From: Anaerolineae bacterium
GTDB taxonomy: Bacteria; Chloroflexota; Anaerolineae; Aggregatilineales; Aggregatilineaceae
NCBI GenBank assembly: GCA_018432315.1
Contig: JAHDLB010000001.1
Location: 124,001-188,000, forward strand
DNA length: 64,000 nt
Direction: 5' to 3'
In this document: positions 1 through 64,000 of the stretch, in pieces
Layout: each line of letters begins with the position of its first letter
Position numbering within the stretch: the first letter of the stretch is position 1
Translations under genes and position numbers: made by a program
Notes under the pieces: model-generated
Database searches by the model: none
Told to the model about the DNA's origin: nothing
The model's input: only the letters and a program-made list of their open reading frames with translations

Positions 1-1564
1 GCGTGATATCGACGTGCCCCACGACGATACGGCGGGCGTTCTTGTGCTCGAAGTGTTCCAGCGTGACGATATACCAGCGATCTTCGCCGGGATGGCTGCT
101 CTTGTATTCCATGTAGAAGTGGTCGCGCTCCCCGGCCAGGATCTCGCGCATGGCCTCGGCCACGGCGGGGGCCGCGTCGCCCATGGCGCCTTTGCCCGCC
201 GCGCAGAAGTCCAGGTAATTGATCCCGACGGGTGTCTCGACGATCTCCGGGTAGTATGTCGCGCCGTATTCGTGCCAGGTTTCGTTCGTTGCCACGATCG
301 TCCCGGTGTCGTCCAGAATGGCGATCTGCACCTTCATCGCGTCGAGCGTGCCCTGGAGCATCAGTTGGGTTTCGATCAGCTCGTCGGCGGCCTGCTTGCT
401 CGCCGTGATGTCGCGCACGATGGCGCCGATCATGTGGCCGCGCGGCGTAGGGACGACGAAGGTCGAGTACTGCACGACCACGCGGGTGCCGTCGGGCCGG
501 TGAAGCTCGCGCTCGACCAGCCGCTCGGGTTCTTCGACGTGGCCGGTAGCGAGCAGGGGCCGGATGGATGACTCAAGCCGTTCGCGGAGCGTGTCGCCCC
601 GGTGCTCTGGCCGCGCCAGCAAGAGCTGCACGTCCCAGAACGCCTGGCCGATCACGTCCTCCCGGCGCAGCCCGGTGATCTGCTCCTGGGCCGGATTCCA
701 CTCGATCACGCATCCCTCTTCGTCGGTGAGCACGATGCCATCCTTCGAGTTTTCGAGGATGCCGCGCAGCTTGTGTTCTTTTTCCTGCAGCGTCAGGGCA
801 GCCTGTTTTTTGTCGCTGATGTCGCGGGCGATCCCTTCGATGGCGATCAGCGTGCCGTCCGGGCCGTACACCGGCCTGTTGTGCTGCTCGGTCCAGATCA
901 CCTGCCCGTCTTTGCGGATCCAGCGGATCTCGAGGTCCTCACCCAGCCCGCGGCCCTCGGCGAGCTGCTCCAACCGGGGGCGGTCGTCGGGATGGACGAT
1001 CTCGAAGGTGAGGTCGAGGTTGGCATAGTGCTCCTCCGGCGTGTAGCCCGTGATGCGGGTGACCGCCGGGTTGATGTACTCGTAACCGGGCGTGGGGTGC
1101 AGCCGGTAGCGGAATATGATGTCGAGCGCGTTGTCGGCCAGCCGCCGGTAGCGTTCTTCGCTCTCGCGCAGGGCCAGCATGGTGCGCCGGTGATCGACCG
1201 AGTAGGCGATCATGCGGGGGAAGCGGTGCCGGTTGACGTGGTTTTTGCACATGTACTCGTGTGCGCCGCGCGCCAGCGCCTCGCCGCCGAGCGCGTCGTC
1301 ATCGGGGCCAGTGAGCGCGATGACCGGCGTGTCCGGCGCCGCCGCCAGAATCCGGTCCAGCGCCGGCAGGCCAGGGCAGTCGGGCAGGCCGAGATCGAGC
1401 ACAACGGCGTGAACGCTCTGGGTCGCGAGGATGTCCAGGCCGGCTGCAAGGGTGCTCGCCTGCTTGAGCGAAAAAGGCGGGTCCTGGTTGGCGGCCAGTA
1501 TATCGCGGATCTGCCGGGCGCTGGCGGGGTCGGCTTCGATGAGGAGCGCTGTGATGGGAATCAT
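1..1564 (-). CDS. Receiver-PAS-PAS-PAS signalling protein (partial, C-terminus outside window)
   Basis: The reading frame opens with ATG at 1564 and stays open to the window edge (about 521 codons), so the C-terminus is missing. Residues 1-125 are a response-regulator receiver domain (MIPITALLIEADPA; phosphoacceptor Asp in VVLDLGLPD). PAS/PAC segments follow, including one with RESEERYRRLADNALDIIF and another with LRGILENSKDGIVLTDEEG. The start overlaps the stop of the upstream giant kinase by four bases (ATGA), so the two are co-transcribed and probably translationally coupled. The receiver is the likely phosphate target of that kinase. A kinase or GGDEF output may follow outside the window, which cannot be decided here. 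Confidence 0.85.
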   Translation of the reverse strand, partial: MIPITALLIEADPASARQIRDILAANQDPPFSLKQASTLAAGLDILATQSVHAVVLDLGLPDCPGLPALDRILAAAPDTPVIALTGPDDDALGGEALARGAHEYMCKNHVNRHRFPRMIAYSVDHRRTMLALRESEERYRRLADNALDIIFRYRLHPTPGYEYINPAVTRITGYTPEEHYANLDLTFEIVHPDDRPRLEQLAEGRGLGEDLEIRWIRKDGQVIWTEQHNRPVYGPDGTLIAIEGIARDISDKKQAALTLQEKEHKLRGILENSKDGIVLTDEEGCVIEWNPAQEQITGLRREDVIGQAFWDVQLLLARPEHRGDTLRERLESSIRPLLATGHVEEPERLVERELHRPDGTRVVVQYSTFVVPTPRGHMIGAIVRDITASKQAADELIETQLMLQGTLDAMKVQIAILDDTGTIVATNETWHEYGATYYPEIVETPVGINYLDFCAAGKGAMGDAAPAVAEAMREILAGERDHFYMEYKSSHPGEDRWYIVTLEHFEHKNARRIVVGHVDIT

Positions 1565-4500
1565 GATTGTTGTTCCTGTTGCCCTGACGTTTCAATGGGT
1601 TCGACCGTCTCTGGCGTGGAAGGCGGAATCGGCAGCGAGACGGTGAACGTGCTGCCTTGTCCGAGGACGCTGTCGAGTTCGATCCGGCCATCGTGCAGAT
1701 CGATGATCTCCTTGGTGATGGCGAGTCCCAGCCCGGTCCCGGAGGCGATGTCTGACGCGCGCTCGCTCCGGAAAAACCGGTCGAAGACGTACGGCTGTTC
1801 CTCCGGGGCGATGCCGATGCCCGAGTCGGTGACGACCAGGCGCGCCTCGCCATCGTGCTGTTCGACGCGCACGCGGACGGTGCCGCCGCTGGACGTGTAC
1901 TTGACGGCGTTGCCGACGATGTTGCGAAAGACGCGCCCAAGCTGGTCGGGGTCGCCGAAGACCTGGAAGGGGGTATCCGCTTCGAACCGGACGTCCAGCT
2001 CCTTTTCGAGGATCAACGGCTGCATGGCGTCCAGCAGTTCCCCGCAGTGGCGGGGTAGGTCGAACCATTCCTTGCGCGGCGCGGTCCGTTTGGCCTCCAG
2101 GCGCGACAGCTCCAGGATGTCCTCGACCAGGCTGCGCAGGACGGTCGCCTGGTGGTGCAGGTTGTCGATCTTCTGGCGGCGGGCCTCGTCTGAGAAGCGG
2201 TCGTAGTAGTTTTGCAGCGTGCCGATGTTGAGCATCACCGCCGCCAGCGGCGTGCGCAGCTCGTGCGACACCGCCGACACGAAGCTGTCCTTGAGCTGCT
2301 CGATCTCGCGGTAATGAGTCACGTCCCGCAGCGCGATGACGGTCCCCAGCATGTCACCGTCCGGGTTGGTGACCGGCGCGATGTTCGCCTGGATGACGCG
2401 GCTCGGCGTCTGGCGGTAGACCGGGCAGACTTCATACGCGTCGCCGGACTCCGGATCGGCGCCCAGCCACCACGCCCAATCGCGCTCGTCCGCCCCACAC
2501 GTGCCGCACGCCGCCAGCGGGCAGTTCCGCGCGTAGCCGCGCAGTTCGGCCAGGGTGAAGGAATGGATCGGCAGTGGAAATTCCAACTGCGTCGGGCCGG
2601 GCCCGGCTTGCGGCTCGATCCATTTCCACAGGTGTTGGACGGCACGCGGCGGGCCGCCCAGTTCCGCCGGATAGAAGCCGAACAGCGCTTGCGCCGCCGG
2701 GTTCATCATCACCAGGTGCCCGTCCGGATCGAGCATCAACAGGCCGTCGGCCACGCTGTCGAGGATGGTGCGGGTGCGGGCTTCGTCGTACAGGGCCTGT
2801 TCGTACAGGCGCGCATTCGACAGCGCGATGCTGACCTGTTTGCCGATGGTGTCGAGCAGTTTCATGCGCCCCTGCGAGATGAAATCCGCATCGCTGTTGA
2901 CCAGCACGAGCGTGCCGACCGGGCGATCCTGCTCGAAGATCGGCGCGCTGAGCACGGCGCGAATCTGGGCGTCGTGAATTCGCTCGGGCAGCCCCTGGAT
3001 GCCGCTCGTGCAGCGCACCTTTTTGCCCGCGCCGGGCTGCGGGCCGCCCGGTACGAGCTGCTGGACCAGGGCGAGAACGTCCTGTGGCAGGCCGAAGTGG
3101 GCGCTCAACAGCGGGGCATCGGCGCGGGTGCCTTCGTACGTGATCACCCCGCCCAGCACGCCGAGCCGCTCCACCATCTCGTGGATCACGCCGGTGAGGA
3201 TCTCGCGCGCGTCCAGCGAGTGGGTCAGGATCTCGGCGACGGCGTTGCGGATGCTCAGGTCGATGGTGCGCTCGATCACGCGCTTTTCGAGGTCGGCGGC
3301 CTGGCGCCGGACCTCGGCGTATAGCTGGGCGTTCTCGGCGGCGACGGCGGTCTGGTCCGCGAACGATTTCAGGCGCTCCAGGTGCGCGGGCGTGAAGAAG
3401 CCCGGCGTCTTGCTGTCCAGCGTGATGAAGCCGATCACCTCGCCGTGTGCCAGAATGGGCGCGGCAGCCTGGGAGCGGACCCAGTTCTCACCGGCGATGA
3501 TGCGCCAGCCGTCGAAGGCGGACGTATCGGGGATGAGGAGCGGCTCGCGCGTCTCGATCATGATCCGCAGGTTGGTGGTCGTTTCGAGATCGAGGGACTG
3601 GGTGCGGAAATAGTCTTCGAAATGGGGCGGGTGGCCGTGCCAGTGGGCGAAATACGCCTTGCCGCCCTCGATCAGCATGATCTTGGCCGCGTCGTGATTC
3701 ACCACCCGGCCCACCAGCGCCAGGATTTTCTCCAGCACGGTGTCCAGGTCGAGCGTGCTGGTCAGCGTGGCAGTCGCTTCGTGCAGCGTCTCGGCCAGCA
3801 GGCGCTGTTCGTGCTCGGCCATCTCGGCCTCGACGCGTTCCGTGATGTCGTAGTGCGCGGCCACGATGCGCAGCCCGTTCTCGCTCTCGAACGGGTTCAG
3901 CCGCAAGCTGAACCAGCGGGCGACCTGCTCGCTGGGGCAGGGATATTCGACGTAGAAGTCTGTGCTGCCACCGGCCAGAATCTGGCGGATCCCCGCGGCA
4001 ACCTCCGGGGCATGCTCGGACCGGGAGCCGCTGGCGGCGTCACAGACGCTCAGGTAGCTCGTCCCGACGCCGTAGGCCGGATCGTTCAGGCCGTTTTCGT
4101 CGGCGAAGCGCTTCCACGCCTCGTTGACCGCGACGATGGTGCCGTTTTCGTCCAGGATGGCGATGTGCGCCGTCAGCGTGTCGATCGTCTGTTGGAGGAA
4201 CCGGCGCGAGCTCTCTATCGCTTCGGCGGCGCGGCGGCGCTCGGTGACATCGTGGATCACCGCGCCCGCCATCCGATCGTCGCCATCGCCCATGATGAAC
4301 ATCTCGGTCTGGACGAAACGCCGCTCGCCATCGGCGCGATAGATCGCGTTATCTTGCGGCGGGTGGAGCCAATGCTGATCGACGGTTTGGAGATAGCCAC
4401 TCACCATGTGCCGGATTTCGTCCGGGCTCTCGGCGGGCCACAGCCCGGCGCTGATCTCCCATACCGGGCGGCCCACCGTGTCCGCGCGGGGGACGCCGGT

Positions 4501-6984
4501 GATGCGCTCCAGCGCCTTGTTCCACTCCGCAATGGTGCCGTCTCGCTCGATGAGCAGAATGCCGTCGGCGGCCTGCTCGATCACGGCGCGGAACTTCGCC
4601 TCGCTTTCGCGCACGGCGCGCTCGGCCTCGTGGCGCTCGGTGATGTCGTTGATGAACCCTTCGATGGCGTCGATCTCGCCGTATTCATTCAGGACGCCCT
4701 GGCCTTTTTCCCACACGACTTTCTGCTGGCCCGATGCGGTGCGAATCCGGTAGACGATCTCGAACGGCGTGCCGGCGGCCAGTGCGGCCTGAATCGCGTC
4801 CGATACGAACTGGCGGTCGGCGGGATCGATCAGATCGGCGTAGGCGATCCGCTGGTTCATCACCAGATCGTCCGGATCGTAGCCGGTCAGCGGGCGGCAC
4901 CCCTGGCTGACGAACTCCATCGTCCACAGCGCGTCGTTGCGACAGCGGTACGCGATCCCCGGCAGGTTGTCCAGCAGGGTCGCGATCTGGCGTTGGCTCT
5001 CGCGCAGGGCCTGCTCGGTTGTCTCGCGCTCGGTGAGGTCCATTGCCATGCTCAGCGCCAGCGCGCGGCCATCCGGCAGGCGGCCCAACGGCGCGGCGCG
5101 GAACCGCCAGAGGCGCACGTCGCCGGACCGGGTGCGCACCGGCGTTTCGACGTCGATCACGCCGCCGTCGTCCATGTACAGGGTCTGGGTCAGCCGGCGC
5201 GCCCATTCCTGGCGCGGACCGTAGGCCAGCTCGGTCCAGGCGCGCGTGGTCGGGATATCCTCGTGGGTATAGCCGGTGATGGCCGTCCACATGTCGTTGA
5301 TGAGCAGGACTTCGCCCTCGGTGTGCAGCATGATCGGCAGCGGCGCGCTCATGATCGCCTGGCGGAAGCGCTGCTCGCTCTCTTCGAGCTCGCGCGTGCG
5401 CTCGAGGATCCGCTGTTCGAGCGTCTGGTTGAGCGCCTGCAAGGCGCGCTTGGCCGCTTCGCGCTCGGTGACGTCGATGCCGGTCCAGATGACGTACTCG
5501 ATCTCGCCGTCCGGGCTGACGACGCCGGTGTTCTGCCACGAGATGATCGTCTCGCTGCCGTCGGGCATCGTCCAATGGCTCTCGTAGGCGGCGGGGAAAC
5601 AGCCGCCGCACAGGTCGGCGAACGCTGCGCGCACGGCTTCCGCCTCATCCCGCAGGGGAGCCAGCTCCCACAGGGGCCGCCCCTTCACCTCGGCGAAGGT
5701 CTGGCCGGTGATCACCTCGGCGTGGCGGTTGAAGCGCACGATCCGGCCTTCGCGATCCAGGACGATGGTCAGCGCGCTGGACGTGTCCAGCACGGTATCG
5801 ACGAAATCGCGCTGCTGGCGCAGCCCGGCCTGGGATATTCGCAGCGCGGCGGCCATCTCGTTGAACGCGCGTCCCAGCGTCCCGATCTCGTCGCGGCTGG
5901 TCACATCGACGCGGTAGTCGAGATCGCCCTGGCCGATGGCCTCGGCTCCACGCGCCAGCCGGGTCACCCGCCCGGAGACGGTGCGGGCGACGAGCACGCC
6001 CAAAACGGCGGCGGCGATGGCTGTACCCAGGCCGATGACGATCACCCGGCGGCGCAGATTGAGCACCGGGGCGAGCGCCTCGGACTGGTCCACCTCGGTC
6101 ACGATGCACAGGCTGCGCTCCGGGATCCAGCGATAGGCGCCGATGACCTCCACGCCGCGATAATCGTCGTAGAATCCGGTGCCGTTTTCGCCTTCGAGAC
6201 ACCGGTTGATGCCCTGCGAATAATTCCGCTCGCGCAGTTGCAGATTGGGCGAGAGGCGGCTCTCGGTGACGAACAGGTGATTCCGATCGATCAGGTAGGT
6301 TTCCTGGGTGTCGAACTCCCCGATGTCCTGCTGCATGATGGTCGTCATGTTCGCCAGGTCGATGTGCCCGACCAGGACCGCGAGCAGGTCCCCTTCCTGG
6401 TCCGTGATCGGGGTGCTGATGTGCATCTCGACGCCGCCGGTATGGGAATCCAAAGCGGGATGCCCGAGGAACGTCTGCAAGCGACCTTCGCGGAAGAACG
6501 GGGCGGTGAACTGCCGCGTACCTTCCAGCGTGGGATCGGTGGAAACCAGGACCTCGCTCGTGGCCGGATGCAGGATGAACAGGCCGCTGAATTCCTCGAA
6601 ATGGTCTGTGAAAAAAACGAGGTGATGGTCGAGCAGGTCGGCGCGCGTTTGCCGGAACGCCGGATCGGTCGCGGGCCGCGTCACCAACACCTGGGCCAGT
6701 TCCTGCACGTGGGGCCGCTGCGCCAGCGACACGAACATGCTCTCGTTGGCGCTCAGCCAGCGCCGGAACTCGGCCTCTTTGAGCAGCGTGACCGTCATGA
6801 GCCGGCTGCGCATGTTGCGTTCGATCGACTCGCGGCCCGACCGGTAGACCAGCAAACTGACGAGCAGCATCGGCGCGATCGACAGGATCAGGAACAGGGC
6901 GGTCAGCTTGGTGCCGATCGTCATGATGGTCGGTGTCTTGCGATGCGCCACCGTCCTGTCTTCGTTGTGTCGTGATTCGCTCAC
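1561..6984 (-). CDS. Giant multi-PAS/GAF membrane sensor histidine kinase
   Basis: This 1807-residue sensor kinase starts with GTG, with AGGGGG 9 nt upstream. Domains in order: TM helix (about 27-47), Cache-like extracytoplasmic sensor (about 50-305), second TM (about 312-334), HAMP (about 335-388), five PAS/PAC units (about 395-1065), two GAF domains (about 1075-1385), a sixth PAS, HisKA with H1574 in HELRTP, and HATPase_c with N box NIVGNAVKY, DSGIGI and GTGLGLAI. The sixth PAS carries cysteines C1488, C1493, C1496 and C1520 in a CX4CX2C...C pattern that could bind metal. It autophosphorylates on His in response to an unknown signal and overlaps the downstream receiver-PAS gene. An alternative start is Met21, just before the first TM. 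The ligand cannot be predicted. Confidence 0.92.
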   Translation of the reverse strand: MSESRHNEDRTVAHRKTPTIMTIGTKLTALFLILSIAPMLLVSLLVYRSGRESIERNMRSRLMTVTLLKEAEFRRWLSANESMFVSLAQRPHVQELAQVLVTRPATDPAFRQTRADLLDHHLVFFTDHFEEFSGLFILHPATSEVLVSTDPTLEGTRQFTAPFFREGRLQTFLGHPALDSHTGGVEMHISTPITDQEGDLLAVLVGHIDLANMTTIMQQDIGEFDTQETYLIDRNHLFVTESRLSPNLQLRERNYSQGINRCLEGENGTGFYDDYRGVEVIGAYRWIPERSLCIVTEVDQSEALAPVLNLRRRVIVIGLGTAIAAAVLGVLVARTVSGRVTRLARGAEAIGQGDLDYRVDVTSRDEIGTLGRAFNEMAAALRISQAGLRQQRDFVDTVLDTSSALTIVLDREGRIVRFNRHAEVITGQTFAEVKGRPLWELAPLRDEAEAVRAAFADLCGGCFPAAYESHWTMPDGSETIISWQNTGVVSPDGEIEYVIWTGIDVTEREAAKRALQALNQTLEQRILERTRELEESEQRFRQAIMSAPLPIMLHTEGEVLLINDMWTAITGYTHEDIPTTRAWTELAYGPRQEWARRLTQTLYMDDGGVIDVETPVRTRSGDVRLWRFRAAPLGRLPDGRALALSMAMDLTERETTEQALRESQRQIATLLDNLPGIAYRCRNDALWTMEFVSQGCRPLTGYDPDDLVMNQRIAYADLIDPADRQFVSDAIQAALAAGTPFEIVYRIRTASGQQKVVWEKGQGVLNEYGEIDAIEGFINDITERHEAERAVRESEAKFRAVIEQAADGILLIERDGTIAEWNKALERITGVPRADTVGRPVWEISAGLWPAESPDEIRHMVSGYLQTVDQHWLHPPQDNAIYRADGERRFVQTEMFIMGDGDDRMAGAVIHDVTERRRAAEAIESSRRFLQQTIDTLTAHIAILDENGTIVAVNEAWKRFADENGLNDPAYGVGTSYLSVCDAASGSRSEHAPEVAAGIRQILAGGSTDFYVEYPCPSEQVARWFSLRLNPFESENGLRIVAAHYDITERVEAEMAEHEQRLLAETLHEATATLTSTLDLDTVLEKILALVGRVVNHDAAKIMLIEGGKAYFAHWHGHPPHFEDYFRTQSLDLETTTNLRIMIETREPLLIPDTSAFDGWRIIAGENWVRSQAAAPILAHGEVIGFITLDSKTPGFFTPAHLERLKSFADQTAVAAENAQLYAEVRRQAADLEKRVIERTIDLSIRNAVAEILTHSLDAREILTGVIHEMVERLGVLGGVITYEGTRADAPLLSAHFGLPQDVLALVQQLVPGGPQPGAGKKVRCTSGIQGLPERIHDAQIRAVLSAPIFEQDRPVGTLVLVNSDADFISQGRMKLLDTIGKQVSIALSNARLYEQALYDEARTRTILDSVADGLLMLDPDGHLVMMNPAAQALFGFYPAELGGPPRAVQHLWKWIEPQAGPGPTQLEFPLPIHSFTLAELRGYARNCPLAACGTCGADERDWAWWLGADPESGDAYEVCPVYRQTPSRVIQANIAPVTNPDGDMLGTVIALRDVTHYREIEQLKDSFVSAVSHELRTPLAAVMLNIGTLQNYYDRFSDEARRQKIDNLHHQATVLRSLVEDILELSRLEAKRTAPRKEWFDLPRHCGELLDAMQPLILEKELDVRFEADTPFQVFGDPDQLGRVFRNIVGNAVKYTSSGGTVRVRVEQHDGEARLVVTDSGIGIAPEEQPYVFDRFFRSERASDIASGTGLGLAITKEIIDLHDGRIELDSVLGQGSTFTVSLPIPPSTPETVEPIETSGQQEQQS

Positions 6985-7243
6985 GCCCCGGCACCCCCTG
7001 GCTCACGGCTGTCGATGGTATTCCCCGCCCGGCTCACGCGCCTATGCGAGTGAGCTGAGGAATCGATTCTGCAGGTCGCCGTTATTTTACCTTAATTGTA
7101 ACTCAATCATCCCTGATATGAAAATACCCAATGCGAGCAGTTGAGCTGGTGACACGCCAGGTCGATTCCAGGGGCGCACGCAGGCGAGCATTGTGTGCTA
7201 CCATGTGGTCAATGTCCGCTCGATAGAACCACGAGGAACGATT

Positions 7244-8227
7244 ATGATCCGTGCAATGTATCGCCGGCCTGACGGAGCGATCCGCTTCGACGTGAAGCCG
7301 GACGAATTCAGCAACCTGATACGCGATCCGGCGGGGTTGTTATGGGTGGACCTGGTGCAGGAACTGCCCACCAACTGCGAGCCGATTTTACGCGACTCGT
7401 TCGGCTTCCACCCGCTGGCGGTGGCTGACGCGTTGGTTCAGTCGCACGTGCCCAAAGTGGACGATTGGGGCGATTATCTCTACGTGGTGCTGCACGCTGT
7501 CGCGTTCGATCAAAACGGCGGGGAACTGACCACGCTGGAACTGGACGTCTTTTGGGGAAACACATACGTCGTGACGCACCAGAGCCACGCGCTCGATGCC
7601 GTCGAGCGGGTGTGGGCGGCGTGTCACCGCGACGAGCGCCACCTGGCAGCCGGGGCTGGCTACTTGATGTACCGGCTGGCGGACGAGCTGGTGTCGGACT
7701 ATATGCCGGCAGTCGAGGGCATCGACGAGGCGATCGACAGGATCGAAGACCAGGTGTTTCTTGCGCCCCCGGCCACGCTTCCGGAGCAGATCTTCACGCT
7801 CAAGCGCACGCTGCTGCATCTGCGCCGGATCATCGCGCCACAGCGCGAGGTGCTCAACAAGCTGGCGCGCGGCGATTTTGCCGTGGTCGCGCCCGGCGAC
7901 CGCATCTACTTCCGCGACGTATATGATCACCTGGTACGCATGTACGACATCATCGAGAGCCTGCGCGACCTGGTGGGAGGCGTGCTGGAAACGTACCTGT
8001 CGGTGGTCAACAATCGCATGAACGAGGTCATGAAGACGCTGACGCTGATCACCACCCTGTTCATGCCGCTGTCGTTCCTGGCCGGATTCTTCGGGATGAA
8101 CTTCTTCGCGCCGGTGGCACCGTTCGATGCCTGGACGGATGAACCGGCGTTCCTGATCACGCTTGTCTTGATGATCGCCACACCGGTGATCATGTACGCG
8201 TGGATGCGCCGCCGGGCCTGGATGTAG
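7244..8227 (+). CDS. corA: CorA-family divalent cation channel
   Basis: A 327-residue CorA-type Mg2+/Co2+ (possibly Zn2+) transport protein of the inner membrane. The long N-terminal cytoplasmic domain ends in helices including RRIIAPQREVLNKL. Two C-terminal TM helices follow, and the first ends in the family signature GMN (residues 284-286, in FFGMNFFAPV). The length is normal for the family. The start at 7244 is preferred over an in-frame ATG at 7193 because GAGGAA lies just upstream and the protein then begins where CorA proteins usually do. It is monocistronic, between a divergent kinase gene and a sugar operon. Substrate choice between Mg, Co and Zn is not visible. Confidence 0.93.
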   Translation: MIRAMYRRPDGAIRFDVKPDEFSNLIRDPAGLLWVDLVQELPTNCEPILRDSFGFHPLAVADALVQSHVPKVDDWGDYLYVVLHAVAFDQNGGELTTLELDVFWGNTYVVTHQSHALDAVERVWAACHRDERHLAAGAGYLMYRLADELVSDYMPAVEGIDEAIDRIEDQVFLAPPATLPEQIFTLKRTLLHLRRIIAPQREVLNKLARGDFAVVAPGDRIYFRDVYDHLVRMYDIIESLRDLVGGVLETYLSVVNNRMNEVMKTLTLITTLFMPLSFLAGFFGMNFFAPVAPFDAWTDEPAFLITLVLMIATPVIMYAWMRRRAWM

Positions 8228-8262
8228 GCCGATCGCGCCCCAGCGGGCCACCCCAACCCTCC

Positions 8263-8336
8263 TTGACGCACGTGGGAATCTGAACTATAGTGTAAGCAGG
8301 GATGTATAAACAAATATCTGTATAATGTATAAACAA
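8263..8336 (+). promoter_or_regulatory. Promoter with two tandem AraR-type operators upstream of the 8373 operon
   Basis: The -35 box TTGACG (8263-8268) and -10 box TATAGT (8286-8291) are separated by exactly 17 bp. Two identical 12-mers ATGTATAAACAA follow at 8302-8313 and 8325-8336, 23 bp apart, over and just downstream of the expected transcription start. They match sites at 21199, 30167 and 30398 (consensus WTGTATADACAA), so repression by the GntR-LacI protein encoded at 21253 is inferred. Confidence 0.7.
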
Positions 8337-8372
8337 GTGTTTGGGTTGGCTTAGACCGACTGGGCGCTCTTC

Positions 8373-9971
8373 ATGCAGTCTTTCAGCTTCGACTTTCGAG
8401 ACCCGGTCTTCACGTTGGCGGAGTGGTCGATCAGCCTCCAGGTGATCACCCTGGAAAACGTGTACGGGCTCGATCCGGACCGCGCGACGCTGCACGACGA
8501 CGGCGACTCGTGGACGCTGGCTTGCGACCGTCTGCGCTGGGCCGGCCAGCAGGAGCCTGCGCCGGGCCACCTGACGCTGCACGCGCGCCGTGGCCCCGGC
8601 GAGCGCCTGCGCATCGCCATCCAGGCGTCGGCTCCGGGCCGGGTCCGTGCCGTCAAGCTGCTGCTGCGCGGGCTGCCGCCGCTCACGGCGCTGGACGTCT
8701 TCGACGAGGAAACGCCTGTCCCGCCGGAGGGCCTGCTCGAAACCTACCCGAACCGCCGCCAGCTCCCGCTGTTGTGCGCGCGCCGGCCCGATCATGTGCT
8801 GATCGGCGTGCGCAGCGAGGACCCTCACTGCCGCGCCAAACGGTTCGCCATCGTCCAGGAGACGATGGGTCCGCTGGCCGGTACGACGACCCTGGAATGC
8901 ATCCACGAGGAAGACGCCCGCCGGTTCGATACCCGCATCGAGGTGCCGGAGTGGGTGATCGATGCCGGGGTGGCGGCGGACGCGTTTCGCGCCGAGCAGC
9001 TCGCCTACGAGGAGGGCGCGCTGGGCCTCGTCCCGTGGGAGGACCGTGCCGACGTGCCCGCCTGGGCGCGGGAAATCGGCCTGTGCCTGACGCTGCACGG
9101 GATGCACTGGACCGGCGCTATCTTCAACACGTACGACCAGATGCTCGAAGCGATCCGGTTCGTGACCGATCGCATCGACGGGCGGCACGTGTTGGCCTAC
9201 CTGCCCGGCTGGGAAGGGCGCTATTACTGGCAGTACGGCGATTATCGCCCGGAGCCGCGCCTGGGCGGGGCGGAAGGCTTCGCCCGGCTGTGCGCGGGCG
9301 CGCGCGAGCGCGGCGTTCGCGTGATGCCGATGTTCGGCGCGAACTGCGCCAACGCGTGGCATCCCGGCTTCCACACCTTCGGCCCGTCGTCTTACATGAA
9401 ATCGGCCACGCGCAACGTGTTTCACGGCAACCAGCCGGACTGGGACACCAGCCGGGCGCACGATACCGGCTGGCAGGCGTGGCTCAACCCCGGCGCGCCC
9501 GCCTGGCAGGCCGAGCTGGCCCGGCAGATCCTGCGCCTGGTGGACGACTACCGGCTCGACGCGGTGTTCCTCGATACGGTCGAGGTGTGGGTCAACGATC
9601 CGGACTTCAACCTGCGCGAAGGCTACCGCCAGTTGGTCGACCGGCTGCGCGCCGGGCGGCCCGATCTGCTGGTGACCGGCGAGGACTGGTGGGATGGCCT
9701 GCTGCCGATCTTTCCCATCTTCCAGCGGTCGGCGCGCTGGCGGCGCGTCCCCGAATGGGTGGGGCGCTATGCCCGGATCATCGGCCACATCTGCGACGGC
9801 GACCCGTCGCGCGGCAGCGCCGGCGTGTTCGAGGCCGGGTACGCCCCATACGAACCCCTGCCCGACCGCCCGTTATACATCCCGACGGTGGCATTTGTGG
9901 ATGGCACGCTCGCCCACGCGCAGCCGGCCATCGAGGCCGAGATCGAGCGCGCCAGGCGACGTTTTGCCTGA
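8373..9971 (+). CDS. Putative (beta/alpha)8-barrel glycoside hydrolase-like protein
   Basis: A 532-residue protein with no signal peptide, so probably cytoplasmic. Residues 1-200 look like a beta-rich domain. The rest reads as a TIM barrel with motifs common to clan GH-D/GH31-like enzymes: YLPGWEGRYYWQYGDY, GVRVMPMFGANCANAW, and a strand ending in LDAVFLDTVEVW, where Asp could be catalytic. LLVTGEDWWD supplies a second acidic position. I cannot assign a GH family; DUF6259-like proteins have this general look. It is the first gene of the carbohydrate operon, after a promoter with two operators. It has no clear Shine-Dalgarno sequence. A glycosidase role is inferred from fold-like motifs and neighbours. 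Confidence 0.65.
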   Translation: MQSFSFDFRDPVFTLAEWSISLQVITLENVYGLDPDRATLHDDGDSWTLACDRLRWAGQQEPAPGHLTLHARRGPGERLRIAIQASAPGRVRAVKLLLRGLPPLTALDVFDEETPVPPEGLLETYPNRRQLPLLCARRPDHVLIGVRSEDPHCRAKRFAIVQETMGPLAGTTTLECIHEEDARRFDTRIEVPEWVIDAGVAADAFRAEQLAYEEGALGLVPWEDRADVPAWAREIGLCLTLHGMHWTGAIFNTYDQMLEAIRFVTDRIDGRHVLAYLPGWEGRYYWQYGDYRPEPRLGGAEGFARLCAGARERGVRVMPMFGANCANAWHPGFHTFGPSSYMKSATRNVFHGNQPDWDTSRAHDTGWQAWLNPGAPAWQAELARQILRLVDDYRLDAVFLDTVEVWVNDPDFNLREGYRQLVDRLRAGRPDLLVTGEDWWDGLLPIFPIFQRSARWRRVPEWVGRYARIIGHICDGDPSRGSAGVFEAGYAPYEPLPDRPLYIPTVAFVDGTLAHAQPAIEAEIERARRRFA

Positions 9972-10091
9972 CGGCGCCCGCGCATCGAGCCGTGCCATCG
10001 CGCGAGTAAAGGAGGAAGAACAACCGGAATCTATGCGTCGAATGTTTCGTCAGGTTGGCAGCTTACCTAGAATTACACAAGGAGAAACACC

Positions 10092-11444
10092 ATGAAAGCC
10101 TACAAATGGCCGTTGATTTACCTCAGCGCGCTGATCGTGCTGAGCATGCTGGTCGCCGCCGGCATGGCCGGGTTCGCGTCGAAGACTGCGCGCGCGCAGG
10201 ATACCATTCAACTGACTCTGGGCTCGTGGGACGACGAGAACGGCAACATGCGCCACCTGGCCGCCATCGAGGACTTCCAGGCGGTTTATCCCGACATCGA
10301 AGTCGAGCTGGTGCCCTATGGCACCGGTAACCCGCACGCCAAGATCCTGACCTGGATCGCCGCGGGCGAGCTGCCCAACGTGTACATGGCCGACTCCAGC
10401 TACCTGCCGCTGTACGTCGAGTCGGGCGGGCTGGAGAACCTGCGCCCCTTCATCGAGGGTGAGGACGGCTTCGATCCCTACGAGGTGTTCTATCCGGGCG
10501 TGTACGAAAATGGCTTCTACCAGGGCGATCCCTACCTGCTGAACAAGGACTACAGCACGGTGGCGGTCTATGCCAACAAGAAGCTGTTCGACGCGGCGGG
10601 CATCGCGCTGCCCGAAGAGGGCTGGACGTATGACGACCTGCTCGACATCGCCATGCAGCTCACGGTGGACGCCAACGGCAACAACGCGACCAGCCCGGAC
10701 TTCGACCCGGACAACATCGTCCAGTACGGTATGGACCAGCGCCACGACTGGTGGCGCGGTTTCCAGACGGTCGTGTACTCGTTCGGGTCGCACACCATCA
10801 GCGACGACGGCACGACCTTCGACGGCTACATCAACAGTGAAGAGACGATCGCGGCGCTCCAGTGGATGCACGACGCGGTGCACGTCTACCACGTCGCGCC
10901 CACCAGCGAATTCATGGCCGCGCTGCCCAGCGGCGCCATGCAGGCGTTCTACGATGGGCAGTTCGCCATGGTGTTCGGCATGGGGCCGTGGTTCCTGGGC
11001 CAGATGGAAGAACAGCCCGGCTTCGAATACGCGATCCTGCCGATGCCCACCGGCCCCGGCGGACATCGCGGCGCGGTGTGCTGGGCCGGGTTCGGCATGT
11101 CGCCCAACAGCGACAACAAGGACGCGACCTGGCTGCTGCTGAAGGCGCTGGGCACCGAGATCGGCCAGACGCACTACAGCGAGCACGCCCTGTCGGCCAT
11201 GCCCGCCATGATGGAGGGCAAGCTCGATCATCCCTTCTGGGCGACCTTCGTCAACGAGGCCGAGTACCTGGATCCGCTGGACGACCTGAAGAGCCCGTAC
11301 TATCTCCAGTGCATCGGCGAGCCCGCGGCGTGGTACACCTCGATCTTCAGCGAGGAAAGCGCCGACATGGACATCGCCGCCTACATGAACGGAGACGTCG
11401 TGCCCACGCTGCAACAGTGCCTGGACCAGAACCTGGCGGAATAG
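10092..11444 (+). CDS. Carbohydrate ABC transporter substrate-binding protein (family 1)
   Basis: A 450-residue extracellular solute-binding protein of the MalE/UgpB class. A long hydrophobic signal sequence (residues 8-30) ends in TARAQD, giving a probable signal peptidase I site near A35. The mature part begins TIQLTLGSWDDENGNM, and the body contains QAVYPDIEVELVPYG and a segment naming aromatic residues typical of sugar clefts (YDQRHDWWRGF-like at DQRHDWWRGFQ). It delivers a sugar to the two permeases encoded next. AAGGAG sits 8 nt before ATG. A 12-bp hairpin follows the gene, as often seen where the binding protein must be made in excess. The ligand is unknown. Confidence 0.9.
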   Translation: MKAYKWPLIYLSALIVLSMLVAAGMAGFASKTARAQDTIQLTLGSWDDENGNMRHLAAIEDFQAVYPDIEVELVPYGTGNPHAKILTWIAAGELPNVYMADSSYLPLYVESGGLENLRPFIEGEDGFDPYEVFYPGVYENGFYQGDPYLLNKDYSTVAVYANKKLFDAAGIALPEEGWTYDDLLDIAMQLTVDANGNNATSPDFDPDNIVQYGMDQRHDWWRGFQTVVYSFGSHTISDDGTTFDGYINSEETIAALQWMHDAVHVYHVAPTSEFMAALPSGAMQAFYDGQFAMVFGMGPWFLGQMEEQPGFEYAILPMPTGPGGHRGAVCWAGFGMSPNSDNKDATWLLLKALGTEIGQTHYSEHALSAMPAMMEGKLDHPFWATFVNEAEYLDPLDDLKSPYYLQCIGEPAAWYTSIFSEESADMDIAAYMNGDVVPTLQQCLDQNLAE

Positions 11445-11503
11445 GCAGCGCGGCGGGTCACGCTGAGCACGCCTTGACGATCCTCACCGGGCGTGCCCAT
11501 CCA

Positions 11504-11532
11504 AACCGGGGGCGGGCCGACCGCCCCCGGTT
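11504..11532 (+). terminator. Intercistronic GC-rich hairpin after binding-protein gene
   Basis: The perfect 12-bp inverted repeat AACCGGGGGCGG / CCGCCCCCGGTT has a 5-nt loop and is followed by only a short AT stretch. It lies between the binding-protein and permease genes of one operon. Partial termination or 3'-end protection of the binding-protein mRNA is more likely than a full stop. Confidence 0.6.
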
Positions 11533-11559
11533 AATCAGGTGAGGGAAGGAGTTTGTCGG

Positions 11560-12492
11560 ATGCGATCCTCTGCCCTGCGGCCCCCGCGCCGCTCGCGGCT
11601 CACCCCGCTGGCGCGCCGGGAAGCGCTCGTCTTCTACCTGTGCATCTCGCCGTGGCTGATCGGCTTGCTGGTCTTCATGATCTACCCGATCTTCCGGTCG
11701 CTCTACCTCGCGTTCACGCGGTACCAGATCGGCCACGACCCGGTGTGGATCGGCCTGGACAACTTCCGGCGGCTGCTGGACGATGCCCTGTTCTGGAAAT
11801 CGCTGGGGGTGACGGTCCAGTACGTGATCGGGAGCGTGCCCGGCTCGAACCTGGTGGCGCTGGGCGTCGCCTTGCTGCTGGCGCAAAAGATCCGCGGCGT
11901 GGGCGTGTGGCGCACGATCTACTTCCTGCCGTCGGTGGTCAGCATCGTGGCCGTTTCGGTGATGTGGTACTACGTCTTCAACCCGCAGTACGGCATCGTC
12001 AACGGCCTGCTGGAGATGATCGGCATCGACGGGCCGGGCTGGTACACCAGCGAAACCTGGGCCATGCCGACCATCATCCTGATTAGCTGGTGGATGGTCG
12101 GCACGCAGGTCGTGATCTACCTGGCCGGGCTGAAGGGCATCCCGCAGGAGTATTACGAAGCGGTCGAGGTTGACGGCGGCGGGGTGTGGTCCAAGTTCCG
12201 GCACATCACGCTGCCGCTGCTCAGCCCGGTGATCTTCTTCAACGTGATCAACGGGTTCATCGGCGCGTTCCAGGTGTTCGACCAGGCGTTCATCCTGGGG
12301 GCGGGGTCCGGGCGGCCCAACAACGCCACGCTGACCTACATGCTGAACCTGTACAAGCAGGCGTTCGAGTACGGCGCGATGGGCTATGCGTCGTCGCTGG
12401 CGTGGGTTCTGTTCGTCATCATCATGATCCTGACGATGTTCATCCTGCGGTCGTCGTCGGTGTGGGTGTATTATGAAGCGGAGCGGAAGTGA
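11560..12492 (+). CDS. Carbohydrate ABC transporter permease, MalF/UgpA type
   Basis: A 310-residue inner-membrane permease with six TM helices beginning at YLCISPWLIGLLVFMIYP. The EAA loop that docks the ATPase reads YYEAVEVDGGGVWSKF followed by HITLPLLSP. GGAAGGAG at 11544-11551 fixes the start at ATG 11560 rather than the upstream GTG at 11539. It pairs with the unusual permease encoded one base downstream and with the binding protein upstream. No ATPase gene lies in this operon, so a shared MsmK/UgpC-like ATPase encoded elsewhere is expected. Confidence 0.92.
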   Translation: MRSSALRPPRRSRLTPLARREALVFYLCISPWLIGLLVFMIYPIFRSLYLAFTRYQIGHDPVWIGLDNFRRLLDDALFWKSLGVTVQYVIGSVPGSNLVALGVALLLAQKIRGVGVWRTIYFLPSVVSIVAVSVMWYYVFNPQYGIVNGLLEMIGIDGPGWYTSETWAMPTIILISWWMVGTQVVIYLAGLKGIPQEYYEAVEVDGGGVWSKFRHITLPLLSPVIFFNVINGFIGAFQVFDQAFILGAGSGRPNNATLTYMLNLYKQAFEYGAMGYASSLAWVLFVIIMILTMFILRSSSVWVYYEAERK

Positions 12493-12493
12493 G

Positions 12494-14443
12494 ATGACCG
12501 AGATCAGCCCCTCTGTCCAACCGGTCAAGGCCGCGCCAGCGCGCCCGCGCGGCCTGCGGCTGTCCAAGTCCGCCGGGCGCCGCGTTCGCCTGACGATCAC
12601 CTACGTGCTGCTGGTGCTGGGCGCGATCACGATGGCGTTTCCGCTCGTGTGGATGCTGCTGGCGAGCTTCAAGCCCGAATGGCAGATCCTCACCAACCCG
12701 CCGATCTGGATTCCGTCGGAATGGATTCACGCCCAGGCCGGCGACACGACCAAGGAGATCCCGCTGTGGTACGTGGACGACGCCGAGGGCGAGCGGGTGC
12801 GCGTCTTCGACATCGGCACGCGGCGTTATACGACCGTGGTGGACGTGGACGCGCTGGCTGGCGCGATGGTCGCCGTGCCGCCGGACGATCTGAGCGACGC
12901 GCGCGCCGAGGAGATCGGCGACGTGGTGTTGAACGTGCGCCGTCACAAAGATGGTGGGGAGGTCGTCGCCCTGGCGCGCGACGGGCAGAACCTGGTCGTC
13001 GCGCCGGTGGATGCCGTCGTCGAGGTCGCGCAGCGGCTGCCGCTCGACTACGTCAACAGCGGGGGCCGGGCGGCCCTGACGGTCGGCGATTTCCGCTTCC
13101 AGGCGCGCGAGCTGGAGGCCGAAGGGCTGACGGTGGTGCCGCTGGGACCGGAATCGCAGCTCACCGTCGTGGTGCCGGAGGACGCGGCGGCGGACGTGTT
13201 CCTGGTCGATCCCGAGGCGCTGGGCGATTTCGAGTATTTCCCCATCGGCGAAACCGATCTGCCGCTGTACGCCCTGGACGGTTACCCGGAGGACCAGCGT
13301 TTCATCCAGGTGGGCCTGGAAACGTGGCAGCCGGTGCTCGACCTGGACGAGGCGCTCGAATACGGGTTCACCGTCCCGACCGGCGACCTGCCAGGGACGC
13401 CGGAGATGCGCCGGTTCGAGCAGGCGACCCTGCCGGTGTACACGCTCACCGGCGAGGACGGCACGGCCCAGGAGTTCGTCCTGCTGACGCAGACCGGCCC
13501 CAACTCGATGGTGCTCCCGGTCGAGCACGCCGACACGATCCGCCTGTCCCCGCTCGAAAAGCTGGCCTTCCCGTTCGTCAAGACGGTGAACGGCGTCTCG
13601 CTGCGCTTCCTGGACGACTATTTCGAGCACGGCGAAAAGCAGAGCGTGGGCATCGTGGGCAGCCGCGTGGACATGGCGATGATGGCGCCGCAGTCGGCCA
13701 TCGACGACGCGTTCGACGTGGACAGCGGCTCGCTCGACCGCGTGCTGAAGATCCGGTTCCGCTACGAGAACTACACCGAGGCGCTCTCGCGCGATATGGG
13801 CGGGGCGACGTTCGCCACGTTTTACAAAAACTCGGTGATCGTGGTGGCGCTCAACCTGCTGGGCATCTACCTGTCGGTGACGCCGGTGGCGTATGGCTTT
13901 GCGCGGCTGCACGCGCCCGGCAAGAACACGCTGTTCCTCGTCCTGCTGGCGACGATGATGCTGCCCTTCCCGGTGCTGCTGATCCCCACCTACGAGATCT
14001 TCCGGACGCTGGGCATGATCAACACGCTGTGGCCGCTGTTCATCCGCTCGTTCTTCGGCAGCGCGTTCTTCACCTTCCTGCTGCGCCAGTTCTTCATGAA
14101 CATCCCGCGCGAGCTGGAGGAGGCGGCGCGCATCGATGGCGCCAACACGCTGCAGGTGTTGTGGAACGTGATGCTGCCGCTCAGCAAGCCGGCGCTGATG
14201 ACCATCGGGATTTTCACTTTCTGGTGGAACTGGAACTCGTTCTTCGAGCCGTTCGTGTACGTCAACAGCATCAAGAACTTCACCGTGACGTTGGGGCTGG
14301 CCTTTTTCAAGGGGCAGTACGTCTACAGCTTCCACTGGCTGATGGCCGCCGGGATGACGACGATCCTGCCGATCATCATCCTGTTCTTCTTCGCCCAACG
14401 TTACTTCATCGAAGGCATCCAGCTCACCGGGCTGAAGGGATAA
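12494..14443 (+). CDS. Carbohydrate ABC transporter permease, MalG type, with ~344-residue insertion
   Basis: The protein has 649 residues, while MalG-like permeases normally have about 280. TM1 (about 34-56) is followed by the conserved FKPEWQILTNPPIWIPSEW. The chain then leaves the family pattern at about residue 78 and rejoins it at RFRYENYTEAL (about 421-431), followed by five TMs and the EAA loop EEAARIDGANTLQV (542-555). The inserted residues 78-421 are hydrophilic, acidic and beta-rich, with repeated short segments such as DLPLYALDGYPEDQ and TLPVYTLTGEDGT, and lie on the extracytoplasmic side. The start at 12494 leaves one base after the previous stop, behind GCGGAAG. The insert may contact the binding protein or the sugar; its role is unknown. 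Confidence 0.9.
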   Translation: MTEISPSVQPVKAAPARPRGLRLSKSAGRRVRLTITYVLLVLGAITMAFPLVWMLLASFKPEWQILTNPPIWIPSEWIHAQAGDTTKEIPLWYVDDAEGERVRVFDIGTRRYTTVVDVDALAGAMVAVPPDDLSDARAEEIGDVVLNVRRHKDGGEVVALARDGQNLVVAPVDAVVEVAQRLPLDYVNSGGRAALTVGDFRFQARELEAEGLTVVPLGPESQLTVVVPEDAAADVFLVDPEALGDFEYFPIGETDLPLYALDGYPEDQRFIQVGLETWQPVLDLDEALEYGFTVPTGDLPGTPEMRRFEQATLPVYTLTGEDGTAQEFVLLTQTGPNSMVLPVEHADTIRLSPLEKLAFPFVKTVNGVSLRFLDDYFEHGEKQSVGIVGSRVDMAMMAPQSAIDDAFDVDSGSLDRVLKIRFRYENYTEALSRDMGGATFATFYKNSVIVVALNLLGIYLSVTPVAYGFARLHAPGKNTLFLVLLATMMLPFPVLLIPTYEIFRTLGMINTLWPLFIRSFFGSAFFTFLLRQFFMNIPRELEEAARIDGANTLQVLWNVMLPLSKPALMTIGIFTFWWNWNSFFEPFVYVNSIKNFTVTLGLAFFKGQYVYSFHWLMAAGMTTILPIIILFFFAQRYFIEGIQLTGLKG

Positions 14444-14455
14444 CCAGGCCACACC

Positions 14456-16786
14456 ATGCAACCACCGACCGCGACCGATTCACACCGGGCGCCGGGGGGC
14501 TGCTCCCGCGCCCTGCTGGCGATCTTCCTGCTGGCCGGGGCGGGGCTGGCCTACGAGATCGCGCTCACCCGGCTGTTCTCGCTGATGTTCCAGTATCACT
14601 ACGTCTACCTGATCGTGTCGAGCGCGGTGGCCGGGCTGAGCATCGGCGCGGCGATCGCGGCCTGGGTGCTGCGCCGGGGCGACGTCGCGTGGAGCGACCT
14701 GGCTGCGGCGGCGGTGCTGCTGGCAATCCTGCTCGTCGGGGCGGCGGTCGTGCTCTCGCAGCTTCGATCGGCTCGCCTGACGGGCGTGGCGCTGGCCGCC
14801 GCGCTGCTGCCGTTCGTGGCGATCGGCTTCCTCAACTCGGCGATCTTCGCCCGGTTTGCCGGGTCCGGCGGGGTGCTGTATGCCGCGGACCTGCTCGGCG
14901 GGGCGGTGGGATTGGTCGCGGCGCTGGGGGCGTTTCGCTGGCTGGGCGCGCTAGACGTGGTGATCGCGCTGGGGATCGTGGCCGGGCTGGCGGCGGCGAT
15001 CTTCGCCTGGAGCGCCGCGGAGCGTTCGGCGCGCTGGGCGGCGGGCGGCGCGACGCTCGCGCTGATCGCGCTGCTGGCCGCCAACCAGGCCACGGACGTG
15101 ATCGCGTTCGTGCCAGGGCGGCTGAAGGATGCCCCGCCGGACAAGACGCTGATGCACGTGCTGGCGACGGACGACAGCGCGGCGATCATCGAGACGCGTT
15201 GGGCGCCGTTCGCGCGGCTGGACGTGGTGCAGACCGCCGGCGATTCGGCGCGCTACGTGTTCACCGACGCGGGCGCGGGCAGCGTCATGATCCGCTACGA
15301 CGGCGACGACCGGCGGATCGAGTGGCTGGCGCGGGACGTGGCTTACCTGCCGTTCGCGCTGGCGCCGGAAACGACGAACAACGTCCTTATCCTGGGCGCG
15401 GGGGCGGGCCAGGATGTGTTGATGGCGCACCTGGCCGGGGCCGAGCAGATCACCGCGGTCGAGATCAACCCGGACCTCGTCGAGCTGACGCGCGACTATG
15501 GCGACTACAACGGTGACGTGTTCGACCTGCCATCCGTGCAGACCGTCGTCACCGATGGGCGCAACTACGTCGAGCGCAGCGACGCGGCGTACGATTTGAT
15601 CTACGCCAACCTGGTGTACAGCCAGGCGGCGGCCCCGGCCAGTTCCGCGCTGGCCGAGAGCTACATCTTCACGCGCGAGGCGCTGGCCGCGTACTGGGAT
15701 CACCTGTCGGAGGACGGGCGGATCGGCTTCGTGACGCATCACGGCATCGAAGGGCTGCGGCTGGTGGTCGCGGCGCTGGACATGCTCCAGCGCGAAGGGA
15801 TGACGCTCCAGCAGGCGCTCGATCACGTCTCGCTGGCCTCGCGCCAGGGGGGCGACGCCCAGGCGCGCACCTCGGTCGTGATCGTCACCCGCCAGCCGTG
15901 GGATGCTGAGTCGATCCGGGCGTACGTCGACGCCGCCCACGCGCGCGGGGCCGGCCTGCTTTACCTGCCCACCTATCAGGAGGTCGGGCTGGAAGGGCTG
16001 CGGCTGGGCGCGATGACGCTGGACGAGTACATCGCGAGCAACGCCGACGAGTTCGACTTCGAGCCGACGACCGACGACAGCCCGTTCTTCTACCAGTTCA
16101 CGCCCGGCCTGCCGGACCAGCTCAGCGATCTGCTGCTGTTCAGCGGGATTCTGGCGTTCGTTTACCTGTCGTGGGCGATGTTCTTCTTCATCCGGCGCGA
16201 CGGTCCCCACTGGAAGCGCGCCGCGCTGGTGCCCTATTTCGCGCTGTTGGGCGCAGGCTTCATGCTGGTCGAGGTGCCGCTCATCCAGCGCTTCAACCTG
16301 CTGCTCGGCCAGCCGGTGCTGGCGCTGATCGTGGTGATCGGCGGGCTGCTGTTGGGCGGCGGGCTGGGCAGCCTCGCCAGCAGCCGCTTCCCTGTGCCGT
16401 CCCTGCCGCGCCGGGCCACGCTGTTCGCGGTGCTGGTGGCAGGGGGTGTATTATCCTCGCTGGTGGTGTATCCTATCGTCATCGAGCGAGCGCTGCCGCT
16501 GGCGCTGGGCGCGCGCGTCGCCGTCACGGCGGCGGCCCTGCTGCCGCTCGGCTTCGTGATGGGCGTGCTCTTCCCCAGCGGGCTGCGCGTCGCCCACGAG
16601 GCCGATCCCGGCGGCGTGGCGGCCTTCTGGGGCGCCAACGCGGTGACCTCGGTGCTCGGCTCGGCGCTGGCGATGGCACTGGCGATCGCCACCGGTTTTT
16701 CGGCAGGGCTGGCGACCGGCGCGGCGCTCTACGCCGCCGCCGCCATCCTCGCGTGGGTGTCCTGGCCCCGCCTGTTGGAGTCCTGA
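14456..16786 (+). CDS. Membrane-fused spermidine-synthase-like protein
   Basis: A 776-residue protein with several N-terminal TM helices (from ALLAIFLLAGAGLAYEIALTRLFSL) and a central Rossmann methyltransferase-like domain. The nucleotide loop NVLILGAGAGQDVLMAHL is followed by ITAVEINPDLVELTRDYG, as in spermidine synthases. The segment TTDDSPFFYQF leads to a second TM block reaching the C-terminus. Such fusions are widespread in bacteria and are annotated as spermine/spermidine synthase-like, but few have a proven substrate. Its place in a sugar operon, 12 bp after a permease gene, is unexpected. Aminopropyl or methyl transfer at the membrane is possible but unproved. Confidence 0.82.
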   Translation: MQPPTATDSHRAPGGCSRALLAIFLLAGAGLAYEIALTRLFSLMFQYHYVYLIVSSAVAGLSIGAAIAAWVLRRGDVAWSDLAAAAVLLAILLVGAAVVLSQLRSARLTGVALAAALLPFVAIGFLNSAIFARFAGSGGVLYAADLLGGAVGLVAALGAFRWLGALDVVIALGIVAGLAAAIFAWSAAERSARWAAGGATLALIALLAANQATDVIAFVPGRLKDAPPDKTLMHVLATDDSAAIIETRWAPFARLDVVQTAGDSARYVFTDAGAGSVMIRYDGDDRRIEWLARDVAYLPFALAPETTNNVLILGAGAGQDVLMAHLAGAEQITAVEINPDLVELTRDYGDYNGDVFDLPSVQTVVTDGRNYVERSDAAYDLIYANLVYSQAAAPASSALAESYIFTREALAAYWDHLSEDGRIGFVTHHGIEGLRLVVAALDMLQREGMTLQQALDHVSLASRQGGDAQARTSVVIVTRQPWDAESIRAYVDAAHARGAGLLYLPTYQEVGLEGLRLGAMTLDEYIASNADEFDFEPTTDDSPFFYQFTPGLPDQLSDLLLFSGILAFVYLSWAMFFFIRRDGPHWKRAALVPYFALLGAGFMLVEVPLIQRFNLLLGQPVLALIVVIGGLLLGGGLGSLASSRFPVPSLPRRATLFAVLVAGGVLSSLVVYPIVIERALPLALGARVAVTAAALLPLGFVMGVLFPSGLRVAHEADPGGVAAFWGANAVTSVLGSALAMALAIATGFSAGLATGAALYAAAAILAWVSWPRLLES

Positions 16787-16816
16787 TCCGTTCTGCTCTT
16801 CGAGGAAGTACACAAC

Positions 16817-19489
16817 ATGAGACAGTGGTACAACGATCTGGCGGAAAGCCTGGCGCTGGATGGCGTCTGGCAGTTTTCACTGGGCGGCGAATCCGGCTCG
16901 ATCCGGGTGCCCGGCACGTGGGAGGCGCAGGGCTACGCGCGCCGTGTGGATGGCCCGGCGGAATACCGGCGGGACGTGCGCGTCCCGGCGGAATGGGCCG
17001 GGCGGCGCGTGCACCTGCAGTTCGACGCGGTGAGCACCTACGTCGAGGCGCAGGTCAACGGCGTGGACGTGGGCGCGCATACGGGCGCGTGGACGCCGTT
17101 CGCGTTCGACGTGACGGACGCGATCCGGCCCGGCGAGGAGAACACGATCCGCCTGGAGGTCTGGAAGCCGGGCGAGCGCTTCCCGCTGCGCGAATCGCTG
17201 GCGGGCTTTCTGCCCGACGTCGCCGTGATGTTCGGCGGCATCTGGCAGTCCGCGCGGCTGGTCGCGTTCGATGGCCCGGCGCTGAGCGCGCTGCGGGTCG
17301 CGGCCAACCCGCACAACGGCGAGGTCGTCGTCCAGGCGCTGGCCGACCACGCGGACGATCTGGCCGTGGTGATCCGGATCTACGACGCGGCGGGCCGGGA
17401 GGTCGGGGGCGCCGGGGCGCCGCTGGTCGATGGCGAGCTGGGCGGCTGGACGACCCTCCGCGACTGGCGGCCCTGGAGCCCGGCGGACCCCGCGCTGTAC
17501 ACCGCCGAGGTGACCCTGCGCGACAATCACGAGGTCGTGGCGCGCATGTCGCGGCAGTTCGGCTTCCGCGAGCTGAGCCGCGAGGGGGATCGCCTGCTGT
17601 TCAACGGCGAGCCGGTCTTCCTGCGCGGCGCGCTGAACTGGGGCTGGTATCCGGACATCCTGTGCCCGGCGCCGGACGAGCGAACCATCCGCGACGAGTT
17701 CCGCCGCATCCGCGAGTTGGGCTTCAACATGATGAAGTTGTGCCTGTACGTGCCATCGCCGCGCTACTTCGAGATCGCCGACGAGGAGGGGATGTTCCTG
17801 TGGCTGGAGCTGCCGCTCTGGCTGCCGGACGTGACGCCGCAGCTCAAGCAGCGGGCCCCGGTCGAATACGCGAACATCGTCGTCGAGGCGCAGCACCATC
17901 CCTCGGTCGTGATCTACAGCCTGGGCTGCGAGCTGGAAGCGAACGTCGAGCCGGACTGGCTCGCCGAGCTGGACGGCATCGTGCGCCACTTCACCAGCGG
18001 CGCGCTGGTGTGCGACAACAGCGGATCGGGCGAGGCGTTTGGCTGCGAGGCCGACCTGGCCGACTTCGACGATTACCATTTCTACGCGGACCTGCACTAT
18101 TTCGATCCGCTGGTCGATCATTTTCGCCGCGACTGGCGCCCGCCCCGGCCCACCATCTTCGGCGAGTTCTGCGACGCGGACGATTACCGCGACCTGGACG
18201 AGGTGATCGCGGCCTTCGGCGGCGCGGAGCCGTGGTGGCTGGCCGAGCAGAACCCGCTCCACCCGCTGAGCAAGGTCGCCTACGTCGAGCAGCGCGCGCG
18301 CATGGGCCGCATCGACGTGGGCATGAGCGACCGGGAGCTTCAGGCGTTTTCGCGCCAGCAGTCGCTGGTCATGCGCAAGGCGATCCTGGAGAAGGTGCGC
18401 GCGCGGGCCGGGATGGGCGGCTACGTGATCACCAGCCTGCGCAACACGCCGCTGGCGTCGTCGTCGCTGTTCGACGACCTGGGCCGCAGCAAATACGACC
18501 CGGCGACATTCCGGCAGTTCAATGCGGACACGGTGCTGCTGCTGGACCGGAGCCGCGCCCGGCGCTGGCTGCGCAGCGGGGACCATCCTGCGCCCGCCGA
18601 GCCGTACGCCTTTGATGCGGGCGCGCCGGTGGCGCTCGACGTGATCGCCAGCCACGCCGGGCCGCCGCTGGACGGCGGCGAGCTGGCCTGGGAGGTCCGG
18701 CGGGACGGAAAAAAAACCTTCGCGCGCGGGGCGCTGCCGGTCCCCGATCCGCTGGCGAGCGGGCGCCCGCAAAGCCTGGGCCGGATCGCGTTCGACGCGC
18801 CGGACACGGGCCGTGCCGAGACGCTGCATCTCGACGTCGTGCTGCGTGCCGGGGCGGCGGAGGTGCGCAACGCGTGGCGGCTGTGGGTCTTCCCGGCGGT
18901 GACGGCGTGGCCGGACGGGATCGCGCTGCTCGACCCGGCGGGCTGCCTGGGCGGGCTGGACGACCTGGCCGCGGCGGCGCGGCGCGTCACGCGCCCGGAC
19001 GGCGCGACGCGCGTCCTGATCGCGAGCGCGCTGCCCGGCGACGCGCTGGACTTTCTGCGCGAGGGCGGGGCGGTCCTGCTGCTGCAGCGCGGCGACGCGC
19101 CGCTGCCCGCGGACGGGCTGCCGTTCTGGCGCAACTCGGTGCTGTTCATCGGCGAGCATCCCGCCATGGACGCCTTCCCGCATGCGGGGTTCGCCGATCT
19201 CCAGTTCTACGGGCTGGCGAGCGAGTGGGCGCTGAACACCGATCGCGCTGTGGCCGAGCTGCCCGAGGCGGGCGCGGCGCGCCCGCTGCTGCGCCGGCTG
19301 AGCACCAACCAGTTCACGCTGGCCGATTACCTGGTCGAGATTCCGGTTGGGCGCGGGCGGCTGATCGCCTCGACGCTGCGCTTCCAGGGCGGCGAGGGCG
19401 ACCAGCCCTTCGGCCTGCGCGATCACCGGGCCGGGCGCTGGCTGTTGTGGCACCTGCTGAGCTATCTCGGAAGGGAACCGGGTGCCTGA
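16817..19489 (+). CDS. Glycoside hydrolase family 2 enzyme
   Basis: An 890-residue GH2-type enzyme (beta-galactosidase/glucuronidase/mannosidase class) without signal peptide. The N-terminal jelly roll begins LDGVWQF and contains VPGTWEAQGYAR and VEAQVNGVDVGAHTGAWTPF. An immunoglobulin-like domain and a TIM barrel starting LRGALNWGWYPD follow. The acid/base glutamate would be E372 in YSLGCELEANV, where most GH2 enzymes have Asn-Glu, so Asn is replaced by C371. The nucleophile is probably E450 in TIFGEFCDADD. The C-terminal region (from about 600) is an extra beta-rich part. GAGGAAG precedes the ATG. It ends the carbohydrate operon and would act in the cytoplasm on imported oligosaccharide. 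The exact sugar is not predictable. Confidence 0.88.
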   Translation: MRQWYNDLAESLALDGVWQFSLGGESGSIRVPGTWEAQGYARRVDGPAEYRRDVRVPAEWAGRRVHLQFDAVSTYVEAQVNGVDVGAHTGAWTPFAFDVTDAIRPGEENTIRLEVWKPGERFPLRESLAGFLPDVAVMFGGIWQSARLVAFDGPALSALRVAANPHNGEVVVQALADHADDLAVVIRIYDAAGREVGGAGAPLVDGELGGWTTLRDWRPWSPADPALYTAEVTLRDNHEVVARMSRQFGFRELSREGDRLLFNGEPVFLRGALNWGWYPDILCPAPDERTIRDEFRRIRELGFNMMKLCLYVPSPRYFEIADEEGMFLWLELPLWLPDVTPQLKQRAPVEYANIVVEAQHHPSVVIYSLGCELEANVEPDWLAELDGIVRHFTSGALVCDNSGSGEAFGCEADLADFDDYHFYADLHYFDPLVDHFRRDWRPPRPTIFGEFCDADDYRDLDEVIAAFGGAEPWWLAEQNPLHPLSKVAYVEQRARMGRIDVGMSDRELQAFSRQQSLVMRKAILEKVRARAGMGGYVITSLRNTPLASSSLFDDLGRSKYDPATFRQFNADTVLLLDRSRARRWLRSGDHPAPAEPYAFDAGAPVALDVIASHAGPPLDGGELAWEVRRDGKKTFARGALPVPDPLASGRPQSLGRIAFDAPDTGRAETLHLDVVLRAGAAEVRNAWRLWVFPAVTAWPDGIALLDPAGCLGGLDDLAAAARRVTRPDGATRVLIASALPGDALDFLREGGAVLLLQRGDAPLPADGLPFWRNSVLFIGEHPAMDAFPHAGFADLQFYGLASEWALNTDRAVAELPEAGAARPLLRRLSTNQFTLADYLVEIPVGRGRLIASTLRFQGGEGDQPFGLRDHRAGRWLLWHLLSYLGREPGA

Positions 19490-19597
19490 CGTGCGGATCG
19501 AGGGGCGGCGGCTGTGGATCGGCGACCAGCCGCCGCCCTGCTGAGCGGCGAGATTCACTTCTGGCGGCTGAGCCCGGCCCGCTGGCAGGTCGCGTAG
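19482..19597 (+). pseudogene. Remnant of a GH35-like beta-galactosidase gene start
   Basis: From GTG 19482 the frame reads VPDVRIEGRRLWIGDQPPPC and then hits TGA at 19542. Shifted by one frame from 19541 it continues LSGEIHFWRLSPARWQVA before TAG at 19595. The two pieces join into the typical N-terminus of GH35-type enzymes (a short strand, then LSGEIHYxRxxxxxW). The overlap with the GH2 stop suggests it was once the next gene of the operon. Only about 38 codons remain, with one frameshift and no downstream barrel, so it is a decayed, truncated relic. Confidence 0.6.
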
Positions 19598-19622
19598 TGA
19601 TCGACCGCGGGCGGGCCGGGGG

Positions 19623-20951
19623 CTAGCCGCGCAGCACGTCGCGGGCGTTGGCGTCGAACGTGTTCGCGCCGACACGGACCCCCGGCTCGCCGTCCAGCCG
19701 GATCGCCGCCTCGACGTTGCCCTCGAACCGGTTGTCTTCCACCGTGCAGCCCTGCACGCGCCCGAAGCGAATGCCGATCCGGTTGTCGCGGATCGTGTTG
19801 CTGCGCAGGTGGTAGTCGTGGCAGTCCTGGTCGGCCACGTCGTCGCCGGTGTAGCCGTGGAAGCCGGTGTGATTCGTCTCGATCAGGTTGTCCTCGACGG
19901 TGAAAGTGTGCGAAACTTCGTGGCCCGGCCAGTGCTCGACCACCGGCCCGCCGCGCGTCCACAGGCGGATGCCCTCGCCGTTGTGCCGGATCCGGTTGTG
20001 GCGGATGGTGATGTCGAAGCCGTGCTCGATGGCGATGCCCACGAAGCGGTTCATGTCGATCGTGTTGTCCTCGATGACGTTCTCCCACGAGTAGCCCATC
20101 CACATCCCGTAATTCGACCGGCTGCAATCGTTGCGCCGGAAGACGTTCCCGCGCGAGAAGGTGGATTCGATCGCGTTGTTGGGGCTCAGGCGGCAGTCGT
20201 TGTCCTCGAACAGGTTATCGTTGCAGGGGCCCTGGTTGCCCTTGTGATCGTACCCGGCCACGAAGATCCCGTCGCCGCCGCACAGGCAGCTATTGCGCAG
20301 GAACCGGTTGCGCGACGAGCTGTACACCAGGACGATCGCGGCGGCGTCGGCTTCGACGCGGATCGAGCCGTCTTCGGGGCGGCAGTAGACGCGGTTGCAG
20401 AAATCGAGTTGGTTGTCCTGCACGGTGCACTCGCACGTGTTCGAGAGGTAGATGCCCCACCCGCTGTTGAACGAGGCGTTCGTCTGCTCGACGGCGATCC
20501 CGGCGCAGTCGTAGAGCAGCACGCCGTTCTGCTGGTGCTGGAGATCGCAGCCGCGCACCGCGCCGCCCATCACCCCCGCCAGCAGGATCGCGCCGCCGTA
20601 CGCCGAGTCCAGCGGGGTCCACAGGTAGAGGAAGGTGTCGATGCCGTCGATCTCGCCTGTGTCGCGCACGGTGACGGCCTCGACCGTCACGCCCTCGCAG
20701 CCGTCGAAGCGCAGCCCGTGATAGAACCCGGACACGGACAGGCCGCGCACGGTGACGTCTTTGCGTCCGGCGGCGCGCACGCCTACGCCGCGCGCCCGGC
20801 CCGGCCCGACGATGTGGACGCCGGTCCCGTCCACGGTGACGCCGTCGGCGCCGATGGTCAGGCCCTCGGCCAGCGCGTACACGCCGGGCGCCAGCCGCGT
20901 GTCCTGGGTGAGGATCATGCCGTCGGTGGGGACGACTGGTGTGGGGGTCAT
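19623..20951 (-). CDS. Right-handed parallel beta-helix repeat protein (NosD/pectate-lyase-like fold)
   Basis: A 442-residue protein beginning MTPTPVVPTDGMILTQD; AAGGAG lies 7 nt before the ATG, and the longer open frame upstream is not used. It consists of many turns of the CASH/NosD pattern (a short strand, Asn, then a hydrophobic), for example ENDCRLSPNNAIES, NRFVGIAIEHGFDI, NRIRHNGEGIRLW and NTIRDNRIGIRFG. Asn ladders are obvious. Such folds bind or cleave polysaccharides, including epimerases and lyases. No signal peptide is visible, so it is likely cytoplasmic. It is divergent from the AraR-type regulator, with its own operator-bearing promoter. Catalytic residues were not identified. 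Confidence 0.82.
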   Translation of the reverse strand: MTPTPVVPTDGMILTQDTRLAPGVYALAEGLTIGADGVTVDGTGVHIVGPGRARGVGVRAAGRKDVTVRGLSVSGFYHGLRFDGCEGVTVEAVTVRDTGEIDGIDTFLYLWTPLDSAYGGAILLAGVMGGAVRGCDLQHQQNGVLLYDCAGIAVEQTNASFNSGWGIYLSNTCECTVQDNQLDFCNRVYCRPEDGSIRVEADAAAIVLVYSSSRNRFLRNSCLCGGDGIFVAGYDHKGNQGPCNDNLFEDNDCRLSPNNAIESTFSRGNVFRRNDCSRSNYGMWMGYSWENVIEDNTIDMNRFVGIAIEHGFDITIRHNRIRHNGEGIRLWTRGGPVVEHWPGHEVSHTFTVEDNLIETNHTGFHGYTGDDVADQDCHDYHLRSNTIRDNRIGIRFGRVQGCTVEDNRFEGNVEAAIRLDGEPGVRVGANTFDANARDVLRG

Positions 20952-21054
20952 GTGCTGCTCCTTGTGTGCGGGATCAAAGCCGCTGCTGAGATCGCTCAAC
21001 TGTTGATGAAATCGAAAGGTTGTGTCATGATTACTAATTTTACGGGCGCGCTGA

Positions 21055-21095
21055 ATGTCTAGACATATTGTGAGCTGGCCCGGCGCGGCTGTCAA
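21055..21095 (-). promoter_or_regulatory. Promoter and palindromic operator of the beta-helix gene
   Basis: On the minus strand, -35 TTGACA (plus 21090-21095) and -10 CACAAT (21067-21072) are 17 bp apart. The perfect 12-bp palindrome ATGTCTAGACAT (21055-21066) touches the -10 box. It has the TGT-N4-ACA frame of the other AraR-type sites in the window but a different core, so it is a probable, perhaps weaker, member. It shares a 301-bp divergent intergenic region (20952-21252) with the regulator promoter. Confidence 0.65.
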
Positions 21096-21164
21096 GACGA
21101 ACGACTTCCGGATTCGTACCGTCGCCGGGATGACCGGCGGGTGACGTCGCATCGTGCGCCGCGA

Positions 21165-21210
21165 TTGACAGCCGGCACGATCTGGACGACAATAATAATT
21201 GTATATACAA
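21165..21210 (+). promoter_or_regulatory. Promoter and autoregulatory operator of the AraR-type regulator gene
   Basis: The -35 TTGACA (21165-21170) and -10 GACAAT (21188-21193) have 17-bp spacing. The perfect palindrome TTGTATATACAA (21199-21210) covers the expected start of transcription. This is the most symmetrical copy of the motif and lies before the regulator's own gene, which supports autoregulation by that protein. Confidence 0.68.
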
Positions 21211-21252
21211 ATACACCAGGGCGATAGACAACTGTTTGAAGGGGGCTTCTGC

Positions 21253-22395
21253 ATGACGTGGGAAATCCAGCGGGGAAACGGCGTTCCCCTGTATCTGCAG
21301 GTCAGCGAGAACCTGAAACAGCGCATCTTGAACGGCGAATGGCAGCCGGGCGATAACCTGCCCGCCGAGCCGGACCTGTGCGAGGCGTTCGGCGTGGCGC
21401 GCGGGACGATCCGGCAGGCGCTCAGCAAGCTGGAGAGCGAGGGCTACGTCCGGCGCGAGCGGGGGCGCGGCACGTTCGTGATCTGGGGCGGCGAGCACGC
21501 ACGCGCGCCGGGGCTGCCCGGCAGCCAGATCGGGTTCGTGGTGCCCTACGTGCGCGACTCGTTCGTCTCGACCATCCTGCTGGGGGCCGAGCGCGCCGCC
21601 GCCGAGCACGGCCTGTCGATCCTCTTCAAGCACGTGGAGAACGATCCGCTGCGCCAGAACGAGGTGCTCGCCATGCTGGTCGCTCAGCGGCTGGCGGGGG
21701 TGGTGCTCTACCCGGTCGATTCGGTACACGCCGACTCCACAGCGCACCTGATCCGCTCCGGCTACCCGGTCGTGCTGGTCGATCGCTACCTGCGCGGGCT
21801 GCACTCCGATTACGTGATGTCCGACCATTTTGGGGGCGGGCTGCGCGCCACTCAGCACCTGATCCAGCTCGGCCACGAGCGCATCGCGTTCATCTCCTGG
21901 CGCGACCCGTCGGTGAGCCTGGAACACCGGGCGGCGGGCTTCCAGCGGGCGCTGGTCGAAGCGGGCCTGCCCTACGATCCGGCGCTGACGTGCGAGGTCG
22001 AGGGCTACCCGACGGTGGCCTCAGACGCTATCGCGGAGTTCCTGACCGAGCACCCGGAGGCCACGGCGATCTTCGCCGCCAACGACCAGATCGCGCTCGG
22101 CGCGTACCAGGCCGCGCGCCAGCTTGGCCGCCGCATCCCGCACGACCTGGCGCTGGTGGGGTTCGACAACCTGGATTTCACCATGCACCTCGACGTGCCG
22201 CTGACCACGGTCGCGCAGCCCGCCGCCGAGATCGGCCAGCAGGCCGTCAAGGCGCTGGTGCGCCGCATCAACGGGCAGGCCGACGACTGGCAGCAGATCA
22301 TCCTGCCCACCCGGCTGGTGATCCGCCGCTCGTGCGGGGCATATCTCAGGACGGACGTGCCGGCCTCGCCGGACGGAGTCAGTCTGCCGCGCTAG
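21253..22395 (+). CDS. GntR-LacI chimeric transcriptional regulator (AraR type)
   Basis: A 380-residue regulator. Residues about 8-75 form a GntR winged helix-turn-helix (LPAEPDLCEAFGVARGTIRQ, then LSKLESEGYVRRERGRGTF). Residues about 95-370 form a LacI/periplasmic-binding-type sensor domain (QIGFVVPYVRDSF; YPVVLVDRYLRG; FAANDQIALGAYQ; ALVGFDNLDFTMH). This architecture is that of Bacillus AraR, which releases operators on binding sugar. The start at ATG 21253 is chosen for GGGGG 7 nt upstream; an open frame from 21199 would run through the operator. It is the best candidate to bind the WTGTATADACAA sites before itself and four other promoters. Its effector sugar is unknown. Confidence 0.92.
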   Translation: MTWEIQRGNGVPLYLQVSENLKQRILNGEWQPGDNLPAEPDLCEAFGVARGTIRQALSKLESEGYVRRERGRGTFVIWGGEHARAPGLPGSQIGFVVPYVRDSFVSTILLGAERAAAEHGLSILFKHVENDPLRQNEVLAMLVAQRLAGVVLYPVDSVHADSTAHLIRSGYPVVLVDRYLRGLHSDYVMSDHFGGGLRATQHLIQLGHERIAFISWRDPSVSLEHRAAGFQRALVEAGLPYDPALTCEVEGYPTVASDAIAEFLTEHPEATAIFAANDQIALGAYQAARQLGRRIPHDLALVGFDNLDFTMHLDVPLTTVAQPAAEIGQQAVKALVRRINGQADDWQQIILPTRLVIRRSCGAYLRTDVPASPDGVSLPR

Positions 22396-22416
22396 CCGCC
22401 GCCGGGACGCGCGCGA

Positions 22417-23571
22417 TCACGCGTAGCGCCCGTACAGCTCGGCGGCCTCCGTCATGGCGTTGATGTTCTCCAGCGGCGTGCCGGGCGGGATGTTGCTGCC
22501 GTCCTGAATGATCAGGCCCTTGTGCGGCGCCAGCTTGTCGATCACCCGGCGAGTCGCCTCGCGGACCTGCTCCGGCGTGCCCTCGTGGATCAACATCGGG
22601 CTGACGTTGCCCAGCAGCACGACGCGGCCCGCCATCTCCTCCGCGACGCGATCCAGGTCGACCTGGTAGCCGAAGCCCTGAAACTCGTCGATCTTCAGGT
22701 CGTCGCGGAAGATCGCCAGCAGGTGGTCGGACTTGCCGCACATGTGCAGGCTGGCCCGCCCGTCGAAGTGGAAGCGCATCTCCTGGTTGTAGGGCAGGGC
22801 GAAATCGCGGAATGTGGACGCCGACAGCGACACGGCCAGATCGTCGGTCCAGGCGAAATCGACCGGCCTGGACAGGTTCATCTCCTTGACGCAGAAGTCC
22901 AGCCACTGGATCATCTTTTCGGTGACGATACGCAGCACCTCGTGCACGAAGTCGGGGCGCTCGTAGATCGCGGTGAAGGCCTCCACCTGGCCCATCACGT
23001 CGCCGGTCACGCCGAACGGGCCATCGGACGTGTTGGTCAGCGAGGGGTTGGCGCCGGGATAGAACACCGGCCCACCCTGGAACCGCACCGGGTATTTCTC
23101 GGCTACGTCGATCATGGCGCGGCGGTAGGCGACCTGCCGGGCGTTGATCCCGTTGTTCACATAGTCGAAGGCTTCCAGACGGCGCAGGTCGTCGTCGGTC
23201 TTGACCCAGCCCGCGCCCACCCACGGAATGTCATCGTCCGGGAAGTGCACCTCGCAGCCCAGGCTGCCCGCCTCGAACGTGTTCTGGAAGTCGGTCCAGG
23301 CCCCGGTCCAGGCGCCGGTGATGCTGTAGGCGTCGGTGCGGACGTTCTCCAGCAGCCATTTCTGGCACAGGATCTGCGTGCGCAGCATGGTTTCGGGATC
23401 GCTGTAGTAGTCGCGGAAGCTGACGCCCACCTGGGGCACCATCAGCCGGTGGGCGATGGCGGGGATGACCGGCACGCGGTCCGGCGTCTCGAAGCGGCGG
23501 GTTTTCTCCACGCGCTCGCGGCGCGCCTCGATCTCCTCGATCGGTACGGCAATTTCGATAATTTCGGGCAT
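22417..23571 (-). CDS. UroD/MtaA-superfamily protein (uroporphyrinogen decarboxylase-like)
   Basis: A 384-residue protein of the UroD fold that includes HemE and the corrinoid:thiol methyltransferases MtaA/MtbA. It has the zinc-type HxC motif (H276-M-C278 in SLHMCGK) seen in the methyltransferases and absent from HemE. The third zinc ligand, normally Cys in a GCGIPP-like loop, is replaced: the loop here reads QDGSNIPPGTPLENINAM (S359/N360). It is the last gene of the minus-strand operon, 133 bp after the cupin gene and convergent with the regulator. Genuine haem synthesis is unlikely; a methyl-transfer or related catabolic step is inferred. A paralogue lies at 33205. Confidence 0.8.
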   Translation of the reverse strand: MPEIIEIAVPIEEIEARRERVEKTRRFETPDRVPVIPAIAHRLMVPQVGVSFRDYYSDPETMLRTQILCQKWLLENVRTDAYSITGAWTGAWTDFQNTFEAGSLGCEVHFPDDDIPWVGAGWVKTDDDLRRLEAFDYVNNGINARQVAYRRAMIDVAEKYPVRFQGGPVFYPGANPSLTNTSDGPFGVTGDVMGQVEAFTAIYERPDFVHEVLRIVTEKMIQWLDFCVKEMNLSRPVDFAWTDDLAVSLSASTFRDFALPYNQEMRFHFDGRASLHMCGKSDHLLAIFRDDLKIDEFQGFGYQVDLDRVAEEMAGRVVLLGNVSPMLIHEGTPEQVREATRRVIDKLAPHKGLIIQDGSNIPPGTPLENINAMTEAAELYGRYA

Positions 23572-23704
23572 GTTTCACCTGCTCTGTGTGTGTACGCGCA
23601 AAACTGCCGGCCCGCGAACCGCTCGCCGGGGGGGAGAGCGGCTCGCGGCGGCAGGGACTCAGTCGATGGTTGGCGAGCGCAACGTCTCCTCCTCGCCCGG
23701 CCCG

Positions 23705-24064
23705 CTAGATCCATTGGGCGGGCCGGGTGTGCTCGTCCTGAACGTTGCCCGTGTTGACGGTCGTGTCCGGCTCGAGCAGCAGCACGTGCACCTCCTCACT
23801 GGCGACGGGCCGGTGCTCCACGCCGCGCGGGATCACGGCGAATTCGCCCTCGCGCAGCCACAGGTCGCGGTCGCGCAGTTGGATGCAGAGCGTCCCGCGC
23901 ACGACCAGGAACAGCTCGTCTTCCTGCTCGTGGTGGTGCCACACGAACTCGCCCTTCAGCTTGACCAGCTTCACGTGGAAGTCGTTGATCTCGCCGGCGA
24001 TGCGCGGGCTCCAGTACTCGTCGATCAAGGCAAACTTCTCGGCCAGGTTGACCGGTTCCACCAT
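23705..24064 (-). CDS. Small cupin-domain protein
   Basis: A 119-residue single-domain cupin. Motif 1 is VWHHHEQEDELFLVVRG (H43, H45 and E49 as metal ligands) and motif 2 is AVIPRGVEHRP (H84). The metal site therefore looks complete. AGGAGGG lies 7 nt before the ATG. It sits 12 bp after the ferredoxin gene in the diiron cassette. Similar small cupins act as sugar isomerases, dioxygenases or ligand-binding proteins. Here an auxiliary metal-dependent step on the product of the diiron enzymes is possible; the sequence does not say which. Confidence 0.85.
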   Translation of the reverse strand: MVEPVNLAEKFALIDEYWSPRIAGEINDFHVKLVKLKGEFVWHHHEQEDELFLVVRGTLCIQLRDRDLWLREGEFAVIPRGVEHRPVASEEVHVLLLEPDTTVNTGNVQDEHTRPAQWI

Positions 24065-24076
24065 GCGGTTTCCCTC

Positions 24077-24349
24077 CTAGCGTTCCAGCTCCACGTCGGT
24101 ACGGGCGAACGAGCTGCACAGCAGCCGGAACCCGTCCTCGATTTCATCCTCGTCGATGTTCAGCTCGGCGGCATATTCCGGGTCGTGCTCGACCTCGCCC
24201 GCCAGCACGCGCGTCATGCACGCCCGGCAGGTGCCGCTCAGGCAGCTATGCACCAGGAAGACCCCGGCGCGCTCGGCAGCTTCCATGATCGTCTCGTCCG
24301 GCGCGGCGTCGAAGGCAACGCCGGACTGAACCAAGTGAACGGTCGGCAC
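24077..24349 (-). CDS. Plant-type [2Fe-2S] ferredoxin
   Basis: A 90-residue ferredoxin with the CX4CX2C...C cluster motif: C36, C41, C44 (HSCLSGTCRACM) and C78 (FRLLCSS). This is the plant/vertebrate type that supplies electrons to oxygenases. The C-terminal half is acidic (LNIDEDEIEDG), as expected for docking to a reductase and an enzyme partner. It starts with GTG, with GAGGAG in the end of the upstream gene, and only 4 bp separate it from the diiron protein gene. That spacing suggests it feeds electrons to the ferritin-like proteins. No reductase is encoded nearby. Confidence 0.9.
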   Translation of the reverse strand: MPTVHLVQSGVAFDAAPDETIMEAAERAGVFLVHSCLSGTCRACMTRVLAGEVEHDPEYAAELNIDEDEIEDGFRLLCSSFARTDVELER

Positions 24350-24353
24350 GCGG

Positions 24354-25766
24354 CTACAACTCCTCGAGCACCTGTTCGTCCGCCACTACCGGCGCCCACT
24401 CGATCGCCATGCCGTCGTCGGGGATGTCGCGGATCATCCGGGCGACGACCGGGTACAGGCGGTCGAAGTACGGCGCGAGCTGCGCTTCGGGATCGGCTTT
24501 GTGGGCGGCGATGAAATCGGCCATGATCTGGCGGGCCTCGTCGGTCAGGCGCTTGAGTTCCTCGCGCCCGGCCTTGTCGTCGCCCAGCAGGTGCTTGAGC
24601 CACGTATAGCCGAAGTTGACATGGATCGCCTCGTCGGCCCAGTCATAATCCATGTCGTGCGTGCTGCCGTCGTCCTGCGCCGACTCCAGGATCTTGATCT
24701 CGATCTGTTTCGTCCCGGCGCGCAGCAGCCCTTCCTCGTAGTAGTAGAGCAGGGCCAGCCGCTGCCGGGCGGGGACGTTCCCCAGGGCATTATACAACCC
24801 ATTCGCCCAGGGGATCAGGTCCGGGACGTCCCAGCCCCAGCCTTCGAGCGCGCGCCAGCCCATCGTGCTGTGGCGCGTCTCGTCCCACGACCAGCGGGCC
24901 AGGTCCATGTAAAACGCCCACGGCTCGCCGTCCAGGTCCCACATCACGGAGGCGGGGACCTCGGCGGCCCAGATTTCGTTGAAGTGGCTGATGGCCGACC
25001 AGACCTGCATGGCGACGCGCTTGTCCAGCGCCTCGATGCGCTTCCAGGCGTCGCGCCCGGCGGTGTCGTACTTGTTCTCGTGGGGCAGGTGGAACAGCGC
25101 CGGACGCCAGCGCGCGTCGCGCTGCACGCTGCGCGGCACGTCATAGGCCGGGCGGCCCGCGCACGGGTGATCGGTCGGCGGCTCGGCGCGCCTGCCCAGC
25201 CCGTCGATCCCGCCGATGGCGTCCACCCACCGGCGCAGGTAATCGCGCCACGTCTGGTCCGGCGCGCGATCGCCCCCGCCGACGCGGCGGGCCAGCGCGC
25301 CCATGCGCTCGGCCTGGGCCAGCTTGTCGGCCAGGATGTGCCGCAGGCGGTAGATCGTCGGCGCGTCGTCGAGCGGGTCGGAGCGCTCCAGGTACGCCTC
25401 GTAGCCGGCGATCAGCGCCGGGAGCAGCACCCCATACGCGCCCGCGATGAATTCGTGCGAGTCGGTCGCCTTGGCGGCCTCGGCCAGCAGCGCCAGCACG
25501 TCCGGATCGTACTTGCGGTCAACGTCGCGGCGCGGGTAGCGCAGCTCGAGCACGCGCGTGCGCAGGACGTCGGCGTGCTGGGCCGTCTGCCACATGTCCT
25601 CGCTGAGCTGGCGCTTGAGGTCCCATTGGCTGGTCCCGACGAACCACGCGGCCAGCGTGCGCATGAGCTGGCGCTCGGCCACGTAAAACCGTTTCAGGAT
25701 GGTGGACGCGTTCTCCACCCGCGTGTGGGCGGCGGTGGAACGGGAGGGGGGGAGTACTTTCGCCAT
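24354..25766 (-). CDS. Ferritin-like diiron protein A (putative oxygenase component)
   Basis: A 470-residue all-alpha protein whose C-terminal half keeps a full R2-like diiron ligand order: E264 (HFNEIW), E296xxH299 (WDETRH), E344 or E345 (LLYYYEEGLL) and E379xxH382 (YDWADEAIH). The N-terminal part (FYVAERQLMRTLAAWFVG...EDMWQTAQHAD) matches the same region of its neighbour. It resembles the DUF455/MiaE-like and PaaA/BoxB-like ferritin families in pattern, but I cannot place it in one. AGGAAGG lies before the ATG. It is 21 bp after paralogue B and 4 bp before a ferredoxin gene, so a ferredoxin-dependent oxygenase or desaturase-type reaction is inferred. The substrate is unknown. Confidence 0.75.
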   Translation of the reverse strand: MAKVLPPSRSTAAHTRVENASTILKRFYVAERQLMRTLAAWFVGTSQWDLKRQLSEDMWQTAQHADVLRTRVLELRYPRRDVDRKYDPDVLALLAEAAKATDSHEFIAGAYGVLLPALIAGYEAYLERSDPLDDAPTIYRLRHILADKLAQAERMGALARRVGGGDRAPDQTWRDYLRRWVDAIGGIDGLGRRAEPPTDHPCAGRPAYDVPRSVQRDARWRPALFHLPHENKYDTAGRDAWKRIEALDKRVAMQVWSAISHFNEIWAAEVPASVMWDLDGEPWAFYMDLARWSWDETRHSTMGWRALEGWGWDVPDLIPWANGLYNALGNVPARQRLALLYYYEEGLLRAGTKQIEIKILESAQDDGSTHDMDYDWADEAIHVNFGYTWLKHLLGDDKAGREELKRLTDEARQIMADFIAAHKADPEAQLAPYFDRLYPVVARMIRDIPDDGMAIEWAPVVADEQVLEEL

Positions 25767-25787
25767 GATGTACCTTCCTCGGCTCGT

Positions 25788-26993
25788 TTACGCGATGCCG
25801 TGCGCGTGGCGCTGCTGCATCTTGACCGGCGTGTTTTCCAAGAGCCAGGCTTCCATCCGTTCCTTGATCTGCTCCGGCGTTTCATCGTAGCCGTAGGTTT
25901 CGAGCAGGACGGGCGTCCACTTCTGGCCCCAGCGGATGTGAAAGTTCTCGTCGCTCCAGTCGTAGCTGACCGCGGCGGCGGAGATGTCGTCGTGGATGTC
26001 TTCCCAGTGCTCGCGGTTGGCGCGCTTTTCGGGCATCCCGTTCGGCTCGATGACCGTCGTCAGCAGCGCGTACTGGTCGACGGCGGGCAGGGTCATCATC
26101 ACGTTGTAGATCTGCACGACCTGGGGCACCTCTTCGATCTTGAGGCCCAACTGCTGGATGCGCGTCTGGCCGAGCTGGCTGTGCCGGATCTCGTCCCACA
26201 GGTGGCGCGCGACGTTGTGCTGGTATTCCCAGGGCATTTCCGGCGTCATCCACAGGATGGAGCCGAGCGTCTCGGAGGCGGTCATCTCGTTCAGGTAGTG
26301 CTTGAAGCGCCACAGCCGGTGCCCTTCCGGGTCGGCCTTGCGATCCGGCTCGACGTCCTGCTCGGGGTCGAAGATCGGCCAGTCCGGCATGCGCTGGCAT
26401 TCCTTCCAGGGCAGCAGCAGCGGGCGGGCGTCCAGGTCGACGCGCGCCTCGACTTTGGGGCCGGTGCCCATGGCGCCGCCGTCGCTCTCCAGCAGGCCGG
26501 CGACCGTGTCGCGCCAGGATTCCCAGCCGGGATAGCCCTCCGCGATGGTCGGGAAGTACCGCTCCGCCCAGGCGACCTGGGCCTCGGTCTGGGCGATCAG
26601 GCTCTCGGTGACCTTCACCGTCGGGTTGTCGAAGTCCGACCAGGTGACCTCCGGATGGTTGCGGTAGGCGTGCAGCAGCGCCCGCTTGACGACCAGGTAC
26701 ACCGTCGCGATGACCTCGGCGGTGTTCTGCGCGTAGTCCAGCGCGGTGAAAACCTGCTGCAGCGCCGGGCTGAGGCCGCGCTCCGGCTGGTGATTGCGCA
26801 GCTCGCGCAGGCGCGCGCGGAGGTGATCGGCGGCGTCGGCGCTCTCCCAGATGTGCAGGCCGAACTGGTTCTTGGCTTCCCACTCGGGCACGCCGGGCAG
26901 CCAGCCGGCGAGCGTGCGCATGCACGCGCGCTCCAGGTAGGCGTACCGTTTGAGAATCTCGACGTTTTGCTCGATGGTGATGCGTTCTGACAT
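25788..26993 (-). CDS. Ferritin-like diiron protein B (paralogue of A)
   Basis: A 401-residue protein with the same layout as protein A: N-terminal helices (YLERACMRTLAGWLPG...IWESADAADHL) and a C-terminal diiron set E241 (TASETLG; E236 is also possible), E268xxH271 (WDEIRH), E316 (TTVIEPN) and E349xxH352 (YDWSDENFH). Because both copies keep all ligands, neither looks like a dead structural subunit, unlike PaaC in the phenylacetyl-CoA oxygenase. It is the first gene of the redox cassette, after a hairpin and a possible promoter. A and B may form a heteromer or act on successive substrates. No signal peptide is present. Confidence 0.75.
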   Translation of the reverse strand: MSERITIEQNVEILKRYAYLERACMRTLAGWLPGVPEWEAKNQFGLHIWESADAADHLRARLRELRNHQPERGLSPALQQVFTALDYAQNTAEVIATVYLVVKRALLHAYRNHPEVTWSDFDNPTVKVTESLIAQTEAQVAWAERYFPTIAEGYPGWESWRDTVAGLLESDGGAMGTGPKVEARVDLDARPLLLPWKECQRMPDWPIFDPEQDVEPDRKADPEGHRLWRFKHYLNEMTASETLGSILWMTPEMPWEYQHNVARHLWDEIRHSQLGQTRIQQLGLKIEEVPQVVQIYNVMMTLPAVDQYALLTTVIEPNGMPEKRANREHWEDIHDDISAAAVSYDWSDENFHIRWGQKWTPVLLETYGYDETPEQIKERMEAWLLENTPVKMQQRHAHGIA

Positions 26994-27070
26994 GGATGTT
27001 TTCCTCTCTGCCTCATAGTTACCGTGAGATGGGGAGATTAAATGTAATTTCCAGCACCCTTATAAAGAAT

Positions 27071-27120
27071 ATTATAGAGAATCTCCGGGCTGCCTATCAC
27101 ATGCGTGGCTGGCAGCCCGG
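27071..27120 (-). promoter_or_regulatory. Hairpin and possible internal promoter before the diiron cassette
   Basis: In the 149-bp gap between the permease and diiron genes, CCGGGCTGCC (27085-27094) pairs with GGCAGCCCGG (27111-27120) to form a 10-bp stem. Reading on the minus strand, it is followed by an AT-rich stretch with a TATAAT box (plus 27071-27076). No convincing -35 box is seen. It could weaken read-through from the transporter genes and allow separate expression of the redox genes. Confidence 0.4.
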
Positions 27121-27142
27121 CGGATCGGCCCGGCAAACGGGA

Positions 27143-28030
27143 TTACTTGACCGCGCCGCGCGACAGCCCGGCGATAATCATGCGCTGGCCGGCCAGCACC
27201 AGCAGCAGCACCGGCACCACCATGAACACGCTGAGCGCGCTGAGCATGTCCCAGGGCCGGGTGTAGGTCGAGGCGTCCGACGACAGCTCGACCAGCGCCA
27301 CGCTGAGCGTCTTGGTATTGTCGCGCTGGGCGAACACCAGCGGGTAGAGCAGCTCGTTCCAGCCGATGATGAAGTTGATCACGGTCATGGTCGACAGCGC
27401 GGGCATGATCAGCGGCAGGATCATGCGGGTGAGCACCTGGAAGATGTTCGCCCCGTCGATGAGCGCCGCCTCTTCGATCTCGACCGGCACCTGCATGATG
27501 AACGACACCAGCGTCAGGATGGTGAACGGCAGCACCAGGCTGCTCATCAGGATGATCAGGCCGTGGTGCGTGTTGATCATCTTGAACTGCTGGAAGGTTT
27601 CGAACATGGGCACCAGCACCGCGATCTGCGGCAGCGCGACCGACATGATCAGCGCCATGTAGACGATGTTGCTGCCGGGGAAGCGGATGCGCGCCAGGGC
27701 ATAGGCGGCCAGCGCGGCGGCGATCACCGATACCAGCGCCGAGCCGACCGCGAACACCAGCGAGTTGCGCAGGTAGGTCAGGAACGGCACCGACTCGATC
27801 ATGTTCTGGTAGTTGTCGAGCGTCGGGTTGGCCGGGAGGTACGACGGCGGGATGCTGAACAGCTCGGTGCGCGGCGTGATCGACGACATGGCGATGTAGT
27901 AGAACGGGAAGCCGACGAACACCGCGAACACCACGAACGCGGCGTAGATCAGGATCGTGTTGCTGTGGCGGGCGAACCACGACAGGTCTTTCTTCTGGGC
28001 GTTGGACAGTCCTTCGACTGTGGCCGACAT
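27143..28030 (-). CDS. Carbohydrate ABC transporter permease, MalG type
   Basis: A 295-residue inner-membrane permease of normal length with six TM helices, starting at ILIYAAFVVFAVFVGFPFYY. The periplasmic segment carries YLPANPTLDNYQNM, and the EAA loop reads EIEEAALIDGANIFQVLTRM. It is encoded 15 bp downstream of its partner permease. The likely binding protein is the Tat-exported one at 34447 on the opposite arm of the divergon. The ATPase is not encoded here. Confidence 0.92.
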   Translation of the reverse strand: MSATVEGLSNAQKKDLSWFARHSNTILIYAAFVVFAVFVGFPFYYIAMSSITPRTELFSIPPSYLPANPTLDNYQNMIESVPFLTYLRNSLVFAVGSALVSVIAAALAAYALARIRFPGSNIVYMALIMSVALPQIAVLVPMFETFQQFKMINTHHGLIILMSSLVLPFTILTLVSFIMQVPVEIEEAALIDGANIFQVLTRMILPLIMPALSTMTVINFIIGWNELLYPLVFAQRDNTKTLSVALVELSSDASTYTRPWDMLSALSVFMVVPVLLLVLAGQRMIIAGLSRGAVK

Positions 28031-28045
28031 GGCAGCGTATCCTTT

Positions 28046-30034
28046 CTAGCCGGTGACTTCGACCCGGCGGAGCGCGTACAGGCCCAGCCCGCCGATCACG
28101 CCGACGACAGCGACGAGCGCGATACTGACCGCTGCCGCGTAACTGTAATTGAGTGAGTTGATCTCGAGGTAGATCTTCTGCGCGACCACCGTCGTCGAGA
28201 AGCCGGGGCCGCCGCCGGTCATGGCGAAGGGCAGGTCGAACGCCGCCAACTGCCACACCAGCAGGAACATGGCGGTCGTCACGATGATCGGCATGAGCAT
28301 CGGCACGGTGATGAAGCGCAGCGCGTCCAGCCAGTTGGCCCCGTCCACTTTGGCCGCTTCGTACAGGTCCTGCGACACACCTTGCAGCCCGGCGAGCAGC
28401 AGCAGCGCCGCGAACGGCGTGCTCTTCCACGTGTTGACGAACGTGATCGCGATGCGCGCGTTGTCGGGGTTGACCAGCCACTTGCCCTCATAGCCAACCA
28501 GGCGGCGCAGCAGGTCCGGGATCATGCCGAACTGGTCGTCGAACATCCAGCGGAAGCCGATCGCGGCGACGACCATCGGGATGGCCCACGGGATCAGGCT
28601 GATCGTGCGCGACAGGGCGCGCAGGCTGAAGTTGGCGTTGAGCAGGTGCGCGATCGCCAGACCCAGCGCCATCTGGAAGAACGTCGAGGCGAACACGAAA
28701 ATCACGGTGAACTCGAGGCTCTCGCGCACGACGAGATCGTTCGCCAGCCGCTCGAAATTGCGCAGGCCGATGTACTGGCGCGGCGGGAAGGCCGGGTTGT
28801 ACCGTTGCACGCTGAGCGCGACCGTCTGCAGGAAGGGGTAGAACGTGGTGAACGTCCGCAGCGCCACCGCCGGGGCGATCAGCGCGAAGGCGAGCAGGTA
28901 GCGCCGCTGTTGCAGCGACAGGTGCATCCCGCGCAGGCGCTCGGCGTAATCGCCCACCGTGCGGCGCATCCGTCGCGTGCCGAGCCGCCATTGAATCTGG
29001 GCCAGCACCCACAGCCACGCGCCGGTCCCGGCCAGCACGACCAGGGCCGCTTCCCACGCGTCCAGGTTGGCGGCGTTGCGTTCGGCGGCGATGTCGCGCG
29101 GGACGAGGCTGTAATACAACCCGGCGACGGCGGGCGCGATCAGCACCGGCATGCCGAACAGGCTGCCCAGGTCGAAGGCGGGCGCGGCCTGGAAGTTGTA
29201 CGCGCCCAGGAAGCGCACCAGCCAGCCGACCAGCGCCAGCGCCCAGGCGATCCCGCCGAGCCGCCATCCCAGCAGCGCGACCTGCTGCCGCGGCGTGGTG
29301 TTGAGCGCGCTCGCCACCCACAGGCCGAAGATGATCGGCACCAGCGCGAGAAACGCCGGGAACGAGCCGTTCGATTCGAACATCGAGCCGGGCGGGCGGG
29401 TGGCGTTCCAGCGCATGCTGCCCAGCAGCGCCACGGCGACCAGGATCACCAGCGCCAGGGTGCGCGGCCAGTCTTCCAGCAGATTCGCCAGCAGCCCCGC
29501 GGCGACGGCCAGCCCGGCGAACAGGACCAGCGGCAGGACCAGGTCGCCGTACTCGCCGATGGCGACGAACCGGACGATGGCCCACAGCCAGATGATGACG
29601 GGCACCAGCAGGACGAACGCGCTCGCTGCCGCGCTGATCCGCACCTGGGCCGGCGTGGCCGGGGCCATAAGCTGGCCGGTGGCGTCGCGCGGGGGATCGC
29701 CCGCGAAGACGACCAGCCGCCGGACGACCTGGCTCAGCGCAACCGCCAGCCCGATCCCGATCAGCAGCAGGCCGAAATCGGACCGGAAACCGGGGTTGGA
29801 CCAGATGGTATACGCCGCGCCGGGCGGCTCCTCCGGCTGGGGCACCAGCGTGCGGACGACCTCGCTGGCGGCGATCGTGCCGCCCAGCCCGGCGGCGAAC
29901 CACGCGAACGCGCTGTAGCGCTTGCGGCTCGCCAGCCACGCGATGAGCAGTGACGCCAGTGCGGCCAGCGGCCACAGGCGCGTGATCGTCACGCCCGACA
30001 CGGTGGCGAGGGCGGTATCGAGCCATTCAAACAT
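28046..30034 (-). CDS. Carbohydrate ABC transporter permease, MalF type, with long multi-TM N-terminal extension
   Basis: A 662-residue protein whose C-terminal 287 residues (about 376-662) are a complete MalF-like permease: APAVALRTFTTFYPFLQTVA, NFERLANDL, and EAA loop LYEAAKVDGANWLDAL (558-573). The N-terminal 370 residues hold roughly eight or nine extra hydrophobic segments (for example 20-33, 88-108, 139-157, 165-184, 192-205, 226-243, 262-275, 293-310, 329-345), with a charged linker RRMRRTVGDYAERLRGM before the permease. ATG 30034 is chosen over a start 16 codons upstream because AAAGGA lies 7 nt before it. The extension could be a fused membrane sensor or a second channel-like unit; I know of no role for it. 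Confidence 0.88.
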   Translation of the reverse strand: MFEWLDTALATVSGVTITRLWPLAALASLLIAWLASRKRYSAFAWFAAGLGGTIAASEVVRTLVPQPEEPPGAAYTIWSNPGFRSDFGLLLIGIGLAVALSQVVRRLVVFAGDPPRDATGQLMAPATPAQVRISAAASAFVLLVPVIIWLWAIVRFVAIGEYGDLVLPLVLFAGLAVAAGLLANLLEDWPRTLALVILVAVALLGSMRWNATRPPGSMFESNGSFPAFLALVPIIFGLWVASALNTTPRQQVALLGWRLGGIAWALALVGWLVRFLGAYNFQAAPAFDLGSLFGMPVLIAPAVAGLYYSLVPRDIAAERNAANLDAWEAALVVLAGTGAWLWVLAQIQWRLGTRRMRRTVGDYAERLRGMHLSLQQRRYLLAFALIAPAVALRTFTTFYPFLQTVALSVQRYNPAFPPRQYIGLRNFERLANDLVVRESLEFTVIFVFASTFFQMALGLAIAHLLNANFSLRALSRTISLIPWAIPMVVAAIGFRWMFDDQFGMIPDLLRRLVGYEGKWLVNPDNARIAITFVNTWKSTPFAALLLLAGLQGVSQDLYEAAKVDGANWLDALRFITVPMLMPIIVTTAMFLLVWQLAAFDLPFAMTGGGPGFSTTVVAQKIYLEINSLNYSYAAAVSIALVAVVGVIGGLGLYALRRVEVTG

Positions 30035-30166
30035 GGGGGATCCTTTCGGGTGACGCACCACAACACGGGGCAGCCGCTGCACGGTGGCAACGCGTGGAGA
30101 AAGCAGGGTCGGGCCGCCGGTCGGCCAGTGGACAGGGTGACATAAAGTAAGTTCTCATCGGACAAA

Positions 30167-30211
30167 TTGTCTATACAAGTTCATTATGCGTCGATTCGAC
30201 CGATCTGTCAA
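30167..30211 (-). promoter_or_regulatory. Promoter and operator for the minus-strand permease/diiron operon
   Basis: On the minus strand, -35 TTGACA (plus 30206-30211) and -10 CATAAT (30183-30188) are 17 bp apart. The operator, TTGTCTATACAA on the plus strand (30167-30178), reads TTGTATAGACAA in the direction of transcription and covers the expected start site. The 437-bp intergenic region 30035-30471 holds this promoter and the divergent one at 30365. I see no gene in the 150 bp between them. Confidence 0.72.
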
Positions 30212-30364
30212 TACAGGGTCGTCGCGTGCCGGGCGCTGTCGCGGGCTGTCCCGCCGCCTCGTTCGAGCGCGATTCCCGGCTGAGTGGCGCTCGCTTGTGC
30301 CCGGCCCACAGGCGCGAACCGCGCCACCGCTGCGCCGCGGGCGAATCGAATTCGGGCGGGGCCA

Positions 30365-30409
30365 TTGTCTTGACAGGCTGTTTGTCATATAATAGATTTG
30401 TCTATACAT
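30365..30409 (+). promoter_or_regulatory. Promoter and operator for the mannosidase operon
   Basis: TTGTCT (30365-30370) and TATAAT (30388-30393) are 17 bp apart. The operator TTGTCTATACAT (30398-30409) begins 4 bp after the -10 box and reads ATGTATAGACAA on the other strand. Its placement mirrors that of the divergent promoter, so one repressor could control both arms. Confidence 0.7.
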
Positions 30410-30471
30410 CTAGGCCATCAATGCAAACGATTTTTTGCTGATATTGGCTTTACGACGAAAGGTGCTGGTTG

Positions 30472-33201
30472 ATGGGCAAGCCCCCCTATCAAGCCACGTT
30501 AGTCAGCCATACCCACTGGGACCGCGCCTGGTACTGCACATTCCAAGAATACCGCATCCGCCTGGTGCGGCTGGTCGATCGCCTGCTGCGCCTGCTGGAC
30601 GAGCAGCCCGATTTTCGCGTGTTCATGCTCGACGGGCAGATGAGCGTGCTGGAGGATTACCTCGAAGTGCGCCCCGAGCGCGCCGCCGTGCTGCAGGCGC
30701 ACTGCCGGGCGGGTCGCATCCAGGTCGGGCCGTGGTACGTGCTGGCCGACGAATTCCTTGTCAGCCCGGAGTCGCTGGTGCGCAACCTGATGGTCGGGCG
30801 CAAGATGGGCGAGCCCTACGGCGGCGTGATGCCGATCGGCTACGTGCCGGACGGTTTCGGCCACATCGCCCAACTGCCGCAGATTCTGCGCGGCTTTGGC
30901 ATCGACAACGCGTTTTTCTGGCGCGGGATGGGCGCCGAGGGCGACCGGCTGGGCACCGAGTTCGAGTGGCGCGCGCCGGATGGCTCGTGCGTGACGGCGA
31001 TCCTGATGCCCTGGGGCTACCACAACGTCACCAATCTGGGCTACGGCATCCACTGGGGCGACGTGTCGCAGATGGCATTCGACTGGGACCTGGCCCAGCA
31101 GAAGATCGAGCGCGCCATCGACAAGCTCAAGCCGATGACCAACACGCGCACGCTGCTGCTGATGAACGGCATCGACCACGCCGAGGCCGAGCCGCGCATC
31201 CCGGAGGTAATCCGCCGCGCCAACGCCGCGCTGGACGACGTCGAGATCCATCACGGCACGCTGGCCGAGCACCTGGAGCGGGTGCGGGCGGCGGGCGTCG
31301 ATCTGCCGCGCTTCGAGGGCGAGTTCCGCTGGGGCCGCTATTCCGAGATCCTGCAAGGCGTGTACTCGACGCGCATCCACCTCAAGCAGGAGAACCACGC
31401 CACCGAGACGCTGCTCGAACGCTACATGGAACCGCTGGCGGCGCTGGCGTGGCTGGCGGGCGGCGACGTGCCGGAGGGCACCCCCGCGCTGATGTGGCAG
31501 GCGTGGCACTGGCTGCTGCTCAACCACCCGCACGACGATATGTACGGCAGCGGCATCGACGAGGTGCACCACGAGATGCTCTACCGCTTCAGCCAGGCGC
31601 GCCAGATCGCCGGGGCGCTGGTGCGCGACAGCCTGCGCGAAGTGGCGCGGCAGGCCGACATGACCGCCCAGACCGGCACGCCGGTGATCGCCTTCAACCC
31701 GCTGGGCTGGGACCGCGCCGAAGTGGCCGAAGCGCTGATCGAGTTCGAGTTCGACGATCCGCACGCGGGCGACTTCCAACTGGTGACCGGCGCGGGCGAG
31801 GTCGTGCCGCACCAGGTGATCGCGGACGAGGAGCGCTTCTGGATGGAGGTGCTCAAGCCCAACCGCAAGCGCTGCGTGCGCGTCCTGGTCCCGGTGACGG
31901 TGCCCGCGCTGGGCTACACCACGCTCTACGCGCAGCCGGCGAGCGGAAGCCCGCCCCCGGCCACCGATCTCGTGACCGGCGAGCGCGGGGCGGAGAATGC
32001 CTACGTGGCGCTCGCCATCGAGGTCGACGGCGGCCTGACGATCACCGACAAGACAACCGGCCACGTCTACGCGGGCCAGCACCATTTCGCCGATGTCGAA
32101 GACACGGGCGACGAATACACGTTTTGCCCGCTGACAGAGCACAGCCAGACGATCACCACCGCCGGGCGCGCGGCCCAGGTGGAGCGCGTCGAGGCCGGGC
32201 CGTGCCGCGCGGCGTTCCGCGTGACGTGGATGCTCGACGTGCCGGAGGGGCTGGCCGACGACCGCCGCCGCCGGTCCGCGCAAACGGTGCCGCTGCCGAT
32301 CACCGTGACGATCATGCTCTATGCCGGGCAGCCGGGCGTCTTCATCACCACCGAGATCGACAACCGGGCGCGCGACCACAAGCTGACGGTCAACTTCCCG
32401 ACCGGGCTGCGCGTCGCGCAGGCGCACGTCGACCAGTCGTGGATGGTTGCCGCGCGCGATCTGGCGCTGCCGCCGTCCGAGGGCTGGGTCGAGGACCCGA
32501 CGCCGCTCATGCACCAGCGCGCCTTCACCGACCTGAGCGATGGCCGGCGAGGGCTGGCAATCCTCAACCGGGGGCTGCCGTCGGTCGAGGTGGCGGAGGA
32601 CGGCACGATCGCGCTCACCCTGCTGCGCAGCGTGGGCTGGATGTCGCGGGACGATCTGTGGGTGCGCCGCATCGCCGCGGGGCCGCTGGTGCCCACGCCG
32701 GGCGCGCAGTGCATCGGGCCGCACCGCTACGAGTACGCGATCCTGCCCCACGCGGGCGACTGGCGGAACGTCTACCCGGCGGCGATGAACTACAACGCTG
32801 CGGTTCACGCGCGCCGGGCGGACACGCATCCCGGCCTGGTGCTGCGCGAGATGAACATCACCCGCGACGACCCGGCGCTGGTGACGTCCATCCCCTGGCC
32901 GCGCGGCGGGCACCTGCCGGACACGTTCAGCCTGCTGCGGATCGAGTCGCCCGCGCTGGTGCTCAGCGCCGCCCGGCGGAGCGAGCGCGACACGCTGATC
33001 GTGCGCTGCTACAACATCACGCGCGAGCTGGTCGAGAGCGCGATCACCTGCGGCCTGCCGCTGGCGGGAGCGTACCGCGCCAACCTGGCCGAGGAGCGCG
33101 GCGACTCCCTGCCGGTCCGTGACGGGCGCCGCGTGGACGTGGCGGCGGGGCCCGGCCAGGCGATCACGGTCGAGCTGGTGTTCGCCGGGCAGGAGGGCTG
33201 A
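30472..33201 (+). CDS. Glycoside hydrolase family 38 alpha-mannosidase
   Basis: A 909-residue GH38 enzyme. The N-terminal catalytic domain has the zinc-binding start VSHTHWDRAWY (H13, H15, D17) and the segment GYVPDGFGHIAQLPQIL, whose Asp is the expected nucleophile/metal-ligand region. A later NHPHDDMYGSGIDEVH supplies the second metal histidine motif. The C-terminal half is the usual large beta-sandwich part. The pattern is closest to bacterial MngB-like mannosidases. No signal peptide is present, so it acts on imported mannosides. ATG 30472, behind GAAAGG, is preferred to the TTG one codon earlier. It heads a three-gene operon behind an operator-bearing promoter. Confidence 0.93.
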   Translation: MGKPPYQATLVSHTHWDRAWYCTFQEYRIRLVRLVDRLLRLLDEQPDFRVFMLDGQMSVLEDYLEVRPERAAVLQAHCRAGRIQVGPWYVLADEFLVSPESLVRNLMVGRKMGEPYGGVMPIGYVPDGFGHIAQLPQILRGFGIDNAFFWRGMGAEGDRLGTEFEWRAPDGSCVTAILMPWGYHNVTNLGYGIHWGDVSQMAFDWDLAQQKIERAIDKLKPMTNTRTLLLMNGIDHAEAEPRIPEVIRRANAALDDVEIHHGTLAEHLERVRAAGVDLPRFEGEFRWGRYSEILQGVYSTRIHLKQENHATETLLERYMEPLAALAWLAGGDVPEGTPALMWQAWHWLLLNHPHDDMYGSGIDEVHHEMLYRFSQARQIAGALVRDSLREVARQADMTAQTGTPVIAFNPLGWDRAEVAEALIEFEFDDPHAGDFQLVTGAGEVVPHQVIADEERFWMEVLKPNRKRCVRVLVPVTVPALGYTTLYAQPASGSPPPATDLVTGERGAENAYVALAIEVDGGLTITDKTTGHVYAGQHHFADVEDTGDEYTFCPLTEHSQTITTAGRAAQVERVEAGPCRAAFRVTWMLDVPEGLADDRRRRSAQTVPLPITVTIMLYAGQPGVFITTEIDNRARDHKLTVNFPTGLRVAQAHVDQSWMVAARDLALPPSEGWVEDPTPLMHQRAFTDLSDGRRGLAILNRGLPSVEVAEDGTIALTLLRSVGWMSRDDLWVRRIAAGPLVPTPGAQCIGPHRYEYAILPHAGDWRNVYPAAMNYNAAVHARRADTHPGLVLREMNITRDDPALVTSIPWPRGGHLPDTFSLLRIESPALVLSAARRSERDTLIVRCYNITRELVESAITCGLPLAGAYRANLAEERGDSLPVRDGRRVDVAAGPGQAITVELVFAGQEG

Positions 33202-33204
33202 TCG

Positions 33205-34386
33205 ATGGCCGGAATGACCTCGCGCCAGCGGATGCTGACCGCGCTCACCGGCGGCGTGCCGGACCGGCTGCCGGTCACGACGCATCACGTCATGACGTAC
33301 TTCCTGGACACGTACCTGGACGGCATTTCTTACCACGAGTTCTTCGACCGCTTTGGGCTGGACGCCATGCTGTGGACCGTGCCCTACAAACCCGACGAGT
33401 CGCAGGGCGAATACTTCGATCCGAACCAGACGTTCATCCACCCGCTGGACCACACGCACCGCGTCGTGTCGGACGACTGGCGCATCGAGACGGAGCGCAT
33501 CCCGGACGCGCAGTACACGACCACGCGCTACAACTTCGTCACGCCCAGGGGCACGCTGTCGATGGTCTTGCAGGGCAACCAGTACACCGATTGGGTGGTC
33601 GAGCCGCTGGTCAAGCAGAAGCGCGACATCGACCTGATCGCGGAGTACGTGACGCATCCCAAGTGCGACGTGGAGGCCGTCAACCGCCGCGCCGAGGCGT
33701 TCGGCGAGCGCGGGTTGGTGCGCGGCCACATCTGCTATTTCGACGTGTACGGCCAGCCCGGCTGCTGGCAGGATGCCGTCGAGCTGGTCGGCACCGAGCG
33801 CCTGATCCTGGAGACGTACGACGATCCGGAGTGGGTCCACGAGCTGATCAAAATCCTGCAGGCGCGCAAAAAGACGTTCATCCGCTCGCTGGAAGGGGCA
33901 CGCTATGACCTGCTGGAGTTGGGCGGCGGGGCCGCGTCATCGACGGTCATCTCGCCGAAGTTGTTCGACCAGTTCGTCGCGCCCTACGACGCCGAGCTGA
34001 TCGCGCTGGCGCACGCGGTCGGCCAGCGGATCGTCTACCACACGTGCGGCGGCATGATGCCGCTGCTGGAGCGCATCGCGGACATGAACCCCGACGCGAT
34101 GGAAACCTTCACCCCGGCGGACATGGGCGGCGACATGCGGCTGGCCGAGGCCAAGGGGCGCATCGGCGACCGCGTGTGCTTCATCGGCGGGTTCGACCAG
34201 TTCCACTACTTCACCGGCTGCACCCCGGAGCAGACTCGCGCCGAAGTGCGCCGCTGCTTCGAGGAAGCCGGGCCGGGCGGCGGGTATATCCTCAGCCCGT
34301 CCGATCACTTCTTCGACGCCGAGATACCGCTATTGGAAGCGTTCGCCGGTGAAGCGCGCCGCTGCGTGTACGATGGAGGCTCGTAA
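33205..34386 (+). CDS. UroD/MtaA-superfamily protein (paralogue of the 22417 gene)
   Basis: A 393-residue UroD-fold protein starting MAGMTSRQRMLTALTGGVPDR, an N-terminal pattern typical of the family's non-haem branch. It keeps the HxC motif (H279-T-C281 in IVYHTCGGMMP), while the distal zinc-loop cysteine is replaced (YILSPSDHFFDAEIP). It begins 3 bp after the mannosidase stop, so the two are tightly co-expressed. HemE function is unlikely given the context. Corrinoid- or thiol-dependent methyl transfer is possible, but no corrinoid protein is encoded in the window. Confidence 0.8.
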   Translation: MAGMTSRQRMLTALTGGVPDRLPVTTHHVMTYFLDTYLDGISYHEFFDRFGLDAMLWTVPYKPDESQGEYFDPNQTFIHPLDHTHRVVSDDWRIETERIPDAQYTTTRYNFVTPRGTLSMVLQGNQYTDWVVEPLVKQKRDIDLIAEYVTHPKCDVEAVNRRAEAFGERGLVRGHICYFDVYGQPGCWQDAVELVGTERLILETYDDPEWVHELIKILQARKKTFIRSLEGARYDLLELGGGAASSTVISPKLFDQFVAPYDAELIALAHAVGQRIVYHTCGGMMPLLERIADMNPDAMETFTPADMGGDMRLAEAKGRIGDRVCFIGGFDQFHYFTGCTPEQTRAEVRRCFEEAGPGGGYILSPSDHFFDAEIPLLEAFAGEARRCVYDGGS

Positions 34387-34446
34387 AGCATGCCATGAAC
34401 CCTCTCGTTCGTTTGCCGATGGTTTTTATCTTAGGAGGAAAAAGAA

Positions 34447-35739
34447 ATGAGTGAGATCAAGAAAGGTTTGTCGCGTCGTACGTTCTTGAAGGGAACGGGT
34501 GCAGCGCTGGCCGGTGCCGCGCTGGGCGGCAAGTTCGCCACGCAGGGCATTTTCGCCCCGAACGTGGTCCGCGCCCAGGCTGAGGTCGTGCTCGCGGTCC
34601 AGGAGTTCACGCACGACATCCTGCGCCAGGTGCTGCCCCAGTTCGAGGAAGAAACCGGGTTCACCGTCACGCTGGAAGGCGGCCCGGTCAGCGGCAACGA
34701 CATGTTGACCAAGTACAGCACCGCTTTTGCGTCGGGCAGCAGCCCTATCGATGTGTTCAGCGATGCCGACGACAGCTCGCCGACCTTCATGCGCGCGGGC
34801 TGGCTGGAGCCGCTCAACGACGTCATCCCCCAGGAAACCTGGGACGACTTCCCGCCCAGCATGCAGCCGCACATCGACGGCTTCCTGAGCATCGAGGGCG
34901 AGCGCTACCGCATCCCGCACGAGTTCGCGGTCGGCTACTTCTTCACCCGCAAAGACTGGCTGGACGAGCAGGGCGTCGCGGCGCCAACGTCGTGGGACGA
35001 GGTGGTCGAGATCGGCAAGATGTTCGCCGACCCGGCGAACGGCGTCTGGGGCACGACCGATGGCCTGGTCAAGCCGGCGCTGCTCTACGTTTACATGGCT
35101 TACCTGACGGCGCAGTCGGGCGGCAGCATCTTCGACTTCGACGAGGCGACGGGCGAGGCGTTCCAGTTCCTCTACGACATGATCCACACCCACCAGATCT
35201 TCCCCGAAGACGCGCTGAACCAGGACTATACCGCTCAGAACGAGCTGTATATGGGCGACAAGGTGGCCTTCATGCGCCAGTGGCCGTTCTTCCAGGCTGT
35301 GGCCGAGGGCAACGCCGAGTGGTATGCCGACGACAAGATGGTGATCGAGCTGCCGCCGGCGGGCCCCGCGGGCAGCAAGAGTTGGATCGGCGGCTGGGGT
35401 TGGTCGATCCCCAAGTTCGCCCCGAACATGGAAGGCGCCAAGGCGCTCATCCAGTTCCTGACGTCGAAGGAGATCGCCCCCATCCTGGCCGAGCAGCAGG
35501 GCTTCCTGCTCACGCCGCGCTACTCCATCCTCGAAGTCTTGCCGGAGGACGATCCGCTGGTGCAGGCGATGACGCTCTACGCCGAGAATGACGTGTTCGC
35601 CGCGCGCCCGTTCCACCCGCGCGTGGCCGAGGCGCAGACCGTCGTCGACGACATGGCCTCGCTCTTCCTGACCAACCAGGCGTCGCTGTCCGACGTGCTG
35701 CGGCAGGGCCAGCAGTTGATCGCCGATCTCGACGAGTAG
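34447..35739 (+). CDS. Tat-exported carbohydrate ABC substrate-binding protein
   Basis: A 430-residue family 1 solute-binding protein with a twin-arginine signal (SRRTFLKGTGAALAGAALG; R10-R11) and a probable cleavage site near VRAQA (about 44). The mature part includes VLPQFEEETGFTVTLEGGPV and WIGGWGWSIPKFAPNMEGAK, typical of sugar-binding proteins. Export in folded form by Tat is unusual compared with the Sec signal of the 10092 protein. TTAGGAGG lies before the ATG. It ends the mannosidase operon and is followed by a strong terminator. It probably serves the permeases encoded at 27143-30034. Confidence 0.92.
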   Translation: MSEIKKGLSRRTFLKGTGAALAGAALGGKFATQGIFAPNVVRAQAEVVLAVQEFTHDILRQVLPQFEEETGFTVTLEGGPVSGNDMLTKYSTAFASGSSPIDVFSDADDSSPTFMRAGWLEPLNDVIPQETWDDFPPSMQPHIDGFLSIEGERYRIPHEFAVGYFFTRKDWLDEQGVAAPTSWDEVVEIGKMFADPANGVWGTTDGLVKPALLYVYMAYLTAQSGGSIFDFDEATGEAFQFLYDMIHTHQIFPEDALNQDYTAQNELYMGDKVAFMRQWPFFQAVAEGNAEWYADDKMVIELPPAGPAGSKSWIGGWGWSIPKFAPNMEGAKALIQFLTSKEIAPILAEQQGFLLTPRYSILEVLPEDDPLVQAMTLYAENDVFAARPFHPRVAEAQTVVDDMASLFLTNQASLSDVLRQGQQLIADLDE

Positions 35740-35775
35740 GGCGCTCGCGCGCATCGTTCGCTATGACATCCTGGC

Positions 35776-35810
35776 AGATAGCAGGCTCGCGGGCCTGCTA
35801 TCTGTTTTGT
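35776..35810 (+). terminator. Intrinsic terminator after the mannosidase operon
   Basis: The perfect 10-bp stem AGATAGCAGG / CCTGCTATCT (35776-35785 and 35794-35803) has an 8-nt loop and is followed by GTTTTGTG. It lies about 36 bp after the binding-protein stop and separates the sugar regulon from the purine module. Confidence 0.85.
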
Positions 35811-35882
35811 GTTATGGGCGTGTTTGCAGAAAATATGAGATTTGTCACTTGGGGAGCGTGGTGATTCTCCGGTATCATGAAG

Positions 35883-35895
35883 TTTGTTGAACAAA
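35883..35895 (+). promoter_or_regulatory. Palindromic operator before the HutC-type regulator
   Basis: The perfect inverted repeat TTTGTT-G-AACAAA lies 31 bp before the regulator's ATG and just after a possible -10 box TATCAT (35873-35878; TTGGGG lies 18 bp further upstream). It differs from the sugar-regulon sites, so autoregulation by the adjacent HutC-type protein is the simplest reading. Confidence 0.5.
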
Positions 35896-35926
35896 TGCCA
35901 AGTTAATGTTATGGGGGGCAGGGGTC

Positions 35927-36655
35927 ATGCTGTTGCAGCGCCGCGTGCCACTCGCCAAAAGTGTTGCCCGCATCCTCCGCCAGCGGCTGCGAACCGTCTA
36001 TGCGGATGGGGGGCGCCTGCCCTCCGAGCCGGACATCGCCGCCGAGCTGGGCGTCAGCCGGGGGACCGTGCGCCAGGCGCTGACGATCCTGGAGCGCGAG
36101 GGCGCCGTCATCCGCCGCCAGGGGTCTGGCACGTTCGTCAATCCCTATTTTCTCCGCATTCAGGCCCGCGTCGAGACGGCCTACGAGTTCACCGACCTGA
36201 TCCGCCAGTCCGGCTACGAGGCGGGAATCCGCCTGATCTCGGTGGCGCGAGAGACCCCGCCCACGGATATCGCCGCCGCGCTGGGCGATGCGGCGGGCGG
36301 CGAGGCGCTGATGGTGACCAAGCTGTTCACCGCCGACGACCAGCCCGCGATTTTGTGCACCGACGTGGTGCCGGTCGATCTCATCCGCCAGCCGTACACC
36401 GACGCCGAGCTGGCGGCGCCGATTTTCCAGTTCCTCGACCGGCGCTGCTTCCAGACCATCGCACACGTGCTGGCCGACATCCTGCCCCAGGTGGCCGGGG
36501 ACGACCTCGGCCCGCTGCTGGACGTCCCGCCGGACAGCCCGCTGCTGCGTTTCGACGAGGTGGGTTTCAACAGTTTGAACAAACCGGTTTTGTTCTCGCG
36601 CGTGTATTATAGAGATCAATATATACGTTTTTCAGTCTTGCGAAAGAAGATGTGA
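35927..36655 (+). CDS. GntR/HutC-family transcriptional regulator of the purine module
   Basis: A 242-residue regulator with an N-terminal GntR winged helix (RLPSEPDIAAELGVSRGTVR, then TILEREGAVIRRQGSGTFV) and a C-terminal UTRA effector domain (YEFTDLIRQSGYEAGIRLIS; DRRCFQTIAHVLADILPQV; LLRFDEVGFNS). ATG 35927 has GGGGGG about 8 nt upstream; ATG 35906 is an alternative with no visible Shine-Dalgarno sequence. The adenine deaminase gene starts 30 bp after its stop. It probably senses a purine or a purine derivative and controls this module; the effector is inferred from context only. Confidence 0.88.
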   Translation: MLLQRRVPLAKSVARILRQRLRTVYADGGRLPSEPDIAAELGVSRGTVRQALTILEREGAVIRRQGSGTFVNPYFLRIQARVETAYEFTDLIRQSGYEAGIRLISVARETPPTDIAAALGDAAGGEALMVTKLFTADDQPAILCTDVVPVDLIRQPYTDAELAAPIFQFLDRRCFQTIAHVLADILPQVAGDDLGPLLDVPPDSPLLRFDEVGFNSLNKPVLFSRVYYRDQYIRFSVLRKKM

Positions 36656-36685
36656 CTTCGTTACACTCGCTAAAGGATATGCCTT

Positions 36686-38440
36686 ATGATCACCATTCCG
36701 GGTCGCAAACGTCTCATCGAGGCGGCGTTGGGCCGCCAGCCGCTGGATCTCGTCATCGAGAACGTCCGGCTGGTCAACGTGTACACGGGCCGGATCGAGC
36801 CTGCCGCGCTGGGCATCAAGGATGGGCGCGTGGTGACGCTCGACGCGGCGGAATACGCGGCGGCTGAGCGGTTCGACGGGGGCGGGCGCTATGCCATGCC
36901 CGGCTTCATCGACACGCACATCCACGTCGACTCGACGCTGGTCATCCCCGAAAACCTCGCCGGGCTGATCGTGCCCGGCGGCACGACGGCGCTGCTGGCC
37001 GACCCGATGGAGATCGCGAACGTGGCCGGGTTCGAGGGGATGAAGGTGCTGCTGCACAGCATGGCGAATCTGCCGTACCACATCCTGATCGAGGTCTCGT
37101 CACGCGTGCCGACCGCGCCCGGACTGGAGACGGCGGGCGGCGAGCTGGGGCTGGCCGAGGTGAGCGAAATCCTCACCTGGGAAGAGTGCATCAGCCTGGG
37201 CGAGCTGGACCCGTCGAAGGTGCTCGGCCTGCGCGACGAATACCTCGCCAAAGTCGAGGCGGCGCACCGGCTCAACAAGATCGCCAACGGCCACGCGGCG
37301 GGGTTGATGGGCCGCGAGCTGGCGGCGTATGCCTGCGGCGGCATGGCCGACGATCACGAGGCGGTCGATTACGAGGAGGCGTTCGCCCGGCTGCGGCTGG
37401 GGCTGCCCGTGCTGGTGCGCGACGGCAGCACCGAGCGCAACCTGGAGCCGATTCTGCGCGGCGTGGTGCGCGAGGGCCTGGACACGCGCCACCTGATGTT
37501 CTGCACCGACGACAAGCACCCCGACGACATCCGCGACGAGGGCCACATCGATTACCTCGTCAACCGCGCGATCGAGCTGGGCGTGCCGCCCGTCCAGGCC
37601 ATCCAGATGGCGAGCGTCAACGCGGCGGTGCATTTCCGCTTCGATCACCTGCTGGGCAGCCTGGCGCCGGGCCGCTGGGCGGACGTGCTGCTGGCCGACA
37701 GCCTGGAGCGCATCGAGCCGAGCCACGTGTTTTTCAAGGGGCGGCTCGTCGCGCAGGATGGCCGGCTGGTCGTGGACACGCCGCCCGCCGATTATCCTGA
37801 GTGGATTCACAACACCGTCACCGTGCGGCGCGGCGGGCAGGCGGACGATTTCGCCCTGCGCGCCGGCGGCCCCAGCGTGACCGCCCGCGTGATCGAGCTG
37901 TATCCCGACCAGATCATCAACAAGGTGGGGCGGGCGACGCTGGCGGTGGTCGATGGCCGCGTGCTGCCGGACATGGAGCGGGACGTGCTCAAGCTGGCGG
38001 TCGTCGAGCGGCACGGGCGCAACGGCAATATCGGCGTGGCGTTCGTGCGCGGCTTTGGCCTTCAGCGGGGCGCGCTGGCCTCGTCGGTGGCCCACGACCA
38101 CCACAACATCATCGTTGCGGGGACCAACGACGACGACATGGCGGCCTGCGTGCGCGCCATCGAGTCCATGCAGGGCGGCCTGGCGATCGCTGCCGGGGGG
38201 CAGGTGCTGGGCCAGCTCGCGCTGCCAATCGGCGGGCTGTTGAGCACCGCGCCCGTCGAGGAGGTGATCGCCGGGCTGGAAGCGATCACGGCGATCGCGC
38301 ACGACCTAGGCTGCACGCTGCCCGCGCCGTTCATGACCATCTCGTTCATTTCGCTGCCGACCGTGCCCGAACTGGGCCTGACGGACATGGGATTGGTCGA
38401 CGTCCGCCAGCATGCCCTGATCGACACCCTGATCGACTGA
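36686..38440 (+). CDS. ade: Adenine deaminase
   Basis: A 584-residue amidohydrolase of the AdeC type that converts adenine to hypoxanthine and ammonia. It has the metal motif GFIDTHIHVDSTL (H78, H80), then the family segments GGTTALLADPMEIANV, NGHAAGLMGRELAAYACGG, MFCTDDKHPDDI and VAHDHHNIIVAGTNDDDM. The length matches the family. AAAGGAT precedes the ATG. It lies between the regulator and the nucleoside importer, so adenine taken up or released by the cell enters the hypoxanthine/xanthine route, whose next enzyme is encoded at 44535-48140. Confidence 0.95.
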   Translation: MITIPGRKRLIEAALGRQPLDLVIENVRLVNVYTGRIEPAALGIKDGRVVTLDAAEYAAAERFDGGGRYAMPGFIDTHIHVDSTLVIPENLAGLIVPGGTTALLADPMEIANVAGFEGMKVLLHSMANLPYHILIEVSSRVPTAPGLETAGGELGLAEVSEILTWEECISLGELDPSKVLGLRDEYLAKVEAAHRLNKIANGHAAGLMGRELAAYACGGMADDHEAVDYEEAFARLRLGLPVLVRDGSTERNLEPILRGVVREGLDTRHLMFCTDDKHPDDIRDEGHIDYLVNRAIELGVPPVQAIQMASVNAAVHFRFDHLLGSLAPGRWADVLLADSLERIEPSHVFFKGRLVAQDGRLVVDTPPADYPEWIHNTVTVRRGGQADDFALRAGGPSVTARVIELYPDQIINKVGRATLAVVDGRVLPDMERDVLKLAVVERHGRNGNIGVAFVRGFGLQRGALASSVAHDHHNIIVAGTNDDDMAACVRAIESMQGGLAIAAGGQVLGQLALPIGGLLSTAPVEEVIAGLEAITAIAHDLGCTLPAPFMTISFISLPTVPELGLTDMGLVDVRQHALIDTLID

Positions 38441-38579
38441 ACCGAGGAGGATTGAGACATAGAAGGAGGACCGTATCGAAACTGAGCGCTGTTTCGACCG
38501 ACCGGGCCGGGCGCCTGTCGCGGCGCCGGTGAGGAACGTGAGCATCATTCGTTACTTGAGCGAAAGGATTGTTAGCCCC

Positions 38580-39596
38580 ATGAAGATTCGTTTGATTCTG
38601 ACCCTTGTACTGGTCGTCGCCGTGATGGCCGCCGCCCTGCCCACCCTGGCCCAGGATGACGACCTGCCTACCGTCAAAGTGGCGTTGATCCTGCCGGGCC
38701 GCGCCGATGACGTGTCGTGGAATCAGGCTTCCTTCGATGGCATGAACCGCGCCGTCGAAGCGCTCGAGGACACCATCGCCGTCGAGCTGACCGTGGTCGA
38801 GCAGGTGTACGACCCGGTGGACATCGAGCCGGCGCTGTTGGACTATGCACAGCAGGGCTTCGACCTGATCGTCGGCCACGGCTTCCAGTTCATGGAGCCG
38901 ATCATCAAGGTCGCCGAGGACTACCCGGATGTGAACTTCGCCATCGGCACCGGCTTCAAGATCGCCCCCAACGTGGGCGTGTATGACGTCAAGCTGGAGC
39001 AGGGCGGCTACGTGATGGGCCTCATCGCCGGCTACCTCACCGAGGCGGGCATCGTCGGCGTGGTCGGCGGCGTGGACGTCTCGGAGATTCACCGCGGGCA
39101 CGTGGCGTTTGTGCTCGGCGCCGAGGCGATCAACGAGGACGTGACCGTGCTCAACAACTTCATCGGCGACTTCAACGACGTGCCCGCCGCCAAGGAAGCG
39201 GCCCTGAGCCAGATCAGCGCCGGGGCGGACATCCTCTGGCAGAGCGGCGATGGCGTCGGCCAGGGCGTGCTGAGCGCGTGTGAAGACGAAGACGTGCTGT
39301 GCATGGGCAACACCACCGACCAGAACGAGCTCGCGCCGGAGAACACGATCGCGAGCTTCGTGTACGACTGGGCCCCGGTCTACGTGCAGATGATCGAGGA
39401 GACCGTCGAAGGCGAGTTCGGTGATGCGTTCTACTGGATCGAGTTCGCCAACGAGGGCGTGTCGGTCGTGTATAACGAGGACGTGGCCGAAGACCTGATC
39501 GACGAGGACTTGCAGGCGGCCATCGACGAGGCGATCGAGGGCTTCGTCGACGGGACGCTCGACCTGGGCGACCTGGACGCCTTCGAGCTCGACTAA
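38580..39596 (+). CDS. BMP-family (PnrA-like) purine nucleoside-binding protein
   Basis: A 338-residue basic-membrane-protein-type solute-binding protein. The signal sequence MKIRLILTLVLVVAVMAAA ends at TLAQDDD, and the mature start VKVALILPGRADDVSWNQAS is typical of PnrA/Med proteins. LIVGHGFQFMEPI, GVVGGVDVSEIHRGH and ILWQSGDGVGQGVLS follow the family. ATG 38580 places the signal peptide correctly; AAAGGA is 11 nt upstream. No lipobox cysteine is seen, so it is probably soluble or anchored otherwise. It feeds the ATPase and two permeases encoded next. The 140-bp leader (38441-38579) has two extra GGAGG-like sequences but no recognisable riboswitch. Confidence 0.9.
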   Translation: MKIRLILTLVLVVAVMAAALPTLAQDDDLPTVKVALILPGRADDVSWNQASFDGMNRAVEALEDTIAVELTVVEQVYDPVDIEPALLDYAQQGFDLIVGHGFQFMEPIIKVAEDYPDVNFAIGTGFKIAPNVGVYDVKLEQGGYVMGLIAGYLTEAGIVGVVGGVDVSEIHRGHVAFVLGAEAINEDVTVLNNFIGDFNDVPAAKEAALSQISAGADILWQSGDGVGQGVLSACEDEDVLCMGNTTDQNELAPENTIASFVYDWAPVYVQMIEETVEGEFGDAFYWIEFANEGVSVVYNEDVAEDLIDEDLQAAIDEAIEGFVDGTLDLGDLDAFELD

Positions 39597-39612
39597 CCGG
39601 ACCGTGCCAACC

Positions 39613-39649
39613 GTGGGGCCGGGGGCGGAGAAGTTGCCTCCGGCCTCAC
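39613..39649 (+). terminator. Intercistronic hairpin after the nucleoside-binding-protein gene
   Basis: GTGGGGCCGGGGGC (39613-39626) can pair with GCCTCCGGCCTCAC (39636-39649) along 14 bp with two G-U pairs and a 9-nt loop. No U-tract follows. Like the hairpin at 11504, it lies between a binding-protein gene and the membrane genes and may set their expression ratio. Confidence 0.55.
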
Positions 39650-39662
39650 TTGCGAGGACTCT

Positions 39663-41255
39663 ATGATCACAGTTGAAATGCGCGGTATCACCAAGCGCTT
39701 TCCGGGCGTGGTCGCCAACGATGCCGTCGATCTGGCGCTGCGCTCGGGCGAGGTGCACGGTCTGCTGGGCGAGAACGGCGCGGGCAAGACCACGCTCATG
39801 AACGTGCTGTTCGGTCTGTACCAGCCGGACGAAGGGGAGATCCTGGTCAAAGGCGAACCGGTCACCATCCATTCCCCCGCCGACGCGATCGACCTGGGGA
39901 TCGGCATGGTGCACCAGCACTTCAAGCTGGTGCAGCCGTTCACCGTCACCGAGAACATCATCCTGGGGCTGGATGGCTGGGGCTTTTTCGACATGGCCGA
40001 GGCCGAGCGTCGGGTCGGCGAGGTTGCGGCGCAGTACGGCCTGGACATCGATCCGGGCGTGCGGGTGCAGGAATTGTCGGTCGGGGCGCAGCAGCGCGTC
40101 GAGATCCTCAGCAGCCTGTATCGCGGCGCGGACGTGCTGATCCTCGACGAGCCGACCGCCGTCCTCACGCCGCAGGAAACTGAGGCGCTGACCGTCGTCC
40201 TGCGCGGGATGGCCGAGAAGGGCAAGACCATCGTCTTCATCAGCCACAAGCTCGAAGAGGTGCTCAAGGTGACCGACCGCGTGACGGTGCTGCGCGGCGG
40301 GCGGGTGGTGTTCGGCGCCATGACCCGCGACACCGACAAGAACACGCTGGCCCGCGAGATGATCGGGCGCGACCTGGCGAGCCTGCGCGCCGACCAACAG
40401 GCGCAGGTGCTGGCCCTGGCCGGCAGCGAGGCCGAGGCGCACGCGGGCGAGCACGGCACACCTGCGGGCGTGGGCGAATGCCTGATCGACGTGCGCGACC
40501 TGCACGTGATCGACGACCGCGGCCTGCCCGCCGTGCGCGGCCTGAGCCTGGAGGTGTACGCCGGGGAGATCCTGGGCATCGCCGGGGTGGACGGCAACGG
40601 CCAGCGCGAGCTGGTGGAGGCCATCACGCGCGTGCGCCCCATCGAATCCGGCCAGGTCGTCATCGCCGGTGAGGACGCGACCGGCTGGCGCGCACGGGAT
40701 TACATCAAGCACAACGCGGCCTACATCAGCGACGACCGCCACCGCGACGGGCTGATCCTCGATTTCGACCTGGGGCGCAACGCCACGCTCAAAGTCTTCG
40801 ACCGGTCGCCGTTTTCGCGGGTCGGCCTGCTGGACTTCCGCGCGATCGTGCGCTTCACGCGCGAGCTGATCACCGGGTTCGACGTGCGCGCGCCGGGGCC
40901 GTCGCTGCCGGCGGGCAAGCTCTCTGGCGGCAACCAGCAGAAGCTGATCCTCGCCCGCGAACTGAGCCAGAATCCGCGCGTGATCGTCGCCAACAAGCCC
41001 ACGCGCGGCCTGGACATCGGCGCGGCGGCGTACGTCCACCAGAAGCTGATGGAGGAGCGCGAGCGCGGCGCCGGGATTCTGCTGATCTCGTCCGACCTGG
41101 ACGAGATTTTGCTGCTCAGCGACCGGATCCTGGTGATCTTCAACGGGCAGTCGATGGGTGTGCTCAACAGCGCCGACGCCGCAACGCAGACGCTCGGCCT
41201 GATGATGGCCGGCACGCGGCTGGCAGACCTTACCACGCAGGAGGCAGCGTCATGA
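39663..41255 (+). CDS. Nucleoside/simple-sugar ABC importer ATPase (tandem NBD)
   Basis: A 530-residue protein with two nucleotide-binding domains. NBD1 has Walker A GENGAGKTT, signature LSVGAQQR and Walker B VLILDEPTAVL. NBD2 has a degenerate Walker A (GVDGNGQRE), signature LSGGNQQK and IVANKPTRGLDIG. This is the standard layout of RbsA/YufO-type ATPases; degeneracy in the second domain is normal. It energises the permeases encoded at 41252 and 42319, and its stop overlaps the next start by four bases. Confidence 0.93.
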   Translation: MITVEMRGITKRFPGVVANDAVDLALRSGEVHGLLGENGAGKTTLMNVLFGLYQPDEGEILVKGEPVTIHSPADAIDLGIGMVHQHFKLVQPFTVTENIILGLDGWGFFDMAEAERRVGEVAAQYGLDIDPGVRVQELSVGAQQRVEILSSLYRGADVLILDEPTAVLTPQETEALTVVLRGMAEKGKTIVFISHKLEEVLKVTDRVTVLRGGRVVFGAMTRDTDKNTLAREMIGRDLASLRADQQAQVLALAGSEAEAHAGEHGTPAGVGECLIDVRDLHVIDDRGLPAVRGLSLEVYAGEILGIAGVDGNGQRELVEAITRVRPIESGQVVIAGEDATGWRARDYIKHNAAYISDDRHRDGLILDFDLGRNATLKVFDRSPFSRVGLLDFRAIVRFTRELITGFDVRAPGPSLPAGKLSGGNQQKLILARELSQNPRVIVANKPTRGLDIGAAAYVHQKLMEERERGAGILLISSDLDEILLLSDRILVIFNGQSMGVLNSADAATQTLGLMMAGTRLADLTTQEAAS

Positions 41256-42322
41256 CGACCGCCGAACAAACGCAATCCCCGCCCCAGCCGCTGATCAACT
41301 GGCGCGGGCTGTGGCAAAACATCGTCCAGGCGGCGCTGTCGGTCGTGCTGTCGCTGGTCGTGGGCGGCATTCTGCTGCTGCTGAGCGGGCGCAACCCGCT
41401 GGAAGCCTACGAGAGCCTGTATTACGGCGCGTTCGGCACCACCGACCGCTTCACCGAGACACTGGTCAAGGCCACGCCGCTGCTGCTGATCGCCGTCTCG
41501 GTGTCGATCTCGTTCCGCTGCCAGTACTGGAACATCGGCGCCGAGGGCCAGATGATCCTCGGCTCGATCTTCTCGGTGTGGGTGGCGCTCAACATCACCG
41601 GGCTGCCCACGCTGCCGCACCTGGCGCTGTGCTTCGTGGCCGGGGCGCTGGGCGGCGCGCTGTGGAGCCTCATCGCCGGGGTCCTCAAGGCGTACCTGCA
41701 GGCCAACGAGGTGATCACCACGTCGATGCTCAACTACATCGCGGTGTACCTGCTGGCCTACCTGGTGCGCGGCCCGATGATCGACCCCGGCGGGTTCAAC
41801 TTTCCCCAGTCGCGGCTGATCCCCGACGCGCTGGAGCTGCCCCGCCTGGTGGAGCGCACCCGGCTGAACGCGTCGTTCATCGTGGCGCTCGTCGCGGCGG
41901 CGCTGGTGCTGGTCTTCTGGCGGAGCACGTGGGGCCGCCGGACGGAGATCGTGGGCGCGAGCCGGCGGGTGGCGGCGCACGTCGGGCTGAACATCCCGCG
42001 CACGGTGCTGCTGGTGGCGGGAGTTAGCGGCGCGCTGACCGGCATCGCGGGCTGGGGCGAGATCTTCGGCCTGCACTTCCGGCTGATCGAGGAGATCGCG
42101 CGCGGGTACGGCACGCTGGGGATCGTGGTCGCGCTGCTGGGCGGGCTGAACCCGGTCGGCATGGTGATCTCGGCGTTCCTGTTCGCCTCGCTGGTGGTCG
42201 GTGGCAACGCGATGGAGCGCAACGCCAACGTGCCGTTCGCGCTGGTCGACGTCATTCAGGGCTGCGTGATTCTGCTGGTGCTGTCGCGCGCGTATTTGTT
42301 CAAGAGGGCTTCATCTTCATGA
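41252..42322 (+). CDS. Nucleoside ABC importer permease 1 (YufP-like)
   Basis: A 356-residue inner-membrane permease of the BPD_transp_2 family. Hydrophobic segments begin IVQAALSVVLSLVVGGILLL. The conserved core SFRCQYWNIGAEGQMILGSI and the loop GWGEIFGLHFRLIEEIARGYG are typical of YufP/BmpD partners. Both ends overlap neighbours by ATGA, showing translational coupling with the ATPase and the second permease. It forms the membrane channel with the 42319 product. Confidence 0.93.
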   Translation: MTTAEQTQSPPQPLINWRGLWQNIVQAALSVVLSLVVGGILLLLSGRNPLEAYESLYYGAFGTTDRFTETLVKATPLLLIAVSVSISFRCQYWNIGAEGQMILGSIFSVWVALNITGLPTLPHLALCFVAGALGGALWSLIAGVLKAYLQANEVITTSMLNYIAVYLLAYLVRGPMIDPGGFNFPQSRLIPDALELPRLVERTRLNASFIVALVAAALVLVFWRSTWGRRTEIVGASRRVAAHVGLNIPRTVLLVAGVSGALTGIAGWGEIFGLHFRLIEEIARGYGTLGIVVALLGGLNPVGMVISAFLFASLVVGGNAMERNANVPFALVDVIQGCVILLVLSRAYLFKRASSS

Positions 42323-43263
42323 ACTGGGATCTGGTCACGTATTCGTTCGTGGTTGGCGTGCTGGCGTCCGCCGTGCGGTGGGCGACGCCGATCCTGTTCG
42401 CGGCGCTGGGCGAGGTCTTCACTGAGCGCTCCGGGATTCTGAACCTGGGCCTGGAAGGCATCATGCTCATGGGCGCGCTGTCCGGCTTCGTGGGCGCCTA
42501 CAACACCGGCAGCCTGTGGGCCGGCGTGCTGGTCGCCGCGGCGACCGGCATGGTGATGGGCCTGCTGATGGCCTTCGTCAGCGTGACGGCAAAGGCGAAT
42601 CAGGTCGTCGCCGGGCTGGGCATTACCATCCTGGGCGGCGGGCTGTCCACGCTGTTGTTCCGCCTGTTCTTCGGGCTGCGTAGCAAGCCGCCCACCATCA
42701 AGACGTTCGGCACCGAGCCGATCCCGCTGCTGAGCGAGATCCCAGTGCTGGGCCGGATGTTCTTCAGCCACAACGTCATGGTCTACCTGGCGTTCGTCCT
42801 GGTGGGCGTGGGCTGGTTCGTGCTCTACCGGACGCGCTACGGGCTGGCGCTGCGCGCGGTAGGCGAGCGGCCCGAGGCGGTCGACACGCGCGGCCTGAAC
42901 GTCACGCGGCTGCGCTACAGCGCCCTGATGATCGGGGGCGCGATGGCCGGGATCGGCGGGGCGTACCTGCCGCTGGCGAACCTGGGCCTGTTCTGGACGC
43001 AGATGACCGCCGGGCGCGGCTTCATCGCGGTGGCCGTGGTCGTGTTCTCGCGTTGGGACCCGGTCCGGGCGCTGGTGGGGGCGCTGGTCTTCGGGGGCGC
43101 GGCGGCGCTGCAAACCGCGCTGCAGACGCTCGAAGCGCCGATCCCGTCCGAGCTGCTGCTGATGATGCCCTACATCGTGACGATCATCGTGCTGGTCGGC
43201 GTGTCGCGCCGGGCGGAGTTCCCCAGCGCGTTCGCCGTGCCGTATTCGCGCGGCGAGGGGTGA
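42319..43263 (+). CDS. Nucleoside ABC importer permease 2 (YufQ-like)
   Basis: A 314-residue BPD_transp_2-type permease. The segment ALGEVFTERSGILNLGLEGI is the family hallmark, followed by MGALSGFVGAYNTGS and ALRAVGERPEAVDTRGLNV. About eight to ten TM segments are visible. It pairs with the 41252 product and completes a four-gene BMP-type importer. The following deaminase gene starts 3 bp after its stop, tying transport to base conversion. Confidence 0.93.
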   Translation: MNWDLVTYSFVVGVLASAVRWATPILFAALGEVFTERSGILNLGLEGIMLMGALSGFVGAYNTGSLWAGVLVAAATGMVMGLLMAFVSVTAKANQVVAGLGITILGGGLSTLLFRLFFGLRSKPPTIKTFGTEPIPLLSEIPVLGRMFFSHNVMVYLAFVLVGVGWFVLYRTRYGLALRAVGERPEAVDTRGLNVTRLRYSALMIGGAMAGIGGAYLPLANLGLFWTQMTAGRGFIAVAVVVFSRWDPVRALVGALVFGGAAALQTALQTLEAPIPSELLLMMPYIVTIIVLVGVSRRAEFPSAFAVPYSRGEG

Positions 43264-43266
43264 GCC

Positions 43267-44523
43267 ATGCCCGACCTGGTGATCCGTAACGCGGTGCACG
43301 ACCGCACGGGCCAGCGCGTGGACGTGGGCATCACGGGCGGCGTGATCGACGCCGTCGCGCCGGACGGCGTGGGGCCGGGGCGGCGCGAGATCGACGCGGC
43401 GGGCGCGCTGGTATCCCCGGCGCTGATCGAGTCCCATTTCCACCTCGAAAACGCGCTGCTGTGGGACGGCGCGATCAACCATTCCGGCACGCTGGAAGAG
43501 GCGATCCGGCTGTACGCCGCGATCAAGCGCGACCTGACGCCGGACGACATCCTGCGGCGGGCGGCGCTGGCGCTGCGGGCCGCGCTCGCCAACGGCGTGC
43601 TGTGGATGCGCAACCACGTCGACATCGACCGCGTGGCCGGGCTGCACATCCTGGAGGCGATTCTGCCGGTGCGCGAGCGGTTCCGGGACCTGATCGACAT
43701 CCAGGTGATCGCCTTCCCCCAGCACGGCATGGCGCGCGACCCGGAGGTGGTCGATTTGATGTGGCGCGCGATGGAGATGGGCGCGGACCTGGTCGGCGGG
43801 ATGCCGCACGGCGAGCGCGACATGGACGACGCCGCCCGCCAGATCGAGATCGCGTTCGAGATCGCGCGGCACTACGACGCCGATATCGACATGCACATCG
43901 ACGAAACCGACGATCCGTACTGGCACTCGCTCGAAATCCTGGCCGAGCAGACCATCGCCCACGGCTACCAGGGGCGCGTGACGGCGGGCCACTGCTGCGC
44001 GATGGCCGCCTGGGACGACGCGATGGCGGCGCGCATTATCGACAAGGTGAAGGCCGCCGATCTGCACGTGATCACCAACGCGCCGATCAACCTGCACCTG
44101 GAGGGGCGGGGCGACCCCCAGCCGGTCCGGCGCGGGATCGCGCGCGTCAAGGAGCTGCTCGAAGCCGGGGTGAACGTGACCTGCGGCCAGGACGATCTGC
44201 AAAACATGTTTTACCCTTACGGGCGCATGGACCCGCTGGAGGTGGCGCTGATCACCGCGCACGCCGCGCACCTGGCCGCGCCGGGCGAGATTCAGGCCGC
44301 GTTCGACATGCCGCGCTACCACGCGGCGCGGATGCTGCGCCTGGAACGGTACGGCGTCGAAGTCGGCGCGTCGGCCAACCTCGTGCTGATCGACGCGGCC
44401 TCGCCGGTGGAGGCGCTGCGCCGCCAGCCGCCGCGCCGCGCCGTGATCCGCGAAGGGCGCGTGCTGGCCGAAACGACCCAGTGCGTCGAGATCGACCCCT
44501 CTGTTGACCGGATTTTGTCATAA
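43267..44523 (+). CDS. Cytosine-deaminase-like amidohydrolase
   Basis: A 418-residue metal-dependent deaminase of the CodA type. Metal motif SHFHLENALL (H57, H59), MHIDETDDP, the third metal histidine in TAGHCCAMA, and GQDDLQN (catalytic Asp) follow the family in order. CodA relatives act on cytosine, isoguanine and other pyrimidine or purine bases. Beside adenine deaminase and a xanthine-dehydrogenase-type enzyme, a purine-base substrate is as plausible as cytosine. The substrate cannot be settled from motifs alone. Confidence 0.88.
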   Translation: MPDLVIRNAVHDRTGQRVDVGITGGVIDAVAPDGVGPGRREIDAAGALVSPALIESHFHLENALLWDGAINHSGTLEEAIRLYAAIKRDLTPDDILRRAALALRAALANGVLWMRNHVDIDRVAGLHILEAILPVRERFRDLIDIQVIAFPQHGMARDPEVVDLMWRAMEMGADLVGGMPHGERDMDDAARQIEIAFEIARHYDADIDMHIDETDDPYWHSLEILAEQTIAHGYQGRVTAGHCCAMAAWDDAMAARIIDKVKAADLHVITNAPINLHLEGRGDPQPVRRGIARVKELLEAGVNVTCGQDDLQNMFYPYGRMDPLEVALITAHAAHLAAPGEIQAAFDMPRYHAARMLRLERYGVEVGASANLVLIDAASPVEALRRQPPRRAVIREGRVLAETTQCVEIDPSVDRILS

Positions 44524-44534
44524 GGAAACCGTCT

Positions 44535-45403
44535 ATGCAGGAAATCGACTTTTACCGGGCCGATAGCCTGGACGACCTGTACCGTCTGCTGGCCGAAACC
44601 GGCGGGCGCGTCATCGCCGGGGGGACGGATGCCCTCGTCCAGATGCAGCGCGACGCGTTCCCGGCAGCGGTCGTGATCGACGCCAGCCGGATCGCCGACC
44701 TGCGCTACATTCGCGAGGACGGCGACCGGATCGAGATCGGCGCGCTGACCACCTACGCCGACCTGCTGGCCTCGTCGCTGGTGCGCCGGGCCGCGCCGTC
44801 CCTGATCGCCGCCGCCGAGACGGTCGGCGCGCCGCAGACGCGCGCCCGCGGCACGCTGGGCGGCAACATCGCCAACGCCTCGCCCGCCGGGGACACGCTG
44901 CCGCCGCTGCTGGCGCTCGACGCGAGCGTCACGCTGAGCAGCGCGCGCGGCGTCCGGATCCTGCCGCTGGGCGAGGTGCTGCGCGGGCCGCGCCAGACGT
45001 GCCTGGAGCCCGGCGAGATCATCGCCAGCATCGCGTTTCGCCGCCTGCCCCAGCCGTCCGGCTCGGCGTTCATCAAGCTGAGCAACCGGCGCGGCATGTC
45101 CATCGCCGTGGTGAGCGTTGCTGCCGCGCTGGCGCTGGACGCCGCGGGGCGCATCGCCGAGGGGCGCGTCGCGCTGGGGGCGGTGGCGCCGACAGCCGTG
45201 CGCAGCCCTGCCGCCGAGTCCGTCCTGGCCGGGGAGGTGCCCGGCGCGGAGACGTTCCGCCGGGCGGCGCGGGCGGCGCTGGACGACATCGCGCCGATCG
45301 GTGACGTGCGCGCGACGGCGGCGTATCGCCGCGAGGCCGCGGCGCGGCTGGTGGTCCGCGCGTTGAACGGGGCATGGGAGCACGCTGGCGGGAGGGCAGG
45401 CGC

Positions 45404-45407
<4 letters not shown>
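44535..45407 (+). CDS. Xanthine-dehydrogenase-type FAD-binding subunit
   Basis: A 290-residue FAD subunit of the molybdenum hydroxylase family (CoxM/XdhB type). The FAD pyrophosphate-binding segments are GGRVIAGGTDALVQM and TRARGTLGGNIANASPAGD, and the C-terminal CO_deh_flav domain includes AFIKLSNRRGMSIAVVSVAA. It passes electrons from the 2Fe-2S subunit to its acceptor. It is 11 bp after the deaminase gene and overlaps the 2Fe-2S gene by four bases. Confidence 0.93.
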
Positions 45408-45875
<468 letters not shown>

Positions 45876-45886
<11 letters not shown>

Positions 45887-48140
45887 TACGTTTACTGTGG
45901 GCAAAACCGAGATTCGCAAGGACGCCTGGGACAAGGTGACCGGCGCGGCGGCGTACGTGGACGACGTGGCCCTGCCGGGGATGGCGGTGGGCATGGTCGT
46001 GCGCTCGCCGCACCACCACGCGCGTATCATGCAGATCGACGCGCGCGCCGCGCGGGACGTGCCCGGCGTGCTTGCCGTGGTCACCGCGGCGGACGTGCCC
46101 GGCAGCAAGACCTTCGGCCCGCTGGCGCAGGATCGCCCCGCGCTGGCCGTGGACGAGGTGCGGCACCTGGGCGAGCCGGTGGCGATCGTCGTGGCCGAGA
46201 GCAAGACCGCCGCCCGACGCGGCGTGAAAGTGGTCGCCGTGGAGTACGAGCCGCTGCCCGCCGTGTTCGACCCGACCGCCGCGCTGGAACCGGGCGCGCC
46301 GCAGGTGCACCCCGGCGGCAACGTCGTCACGCGCTATGACGTGGCGGGCGGCGACGTCGAGGCCGGGTTCGCCGAGGCGGACGTCGTGCTCGAGCACGTC
46401 TTCGAGGTGCCGCGCATCGCGCCCGGCTACATGGAGCCGGAAGCGTCCACCGCCGAGTGGAACGCGGACGGCACGCTGACCGTCTGGGTCAGCTCGCAGA
46501 AGCCGTTCGAGGATCGCCACCAGATCGCCAGCGTGCTGGGCCTGCCGCAGGACGCGGTCCGCGTCAGGAGCGCGGTGATCGGCGGGGCGTTCGGCGGCAA
46601 GGAAGACTCCGGCCTGGCGATCCTGGCGGCGCTGGCGGCCTGGGCGGTCAAGGGGACGGTGCGGCTGGTCAACAACCGCCACGAGTCGTTCCTGGCGCAT
46701 CCCAAGCGCCACCCGGCCCGGCTGTTCTACAAGCTGGGCGCGAAGCGCGATGGGACGTTGGTGGCGCTCCAGGCGACGGTGCACATGGACACGGGCGCGT
46801 ATTCGTCGTACGGCCCGGCGGTGGGCGGCCTGCTGACCGAAATGGTGCCCGGCGCGTACCGCATCCCGCACGTGCGCGTCGAGACGCTGGTCGTGTACAC
46901 CAACAGCCCGTTCTCCGGCGCGATGCGCGGCTTTGGCAGCCCGCAGGCGCACTTCGCCACCGAGAGCCTGATCGACATGCTGGCGGGCGAACTGGGCATG
47001 GACCCGCTCGAACTGCGCCGCAAGAACGTCCTGCGGCCCGGCGACCGGTTCTTCACCGGTGCGCCGCTGGACCAGACGGCGAGCAGCCTGCCGGTCATTC
47101 TGGAGCACGTCGCGGCGGCGCGCGCCCGGTTGGCGGCGATCCCCGCGCCGGCGGGCAGGGTCGCCGGGGTGGGCTTCGCGCTGGCGGTGCAGAGCATGGG
47201 CCTGGGCTACCGCGTGCCCGACGATTCGACCAACCGCCTGGAGTGGGCGCCGGACGGGACGATCCGCGTCTACGTCGGCGCGCCGGACCTGGGGCAGGGG
47301 CTGGCGACCGCCGCCGAGCAGATCGCCGCCGAGGCGCTGGGGATCCCCTACGGCGACGTGCGCGCGCTGGCCGTGGACACGGCCCTGTCGCCCAACGGCG
47401 GCGTGACGTGCGCCTCGTGCATGACGTACGTGGTCGGCAACTCGGTGATGATGGCCGCCCGCCAGTTGATCGAGACCCTGCTGGCGTACGCGGCGGACAA
47501 GCTCAGCGTCCCGCGCGCGGCGCTGGCTTACCGGCGGGGGACGGTCGTGCTGCCGTCCGGCGAGACGATCCCGGTGGCCGAGTTCGCGAGCCGCGCCGCC
47601 GACGAGGACGTCCCGCTGCGCGCCGAAGCGACGTTTTCCTTCCCATATCCCGAAGCGACCACGCCCAAGCACCTGCCGGTCGGGATGCCGCACGGCATGT
47701 TCGTGTTCGGCGGGCAGGTGGCGCGCGTCGAGGTCGATCGGGACCTGGGCACGGTCGAGGTCACCGACCTGGTCGCCATTCACGACGTCGGGCAGGCGAT
47801 CAACCGCGCCGGCGTCGAGGGGCAGATCGAGGGCGGCGTCGCCACCGGGATCGGGTACGCGCTGTACGAGAGCGTGCGCCTGAAGGACAACGGCCAGTGG
47901 GTGGACGGGTTCACCGAGTACCTGCTGCCCACCGCCGAGGACGTGCCGGCCCGCATCGAGAGCGTGATCGTCGAGGTGCCCGAGGCCAGCGGCCCGCACG
48001 GCGTGAAGGGCGTCGGCGAGATCACGCTGGTGCCCACGGCCCCGGCCATCACCAACGCGGTGTGCGACGCGACCGGCGTGCGGGTGACCGCGATCCCGAT
48101 CACGTCGGAAGCGATCGCGCGCGCGGCGGACCCGGCCTGA
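45876..48140 (+). CDS. Xanthine-dehydrogenase-type molybdopterin subunit
   Basis: A 754-residue molybdenum-cofactor subunit (CoxL/XdhA family). It has GAAAYVDDVALPGMAVGMVV at the N-terminus, FGGKED, GAMRGFGSPQAHFATE in the Mo-binding region, and GVGEITLVPTAP near the C-terminus, whose Glu fits the catalytic base of the family. The CO-dehydrogenase loop AYRCSFR is absent; MRGFG is the xanthine/aldehyde-oxidase form. It overlaps the 2Fe-2S gene by 11 bp. With adenine deaminase it would oxidise hypoxanthine and xanthine to urate. No urate-degrading gene is present. Confidence 0.92.
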
Positions 48141-48159
48141 CCGGGATCGCCCCGACTCC

Positions 48160-48190
48160 ATCCCCCGGCCCGCCGCCGGGGGATTTTTTT
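48160..48190 (+). terminator. Intrinsic terminator after the purine module
   Basis: The perfect 10-bp stem ATCCCCCGGC / GCCGGGGGAT has a 5-nt loop followed directly by six more T residues. It lies 20 bp after the molybdopterin subunit and closes the operon. Confidence 0.93.
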
Positions 48191-48264
48191 GCGCGAGAAG
48201 CCTTCGCATTTGGCGCAGATGGTGTTAACATCGAACAGGTTAAGCGCACATCGACGGGATATGT

Positions 48265-50073
48265 ATGTCTTCTGAATTCATCGCACACGAGCTCAAACAC
48301 GCCGACCTGTCGAGCCCGGCGCGGTTCGTCTGGTCGCACGTGCGGCGGCACCCCGGTTTCGCCTTCCTGATGATCTTCGGCGCGTTCAGCAACGCGCTGC
48401 TGGCGTCGGTGGTGCCGATCCTGACCGGGTGGGCGGTCGACTCGATCATCGAGAACCAGGACATGACCTACGTCGCCTGGACGACTGCCGCGATCATCGG
48501 CAGCCAGTTGGTGCGCGGCGCATTGCAGTTCATGCGCAATTTCTCGTCGGAGACGTTCGCCCAGCGCATCGAGCGCGACGTCCGCGACGAGCTGTACGTC
48601 AGCCTGCTGGCGAAGAGCATGTCGTTTCACGACCGGCAGCCGGTGGGCGAGATCATGGCCCGCGTGACGAACGACGTGCGCGAGATCAACCTGATGATGA
48701 ACCCCGGCTTCAACCTGATCATCGGGTCCAGCATGTTCATCCTGCTGCCGCTGCTCGCCGCGCCGACCATTCACCCGGCGCTGGTCCTCGCGCCGCTGCT
48801 GTTCGTGATCGCCTACGCCGTCGTGCAGGTGTTTTACGTCCGGTCGCTGCACCGCGTCGCGCAGGAAGTGCGCTCCAGCTTCGGGCAGATGAACGCGCGG
48901 CTGGCCGAAACGCTGGACGGGATCGAGGTCGTGAAAGGCACCGCCCAGGAAGACCAGGAAGTGCGCGGCTTCAACCGGCTGGTCGAGCGCGTGCGCGACT
49001 GGTTCGTGGCCCAGGGCGACATCGAGGCGCGCTACGTGGCGGTCCTGCTCATGGGGCTGGCGACGGTCGGCGGCTTCCTGCATTCGATCTACCTGTACCA
49101 GGCGGGCGCGATCGCGGCGGGCGACATCATCGCGTTCATGGGCCAGCTCAGCCTGTTCGGCTTCCCGGTGTTCACGTCGATCTTTTCGTTCTCGCGCGTG
49201 GCGTCCGGGCTGGCAAGCGCCGAGCGCATCCTCAGCATCATCGTCGCCCAGACGGACCTGGACCAGAACGAGGGCGGCCACGCCGGGCGGCTGGACGGCG
49301 CGATCGCGTTTGAGGACGTGGACTTCGGCTACGTGCCCGGCAAGCAGGTGGTGCACGGCATCCGGTTTGCCATCCAGCCGGGCCAGACGGTGGCGATTGT
49401 CGGCCAGACCGGGTCCGGCAAGAGCACGCTCACCAAGCTGATCAACCGCACGTATGACGCCGACCGCGGGCGTGTGCGGGTGGACGACGTCGACGTGCGC
49501 GCGTGGGATCTGGCCGCGCTGCGCTCGCAGATCAGCGTGATCGAGCAGGAGATCTTCCTGTTCAGCCGGACGGTGGCCGAGAACATCGCGTTCGGCCAGC
49601 CGGACGCCCCGCGCGAGGCGATCGTCGAGGCGGCGCGCAAAGCCCAGGCCCACGACTTCATCATGCGCATGCCGGACGGCTACGACACGGTGATCGGCCA
49701 GCGCGGCGTCACGCTCAGCGGCGGCCAGCGCCAGCGGCTCGCGATCGCGCGCGCCTTCCTGACCGATCCGCGCATCCTGATCCTGGACGACAGCACCAGC
49801 GCCATCGATAGCGCGACCGAGGACCGCATCCAGAAGGCGATCTGGACGGCGGCGAAAGGCCGCACCACGATCCTGATCACGCACCGGCTCTCCCAGATTC
49901 GTTGGGCGGATCACATCATCGTGCTGCGCAAGGGAGAGGTCGTGGCCCAGGGCACGCACGAGCACCTGCTCCAGACGTCCGCGCCCTACCGGCGGATCTT
50001 CGCGCGCACGGACGACGAGCGCATGCCGGGCCGCGCCGCCGTGACGCGCCCGCAGCAGGCAGCGGACCGGTAA
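48265..50073 (+). CDS. ABC exporter half 1 (TMD-NBD, catalytically degenerate ATP site)
   Basis: A 602-residue half-transporter with six TM helices (residues about 30-320) and an NBD. Walker A is GQTGSGKST (about 380), signature LSGGQRQR, and Walker B ILILDDSTSA, where the catalytic Glu is Asp. Together with the LSIGQ signature of the next gene this makes one non-consensus ATP site, the usual mark of heterodimeric exporters such as TM287/288 or BmrCD. The start is supported only by a weak GGGAT. The gene pair is separated by 10 bp. A lipid, peptide or drug substrate cannot be distinguished. Confidence 0.92.
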   Translation: MSSEFIAHELKHADLSSPARFVWSHVRRHPGFAFLMIFGAFSNALLASVVPILTGWAVDSIIENQDMTYVAWTTAAIIGSQLVRGALQFMRNFSSETFAQRIERDVRDELYVSLLAKSMSFHDRQPVGEIMARVTNDVREINLMMNPGFNLIIGSSMFILLPLLAAPTIHPALVLAPLLFVIAYAVVQVFYVRSLHRVAQEVRSSFGQMNARLAETLDGIEVVKGTAQEDQEVRGFNRLVERVRDWFVAQGDIEARYVAVLLMGLATVGGFLHSIYLYQAGAIAAGDIIAFMGQLSLFGFPVFTSIFSFSRVASGLASAERILSIIVAQTDLDQNEGGHAGRLDGAIAFEDVDFGYVPGKQVVHGIRFAIQPGQTVAIVGQTGSGKSTLTKLINRTYDADRGRVRVDDVDVRAWDLAALRSQISVIEQEIFLFSRTVAENIAFGQPDAPREAIVEAARKAQAHDFIMRMPDGYDTVIGQRGVTLSGGQRQRLAIARAFLTDPRILILDDSTSAIDSATEDRIQKAIWTAAKGRTTILITHRLSQIRWADHIIVLRKGEVVAQGTHEHLLQTSAPYRRIFARTDDERMPGRAAVTRPQQAADR

Positions 50074-50083
50074 GGGGGCGGCG

Positions 50084-51898
50084 ATGGGCGTTTTTGGCGG
50101 ACTCGACCAGGATCGTTACGACCGGCAGTACACCGATCGCTACCTCTTCGGGCGGCTGGGGAGCTACTTCCGCGCGCAGACCAGGCGCGTGGTCGTCCTG
50201 AGCGTGATGGGGCTGGTGGTGTCGGTCGCCCAGGCGCTGATCCCGATCATCGTGGCGGCGGGCGTGGGCGCGCTCGAAGCCGGCTCGACCGACCGCCAAC
50301 TGGGGCTGTTGGTTGGCGCGCTGCTGGTGACGGTGGTGATCCAGTACGCGAGCAACTGGCTGCGGCGGCGAATGACGAACCGCGTGGTGGCCGACCTGAC
50401 CAGCCGGATGCGCAAGGACGCGTTCGCGGCGGCGGTCGGGCGCGACATGGCCTTCTACGACGAGAACAAGACCGGCAAGATCCTTAGCCGCATCACGAGC
50501 GACACCGAGGACTTCGGCCAGATTCTGATCGTGACCTCGGATATCATCAGCCAGGTGATCCAGGTGGTGCTGCTGCTGGGCGTGCTGTTCAGCCGCAACG
50601 TGCCGCTCACGCTGCTGCTGCTGGGCCTGCTGCTGCCCACGGCGTGGGCCGTGCTGTGGTTTCGCAAGATCGCGCGCGACGTGACGCGGCAGGGATCGCG
50701 CGCGATGGCCGCCGTCAACGACAACATCCAGGAGACGGTGACCGGCATCAGCGTGTCGAAGAACTTCCGCCAGGAAGCAGCGATCTACGACGAATTCGTG
50801 CGCGTCAACCAGCAGTCATACCGCATCAACCTGCGGCGCGGCGTGGTGCTGGCGACCGTCTTCCCGGCGTTGAACGCGCTGGCCGGGTTCGCCACCGGGA
50901 TCGTCGTGTACGTCGGCGGCCTGGGCGTGGTGCGGGGCGCGATCAGCGTCAGCGTGTGGTACCTGTACATCCAGGCGGTAGACCGCTTCCTCTTCCCGCT
51001 GATCAACATGGCGTCGTACTGGAGCCAGTTCCAGCAGGCGATGAGCTCGCTGGAGCGCATCTTCGCCCTGATCGACGCCGAGAACACGGTCCAGCAGATC
51101 GACAGCCGCCCGGCCACCGGGATCGCCGGGCAGATCACGTTCGATGACGTGGTGTTCGAGTACAAGTCCGGCGAGCGCGTGCTCGATCACTTCGACCTGG
51201 ACATCGCGGCGGGCGAAAACATCGCGTTCGTGGGCCACACCGGGGCGGGCAAGAGCACCATCGCCAAGCTGATCATGCGCCTGTACGAGTTCCAGGGCGG
51301 GGCGATCCGCATGGACGGGCAGGACATCCGCACGTTCGACCTGCATTCGTATCGCGGGCGGCTGGGGTTCGTGCCGCAGATGCCGTTCCTGTTCAGCGGC
51401 ACCATCGCCGACAACATCCGCTATGGGCGGCCCGACGCCAGCGACGCCGAGATCGAGGCGGTGGCGGCCAGCATCGGCGGCGGCGAGTGGCTCGAAACGC
51501 TGCCCGACGGCCTGCAGAGCGACGTCGGCGAGCGCGGCGCGCGGTTGAGCATCGGCCAGCGCCAGCTCGTCAGCCTGCTGCGCGTGCTCATCCAGAAGCC
51601 GGCGGTGTTCATCCTCGACGAGGCGACGGCCAGCATCGACTCCTTCACCGAGGCGCAGATTCAAGAGGCGCTCGACCTGATCCTGGCGCAGTCCACCTCG
51701 ATCCTGATCGCGCACCGGCTGAGCACGGTTCGCAGCGCGGACCGGATCATCGTGCTGCGCGAGGGCTCGATCATCGAGCAGGGAAGCCACGCCGCGTTGA
51801 TGGAACAGAGCGGACATTACGCCGACCTGTACAACACCTATTTCCGCCACCAGTCGTTGAGCTACGTCGAAGACGCCCGCGCCCTGATGGGCGATTGA
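50084..51898 (+). CDS. ABC exporter half 2 (TMD-NBD, catalytically competent Walker B)
   Basis: A 604-residue partner half-transporter. Six TM helices precede an NBD with Walker A GHTGAGKST (about 384), signature LSIGQRQL (deviating from LSGGQ) and Walker B VFILDEATAS with intact Glu. With NBD1 it gives one consensus and one degenerate composite site. AAGGGGG lies before the ATG. The epimerase gene follows 11 bp downstream in the same direction, which hints at, but does not prove, a link to cell-wall peptides. Confidence 0.92.
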   Translation: MGVFGGLDQDRYDRQYTDRYLFGRLGSYFRAQTRRVVVLSVMGLVVSVAQALIPIIVAAGVGALEAGSTDRQLGLLVGALLVTVVIQYASNWLRRRMTNRVVADLTSRMRKDAFAAAVGRDMAFYDENKTGKILSRITSDTEDFGQILIVTSDIISQVIQVVLLLGVLFSRNVPLTLLLLGLLLPTAWAVLWFRKIARDVTRQGSRAMAAVNDNIQETVTGISVSKNFRQEAAIYDEFVRVNQQSYRINLRRGVVLATVFPALNALAGFATGIVVYVGGLGVVRGAISVSVWYLYIQAVDRFLFPLINMASYWSQFQQAMSSLERIFALIDAENTVQQIDSRPATGIAGQITFDDVVFEYKSGERVLDHFDLDIAAGENIAFVGHTGAGKSTIAKLIMRLYEFQGGAIRMDGQDIRTFDLHSYRGRLGFVPQMPFLFSGTIADNIRYGRPDASDAEIEAVAASIGGGEWLETLPDGLQSDVGERGARLSIGQRQLVSLLRVLIQKPAVFILDEATASIDSFTEAQIQEALDLILAQSTSILIAHRLSTVRSADRIIVLREGSIIEQGSHAALMEQSGHYADLYNTYFRHQSLSYVEDARALMGD

Positions 51899-51909
51899 GG
51901 GAGCGCGCC

Positions 51910-52947
51910 ATGCAGATCACCGTCCGGCCCCTGGCCCTGACGCTCGAAACGCCGTTCAAGCTGTCGTACGGCGCGACGACCGTCCGCGAGAATGTGCTGG
52001 TGCAGATCGACGATGGGACGTTCACCGGCGTGGGCGAGGCGGCGGTGGTGCCCTACACCGGCGAGACGCCGGCGCGGGTGAGCGCCTACCTGGGCGACGG
52101 GGCGCTGGCGGCGGCGCTGGGCGACAACGCGCTGTGGCTGGAAGACGCGCTCGACCGGCTGCCGCCCGGCGAGTCGTCGGCGGCGCGCGCGGCGGTGGAC
52201 ATGGCGCTGCACGACCTGTGGGGCCAGCACCTGGGCCAGCCGCTCCACCGGCTGTGGGGCCTGAACCCGGCGCGCAGCCCGCGCAGCTCGTTCACGATCG
52301 CGATGGACGACGACGAGGCGAGCTACCGCGACCGGCTCCGCGCTGCGGCGGCGCAGTACGGGCTGATCAAGCTCAAGCTGGGCGGCGGCGACTGGCGCGA
52401 CGACCTGGAGCGCGTCCGCATCGCCCGCGCGGCGGTGAGCGCCCCCCTGTGCGTGGACGCCAACGGCGGCTGGTCCGCTGAGGACGGGCTGGCGATCATT
52501 CCCCGGCTGGCCGGGCTGGGCGTGATCTTCGTCGAGCAGCCGGTCGCCCGCGACGACGTGGACGGCTGGCGCGCGCTGCGCGACGGTCTGCCGGGCGAGC
52601 GCCCGCCGCTGATCGCGGACGAATCCGTGCAGGGCGTGGACAGCGTCCCGCCGCTGGCCGGGCTGGTGGACGGGATCAACATCAAGCTCGCCAAGTGCGG
52701 CGGCCTGCGCGCCGCCCGCCGGATGATCGCGCTGGCGCGGGCCTATGGCATGCGCGTCATGCTCGGCTGCATGGTCGAAAGCTCGGTCGCCGTCACGGCG
52801 GCGGCGCACCTGGCGCCCCTGGCCGACTTCGCCGACCTGGACGGCAACCTGCTGATCACCAACGATCCCTACCGGGGCGCGCAGATCGTCGACGGCATGC
52901 TGCATTTGCCCAGCGCGCCTGGCCTGGGCGTGACGCCGCGCGATTAG
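51910..52947 (+). CDS. Dipeptide epimerase (L-Ala-D/L-Glu epimerase-like, enolase superfamily)
   Basis: A 345-residue enolase-superfamily enzyme. The acid/base Lys lies in LIKLKLGGG (K154/K156), the metal ligands are D183 (CVDANGGW), E209 (FVEQP) and D237 (IADES), and the second Lys lies in NIKLAKCGG. The last motif with Cys-Gly-Gly and the ending MLGCMVESSV are typical of dipeptide epimerases of the YkfB/YcjG group, which recycle murein peptides. ATG 51910 is used; a longer frame from 51487 lies inside the ABC gene. It is convergent with the AnmK gene (9 bp between stops), which supports a cell-wall recycling role. Confidence 0.88.
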   Translation: MQITVRPLALTLETPFKLSYGATTVRENVLVQIDDGTFTGVGEAAVVPYTGETPARVSAYLGDGALAAALGDNALWLEDALDRLPPGESSAARAAVDMALHDLWGQHLGQPLHRLWGLNPARSPRSSFTIAMDDDEASYRDRLRAAAAQYGLIKLKLGGGDWRDDLERVRIARAAVSAPLCVDANGGWSAEDGLAIIPRLAGLGVIFVEQPVARDDVDGWRALRDGLPGERPPLIADESVQGVDSVPPLAGLVDGINIKLAKCGGLRAARRMIALARAYGMRVMLGCMVESSVAVTAAAHLAPLADFADLDGNLLITNDPYRGAQIVDGMLHLPSAPGLGVTPRD

Positions 52948-52956
52948 CCCTCTCGA

Positions 52957-54141
52957 TCAGCCCCCGCACCACGTCCGGCGCAGCAGGTCCGCGTAGTTCG
53001 CGCCGGGCGTGATCTGGCCCAGCACCGCGCCATGTGACGCGCCGGTGAGCGCCGGGTGGGCGCCGGGGCGGGCGTGCCACGTTTCGTGGGCCAGCACCGC
53101 GAAGACGAGCGCCTCTTTGTTGTCGCTGTCCAGGCCGATGTCCTCGTGCGTGCGCACCGGGACCGGATCGAAGCGCGCCCGCAGCATGGCGACCAGGGCC
53201 GGGTTGCGCGCCCCGCCGCCGCCCAGGATGATCTCGCCGACCGGGGCGGGGGCAAACCGCCGGTAGGCATCCGCGATGCTCTCCGCGGTGAGCGCGGTCA
53301 GCGTGGCGACGATGCTCGCGTCGTCCAGGCCGCGCCCGCGCCCGTCGCTCACCAGCTCCTCGGCCATCTCCAGCCCGAACAATTCGCGCCCGGTCGTCTT
53401 GGGCGGCCTGCGCTCGTAGTACGGGTGCGCCATCAGCACCTGCAGCCACGCCTCGTCGACGCGGCCCTGCGCCGCCAGCGCGCCGTCGCGGTCGAAGCTC
53501 TGCGCGCCGCCGGTGAGGGTGACCATCGCGCCGTCGATCAACGCGTTGCTCGGCCCGCTGTCGAGGGCCAGTGGGTCGGAGTCCGCGTCGGACAGCGGCG
53601 GCAGGAACGTCACGTTGGCGATCCCGCCCAGGTTCTGCACGGCGCGCCAGTGGTCGGGATGGCGCAGCAGCAGCCAATCGAGGTAGCTGGTCAGCGGCGC
53701 GCCCTGGCCTCCGGCGGCCACGTCCCGCGTGCGGAAGCTGTTGACCGTGGTGATCCCGGTGCGCTCCGCGATGATGGCCCCCTCGCCGATCTGCAGGGTG
53801 GAGCTGACCCGCCCGTCCGGCTGGACCATGTGCCAGACGGTCTGGCCGTGCGAGCCGATCAGGTCCACGTCGGCGGCGGTCAGCCCGGCGGCGGCGATGG
53901 CGCGCTGGGCGGCGGCGGCGAAATGCTCGCCCAGGTCCGCGTTGAGCTGGCACAGCGCGTCGACCGGGCTGTGCTCCGGCTGGCAGGCGCGGTGAATCCG
54001 GCGCTGGAACCCGTCCGGGTAGGGATAGGTGATGGCGTGGTGGATGCGCGCCTGCAGGCCCGGCGGCGCGCCGGTGACCTCGCACACGGCGGCGTCGATG
54101 CCGTCGGCGGATGTGCCCGAAATGAGTCCGACGATGATCAT
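52957..54141 (-). CDS. anmK: Anhydro-N-acetylmuramic acid kinase
   Basis: A 394-residue AnmK that opens 1,6-anhydro-MurNAc and phosphorylates it to MurNAc-6-phosphate during murein recycling. The N-terminal phosphate-binding motif is GLISGTSADGIDAAV. Further family segments are DLIGSHGQTVWHM, TVNSFRTRDVAAGGQGAPL, NLGGIANVTFLPP and EIILGGGGARNPALV. Length and motif order are normal. Its ATG overlaps the stop of the upstream serine-hydrolase gene by four bases. Confidence 0.95.
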   Translation of the reverse strand: MIIVGLISGTSADGIDAAVCEVTGAPPGLQARIHHAITYPYPDGFQRRIHRACQPEHSPVDALCQLNADLGEHFAAAAQRAIAAAGLTAADVDLIGSHGQTVWHMVQPDGRVSSTLQIGEGAIIAERTGITTVNSFRTRDVAAGGQGAPLTSYLDWLLLRHPDHWRAVQNLGGIANVTFLPPLSDADSDPLALDSGPSNALIDGAMVTLTGGAQSFDRDGALAAQGRVDEAWLQVLMAHPYYERRPPKTTGRELFGLEMAEELVSDGRGRGLDDASIVATLTALTAESIADAYRRFAPAPVGEIILGGGGARNPALVAMLRARFDPVPVRTHEDIGLDSDNKEALVFAVLAHETWHARPGAHPALTGASHGAVLGQITPGANYADLLRRTWCGG

Positions 54142-55349
54142 GAGCGATTGACCTCACTGGCGATGGCGTCGTGCAGCGCACGGCGAAAGGCGAGAATTCC
54201 CGTGAAATGGCGGCCCCGGTACACGCGGTTGGTCAGGCAGGCGACGACCAGCCGCCGCGCCGGATCGACCCACAACGACGTGCCCGTGAAGCCGGTGTGA
54301 CCGAACGATGCCGGGCCGAACGCGTCCCCGGCGGACGACTCCGCGCCCCCCTTGAGCAGCCAGCCCAGCCCGCGCCGCACGTCCTCCGACGCGGCGTGCT
54401 GGCGGGTCGCGTCGCGCAGCAGATTGGGCGCGATGCCCAGGCGAGGATCGGCATCCAGCCAGGCGGCGCCCAGGGCGGCCACGTCGCGCGCCGCCGCGAA
54501 CAGACCCGCGTGCCCGGCCACGCCGCCCAGGCCGCAGGCGTTCTCGTCGTGGACCTCGCCCCAGCAGCGCCGCCCGCGCCAATCGGCGTCGAGCTCGGTG
54601 GGGGCGATGTGCTCGCGGGCGCGCCCGTGGCTCAGCGGGTTGAACGTGGCGGACGCCAGCCCCAACGGGTCGAGCACGCGTGCCCGAATGGCCGGTTCGA
54701 GATCGCCGGGCGTGCCGTGCAGGCGCGCCACCGCCTCGCCCAACAGCATCAGGCCCAGGTCGCTGTAACGCACCACGCCATTCCCCGGCCCGCCGACGAA
54801 CGGGTAGGCGCACAACGCGCGCAGCCCATTCGCCCAGCGTGTCCGGCGCGGCAGCGGGTCGGGCTGGTCCGGCGGGGGCGGGGGCGGCCCGGCGGCAGCG
54901 TAGACGTCGCGCCAGGGCGCCAGGCCGGAGGTGTGCGTCAGCAGGTGGCGGAACGTCACGCGGGCAGGATCGGCGGTCTGGCCGCGGGCCGAGTCGGGCG
55001 CAGGGAGGAGGGCGCGCGTGTGCGGGTCCTGCCCGCCGTCGAGCGGGCGCGGGCCGGTCGCACCGAATTCGGGCACGACGCTCACCAGCGGGTCGTCCAG
55101 GGCGGCCCGTCCCTCGCTGACCAGCCCCAGGAAGGCGGTCGTGGTGAACAGCTTGGTGACGGAGGCCAGGTCGAACAGCGAATCGGGCCGGGTGGGGCGC
55201 GATTGAGCGTCCGGGTCGAGCCAGCCCCACGCCGCGTCGAGCAGGACGTCGCTGCCGCGAACGACGGTCAGGGCCAGCGCGGGGAAGGTGGCCCCCAGGT
55301 GGTCGTCGATCACGGGGTGCAGCGCGCGAGTCAGACTCGAATGGGCCAT
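54138..55349 (-). CDS. Serine hydrolase of the class C beta-lactamase/PBP4* family
   Basis: A 403-residue hydrolase with the three active-site motifs of the family: SxxK at S63-V-T-K66 (LASVTKLFTT), YSD in VRYSDLGLMLLG, and HTG in FGHTGFTGTSLW. No signal peptide is evident, so it may be cytoplasmic. The product may be a D-aminopeptidase, esterase or amidase rather than a true beta-lactamase. Coupling to AnmK suggests it works on muropeptides. AGGAC precedes the ATG. Confidence 0.88.
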   Translation of the reverse strand: MAHSSLTRALHPVIDDHLGATFPALALTVVRGSDVLLDAAWGWLDPDAQSRPTRPDSLFDLASVTKLFTTTAFLGLVSEGRAALDDPLVSVVPEFGATGPRPLDGGQDPHTRALLPAPDSARGQTADPARVTFRHLLTHTSGLAPWRDVYAAAGPPPPPPDQPDPLPRRTRWANGLRALCAYPFVGGPGNGVVRYSDLGLMLLGEAVARLHGTPGDLEPAIRARVLDPLGLASATFNPLSHGRAREHIAPTELDADWRGRRCWGEVHDENACGLGGVAGHAGLFAAARDVAALGAAWLDADPRLGIAPNLLRDATRQHAASEDVRRGLGWLLKGGAESSAGDAFGPASFGHTGFTGTSLWVDPARRLVVACLTNRVYRGRHFTGILAFRRALHDAIASEVNRS

Positions 55350-55403
55350 CGTTCGTCCTATGGGATGCGCGCCACGCAGGGTGGCTTAGAGTGGTATAAT
55401 CCA

Positions 55404-55432
55404 CTTATATCACGAGTGCGGGCGAAAGTCAA
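55404..55432 (-). promoter_or_regulatory. Promoter of the serine hydrolase-anmK operon
   Basis: On the minus strand, -35 TTGACT (plus 55427-55432) and -10 TATAAG (55404-55409) are 17 bp apart, 55 bp before the serine-hydrolase ATG. Confidence 0.65.
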
Positions 55433-55450
55433 AAGAATGAGGCGCAGCAC

Positions 55451-55494
55451 GGGAGCGCCAGCGGGTGGGGGTAGGCGGGTCCCGCGGCGCTCCC
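55451..55494 (-). terminator. Hairpin downstream of the receiver/kinase operon
   Basis: GGGAGCGCC-A-GCGGG (55451-55465) pairs with CCCGC-GGCGCTCCC (55481-55494): 14 bp with one bulged A. It lies 36 bp beyond the last stop of the minus-strand signalling operon and before the next promoter. There is no strong U-tract, so termination strength is uncertain. Confidence 0.55.
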
Positions 55495-55529
55495 GGCAAA
55501 ACACTGGTTTTGGATAGACGGGCGGCGCT

Positions 55530-55928
55530 TTACGGCGCTTCCCAGACCGATTCGCCGTTCAGAATGCGATACAGGTTATCTGCGAACGAATAGCGCTGGA
55601 CCGGCTTGCCCAAAAAGCTGTGGAACCCGGCGGCGCGCGCGTGGTTCATGTGGCTGATGTGCGTCGTATAGGCGACGATGGGCACGCCGTCGAACTCCGC
55701 ATCGGTGCGCAGCAGCTCGAGCACTTCGTACCCGTTGTAGCCGGGCATCTCCAGGTCGAGGAAGATCACGTCCGGGCGCGCGATCGCGCTGATGTGATCG
55801 GCGATCTGGTGATTGCCGACCAGGACGGTCGTGCGGACCGAGAGCTGGTTGAGCAGGTTTTGCAGCACGTCGATGCTCACCTGGTCGTCTTCGATGATCA
55901 AGGCATGCACGCCTTCGAATTCCGACAT
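55530..55928 (-). CDS. Lone response-regulator receiver domain protein
   Basis: A 132-residue CheY-like protein with acidic pocket D14/D15 (IIEDDQVS), phosphoacceptor D58 (VIFLDLEMPGY), the Thr-type switch region (VAYTTH) and the conserved Lys in FLGKPVQ. No output domain is present. It is the last gene of the operon and is similar throughout to the neighbour at 55953, including the C-terminal tail ILNGESVW against ILTGEPVW, so the two arose by tandem duplication. It probably takes phosphate from the 56387 kinase. Confidence 0.92.
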   Translation of the reverse strand: MSEFEGVHALIIEDDQVSIDVLQNLLNQLSVRTTVLVGNHQIADHISAIARPDVIFLDLEMPGYNGYEVLELLRTDAEFDGVPIVAYTTHISHMNHARAAGFHSFLGKPVQRYSFADNLYRILNGESVWEAP

Positions 55929-55952
55929 ACGAACGTCCTCCTAAGTCGTCTA

Positions 55953-56360
55953 TCAGGACACGAACCAGACCGGTTCGCCGGTCAGAATCTGTTTGAGCAG
56001 GCCGGGGAACACCTGGCGCAGAATCGGCTTGCCGATCAGCCCGTTGAAACCCGCCGCCCGCAGCGCCTGCACGTCCGTCGCCATCACGCTGGCGGTCATG
56101 GCGATAATCGTCGCTTCCTTGTACGTGCTGTCGCTGCGCAGCATCTTGAGCATCTCGTAGCCGTCGTACGGGCGCATCTGGATATCCAGGAAGATCACGT
56201 CGGGCACCGCCGGCAGCTCGCGCACTTTGTCCATGAAATTGGTATTGTCGTCCAACAGCGTGATGTCGGCTCCGATCACCTTGGAGGCGAGCACGTGCAT
56301 CACCTCGCGGCTCAGCGCGTCGTCGTCGACGTAGAGCAGTTTGGTTTGTGACTCGGACAT
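55953..56360 (-). CDS. Lone response-regulator receiver domain protein (tandem paralogue)
   Basis: A 135-residue receiver-only protein with an acidic cluster in YVDDDALS, phosphoacceptor D59 (VIFLDIQMRPYDGYEM), TAS switch region (IAMTAS) and Lys in LIGKPIL. It lies 26 bp after the kinase gene and 24 bp before its paralogue. With no output domain it may act by protein contact, as a phosphate sink or as a relay to an unlinked phosphotransferase. Confidence 0.92.
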   Translation of the reverse strand: MSESQTKLLYVDDDALSREVMHVLASKVIGADITLLDDNTNFMDKVRELPAVPDVIFLDIQMRPYDGYEMLKMLRSDSTYKEATIIAMTASVMATDVQALRAAGFNGLIGKPILRQVFPGLLKQILTGEPVWFVS

Positions 56361-56386
56361 CCTCGGCTCCTCCTCAAGCCCACAGG

Positions 56387-58468
56387 TTACGCAGTGACCT
56401 CGGCGGTCTCCTCGACCTCGCCATCTGCCTCGACCGGTTTGACCGGCAGCACGACGTAGAACGTGGTGCCGGCCCCCGCCTCGCTCTCGAACCAGATCCG
56501 CCCGCCGTGCGCCTCAACGAACGCTTTGGTGATGGGCATCCCCAGGCCGGTGCCGGGCGTCTCCTGAAGCTCGTGCTTGGCCTGGCGGAACGTCTCGAAC
56601 ACCAGGTGCTGCTGGTCCGGCGGGATGCCGATGCCGGTATCGCTCACGGTGAGGTGGACCTCGTCGTCCGCGTGTTTGGCCGCGATCGTGATGCGGCCTT
56701 CCGGCGTGAACTTGACCGCGTTCGACACCATGTTGAGCAGAATCTGGCGGATGCGGCGGCGGTCGCCGGAGATGGTCGGCAGGTCGTCCTCGATGTCGGT
56801 GACGATCTCGATCGGCTTGTCCTTCACCAGCCCTTTCGCCGTCGAGAGCAGGCTGGTCAGCGATTCGTTGAGGTCCACGTCCTGGATGAAGAGGTCCATC
56901 ATGCCGACCTCGATCTTGGTCAGGTCGAGGATGTCGTTGATCAGGCTGAGCAGGTGATTGCTGCTGTTGATGACTTTGTTCAGGCTGTCCAACTGGTCGT
57001 CGTTGACCGGGCCGAGGATGCCGTCCGCCACGAAGCCGGTGAAGTTGATGATCGCGTTCAGCGGCGTGCGCAGCTCGTGCGACATGTTCGCCAGGAACTG
57101 CGATTTCACCTGGCTGGCCTGCTCGGCTATCAGGCGGGCGTTCTCCGCCTCGGCGAACAGCTCCGCATTGCGCACGGCCACCGCGATCTGTTCGGCCAGC
57201 GTGGTCAGCACGCGCAGGTCGTCGTCGCTGAACCGGTTCTCGACGGTCGACTGCACGCTGAAGACGCCGATCAGGCGCTCGCCGAGCAGCATCGGGACCG
57301 CCAGCTCCGAGCGCGTGTTGGGCAGCACTTCCTGCCACTGGTGGATGGTGGACTGGCGGACGTCGTTCACCACGACCGGCTCGCGCGTGCGGGCGGCCAG
57401 CGCCACGATGCTCGGATCGGCGTCGAGCGGGATGTCGTGCAGCGTGGCGAGCAGGCCGGTGGTCCCGGAGAGATTCGCGCCGGCGACGCGTTCGAGCACG
57501 TCGTTGTCGCGCAGCAGGAACACGAACGAGGCGTAGAGATCGTAACTGTTGACGGTGAGCGTGGTCACCTGGCGCAGCAGCTCGTCGATGTCGAGCACGG
57601 TCGTGATCTGCTTGGACACTTCCGCTGCCGTTTGCAGGTCGTGCGTGCGGGCGTTGACGCGGTCTTCCAACAGCTCGAACGACTCGCGGAGCTGGTCGGT
57701 CATGCTGTTGAACGACTGCGCCAGCTCGCCGATCTCGTCCTGGCTGGTCACCTCGGCCCGCCGCGACAGGTCGCCGCCGCGAATGGCCTGCGTGGTGGTC
57801 ACCAGCTTGGCGATCGGGCGCGTGATGCTGGTCGTGGTCAGGAAACCGGCCACCACGCCGATCACCAGCGCCAGCACGGCGGTGACGATCCAGTAGGTGC
57901 GGTTGGCGTTCTGCGTGCGCACCGATTCATCGACCCGGTCCTGCACGCCCGCGCGAATGTTGGTGCTCAGTTGATCGAGCAGGGTGTTCAGGCGGCGCTG
58001 AAGCGAGGCGAGGTCGGTGTGGCGCAGGGTCTGCGCGCGGGCCCAGCGGCCTTCTTGGGAGACGGTGGTCAGCTCGTTGACGAGGCCGGTGAGCTCCGCG
58101 CCCAGCGCCTGCAGATCGGCCAGCAGGGGCCGGTTTTCGGCCATCAGGCCCCCGCTCTCGTCCGGTGCACCAGCCTGCAAGGCGTCGAGCTGCCGGTTGA
58201 ACGCCTCCAACTCGCCGGTCAGACGCTGTTCGATCAGGCCAGTCTGGCGCGTGAGCAGCATGTTGTCGACGGTCGCCACCACGGCCAGCCAGCTTATCTG
58301 GAGATCGGCCACGCTTTCCAACTGGTCGGCGCCGTCGCGGGTGGCGTTGATGGTATCTTCGACCGACCGCGTGTAGAACAGGCCCGTGCTGCTGGCGACC
58401 AGCACCAGCGCCACCATCAGCGCAAAGCCGAGCGCGGTCCGTTGTCCAATCGAAAACCTGAATCGCAT
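56387..58468 (-). CDS. Membrane histidine kinase (helical sensor-HAMP-GAF-HisKA-HATPase)
   Basis: A 693-residue kinase. TM1 (about 11-33) precedes a helical, 4HB-like extracytoplasmic domain (to about 210), then TM2 (TYWIVTAVLALVIGVVAGF), HAMP, a short coiled coil, GAF (about 290-430), HisKA with H464 in MSHELRTP, and HATPase_c with N box MVSNAVKF, DTGIGIP and GTGLGMPI. GGAGG lies 6 nt before ATG 58468. It is encoded between a sugar-binding-like lipoprotein gene and two receiver genes. The helical ectodomain could be contacted by that lipoprotein, as in other binding-protein-assisted kinases. Confidence 0.92.
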   Translation of the reverse strand: MRFRFSIGQRTALGFALMVALVLVASSTGLFYTRSVEDTINATRDGADQLESVADLQISWLAVVATVDNMLLTRQTGLIEQRLTGELEAFNRQLDALQAGAPDESGGLMAENRPLLADLQALGAELTGLVNELTTVSQEGRWARAQTLRHTDLASLQRRLNTLLDQLSTNIRAGVQDRVDESVRTQNANRTYWIVTAVLALVIGVVAGFLTTTSITRPIAKLVTTTQAIRGGDLSRRAEVTSQDEIGELAQSFNSMTDQLRESFELLEDRVNARTHDLQTAAEVSKQITTVLDIDELLRQVTTLTVNSYDLYASFVFLLRDNDVLERVAGANLSGTTGLLATLHDIPLDADPSIVALAARTREPVVVNDVRQSTIHQWQEVLPNTRSELAVPMLLGERLIGVFSVQSTVENRFSDDDLRVLTTLAEQIAVAVRNAELFAEAENARLIAEQASQVKSQFLANMSHELRTPLNAIINFTGFVADGILGPVNDDQLDSLNKVINSSNHLLSLINDILDLTKIEVGMMDLFIQDVDLNESLTSLLSTAKGLVKDKPIEIVTDIEDDLPTISGDRRRIRQILLNMVSNAVKFTPEGRITIAAKHADDEVHLTVSDTGIGIPPDQQHLVFETFRQAKHELQETPGTGLGMPITKAFVEAHGGRIWFESEAGAGTTFYVVLPVKPVEADGEVEETAEVTA

Positions 58469-58492
58469 GTTTGCCTCCAACCGGCGAAAGAG

Positions 58493-59449
58493 TTACTTGG
58501 TGATGAGCGCCAGATCGACCGGGATGAAGTCCTCGACGTCCTCACCGTTCAGATAGGCCACGGCGGCCTCGACGCCCAGGCGGCCCATTTCGGCAGGTTG
58601 TTGGGCCACGGTCGCCAGCAGGTCGCCCGCTTCGAGCGCGGTAATCGCATCTTCCACCGCGTCGAAGCCCACGAACTGGATGTCGCCCGCGCGGTCGGCT
58701 TCCTTCGCCGCCTCGATCGCGCCCAGGATCATCTCGTCGTTGTGGGCAAACACGCCGTCGATCTCGTCCTGCTCTTCGAGAATCTGGGCGAAGACCGTCT
58801 GCCCCTCGGCGCGGTCGAAGTTGGCCGTTTCCTGGGCCACCAGTTCCATGTCGGGATAGGCTTCCATCGCTTCGTTGAACCCGGCGCCACGCGCCTCGGC
58901 GGCAGATGTGCCGGGGATGCCCTGCAGTTCGACGATCTTGCCGGTCTTGCCCAGGCTCTCGGCCAGGTAGTCGCCCGCCATCTTGCCGCCGGCCAGGTTG
59001 TCCGACGCGATGTGCGACACGATTTCGCCGCCGCTGGCGCTGCGATCGATGGTGAAGACCGGGATGCCCGCCTCGTTGGCGGCCTCGATGGCCGCGACGA
59101 CCGCGTCGCTGCCCACCGGGTTGATCAGCAGCACGCTCACGCCCTGGTCGATCAGGGACTGGATCTGGGTGGTTTGCTGGTCGGCGTCGTCACCGGCGTC
59201 CTCGACCACCAGCGTCACGCCCAGGCGTTCGGCGGCGGCTTCGGCGCCCTCCTGGAGCGAGACGAAGAAGGGGTTTTGCAGGGTCGAGACCGACAGCCCA
59301 ATGGTGACCTCGGCGGCCTCGGTTGCTTCGGGCGTGGCCGCCTGGCCGTTGTCGTCATCGTCGTCGCCGCAGGCTGCCAGCAGCAGGGCGATCAACAACG
59401 ACACGAGCAGGAACAACTTCAAATAACGGGACGAATTCGAGCGGTTCAT
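58493..59449 (-). CDS. Ribose-binding-protein-like lipoprotein, likely sensory
   Basis: A 318-residue periplasmic-binding-protein-fold lipoprotein (Peripla_BP_4, RbsB-like). The lipobox LLAAC is followed by an acidic low-complexity linker (GDDDDDNG, then Thr/Glu/Ala-rich). The mature domain has IGLSVSTLQNPFFVSLQEGA, VLLINPVGSDAVVAAIEAAN, FTIDRSASGG and VFAHNDEMILGAIEA. No ABC permease or ATPase gene is nearby; 24 bp later comes the histidine kinase. It is therefore more likely a ligand receptor for that kinase than a transporter part. AGAGGAG precedes the ATG. Confidence 0.9.
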   Translation of the reverse strand: MNRSNSSRYLKLFLLVSLLIALLLAACGDDDDDNGQAATPEATEAAEVTIGLSVSTLQNPFFVSLQEGAEAAAERLGVTLVVEDAGDDADQQTTQIQSLIDQGVSVLLINPVGSDAVVAAIEAANEAGIPVFTIDRSASGGEIVSHIASDNLAGGKMAGDYLAESLGKTGKIVELQGIPGTSAAEARGAGFNEAMEAYPDMELVAQETANFDRAEGQTVFAQILEEQDEIDGVFAHNDEMILGAIEAAKEADRAGDIQFVGFDAVEDAITALEAGDLLATVAQQPAEMGRLGVEAAVAYLNGEDVEDFIPVDLALITK

Positions 59450-59478
59450 GGTCGATCACTCCTCTTGATCACCGGGCG

Positions 59479-59874
59479 TTAGAGAACTTGCATGTCGACG
59501 GATGAGCCGGCAGGCGATGCGTCGCAGTTCTGGATGAACTCCAGCACCTTCGGCAGGTTGAACGGCTTCACCACGAAAGCGTGCGCGCCCACTTTGCGCG
59601 CCTGCTCGAGACGGTCGATGTTATCGTTGGCGGACAGCATGATCACGACGGCATCCGGATAGCGGTCGATCATTTTCTCGGCCAGCTCCAGCCCGTCGCC
59701 GTCGGGCAGTTCGATGTCCAGCAAGGCGAGGTCGAACCGGGTGTCCTCGATCAGCCGGGCGACGTCGCTGCCCAGCTCGGCCTGGTGAATCTCGTAGTCG
59801 CCAGACATCAGGGCGTAGAACAACAGCTTACGATTGTCGGCATTGTCGTCGAGAATGAGCACACGCTTGGTCAT
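59479..59874 (-). CDS. Lone response-regulator receiver domain protein, first gene of signalling operon
   Basis: A 131-residue receiver-only protein: acidic pair in LILDDNADN, phosphoacceptor D53 (ALLDIELPDGDG), Ser switch (IMLSANDN) and Lys in FVVKPFNLP. It is less similar to the other two receivers than they are to each other. It lies 29 bp before the lipoprotein gene and opens the operon. The 198 bp upstream (59875-60072) are AT-rich, with a minus-strand TATAAT (plus 60019-60024) but no clear -35 box. Confidence 0.9.
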   Translation of the reverse strand: MTKRVLILDDNADNRKLLFYALMSGDYEIHQAELGSDVARLIEDTRFDLALLDIELPDGDGLELAEKMIDRYPDAVVIMLSANDNIDRLEQARKVGAHAFVVKPFNLPKVLEFIQNCDASPAGSSVDMQVL

Positions 59875-60072
59875 AACTCGCTCTTTCGACGGGAGAAGTG
59901 CGGCGGTGTGTGCCGGGTACCCCCTTGCTTGCAGTGGCAGGACTCATTCACGGCGTAAATGAATCCTGGATTCTATCTTACATCAAGACGGCGGCAGAAT
60001 GAAGGAAAAATAATGAAAATTATATGAAAACTGTGAGGATGACCGGTTTGTGTTACTGAATCGCACCGAATC

Positions 60073-62292
60073 TCACTGAATCTCGACGACGAGCATCGTC
60101 ATATCGTCGAACTGGGGTGCGTCCTGGCGATAGGCGGCCACGGCGTCGAACACCGCCGCGCACAGATCGTCGGCGGAACGGCGCGCGCTGCCTTGCAGCA
60201 TGGCGACAAACTCGTCGCGCTCCAACAGGCGGCCATCCGGCGCGGGGACGTCGGTCAGGCCATCGGTGTAGAGCACCAGCCGGTCGCCGGGCGCCAGGTC
60301 GAGGTGATCTTCGGAGAGGGGGACCGGCTCGTTGTCGAACAGCCCCAGCAGCGGCCCCTGGCCGGGCAGCTCGTGGATCGCGCCGTCGCGCAGCAGGATC
60401 GGGCGTTCGTGCCCGGCGCGGGCGTAGGTCAGCCGCCGGGATGCCCGGTCGACCACGGCGTAGAACATGGTCACGAACATATTCGGCTCGCTCAGTTCCA
60501 TCAACAGGCGGTTGATGTTCTGGAGCACGGCGCGCGGCGACGGCGTCCGGCGGGCCTCGGCCAGCAGCAGGCTGCGCGTCAGGGCCATGTACAGCGCGGC
60601 GGGCATCCCCTTGTCGGACACGTCCGCGACGGTGATGCCGAAGCGGTCCGCGTCGAGCGGGAACACGTCGTAGAAATCGCCGCCGACCTGCCGCGCCGGG
60701 TCGCTGCGCGCGGCAAACCGGAAGCCCGCCACCTGGGGGAAGGTGCGCGGCAGCATGCTCTGCTGGACCTGCCGGGCCAGCTCAAGCTCGCGCTCCATGC
60801 GCTCTTTGTGGGCCAGCTCGGCCTGGGCGGCTTCCAATTCCGCGATCTTGGCCCGCAGGTCGGCGATCAGCCCTGCGCGCTGGATCGCCAGCGCCGCCTG
60901 GTCCGCGAACGTTTGTAGCAGCGCGATCTCGCCCGGCTCGAAGCGGTTGCGGCGCGTGGAGTGGACGATCATCAGCCCGGCCTGCTGGTCCCCGGCCACC
61001 AGCGGCACGGCCAGCCCGGCGCGCAGGGCCGCCCCTTCGACGTCCGGCGGGCGCGGCGCGATGCCCGGCGGCCAGTGGTTGAACCGCTGCGGGGCGTTCT
61101 CCGCTGCCGCCGCGAACACCGCCCCCGCGTCGAGTTCCAGGCCCAGCAGGTCCGGCTCCCAGCCGCCGACGGCCAGCACGCGCGCCCGCCCGTCCGGCAG
61201 GCGGTAGTAGAGGATGGCGCGATCCGCGCCGCACAGGTCGCATGCCGAACGGCACGCGCGGTCGGCGAGGTCTTCCAGGTCGCTGGAGCCGATCAGCGCC
61301 TGGCCCATTTCCTGGAAGGACACGAGCGCCCGCGTGCGCTGCTCCATCACGCGGTTGGCGACTTCCAGCTCGACCAGCTTGCGCTCGAGTTCGGCGTTGG
61401 CGGTGACCAGCGCCTGCTCGCTGGCCGCGAACAGGTTGAAGGTGCGGCGTATCTGCTCGGCGTCGAAGTGCAGCACGTCGTCCAGCGCCAGATGGCCGAG
61501 CGCGGCCAGTTCCAGCGCGTACCCGGCGACCGGCAGTTGGCTCGGCTCGTCGAACAGGGCGGGCGCCGTCGCGCCGCTGGCGTGGAAGAAGTCGAACAGG
61601 ACGACGTCGCCGCGCCGCCCGGTATGGTCACACTGGGCGCAGCGCCCGGCGCGGAAGAACGCGGCATCGGCGGGCAGGTTCGCGCCGGACGGCGTCTGGC
61701 GCAGGCGATCCAGCTCGTCGGGCGGGACCGGCTGCTTGCAGTGCGGGCAGAGCATCGCCAGCCGCTGGACCGCGATCACCCAGGCCAGCCCGGCCAGGTC
61801 GTCGCGCGCCGCGCCCAGGTCCAGCAGGTGGCGGGCGACGTTCGCGCCGCGAAACACCGTGTCGAGCTGCGAGAGGACCAGCCGCCCCTTGCGCGCCGCG
61901 GCCAGCGCTGCCGGGGCGGAGTCCGCGGACAGGCGGTCCACCACGATCAGGCCCGGCCTGCGCTGGGTCGCGCCCACGATGTGCTCGTCATAGGGATGGG
62001 CCGGGGTCACCGGCAGCAGGTGCACCCGGTCGCGCAGGTGGCGCGGCGGGCGGACGGCGTCCCGGTCTTCGGCGACGATGATGCACGGGGGATGGGCTTC
62101 CATCGCGTCGCGCATCAGGATGCGGAAGATCGTCGAGCGCCCGCTGGACAGGAAGCCGCCCGGCCCGCTCGTCAGGGCATTCGAGCGCAGGTCCAGCCCG
62201 GCTACCACGATCAGGCCGGACCGCGCTGCGACGAGCTGTTCGACGGTGGTGTCGACCACCGGCAGGTGGAAGAAATCGGTGAGTTTGAGCAT
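60073..62292 (-). CDS. Degenerate GspE/PilB-type ATPase domain fused to GAF and SpoIIE-type PP2C phosphatase
   Basis: A 739-residue protein. Residues about 20-280 follow the C-terminal half of type II secretion ATPases: a ruined Walker A (SSGRSTIF where GKTT is expected), a Walker B-like LIVVDRLSADS, SQLDTV in place of the His box STLHT, and the full tetracysteine motif C182xxC185 (QRLAMLCPHCKQPV) and C218xxC221 (RCAQCDHTGRRGD). A coiled coil (about 295-325), GAF (about 330-480) and a PP2C/RsbU-like domain (about 500-739) follow, the last with GGDFYDVF, ADVSDKG, LYTDGLTD and FDDMTMLVV. AGGAG 6 nt upstream fixes ATG 62292. The phosphatase looks active; the ATPase does not, so it is probably a zinc-stabilised interaction module. 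Confidence 0.85.
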   Translation of the reverse strand: MLKLTDFFHLPVVDTTVEQLVAARSGLIVVAGLDLRSNALTSGPGGFLSSGRSTIFRILMRDAMEAHPPCIIVAEDRDAVRPPRHLRDRVHLLPVTPAHPYDEHIVGATQRRPGLIVVDRLSADSAPAALAAARKGRLVLSQLDTVFRGANVARHLLDLGAARDDLAGLAWVIAVQRLAMLCPHCKQPVPPDELDRLRQTPSGANLPADAAFFRAGRCAQCDHTGRRGDVVLFDFFHASGATAPALFDEPSQLPVAGYALELAALGHLALDDVLHFDAEQIRRTFNLFAASEQALVTANAELERKLVELEVANRVMEQRTRALVSFQEMGQALIGSSDLEDLADRACRSACDLCGADRAILYYRLPDGRARVLAVGGWEPDLLGLELDAGAVFAAAAENAPQRFNHWPPGIAPRPPDVEGAALRAGLAVPLVAGDQQAGLMIVHSTRRNRFEPGEIALLQTFADQAALAIQRAGLIADLRAKIAELEAAQAELAHKERMERELELARQVQQSMLPRTFPQVAGFRFAARSDPARQVGGDFYDVFPLDADRFGITVADVSDKGMPAALYMALTRSLLLAEARRTPSPRAVLQNINRLLMELSEPNMFVTMFYAVVDRASRRLTYARAGHERPILLRDGAIHELPGQGPLLGLFDNEPVPLSEDHLDLAPGDRLVLYTDGLTDVPAPDGRLLERDEFVAMLQGSARRSADDLCAAVFDAVAAYRQDAPQFDDMTMLVVEIQ

Positions 62293-62405
62293 AGCGCACT
62301 CCTGATCCAATAGTGTACTGAGGATCGCCCATCCGGTACACTATTCAGTTGCACGTCGATCGTACAAACGCACGACCGGACACGCTCGAACACAAGGAGG
62401 AACCC

Positions 62406-62894
62406 ATGAGCGCCGATACCGTCTTACGCCAGCAACTGCTCGCGCTGCTGGATGGCCGCAACGCCCACGCGTCGCTGGATGACGTGGTGGCCGACTTTCC
62501 GCCGGAGCACTTCAACACGCGCCCGCCGCACGTGCCCTACTCGCCCTGGCACCTGTTGGAGCACATCCGCATCGCCCAGTGGGATATCCTGGAATTCGTT
62601 CGCAACCCGGCTTACCAGTCGCCGCCCTGGCCCGAAGGCTACTGGCCGGCGCCGGACGCGGAAGCCGACGAAGCCGCCTGGAACGCCACCCTGGCGGCCA
62701 TCCGCGCGGACATGGCCGCGCTCAAGGCGATGGTGCAGGACCCGGCCACCGATCTCACCGCGGAGCTGCCCCACGCGCCGGGCTATACGCTGCTGCGCGA
62801 GGTCCTGCTGGTGGCCGATCACAACGCCTATCACGTGGGCGAGTTCGGCATTCTGCGGCAGGTGATGGGCACCTGGCCGCCCGGCCACGAATAG
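62406..62894 (+). CDS. DinB-like four-helix metal-binding protein
   Basis: A 162-residue protein of the DinB/YfiT-like fold. The probable metal histidines are H53 (HLLEHIRIAQWD) with H139 and H143 (DHNAYHVGEFGIL). AGGAGG before ATG 62406 rules out the longer frame from 62349. Family members are thiol-dependent transferases or stress proteins; bacillithiol- or mycothiol-linked roles are known for some. It is monocistronic, followed by a strong hairpin, and transcribed away from the phosphatase gene. Confidence 0.85.
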   Translation: MSADTVLRQQLLALLDGRNAHASLDDVVADFPPEHFNTRPPHVPYSPWHLLEHIRIAQWDILEFVRNPAYQSPPWPEGYWPAPDAEADEAAWNATLAAIRADMAALKAMVQDPATDLTAELPHAPGYTLLREVLLVADHNAYHVGEFGILRQVMGTWPPGHE

Positions 62895-62924
62895 ATTCCG
62901 CTGGCTCGCTGGACCCCATCTGCG

Positions 62925-62962
62925 CGGGGCCGCCCCGGTGAACGGTTGCCGGGGCGGCCCCG
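62925..62962 (+). terminator. Hairpin terminator after the DinB gene
   Basis: The perfect 14-bp stem CGGGGCCGCCCCGG / CCGGGGCGGCCCCG has a 10-nt loop and is followed by TTCGTG. It starts 30 bp after the stop. Its strength without a longer U-tract is uncertain. Confidence 0.7.
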
Positions 62963-63030
62963 TTCGTGATGGCGCCCAGGCAGCGGACCGCTCCCGGTTG
63001 ACGCACGCCGCCACTCACCCGCCTACCTGG

Positions 63031-63183
63031 CCCCCAAATTTTGGGGGGTTCGATGGGACTATACACGATTAAAATAGTAGTTTATAATAGAACTACTATA
63101 AGCTGTACGCGGCATGATTGAGGCGGCGCTTCTCTTTTGGGGGAGGCGAATTATTTTATGAGGACCCCCTAAGAATTGGGGGG
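63031..63183. repeat. Pair of similar CCCCC(A/T)AA...TTGGGGGG palindromes flanking a promoter
   Basis: The 371-bp gap 62895-63265 holds no gene. Besides the terminator at 62925 it has CCCCCAAATTTTGGGGGG (63031-63048) and CCCCCTAAGAATTGGGGGG (63165-63183). Both can fold into short hairpins with 3-nt loops, and they bracket the promoter and operator at 63060-63099. They may be protein-binding sites or leader RNA elements; the first could also help terminate upstream transcripts. Confidence 0.5.
63060..63099 (+). promoter_or_regulatory. Promoter with 9-bp inverted-repeat operator before the ABC operon
   Basis: TATACA (63060-63065) and TATAAT (63083-63088) are 17 bp apart. The -10 box sits inside the perfect inverted repeat ATAGTAGTT-N8-AACTACTAT (63074-63099). 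A repressor bound here would block the promoter. Such sites are common before efflux-type ABC operons controlled by small GntR (YtrA) or PadR proteins, but no regulator gene is visible in the window. Confidence 0.65.
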
Positions 63184-63265
63184 CCGGACGTAGTTGAGGG
63201 GCCCGTATAGTGTCTATAGCGACGACGCGAATTTGCATCTCCATACCTTCAATAAGGAGTGGCCT

Positions 63266-63970
63266 ATGATCCGGCTGGAACACGTAGCCAAGCGGTACAA
63301 GATGGGCGAGGTGGTTGTGACCGCGCTCGATGATGTCTCGCTCGAAGTGGACAAGGGCGAGTTCCTGGTGGTGCTCGGCCCTTCGGGCAGCGGCAAGACG
63401 ACGCTGCTCAACATCATCGGGGCGTTGGACGAGCCGACGTCCGGGGAGGTCCACATCAACGGCGGGACCGTGTCGCTCAACAGCACCGGCGACCGCTTCC
63501 GGTTCCGGCGCGAGACGGTCAGCTTCATCTTCCAGACGTTCAACCTGTTCCCCAGCCTGACCGCGCTGGAGAACGTGCAGTTCGTGCTCGACATGGCGAA
63601 TACGAGCGACAGCGCCGAGCGTGCGCGGGACGTGCTGGCGAGCGTGGGCCTGGGGGAGCGCGTGAACCACTTCCCGCACGAACTGAGCGGCGGCGAGCAG
63701 CAGCGCGTCGCCATCGCCCGCGCGCTGGCGACCGGCAACCCGATCCTGCTGGCCGACGAGCCGACCGGCGAGCTGGACTTCAAGACCGGCATCCAGATCC
63801 TGGACCTGCTGGCGCACCAGGCGGGCGACGGCAAGACCGTGCTGGTAGTGACGCACAACCGCGAGATCTCGCGCATCGCCGACCGCGTGGTCGAGTTGAG
63901 CAGCGGGCACATCATCAGCGACGGGCCGCCGCGCACCGGCAAAGCGGCCATCGCCGATTTGCAGTGGTGA
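63266..63970 (+). CDS. LolD/MacB-type ABC transporter ATPase
   Basis: A 234-residue ATPase with Walker A GPSGSGKTT, Q-loop FIFQTFNLFPSLTALENV, signature LSGGEQQRVAIARAL, Walker B ILLADEPTGELD and switch His in VVTHNREIS. The DEPTGELD motif and the length mark the MacB/LolD/FtsE group, which works with FtsX-like permeases in export, lipoprotein release or peptide-antibiotic resistance. AAGGAG 6 nt before ATG 63266 rules out the longer frame from 63194. A following open frame starts 10 bp after the stop. Confidence 0.93.
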   Translation: MIRLEHVAKRYKMGEVVVTALDDVSLEVDKGEFLVVLGPSGSGKTTLLNIIGALDEPTSGEVHINGGTVSLNSTGDRFRFRRETVSFIFQTFNLFPSLTALENVQFVLDMANTSDSAERARDVLASVGLGERVNHFPHELSGGEQQRVAIARALATGNPILLADEPTGELDFKTGIQILDLLAHQAGDGKTVLVVTHNREISRIADRVVELSSGHIISDGPPRTGKAAIADLQW

Positions 63971-63980
63971 GGGGCGCGCC

Positions 63981-64000
63981 ATGACTAACATGACGTTATG
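63981..64000 (+). CDS. Start of next gene (partial), probably the FtsX-like permease
   Basis: ATG 63981 follows GAGGGGCGC and opens a frame that runs off the window after six codons (MTNMTL). The identity as the permease partner of the upstream ATPase is only inferred from the usual gene order. Confidence 0.35.

Follow-up and report, generated by a model that had tools for sequence, protein, structure and literature searches.

Two candidate diiron proteins of the DUF455 family in a GH38-centred glycoside regulon of Anaerolineae

The analysed stretch of DNA (64,000 nucleotides, hereafter the window) belongs to a Chloroflexi bacterium and contains five genes, all on the minus strand, within a regulon of GH38 and ABC sugar transport genes. 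Reading along the minus strand, genes for a MalF-like (28046..30082) and a MalG-like (27143..28030) ABC sugar permease come first and are followed, after a gap of 149 bp, by gene B (25788..26993, 401 aa). Gene A (24354..25766, 470 aa) starts 21 bp further on and the gene for a [2Fe-2S] ferredoxin (24077..24349, 90 aa, GTG start) only 4 bp after A. A cupin gene (23705..24064, 119 aa, Pfam Cupin_2) follows after 12 bp and UroD1 (22417..23571, 384 aa), which encodes a UROD/MtaA-superfamily protein with an HxC motif, after another 133 bp. On the plus strand are genes for a GH2 glycosidase (16817..19489), a regulator that combines GntR-type DNA-binding with LacI-type ligand-binding (21199..22395), a GH38 protein resembling alpha-mannosidases and mannosylglycerate hydrolases (30469..33201), a second UROD/MtaA-superfamily protein, UroD2 (33205..34386), and an ABC solute-binding protein of family F04 with a TAT signal (34447..35739). 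A first-pass annotation had described the five minus-strand genes as a single redox cassette with two diiron proteins, and its coordinates, strand, gene order and 4 bp spacing between A and the ferredoxin gene were confirmed.

A and B encode tandem ferritin-like proteins that share 29% identity. Both passed the Pfam profile DUF455 (PF04305) narrowly (37.3 bits for A and 35.3 for B; gathering cut-off 34.3), through a partial match that covers profile positions 62-211 of 247 and runs via their C-terminal halves. Apart from this, Pfam gave just one match at E up to 1 for the two proteins, a sub-threshold one of A to DUF892. Of the families that had been put forward as possible relatives, DUF455 was the one that both proteins matched, whereas PaaA/PaaC, MiaE and AurF of Pfam and BoxB of NCBIfam gave no match at E up to 1. 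DUF455 is an uncharacterised ferritin-like family, and the literature listings searched for it and for diiron or ferritin-like proteins named no function for it. A plasmid search retrieved one DUF455 record, from a Geobacillus plasmid, in which the same DExRH and DExxH motifs were seen by eye; its gene neighbourhood was not telling.

The candidate metal ligands are E236, E268xxH271, E316 and E349xxH352 in B, and E264, E296xxH299, E344 or E345 and E379xxH382 in A. In an alignment of 60 A/B-like proteins of Chloroflexota (A and B included; 2 of 62 were removed as repeats), 25 rows of which are only 22-37% identical to A or B, the set E / DExRH / E / DExxH is nearly invariant. In B numbering, E236, H271, E349, H352 and the aspartates D267 and D348 are kept in 60/60 rows and E268 in 59/60, while position 316 is Glu in 56 rows (three Asp, one gap). 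Counting E241, there are seven candidate ligand columns, and every one falls within the 25 of 401 columns that are conserved at 93% or above. Since the set is kept in such divergent members of the family, it is a candidate metal site under selection. The earlier claim that both proteins carry four carboxylates and two histidines in the order E/ExxH/E/ExxH thus stands and extends over 60 members, but the pairing of E241 in B with E264 in A does not. According to the alignment E264 of A corresponds to E236 of B, and E241 of B to E269 of A. Of the 60 rows, 57 hold Glu and two hold Asp in the E241 column, and E236 fits the spacing in B, where the distances to the two ExxH motifs are 32 and 33 residues. 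As E236 of B, or E264 of A, is invariant, E241 is probably not the homologous first ligand. Either E344 or E345 could be the third acidic ligand of A; in three A orthologues position 345 is Asp and E344 is kept.

AlphaFold2 models of both proteins are of good quality and all-helical (pLDDT 87.9 and pTM 0.89 for B; 81.3 and 0.86 for A). The motif of A and B corresponds to the (D/E)ExRH motif of diiron-carboxylate O2-activating enzymes. With members of that group, such as toluene and methane monooxygenase hydroxylases, R2-type proteins and aldehyde-deformylating oxygenase, A and B share two DExxH motifs and two further Glu, which in B precede these motifs by 32-33 residues. Their N-terminal halves form a second ferritin-like bundle that aligns with the folds of these enzymes at Z about 14.5-17; a conserved ExxH is absent from this bundle, where some ExxH string was seen in 19/60 proteins. 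Because the VIA-align rows span the N-terminal halves, it is the Pfam match and the helix order that indicate how the C-terminal halves fold. A and B differ from the known enzymes in having a tandem bundle with conserved ligands in the C-terminal half only, a half that the structure searches barely covered, and no profile or sequence match links them to this group. Foldseek returned nothing at E 0.001 or better, and neither B nor an A+B profile found a meaningful match among PDB sequences. From their sequences, A and B look like two distantly related diiron-type proteins that would act as O2-using enzymes; which metal is bound, whether O2 is used, what the substrate is and all reactions of the regulon proteins are what we infer here. 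A COX1 match was found in 16/16 genomes tested (15 over the cut-off), so O2 chemistry is possible in the hosts and the O2-dependent setting proposed before remains plausible.

The ferredoxin matched Pfam Fer2 with 56.5 bits (cut-off 21) and has the Cx4Cx2C...C pattern of plant-type [2Fe-2S] ferredoxins, which is kept in 9/9 orthologues read. At a threshold of E 1e-12 or better, orthologues were present in 16/154 genomes of the order, and in 16/16 the gene lies directly beside an A orthologue; in G442, where A lies at a contig end, a ferredoxin gene was not found. A and the ferredoxin are a real pair, which upholds the proposed tie between the ferredoxin and a diiron protein. A lies distant from any B in five genomes, in four of which (G463, G466, G467 and G473) the pair is followed by a sugar isomerase/epimerase-like gene; for the fifth (G441) a shorter region was read. 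The simplest reading of A would be a ferredoxin-fed diiron monooxygenase, and B may work without a dedicated electron donor.

A scan with B yielded 22 loci, and for 21 of these the contig carries a Chloroflexi or Anaerolineae label or that of an order placed there. Neighbourhoods were counted over 24 loci, namely the window, L003-L023, L114 and L115; L024, where B is a fragment of 57 residues and the MAG carries a Kiloniellales label, was excluded as probably mis-binned. Many contigs end near B and the counts are therefore lower bounds. GH38 is the most constant neighbour, present in 20/24 loci within 10.5 kb of B, which bears out the glycoside regulon as the setting. UroD1 and the F04 binding protein were each found near B in 17 loci, the regulator in 16, UroD2 in 10, A in 8 and the ferredoxin in 7 by gene calls, with an eighth recovered in L007 by tblastn. 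The GH2 gene accompanies B in 6/24 loci, and DUF2961, presumably glycoside hydrolase family GH172, in 4/24. The names DUF2961 and GH172 both occur in two publications (PMC8605356, PMC10115798). The GH38 protein contains the GH38 N-terminal domain (Pfam, 135 bits) and scores 492.8 bits against the mannosylglycerate hydrolase profile PRK09819 of NCBIfam, below its cut-off of 1138; as an indicator of the substrate it is a weak guide. Neither a ferredoxin reductase nor a formaldehyde-handling gene was recognised among the annotated regulon genes. The cupin occurs in 1/24 loci, that of the window, and was rejected as a conserved part of the system because it is absent from the related loci. At L055 a distant B-like gene is followed by a short ORF that appeared cupin-like by eye and had no Pfam match.

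The distribution of the genes over genomes bears on whether they form one pathway. B orthologues were found in 23/154 genomes of the order (fragments in two of them, full-length or almost full-length genes in the other 21) and UroD1 in 20/154 (E 1e-60 or better). Among the 23 B genomes, A is present in 15 (at least 64% identity), UroD1 in 18 (at least 68%; in G433 over several frames) and all three together in 12. B stands without A in eight, of which G460 and G537 lack UroD1 as well. The A-ferredoxin pair occurs without B in G485 and in the fragmentary G473; in G485 the GH38 and regulator genes are divergent from the pair, and B and UroD1 are absent. UroD1 without B was seen in two genomes, G432, with UroD1 and GH38, neither A nor B, and a contig that ends shortly beyond, and G414, where UroD1 follows MalFG. 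Such absences are soft, since MAGs are incomplete. In the nearest relative (L003, B 85% identical) B and UroD1 are intact and between them lie remnants, namely 26 codons from the start of A (54%) and 23 codons from the end of the ferredoxin gene (78%); the genome (G416) has no other A. If this single assembly is correct, the A-ferredoxin pair was lost as a block while the rest was retained. In a quick tree, with an arbitrary root and some long branches unsure, A and B each form a single clade (SH-aLRT 99), and other relatives fall between the two. A recent tandem duplication as the origin of A and B was rejected on account of these separate clades.

Another reading takes A, B and the ferredoxin as one heteromeric oxygenase, with the cupin and UroD1 providing further steps of a five-gene pathway. 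What speaks for it is that the genes are adjacent, separated by short gaps or overlapping as called, both in the window and in relatives such as L006, L009, L014 and L115. However, the genes are not conserved together: A is found in 8/24 loci and the cupin in the window alone, A and B fall in separate clades and also occur apart, and the nearest relative has lost A and the ferredoxin and kept B and UroD1 intact. The single five-gene pathway is largely refuted and we regard it as very improbable, and an A-B-ferredoxin complex is unlikely because A and B are found separately. The argument of the first-pass annotation against a catalytic/structural pair of the PaaA/PaaC kind has held up, as both proteins keep their ligands and B does without A in eight of its 23 genomes. 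The separate occurrence of A-ferredoxin, B and UroD1 points to three modules around GH38 and not to one machine.

UroD1 belongs to the URO-D superfamily (Pfam, 122.1 bits) and keeps its HxC, as had been proposed, but its closeness to MtaA is less than that proposal implied: against the MtaA/CmuA profile TIGR01463 (NCBIfam) it scores 72.7 bits, far below the cut-off of 235.4. The zinc ligands of MtaA are an HxC motif and a later Cys. UroD1 and UroD2 both keep the HxC and, with the register set by eye, have the later Cys replaced by Ser or Asn. Among UroD1 sequences HxC is present in 16/17 rows, the 17th being a truncated duplicate of a different row; a contig is also repeated in one further row. 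A corrinoid protein is encoded next to the regulator in 6/24 loci. Beside it, MtaB was seen in two loci only, L108 (the same as L005) and L008, a RACo-type activase in L108, L109 and L110, and a homocysteine S-methyltransferase in L109, where tested; neither MtaB nor an activase adjoins it in L015, and in L010 the contig ends there. No corrinoid-system gene lies within the regulon of the window. The window's own genome has a UroD2 paralogue (70%) about 40 bp after a corrinoid-protein gene, and MtaB was not found in it by a search run without a control.

Across 23 related genomes, 16 have both UroD1 and the activase, two UroD1 only (G441 and G442, fragmentary assemblies) and one the activase only (G537), and four neither, so that the presence of UroD1 tracks that of the activase (Fisher 0.008); many of the activases are encoded outside the regulon. 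These genomes contain many UROD-family paralogues, with up to 19 matches, and finding one close to a sugar transporter is therefore nothing unusual. That the A-ferredoxin pair and the corrinoid genes are mutually exclusive held in the first 22 loci and was rejected on reading wider regions, as G463, G466 and G467 have both. A weak trend is left, with A in 5/6 genomes in which no RACo was found and in 10/17 of those with RACo. The corrinoid, MtaB and activase genes near the regulon in some relatives are in keeping with the suggested involvement of methyl transfer, and this gene content supports methyl transfer as a likely theme of the regulon.

UroD1 and B are strongly associated: B occurs in 18/20 UroD1 genomes versus 5/134 others (Fisher 4.5e-17, kinship ignored). 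This counts against the possible, though rather unlikely, explanation that the sugar or the aglycone itself is what A and B attack as diiron oxygenases or oxidases, by hydroxylation or by C-C or C-O cleavage, and that the genes for methyl transfer form a branch of their own within the regulon. G460 (locus L011), which has B and GH38 and lacks A, UroD1 and the activase, would fit that explanation, as would the distant DUF455-like relatives in other catabolic operons, of which the one at L117 lies beside a gene for a DHDPS-family aldolase. The same company of B and UroD1 could also mean that A and B are protective dimetal proteins, of the peroxidase, catalase or O2-reductase type, that shield the oxygen-sensitive corrinoid protein and activase from O2 or peroxide. 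The ferritin-like fold and a ferredoxin able to feed an O2 reductase would suit such a role, and yet two distinct proteins of this sort in one sugar regulon would be odd. Moreover, no RACo was found in six of the 23 B genomes (three of the six fragmentary), and five of these six carry A. Protection thus seems improbable to us.

With less than even confidence, we prefer a GH38-centred regulon for methylated glycosides with three separately inherited modules: A with its ferredoxin as a diiron monooxygenase, B, and the UroD/corrinoid genes. GH38 would cut an imported methylated, probably mannose-type, glycoside. A, a putative DUF455-family diiron monooxygenase, would receive electrons from its own ferredoxin and oxidise the substrate, in the simplest case by O-methyl hydroxylation with the methyl group leaving as formaldehyde. 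B would be a second DUF455-family dimetal oxygenase or oxidase for which a dedicated ferredoxin is unnecessary, and UroD1 and UroD2 would be corrinoid-linked methyltransferases that take methyl groups without oxygen. The modular pattern around GH38 indicates a shared, probably methylated, substrate. A narrower version, in which A and its ferredoxin are an oxidative demethylase of methylated glycosides and the UroD module removes the same methyl groups anaerobically in a facultative host, strikes us as quite improbable, and mycobacterial methylmannose polysaccharide as the substrate is speculation.

A methylated sugar is favoured by the corrinoid genes and by a precedent in porphyran use, where oxidative demethylation of 6-O-methyl-galactose by a P450 and a ferredoxin is described (PMC10033563). 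Both systems have a ferredoxin-fed oxygenase, here a putative one, in a glycan-use locus, with a methyl ether as the target, here a proposed one; the oxygenase there is a P450, whereas here it is a diiron-type protein whose substrate and reaction are deduced. With corrinoid methyltransferase systems such as MtaABC and the mlp clusters (PMC10418091), the regulon has UROD-fold proteins in common and, in some relatives, also the corrinoid protein, MtaB and activase. In contrast to those systems, the UROD-fold proteins here lie inside a GH38 sugar regulon, have HxC only and miss the MtaA/CmuA cut-off. Listings searched with DUF455 and diiron terms, and with Anaerolineae, UroD and mannosidase, contained no such system.

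The core of the earlier idea, that putative diiron enzymes serve in glycoside use, appears sound. Within DUF455, A has a constant ferredoxin neighbour, and both A and B lie in glycoside regulons. With an invariable ferredoxin partner and a defined metabolic context for one member of the family, three proteins are enough to put its function to the test. Under our preferred reading, a non-haem diiron route for methyl sugars would stand beside the P450 route. If the narrower version, which we hold to be quite improbable, is true, A and its ferredoxin would be the first DUF455-family enzyme with a known reaction, and a single facultative host could open the same substrate both with and without oxygen.

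The nearest relative of the window, L003, retains both ends of the A-ferredoxin region (6195-6524), but its middle is lost; the flanks are an intact B, like A a DUF455-family tandem ferritin-like protein, and an intact UroD1 of the UROD/MtaA superfamily. In L006, UroD1 is broken across reading frames (7024-8167), reflecting either decay or a sequencing error. L024, which holds a 57-residue B fragment (81%), comes from a MAG labelled Kiloniellales, into which this contig was probably mis-binned from a member of the Chloroflexota.

Other catabolic operons (L116, L117, L118, L068, L064 and L071) encode distant DUF455-like proteins that share the ligands of A and B. A DHDPS-family aldolase was confirmed in that of L117, and kinases, racemase-like and ABC genes were judged by eye to be further members. 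Within the window, 36686-41255 is a separate neighbouring, purine-salvage-like cluster encoding an ABC ATPase, a PnrA-like nucleoside-binding protein and an adenine-deaminase-like amidohydrolase.

Contig C51 of the window's own genome (L105, 1501-3349) carries a corrinoid-protein gene followed after ~40 bp by a UroD2 paralogue (70%). In six relatives (L108, L109, L110, L008, L010 and L015) a corrinoid protein adjoins the sugar regulator, accompanied by MtaB in L108 and L008, a RACo-type activase in L108-L110 and homocysteine S-methyltransferase in L109. This set possibly constitutes a methyl-to-methionine route within a sugar regulon.
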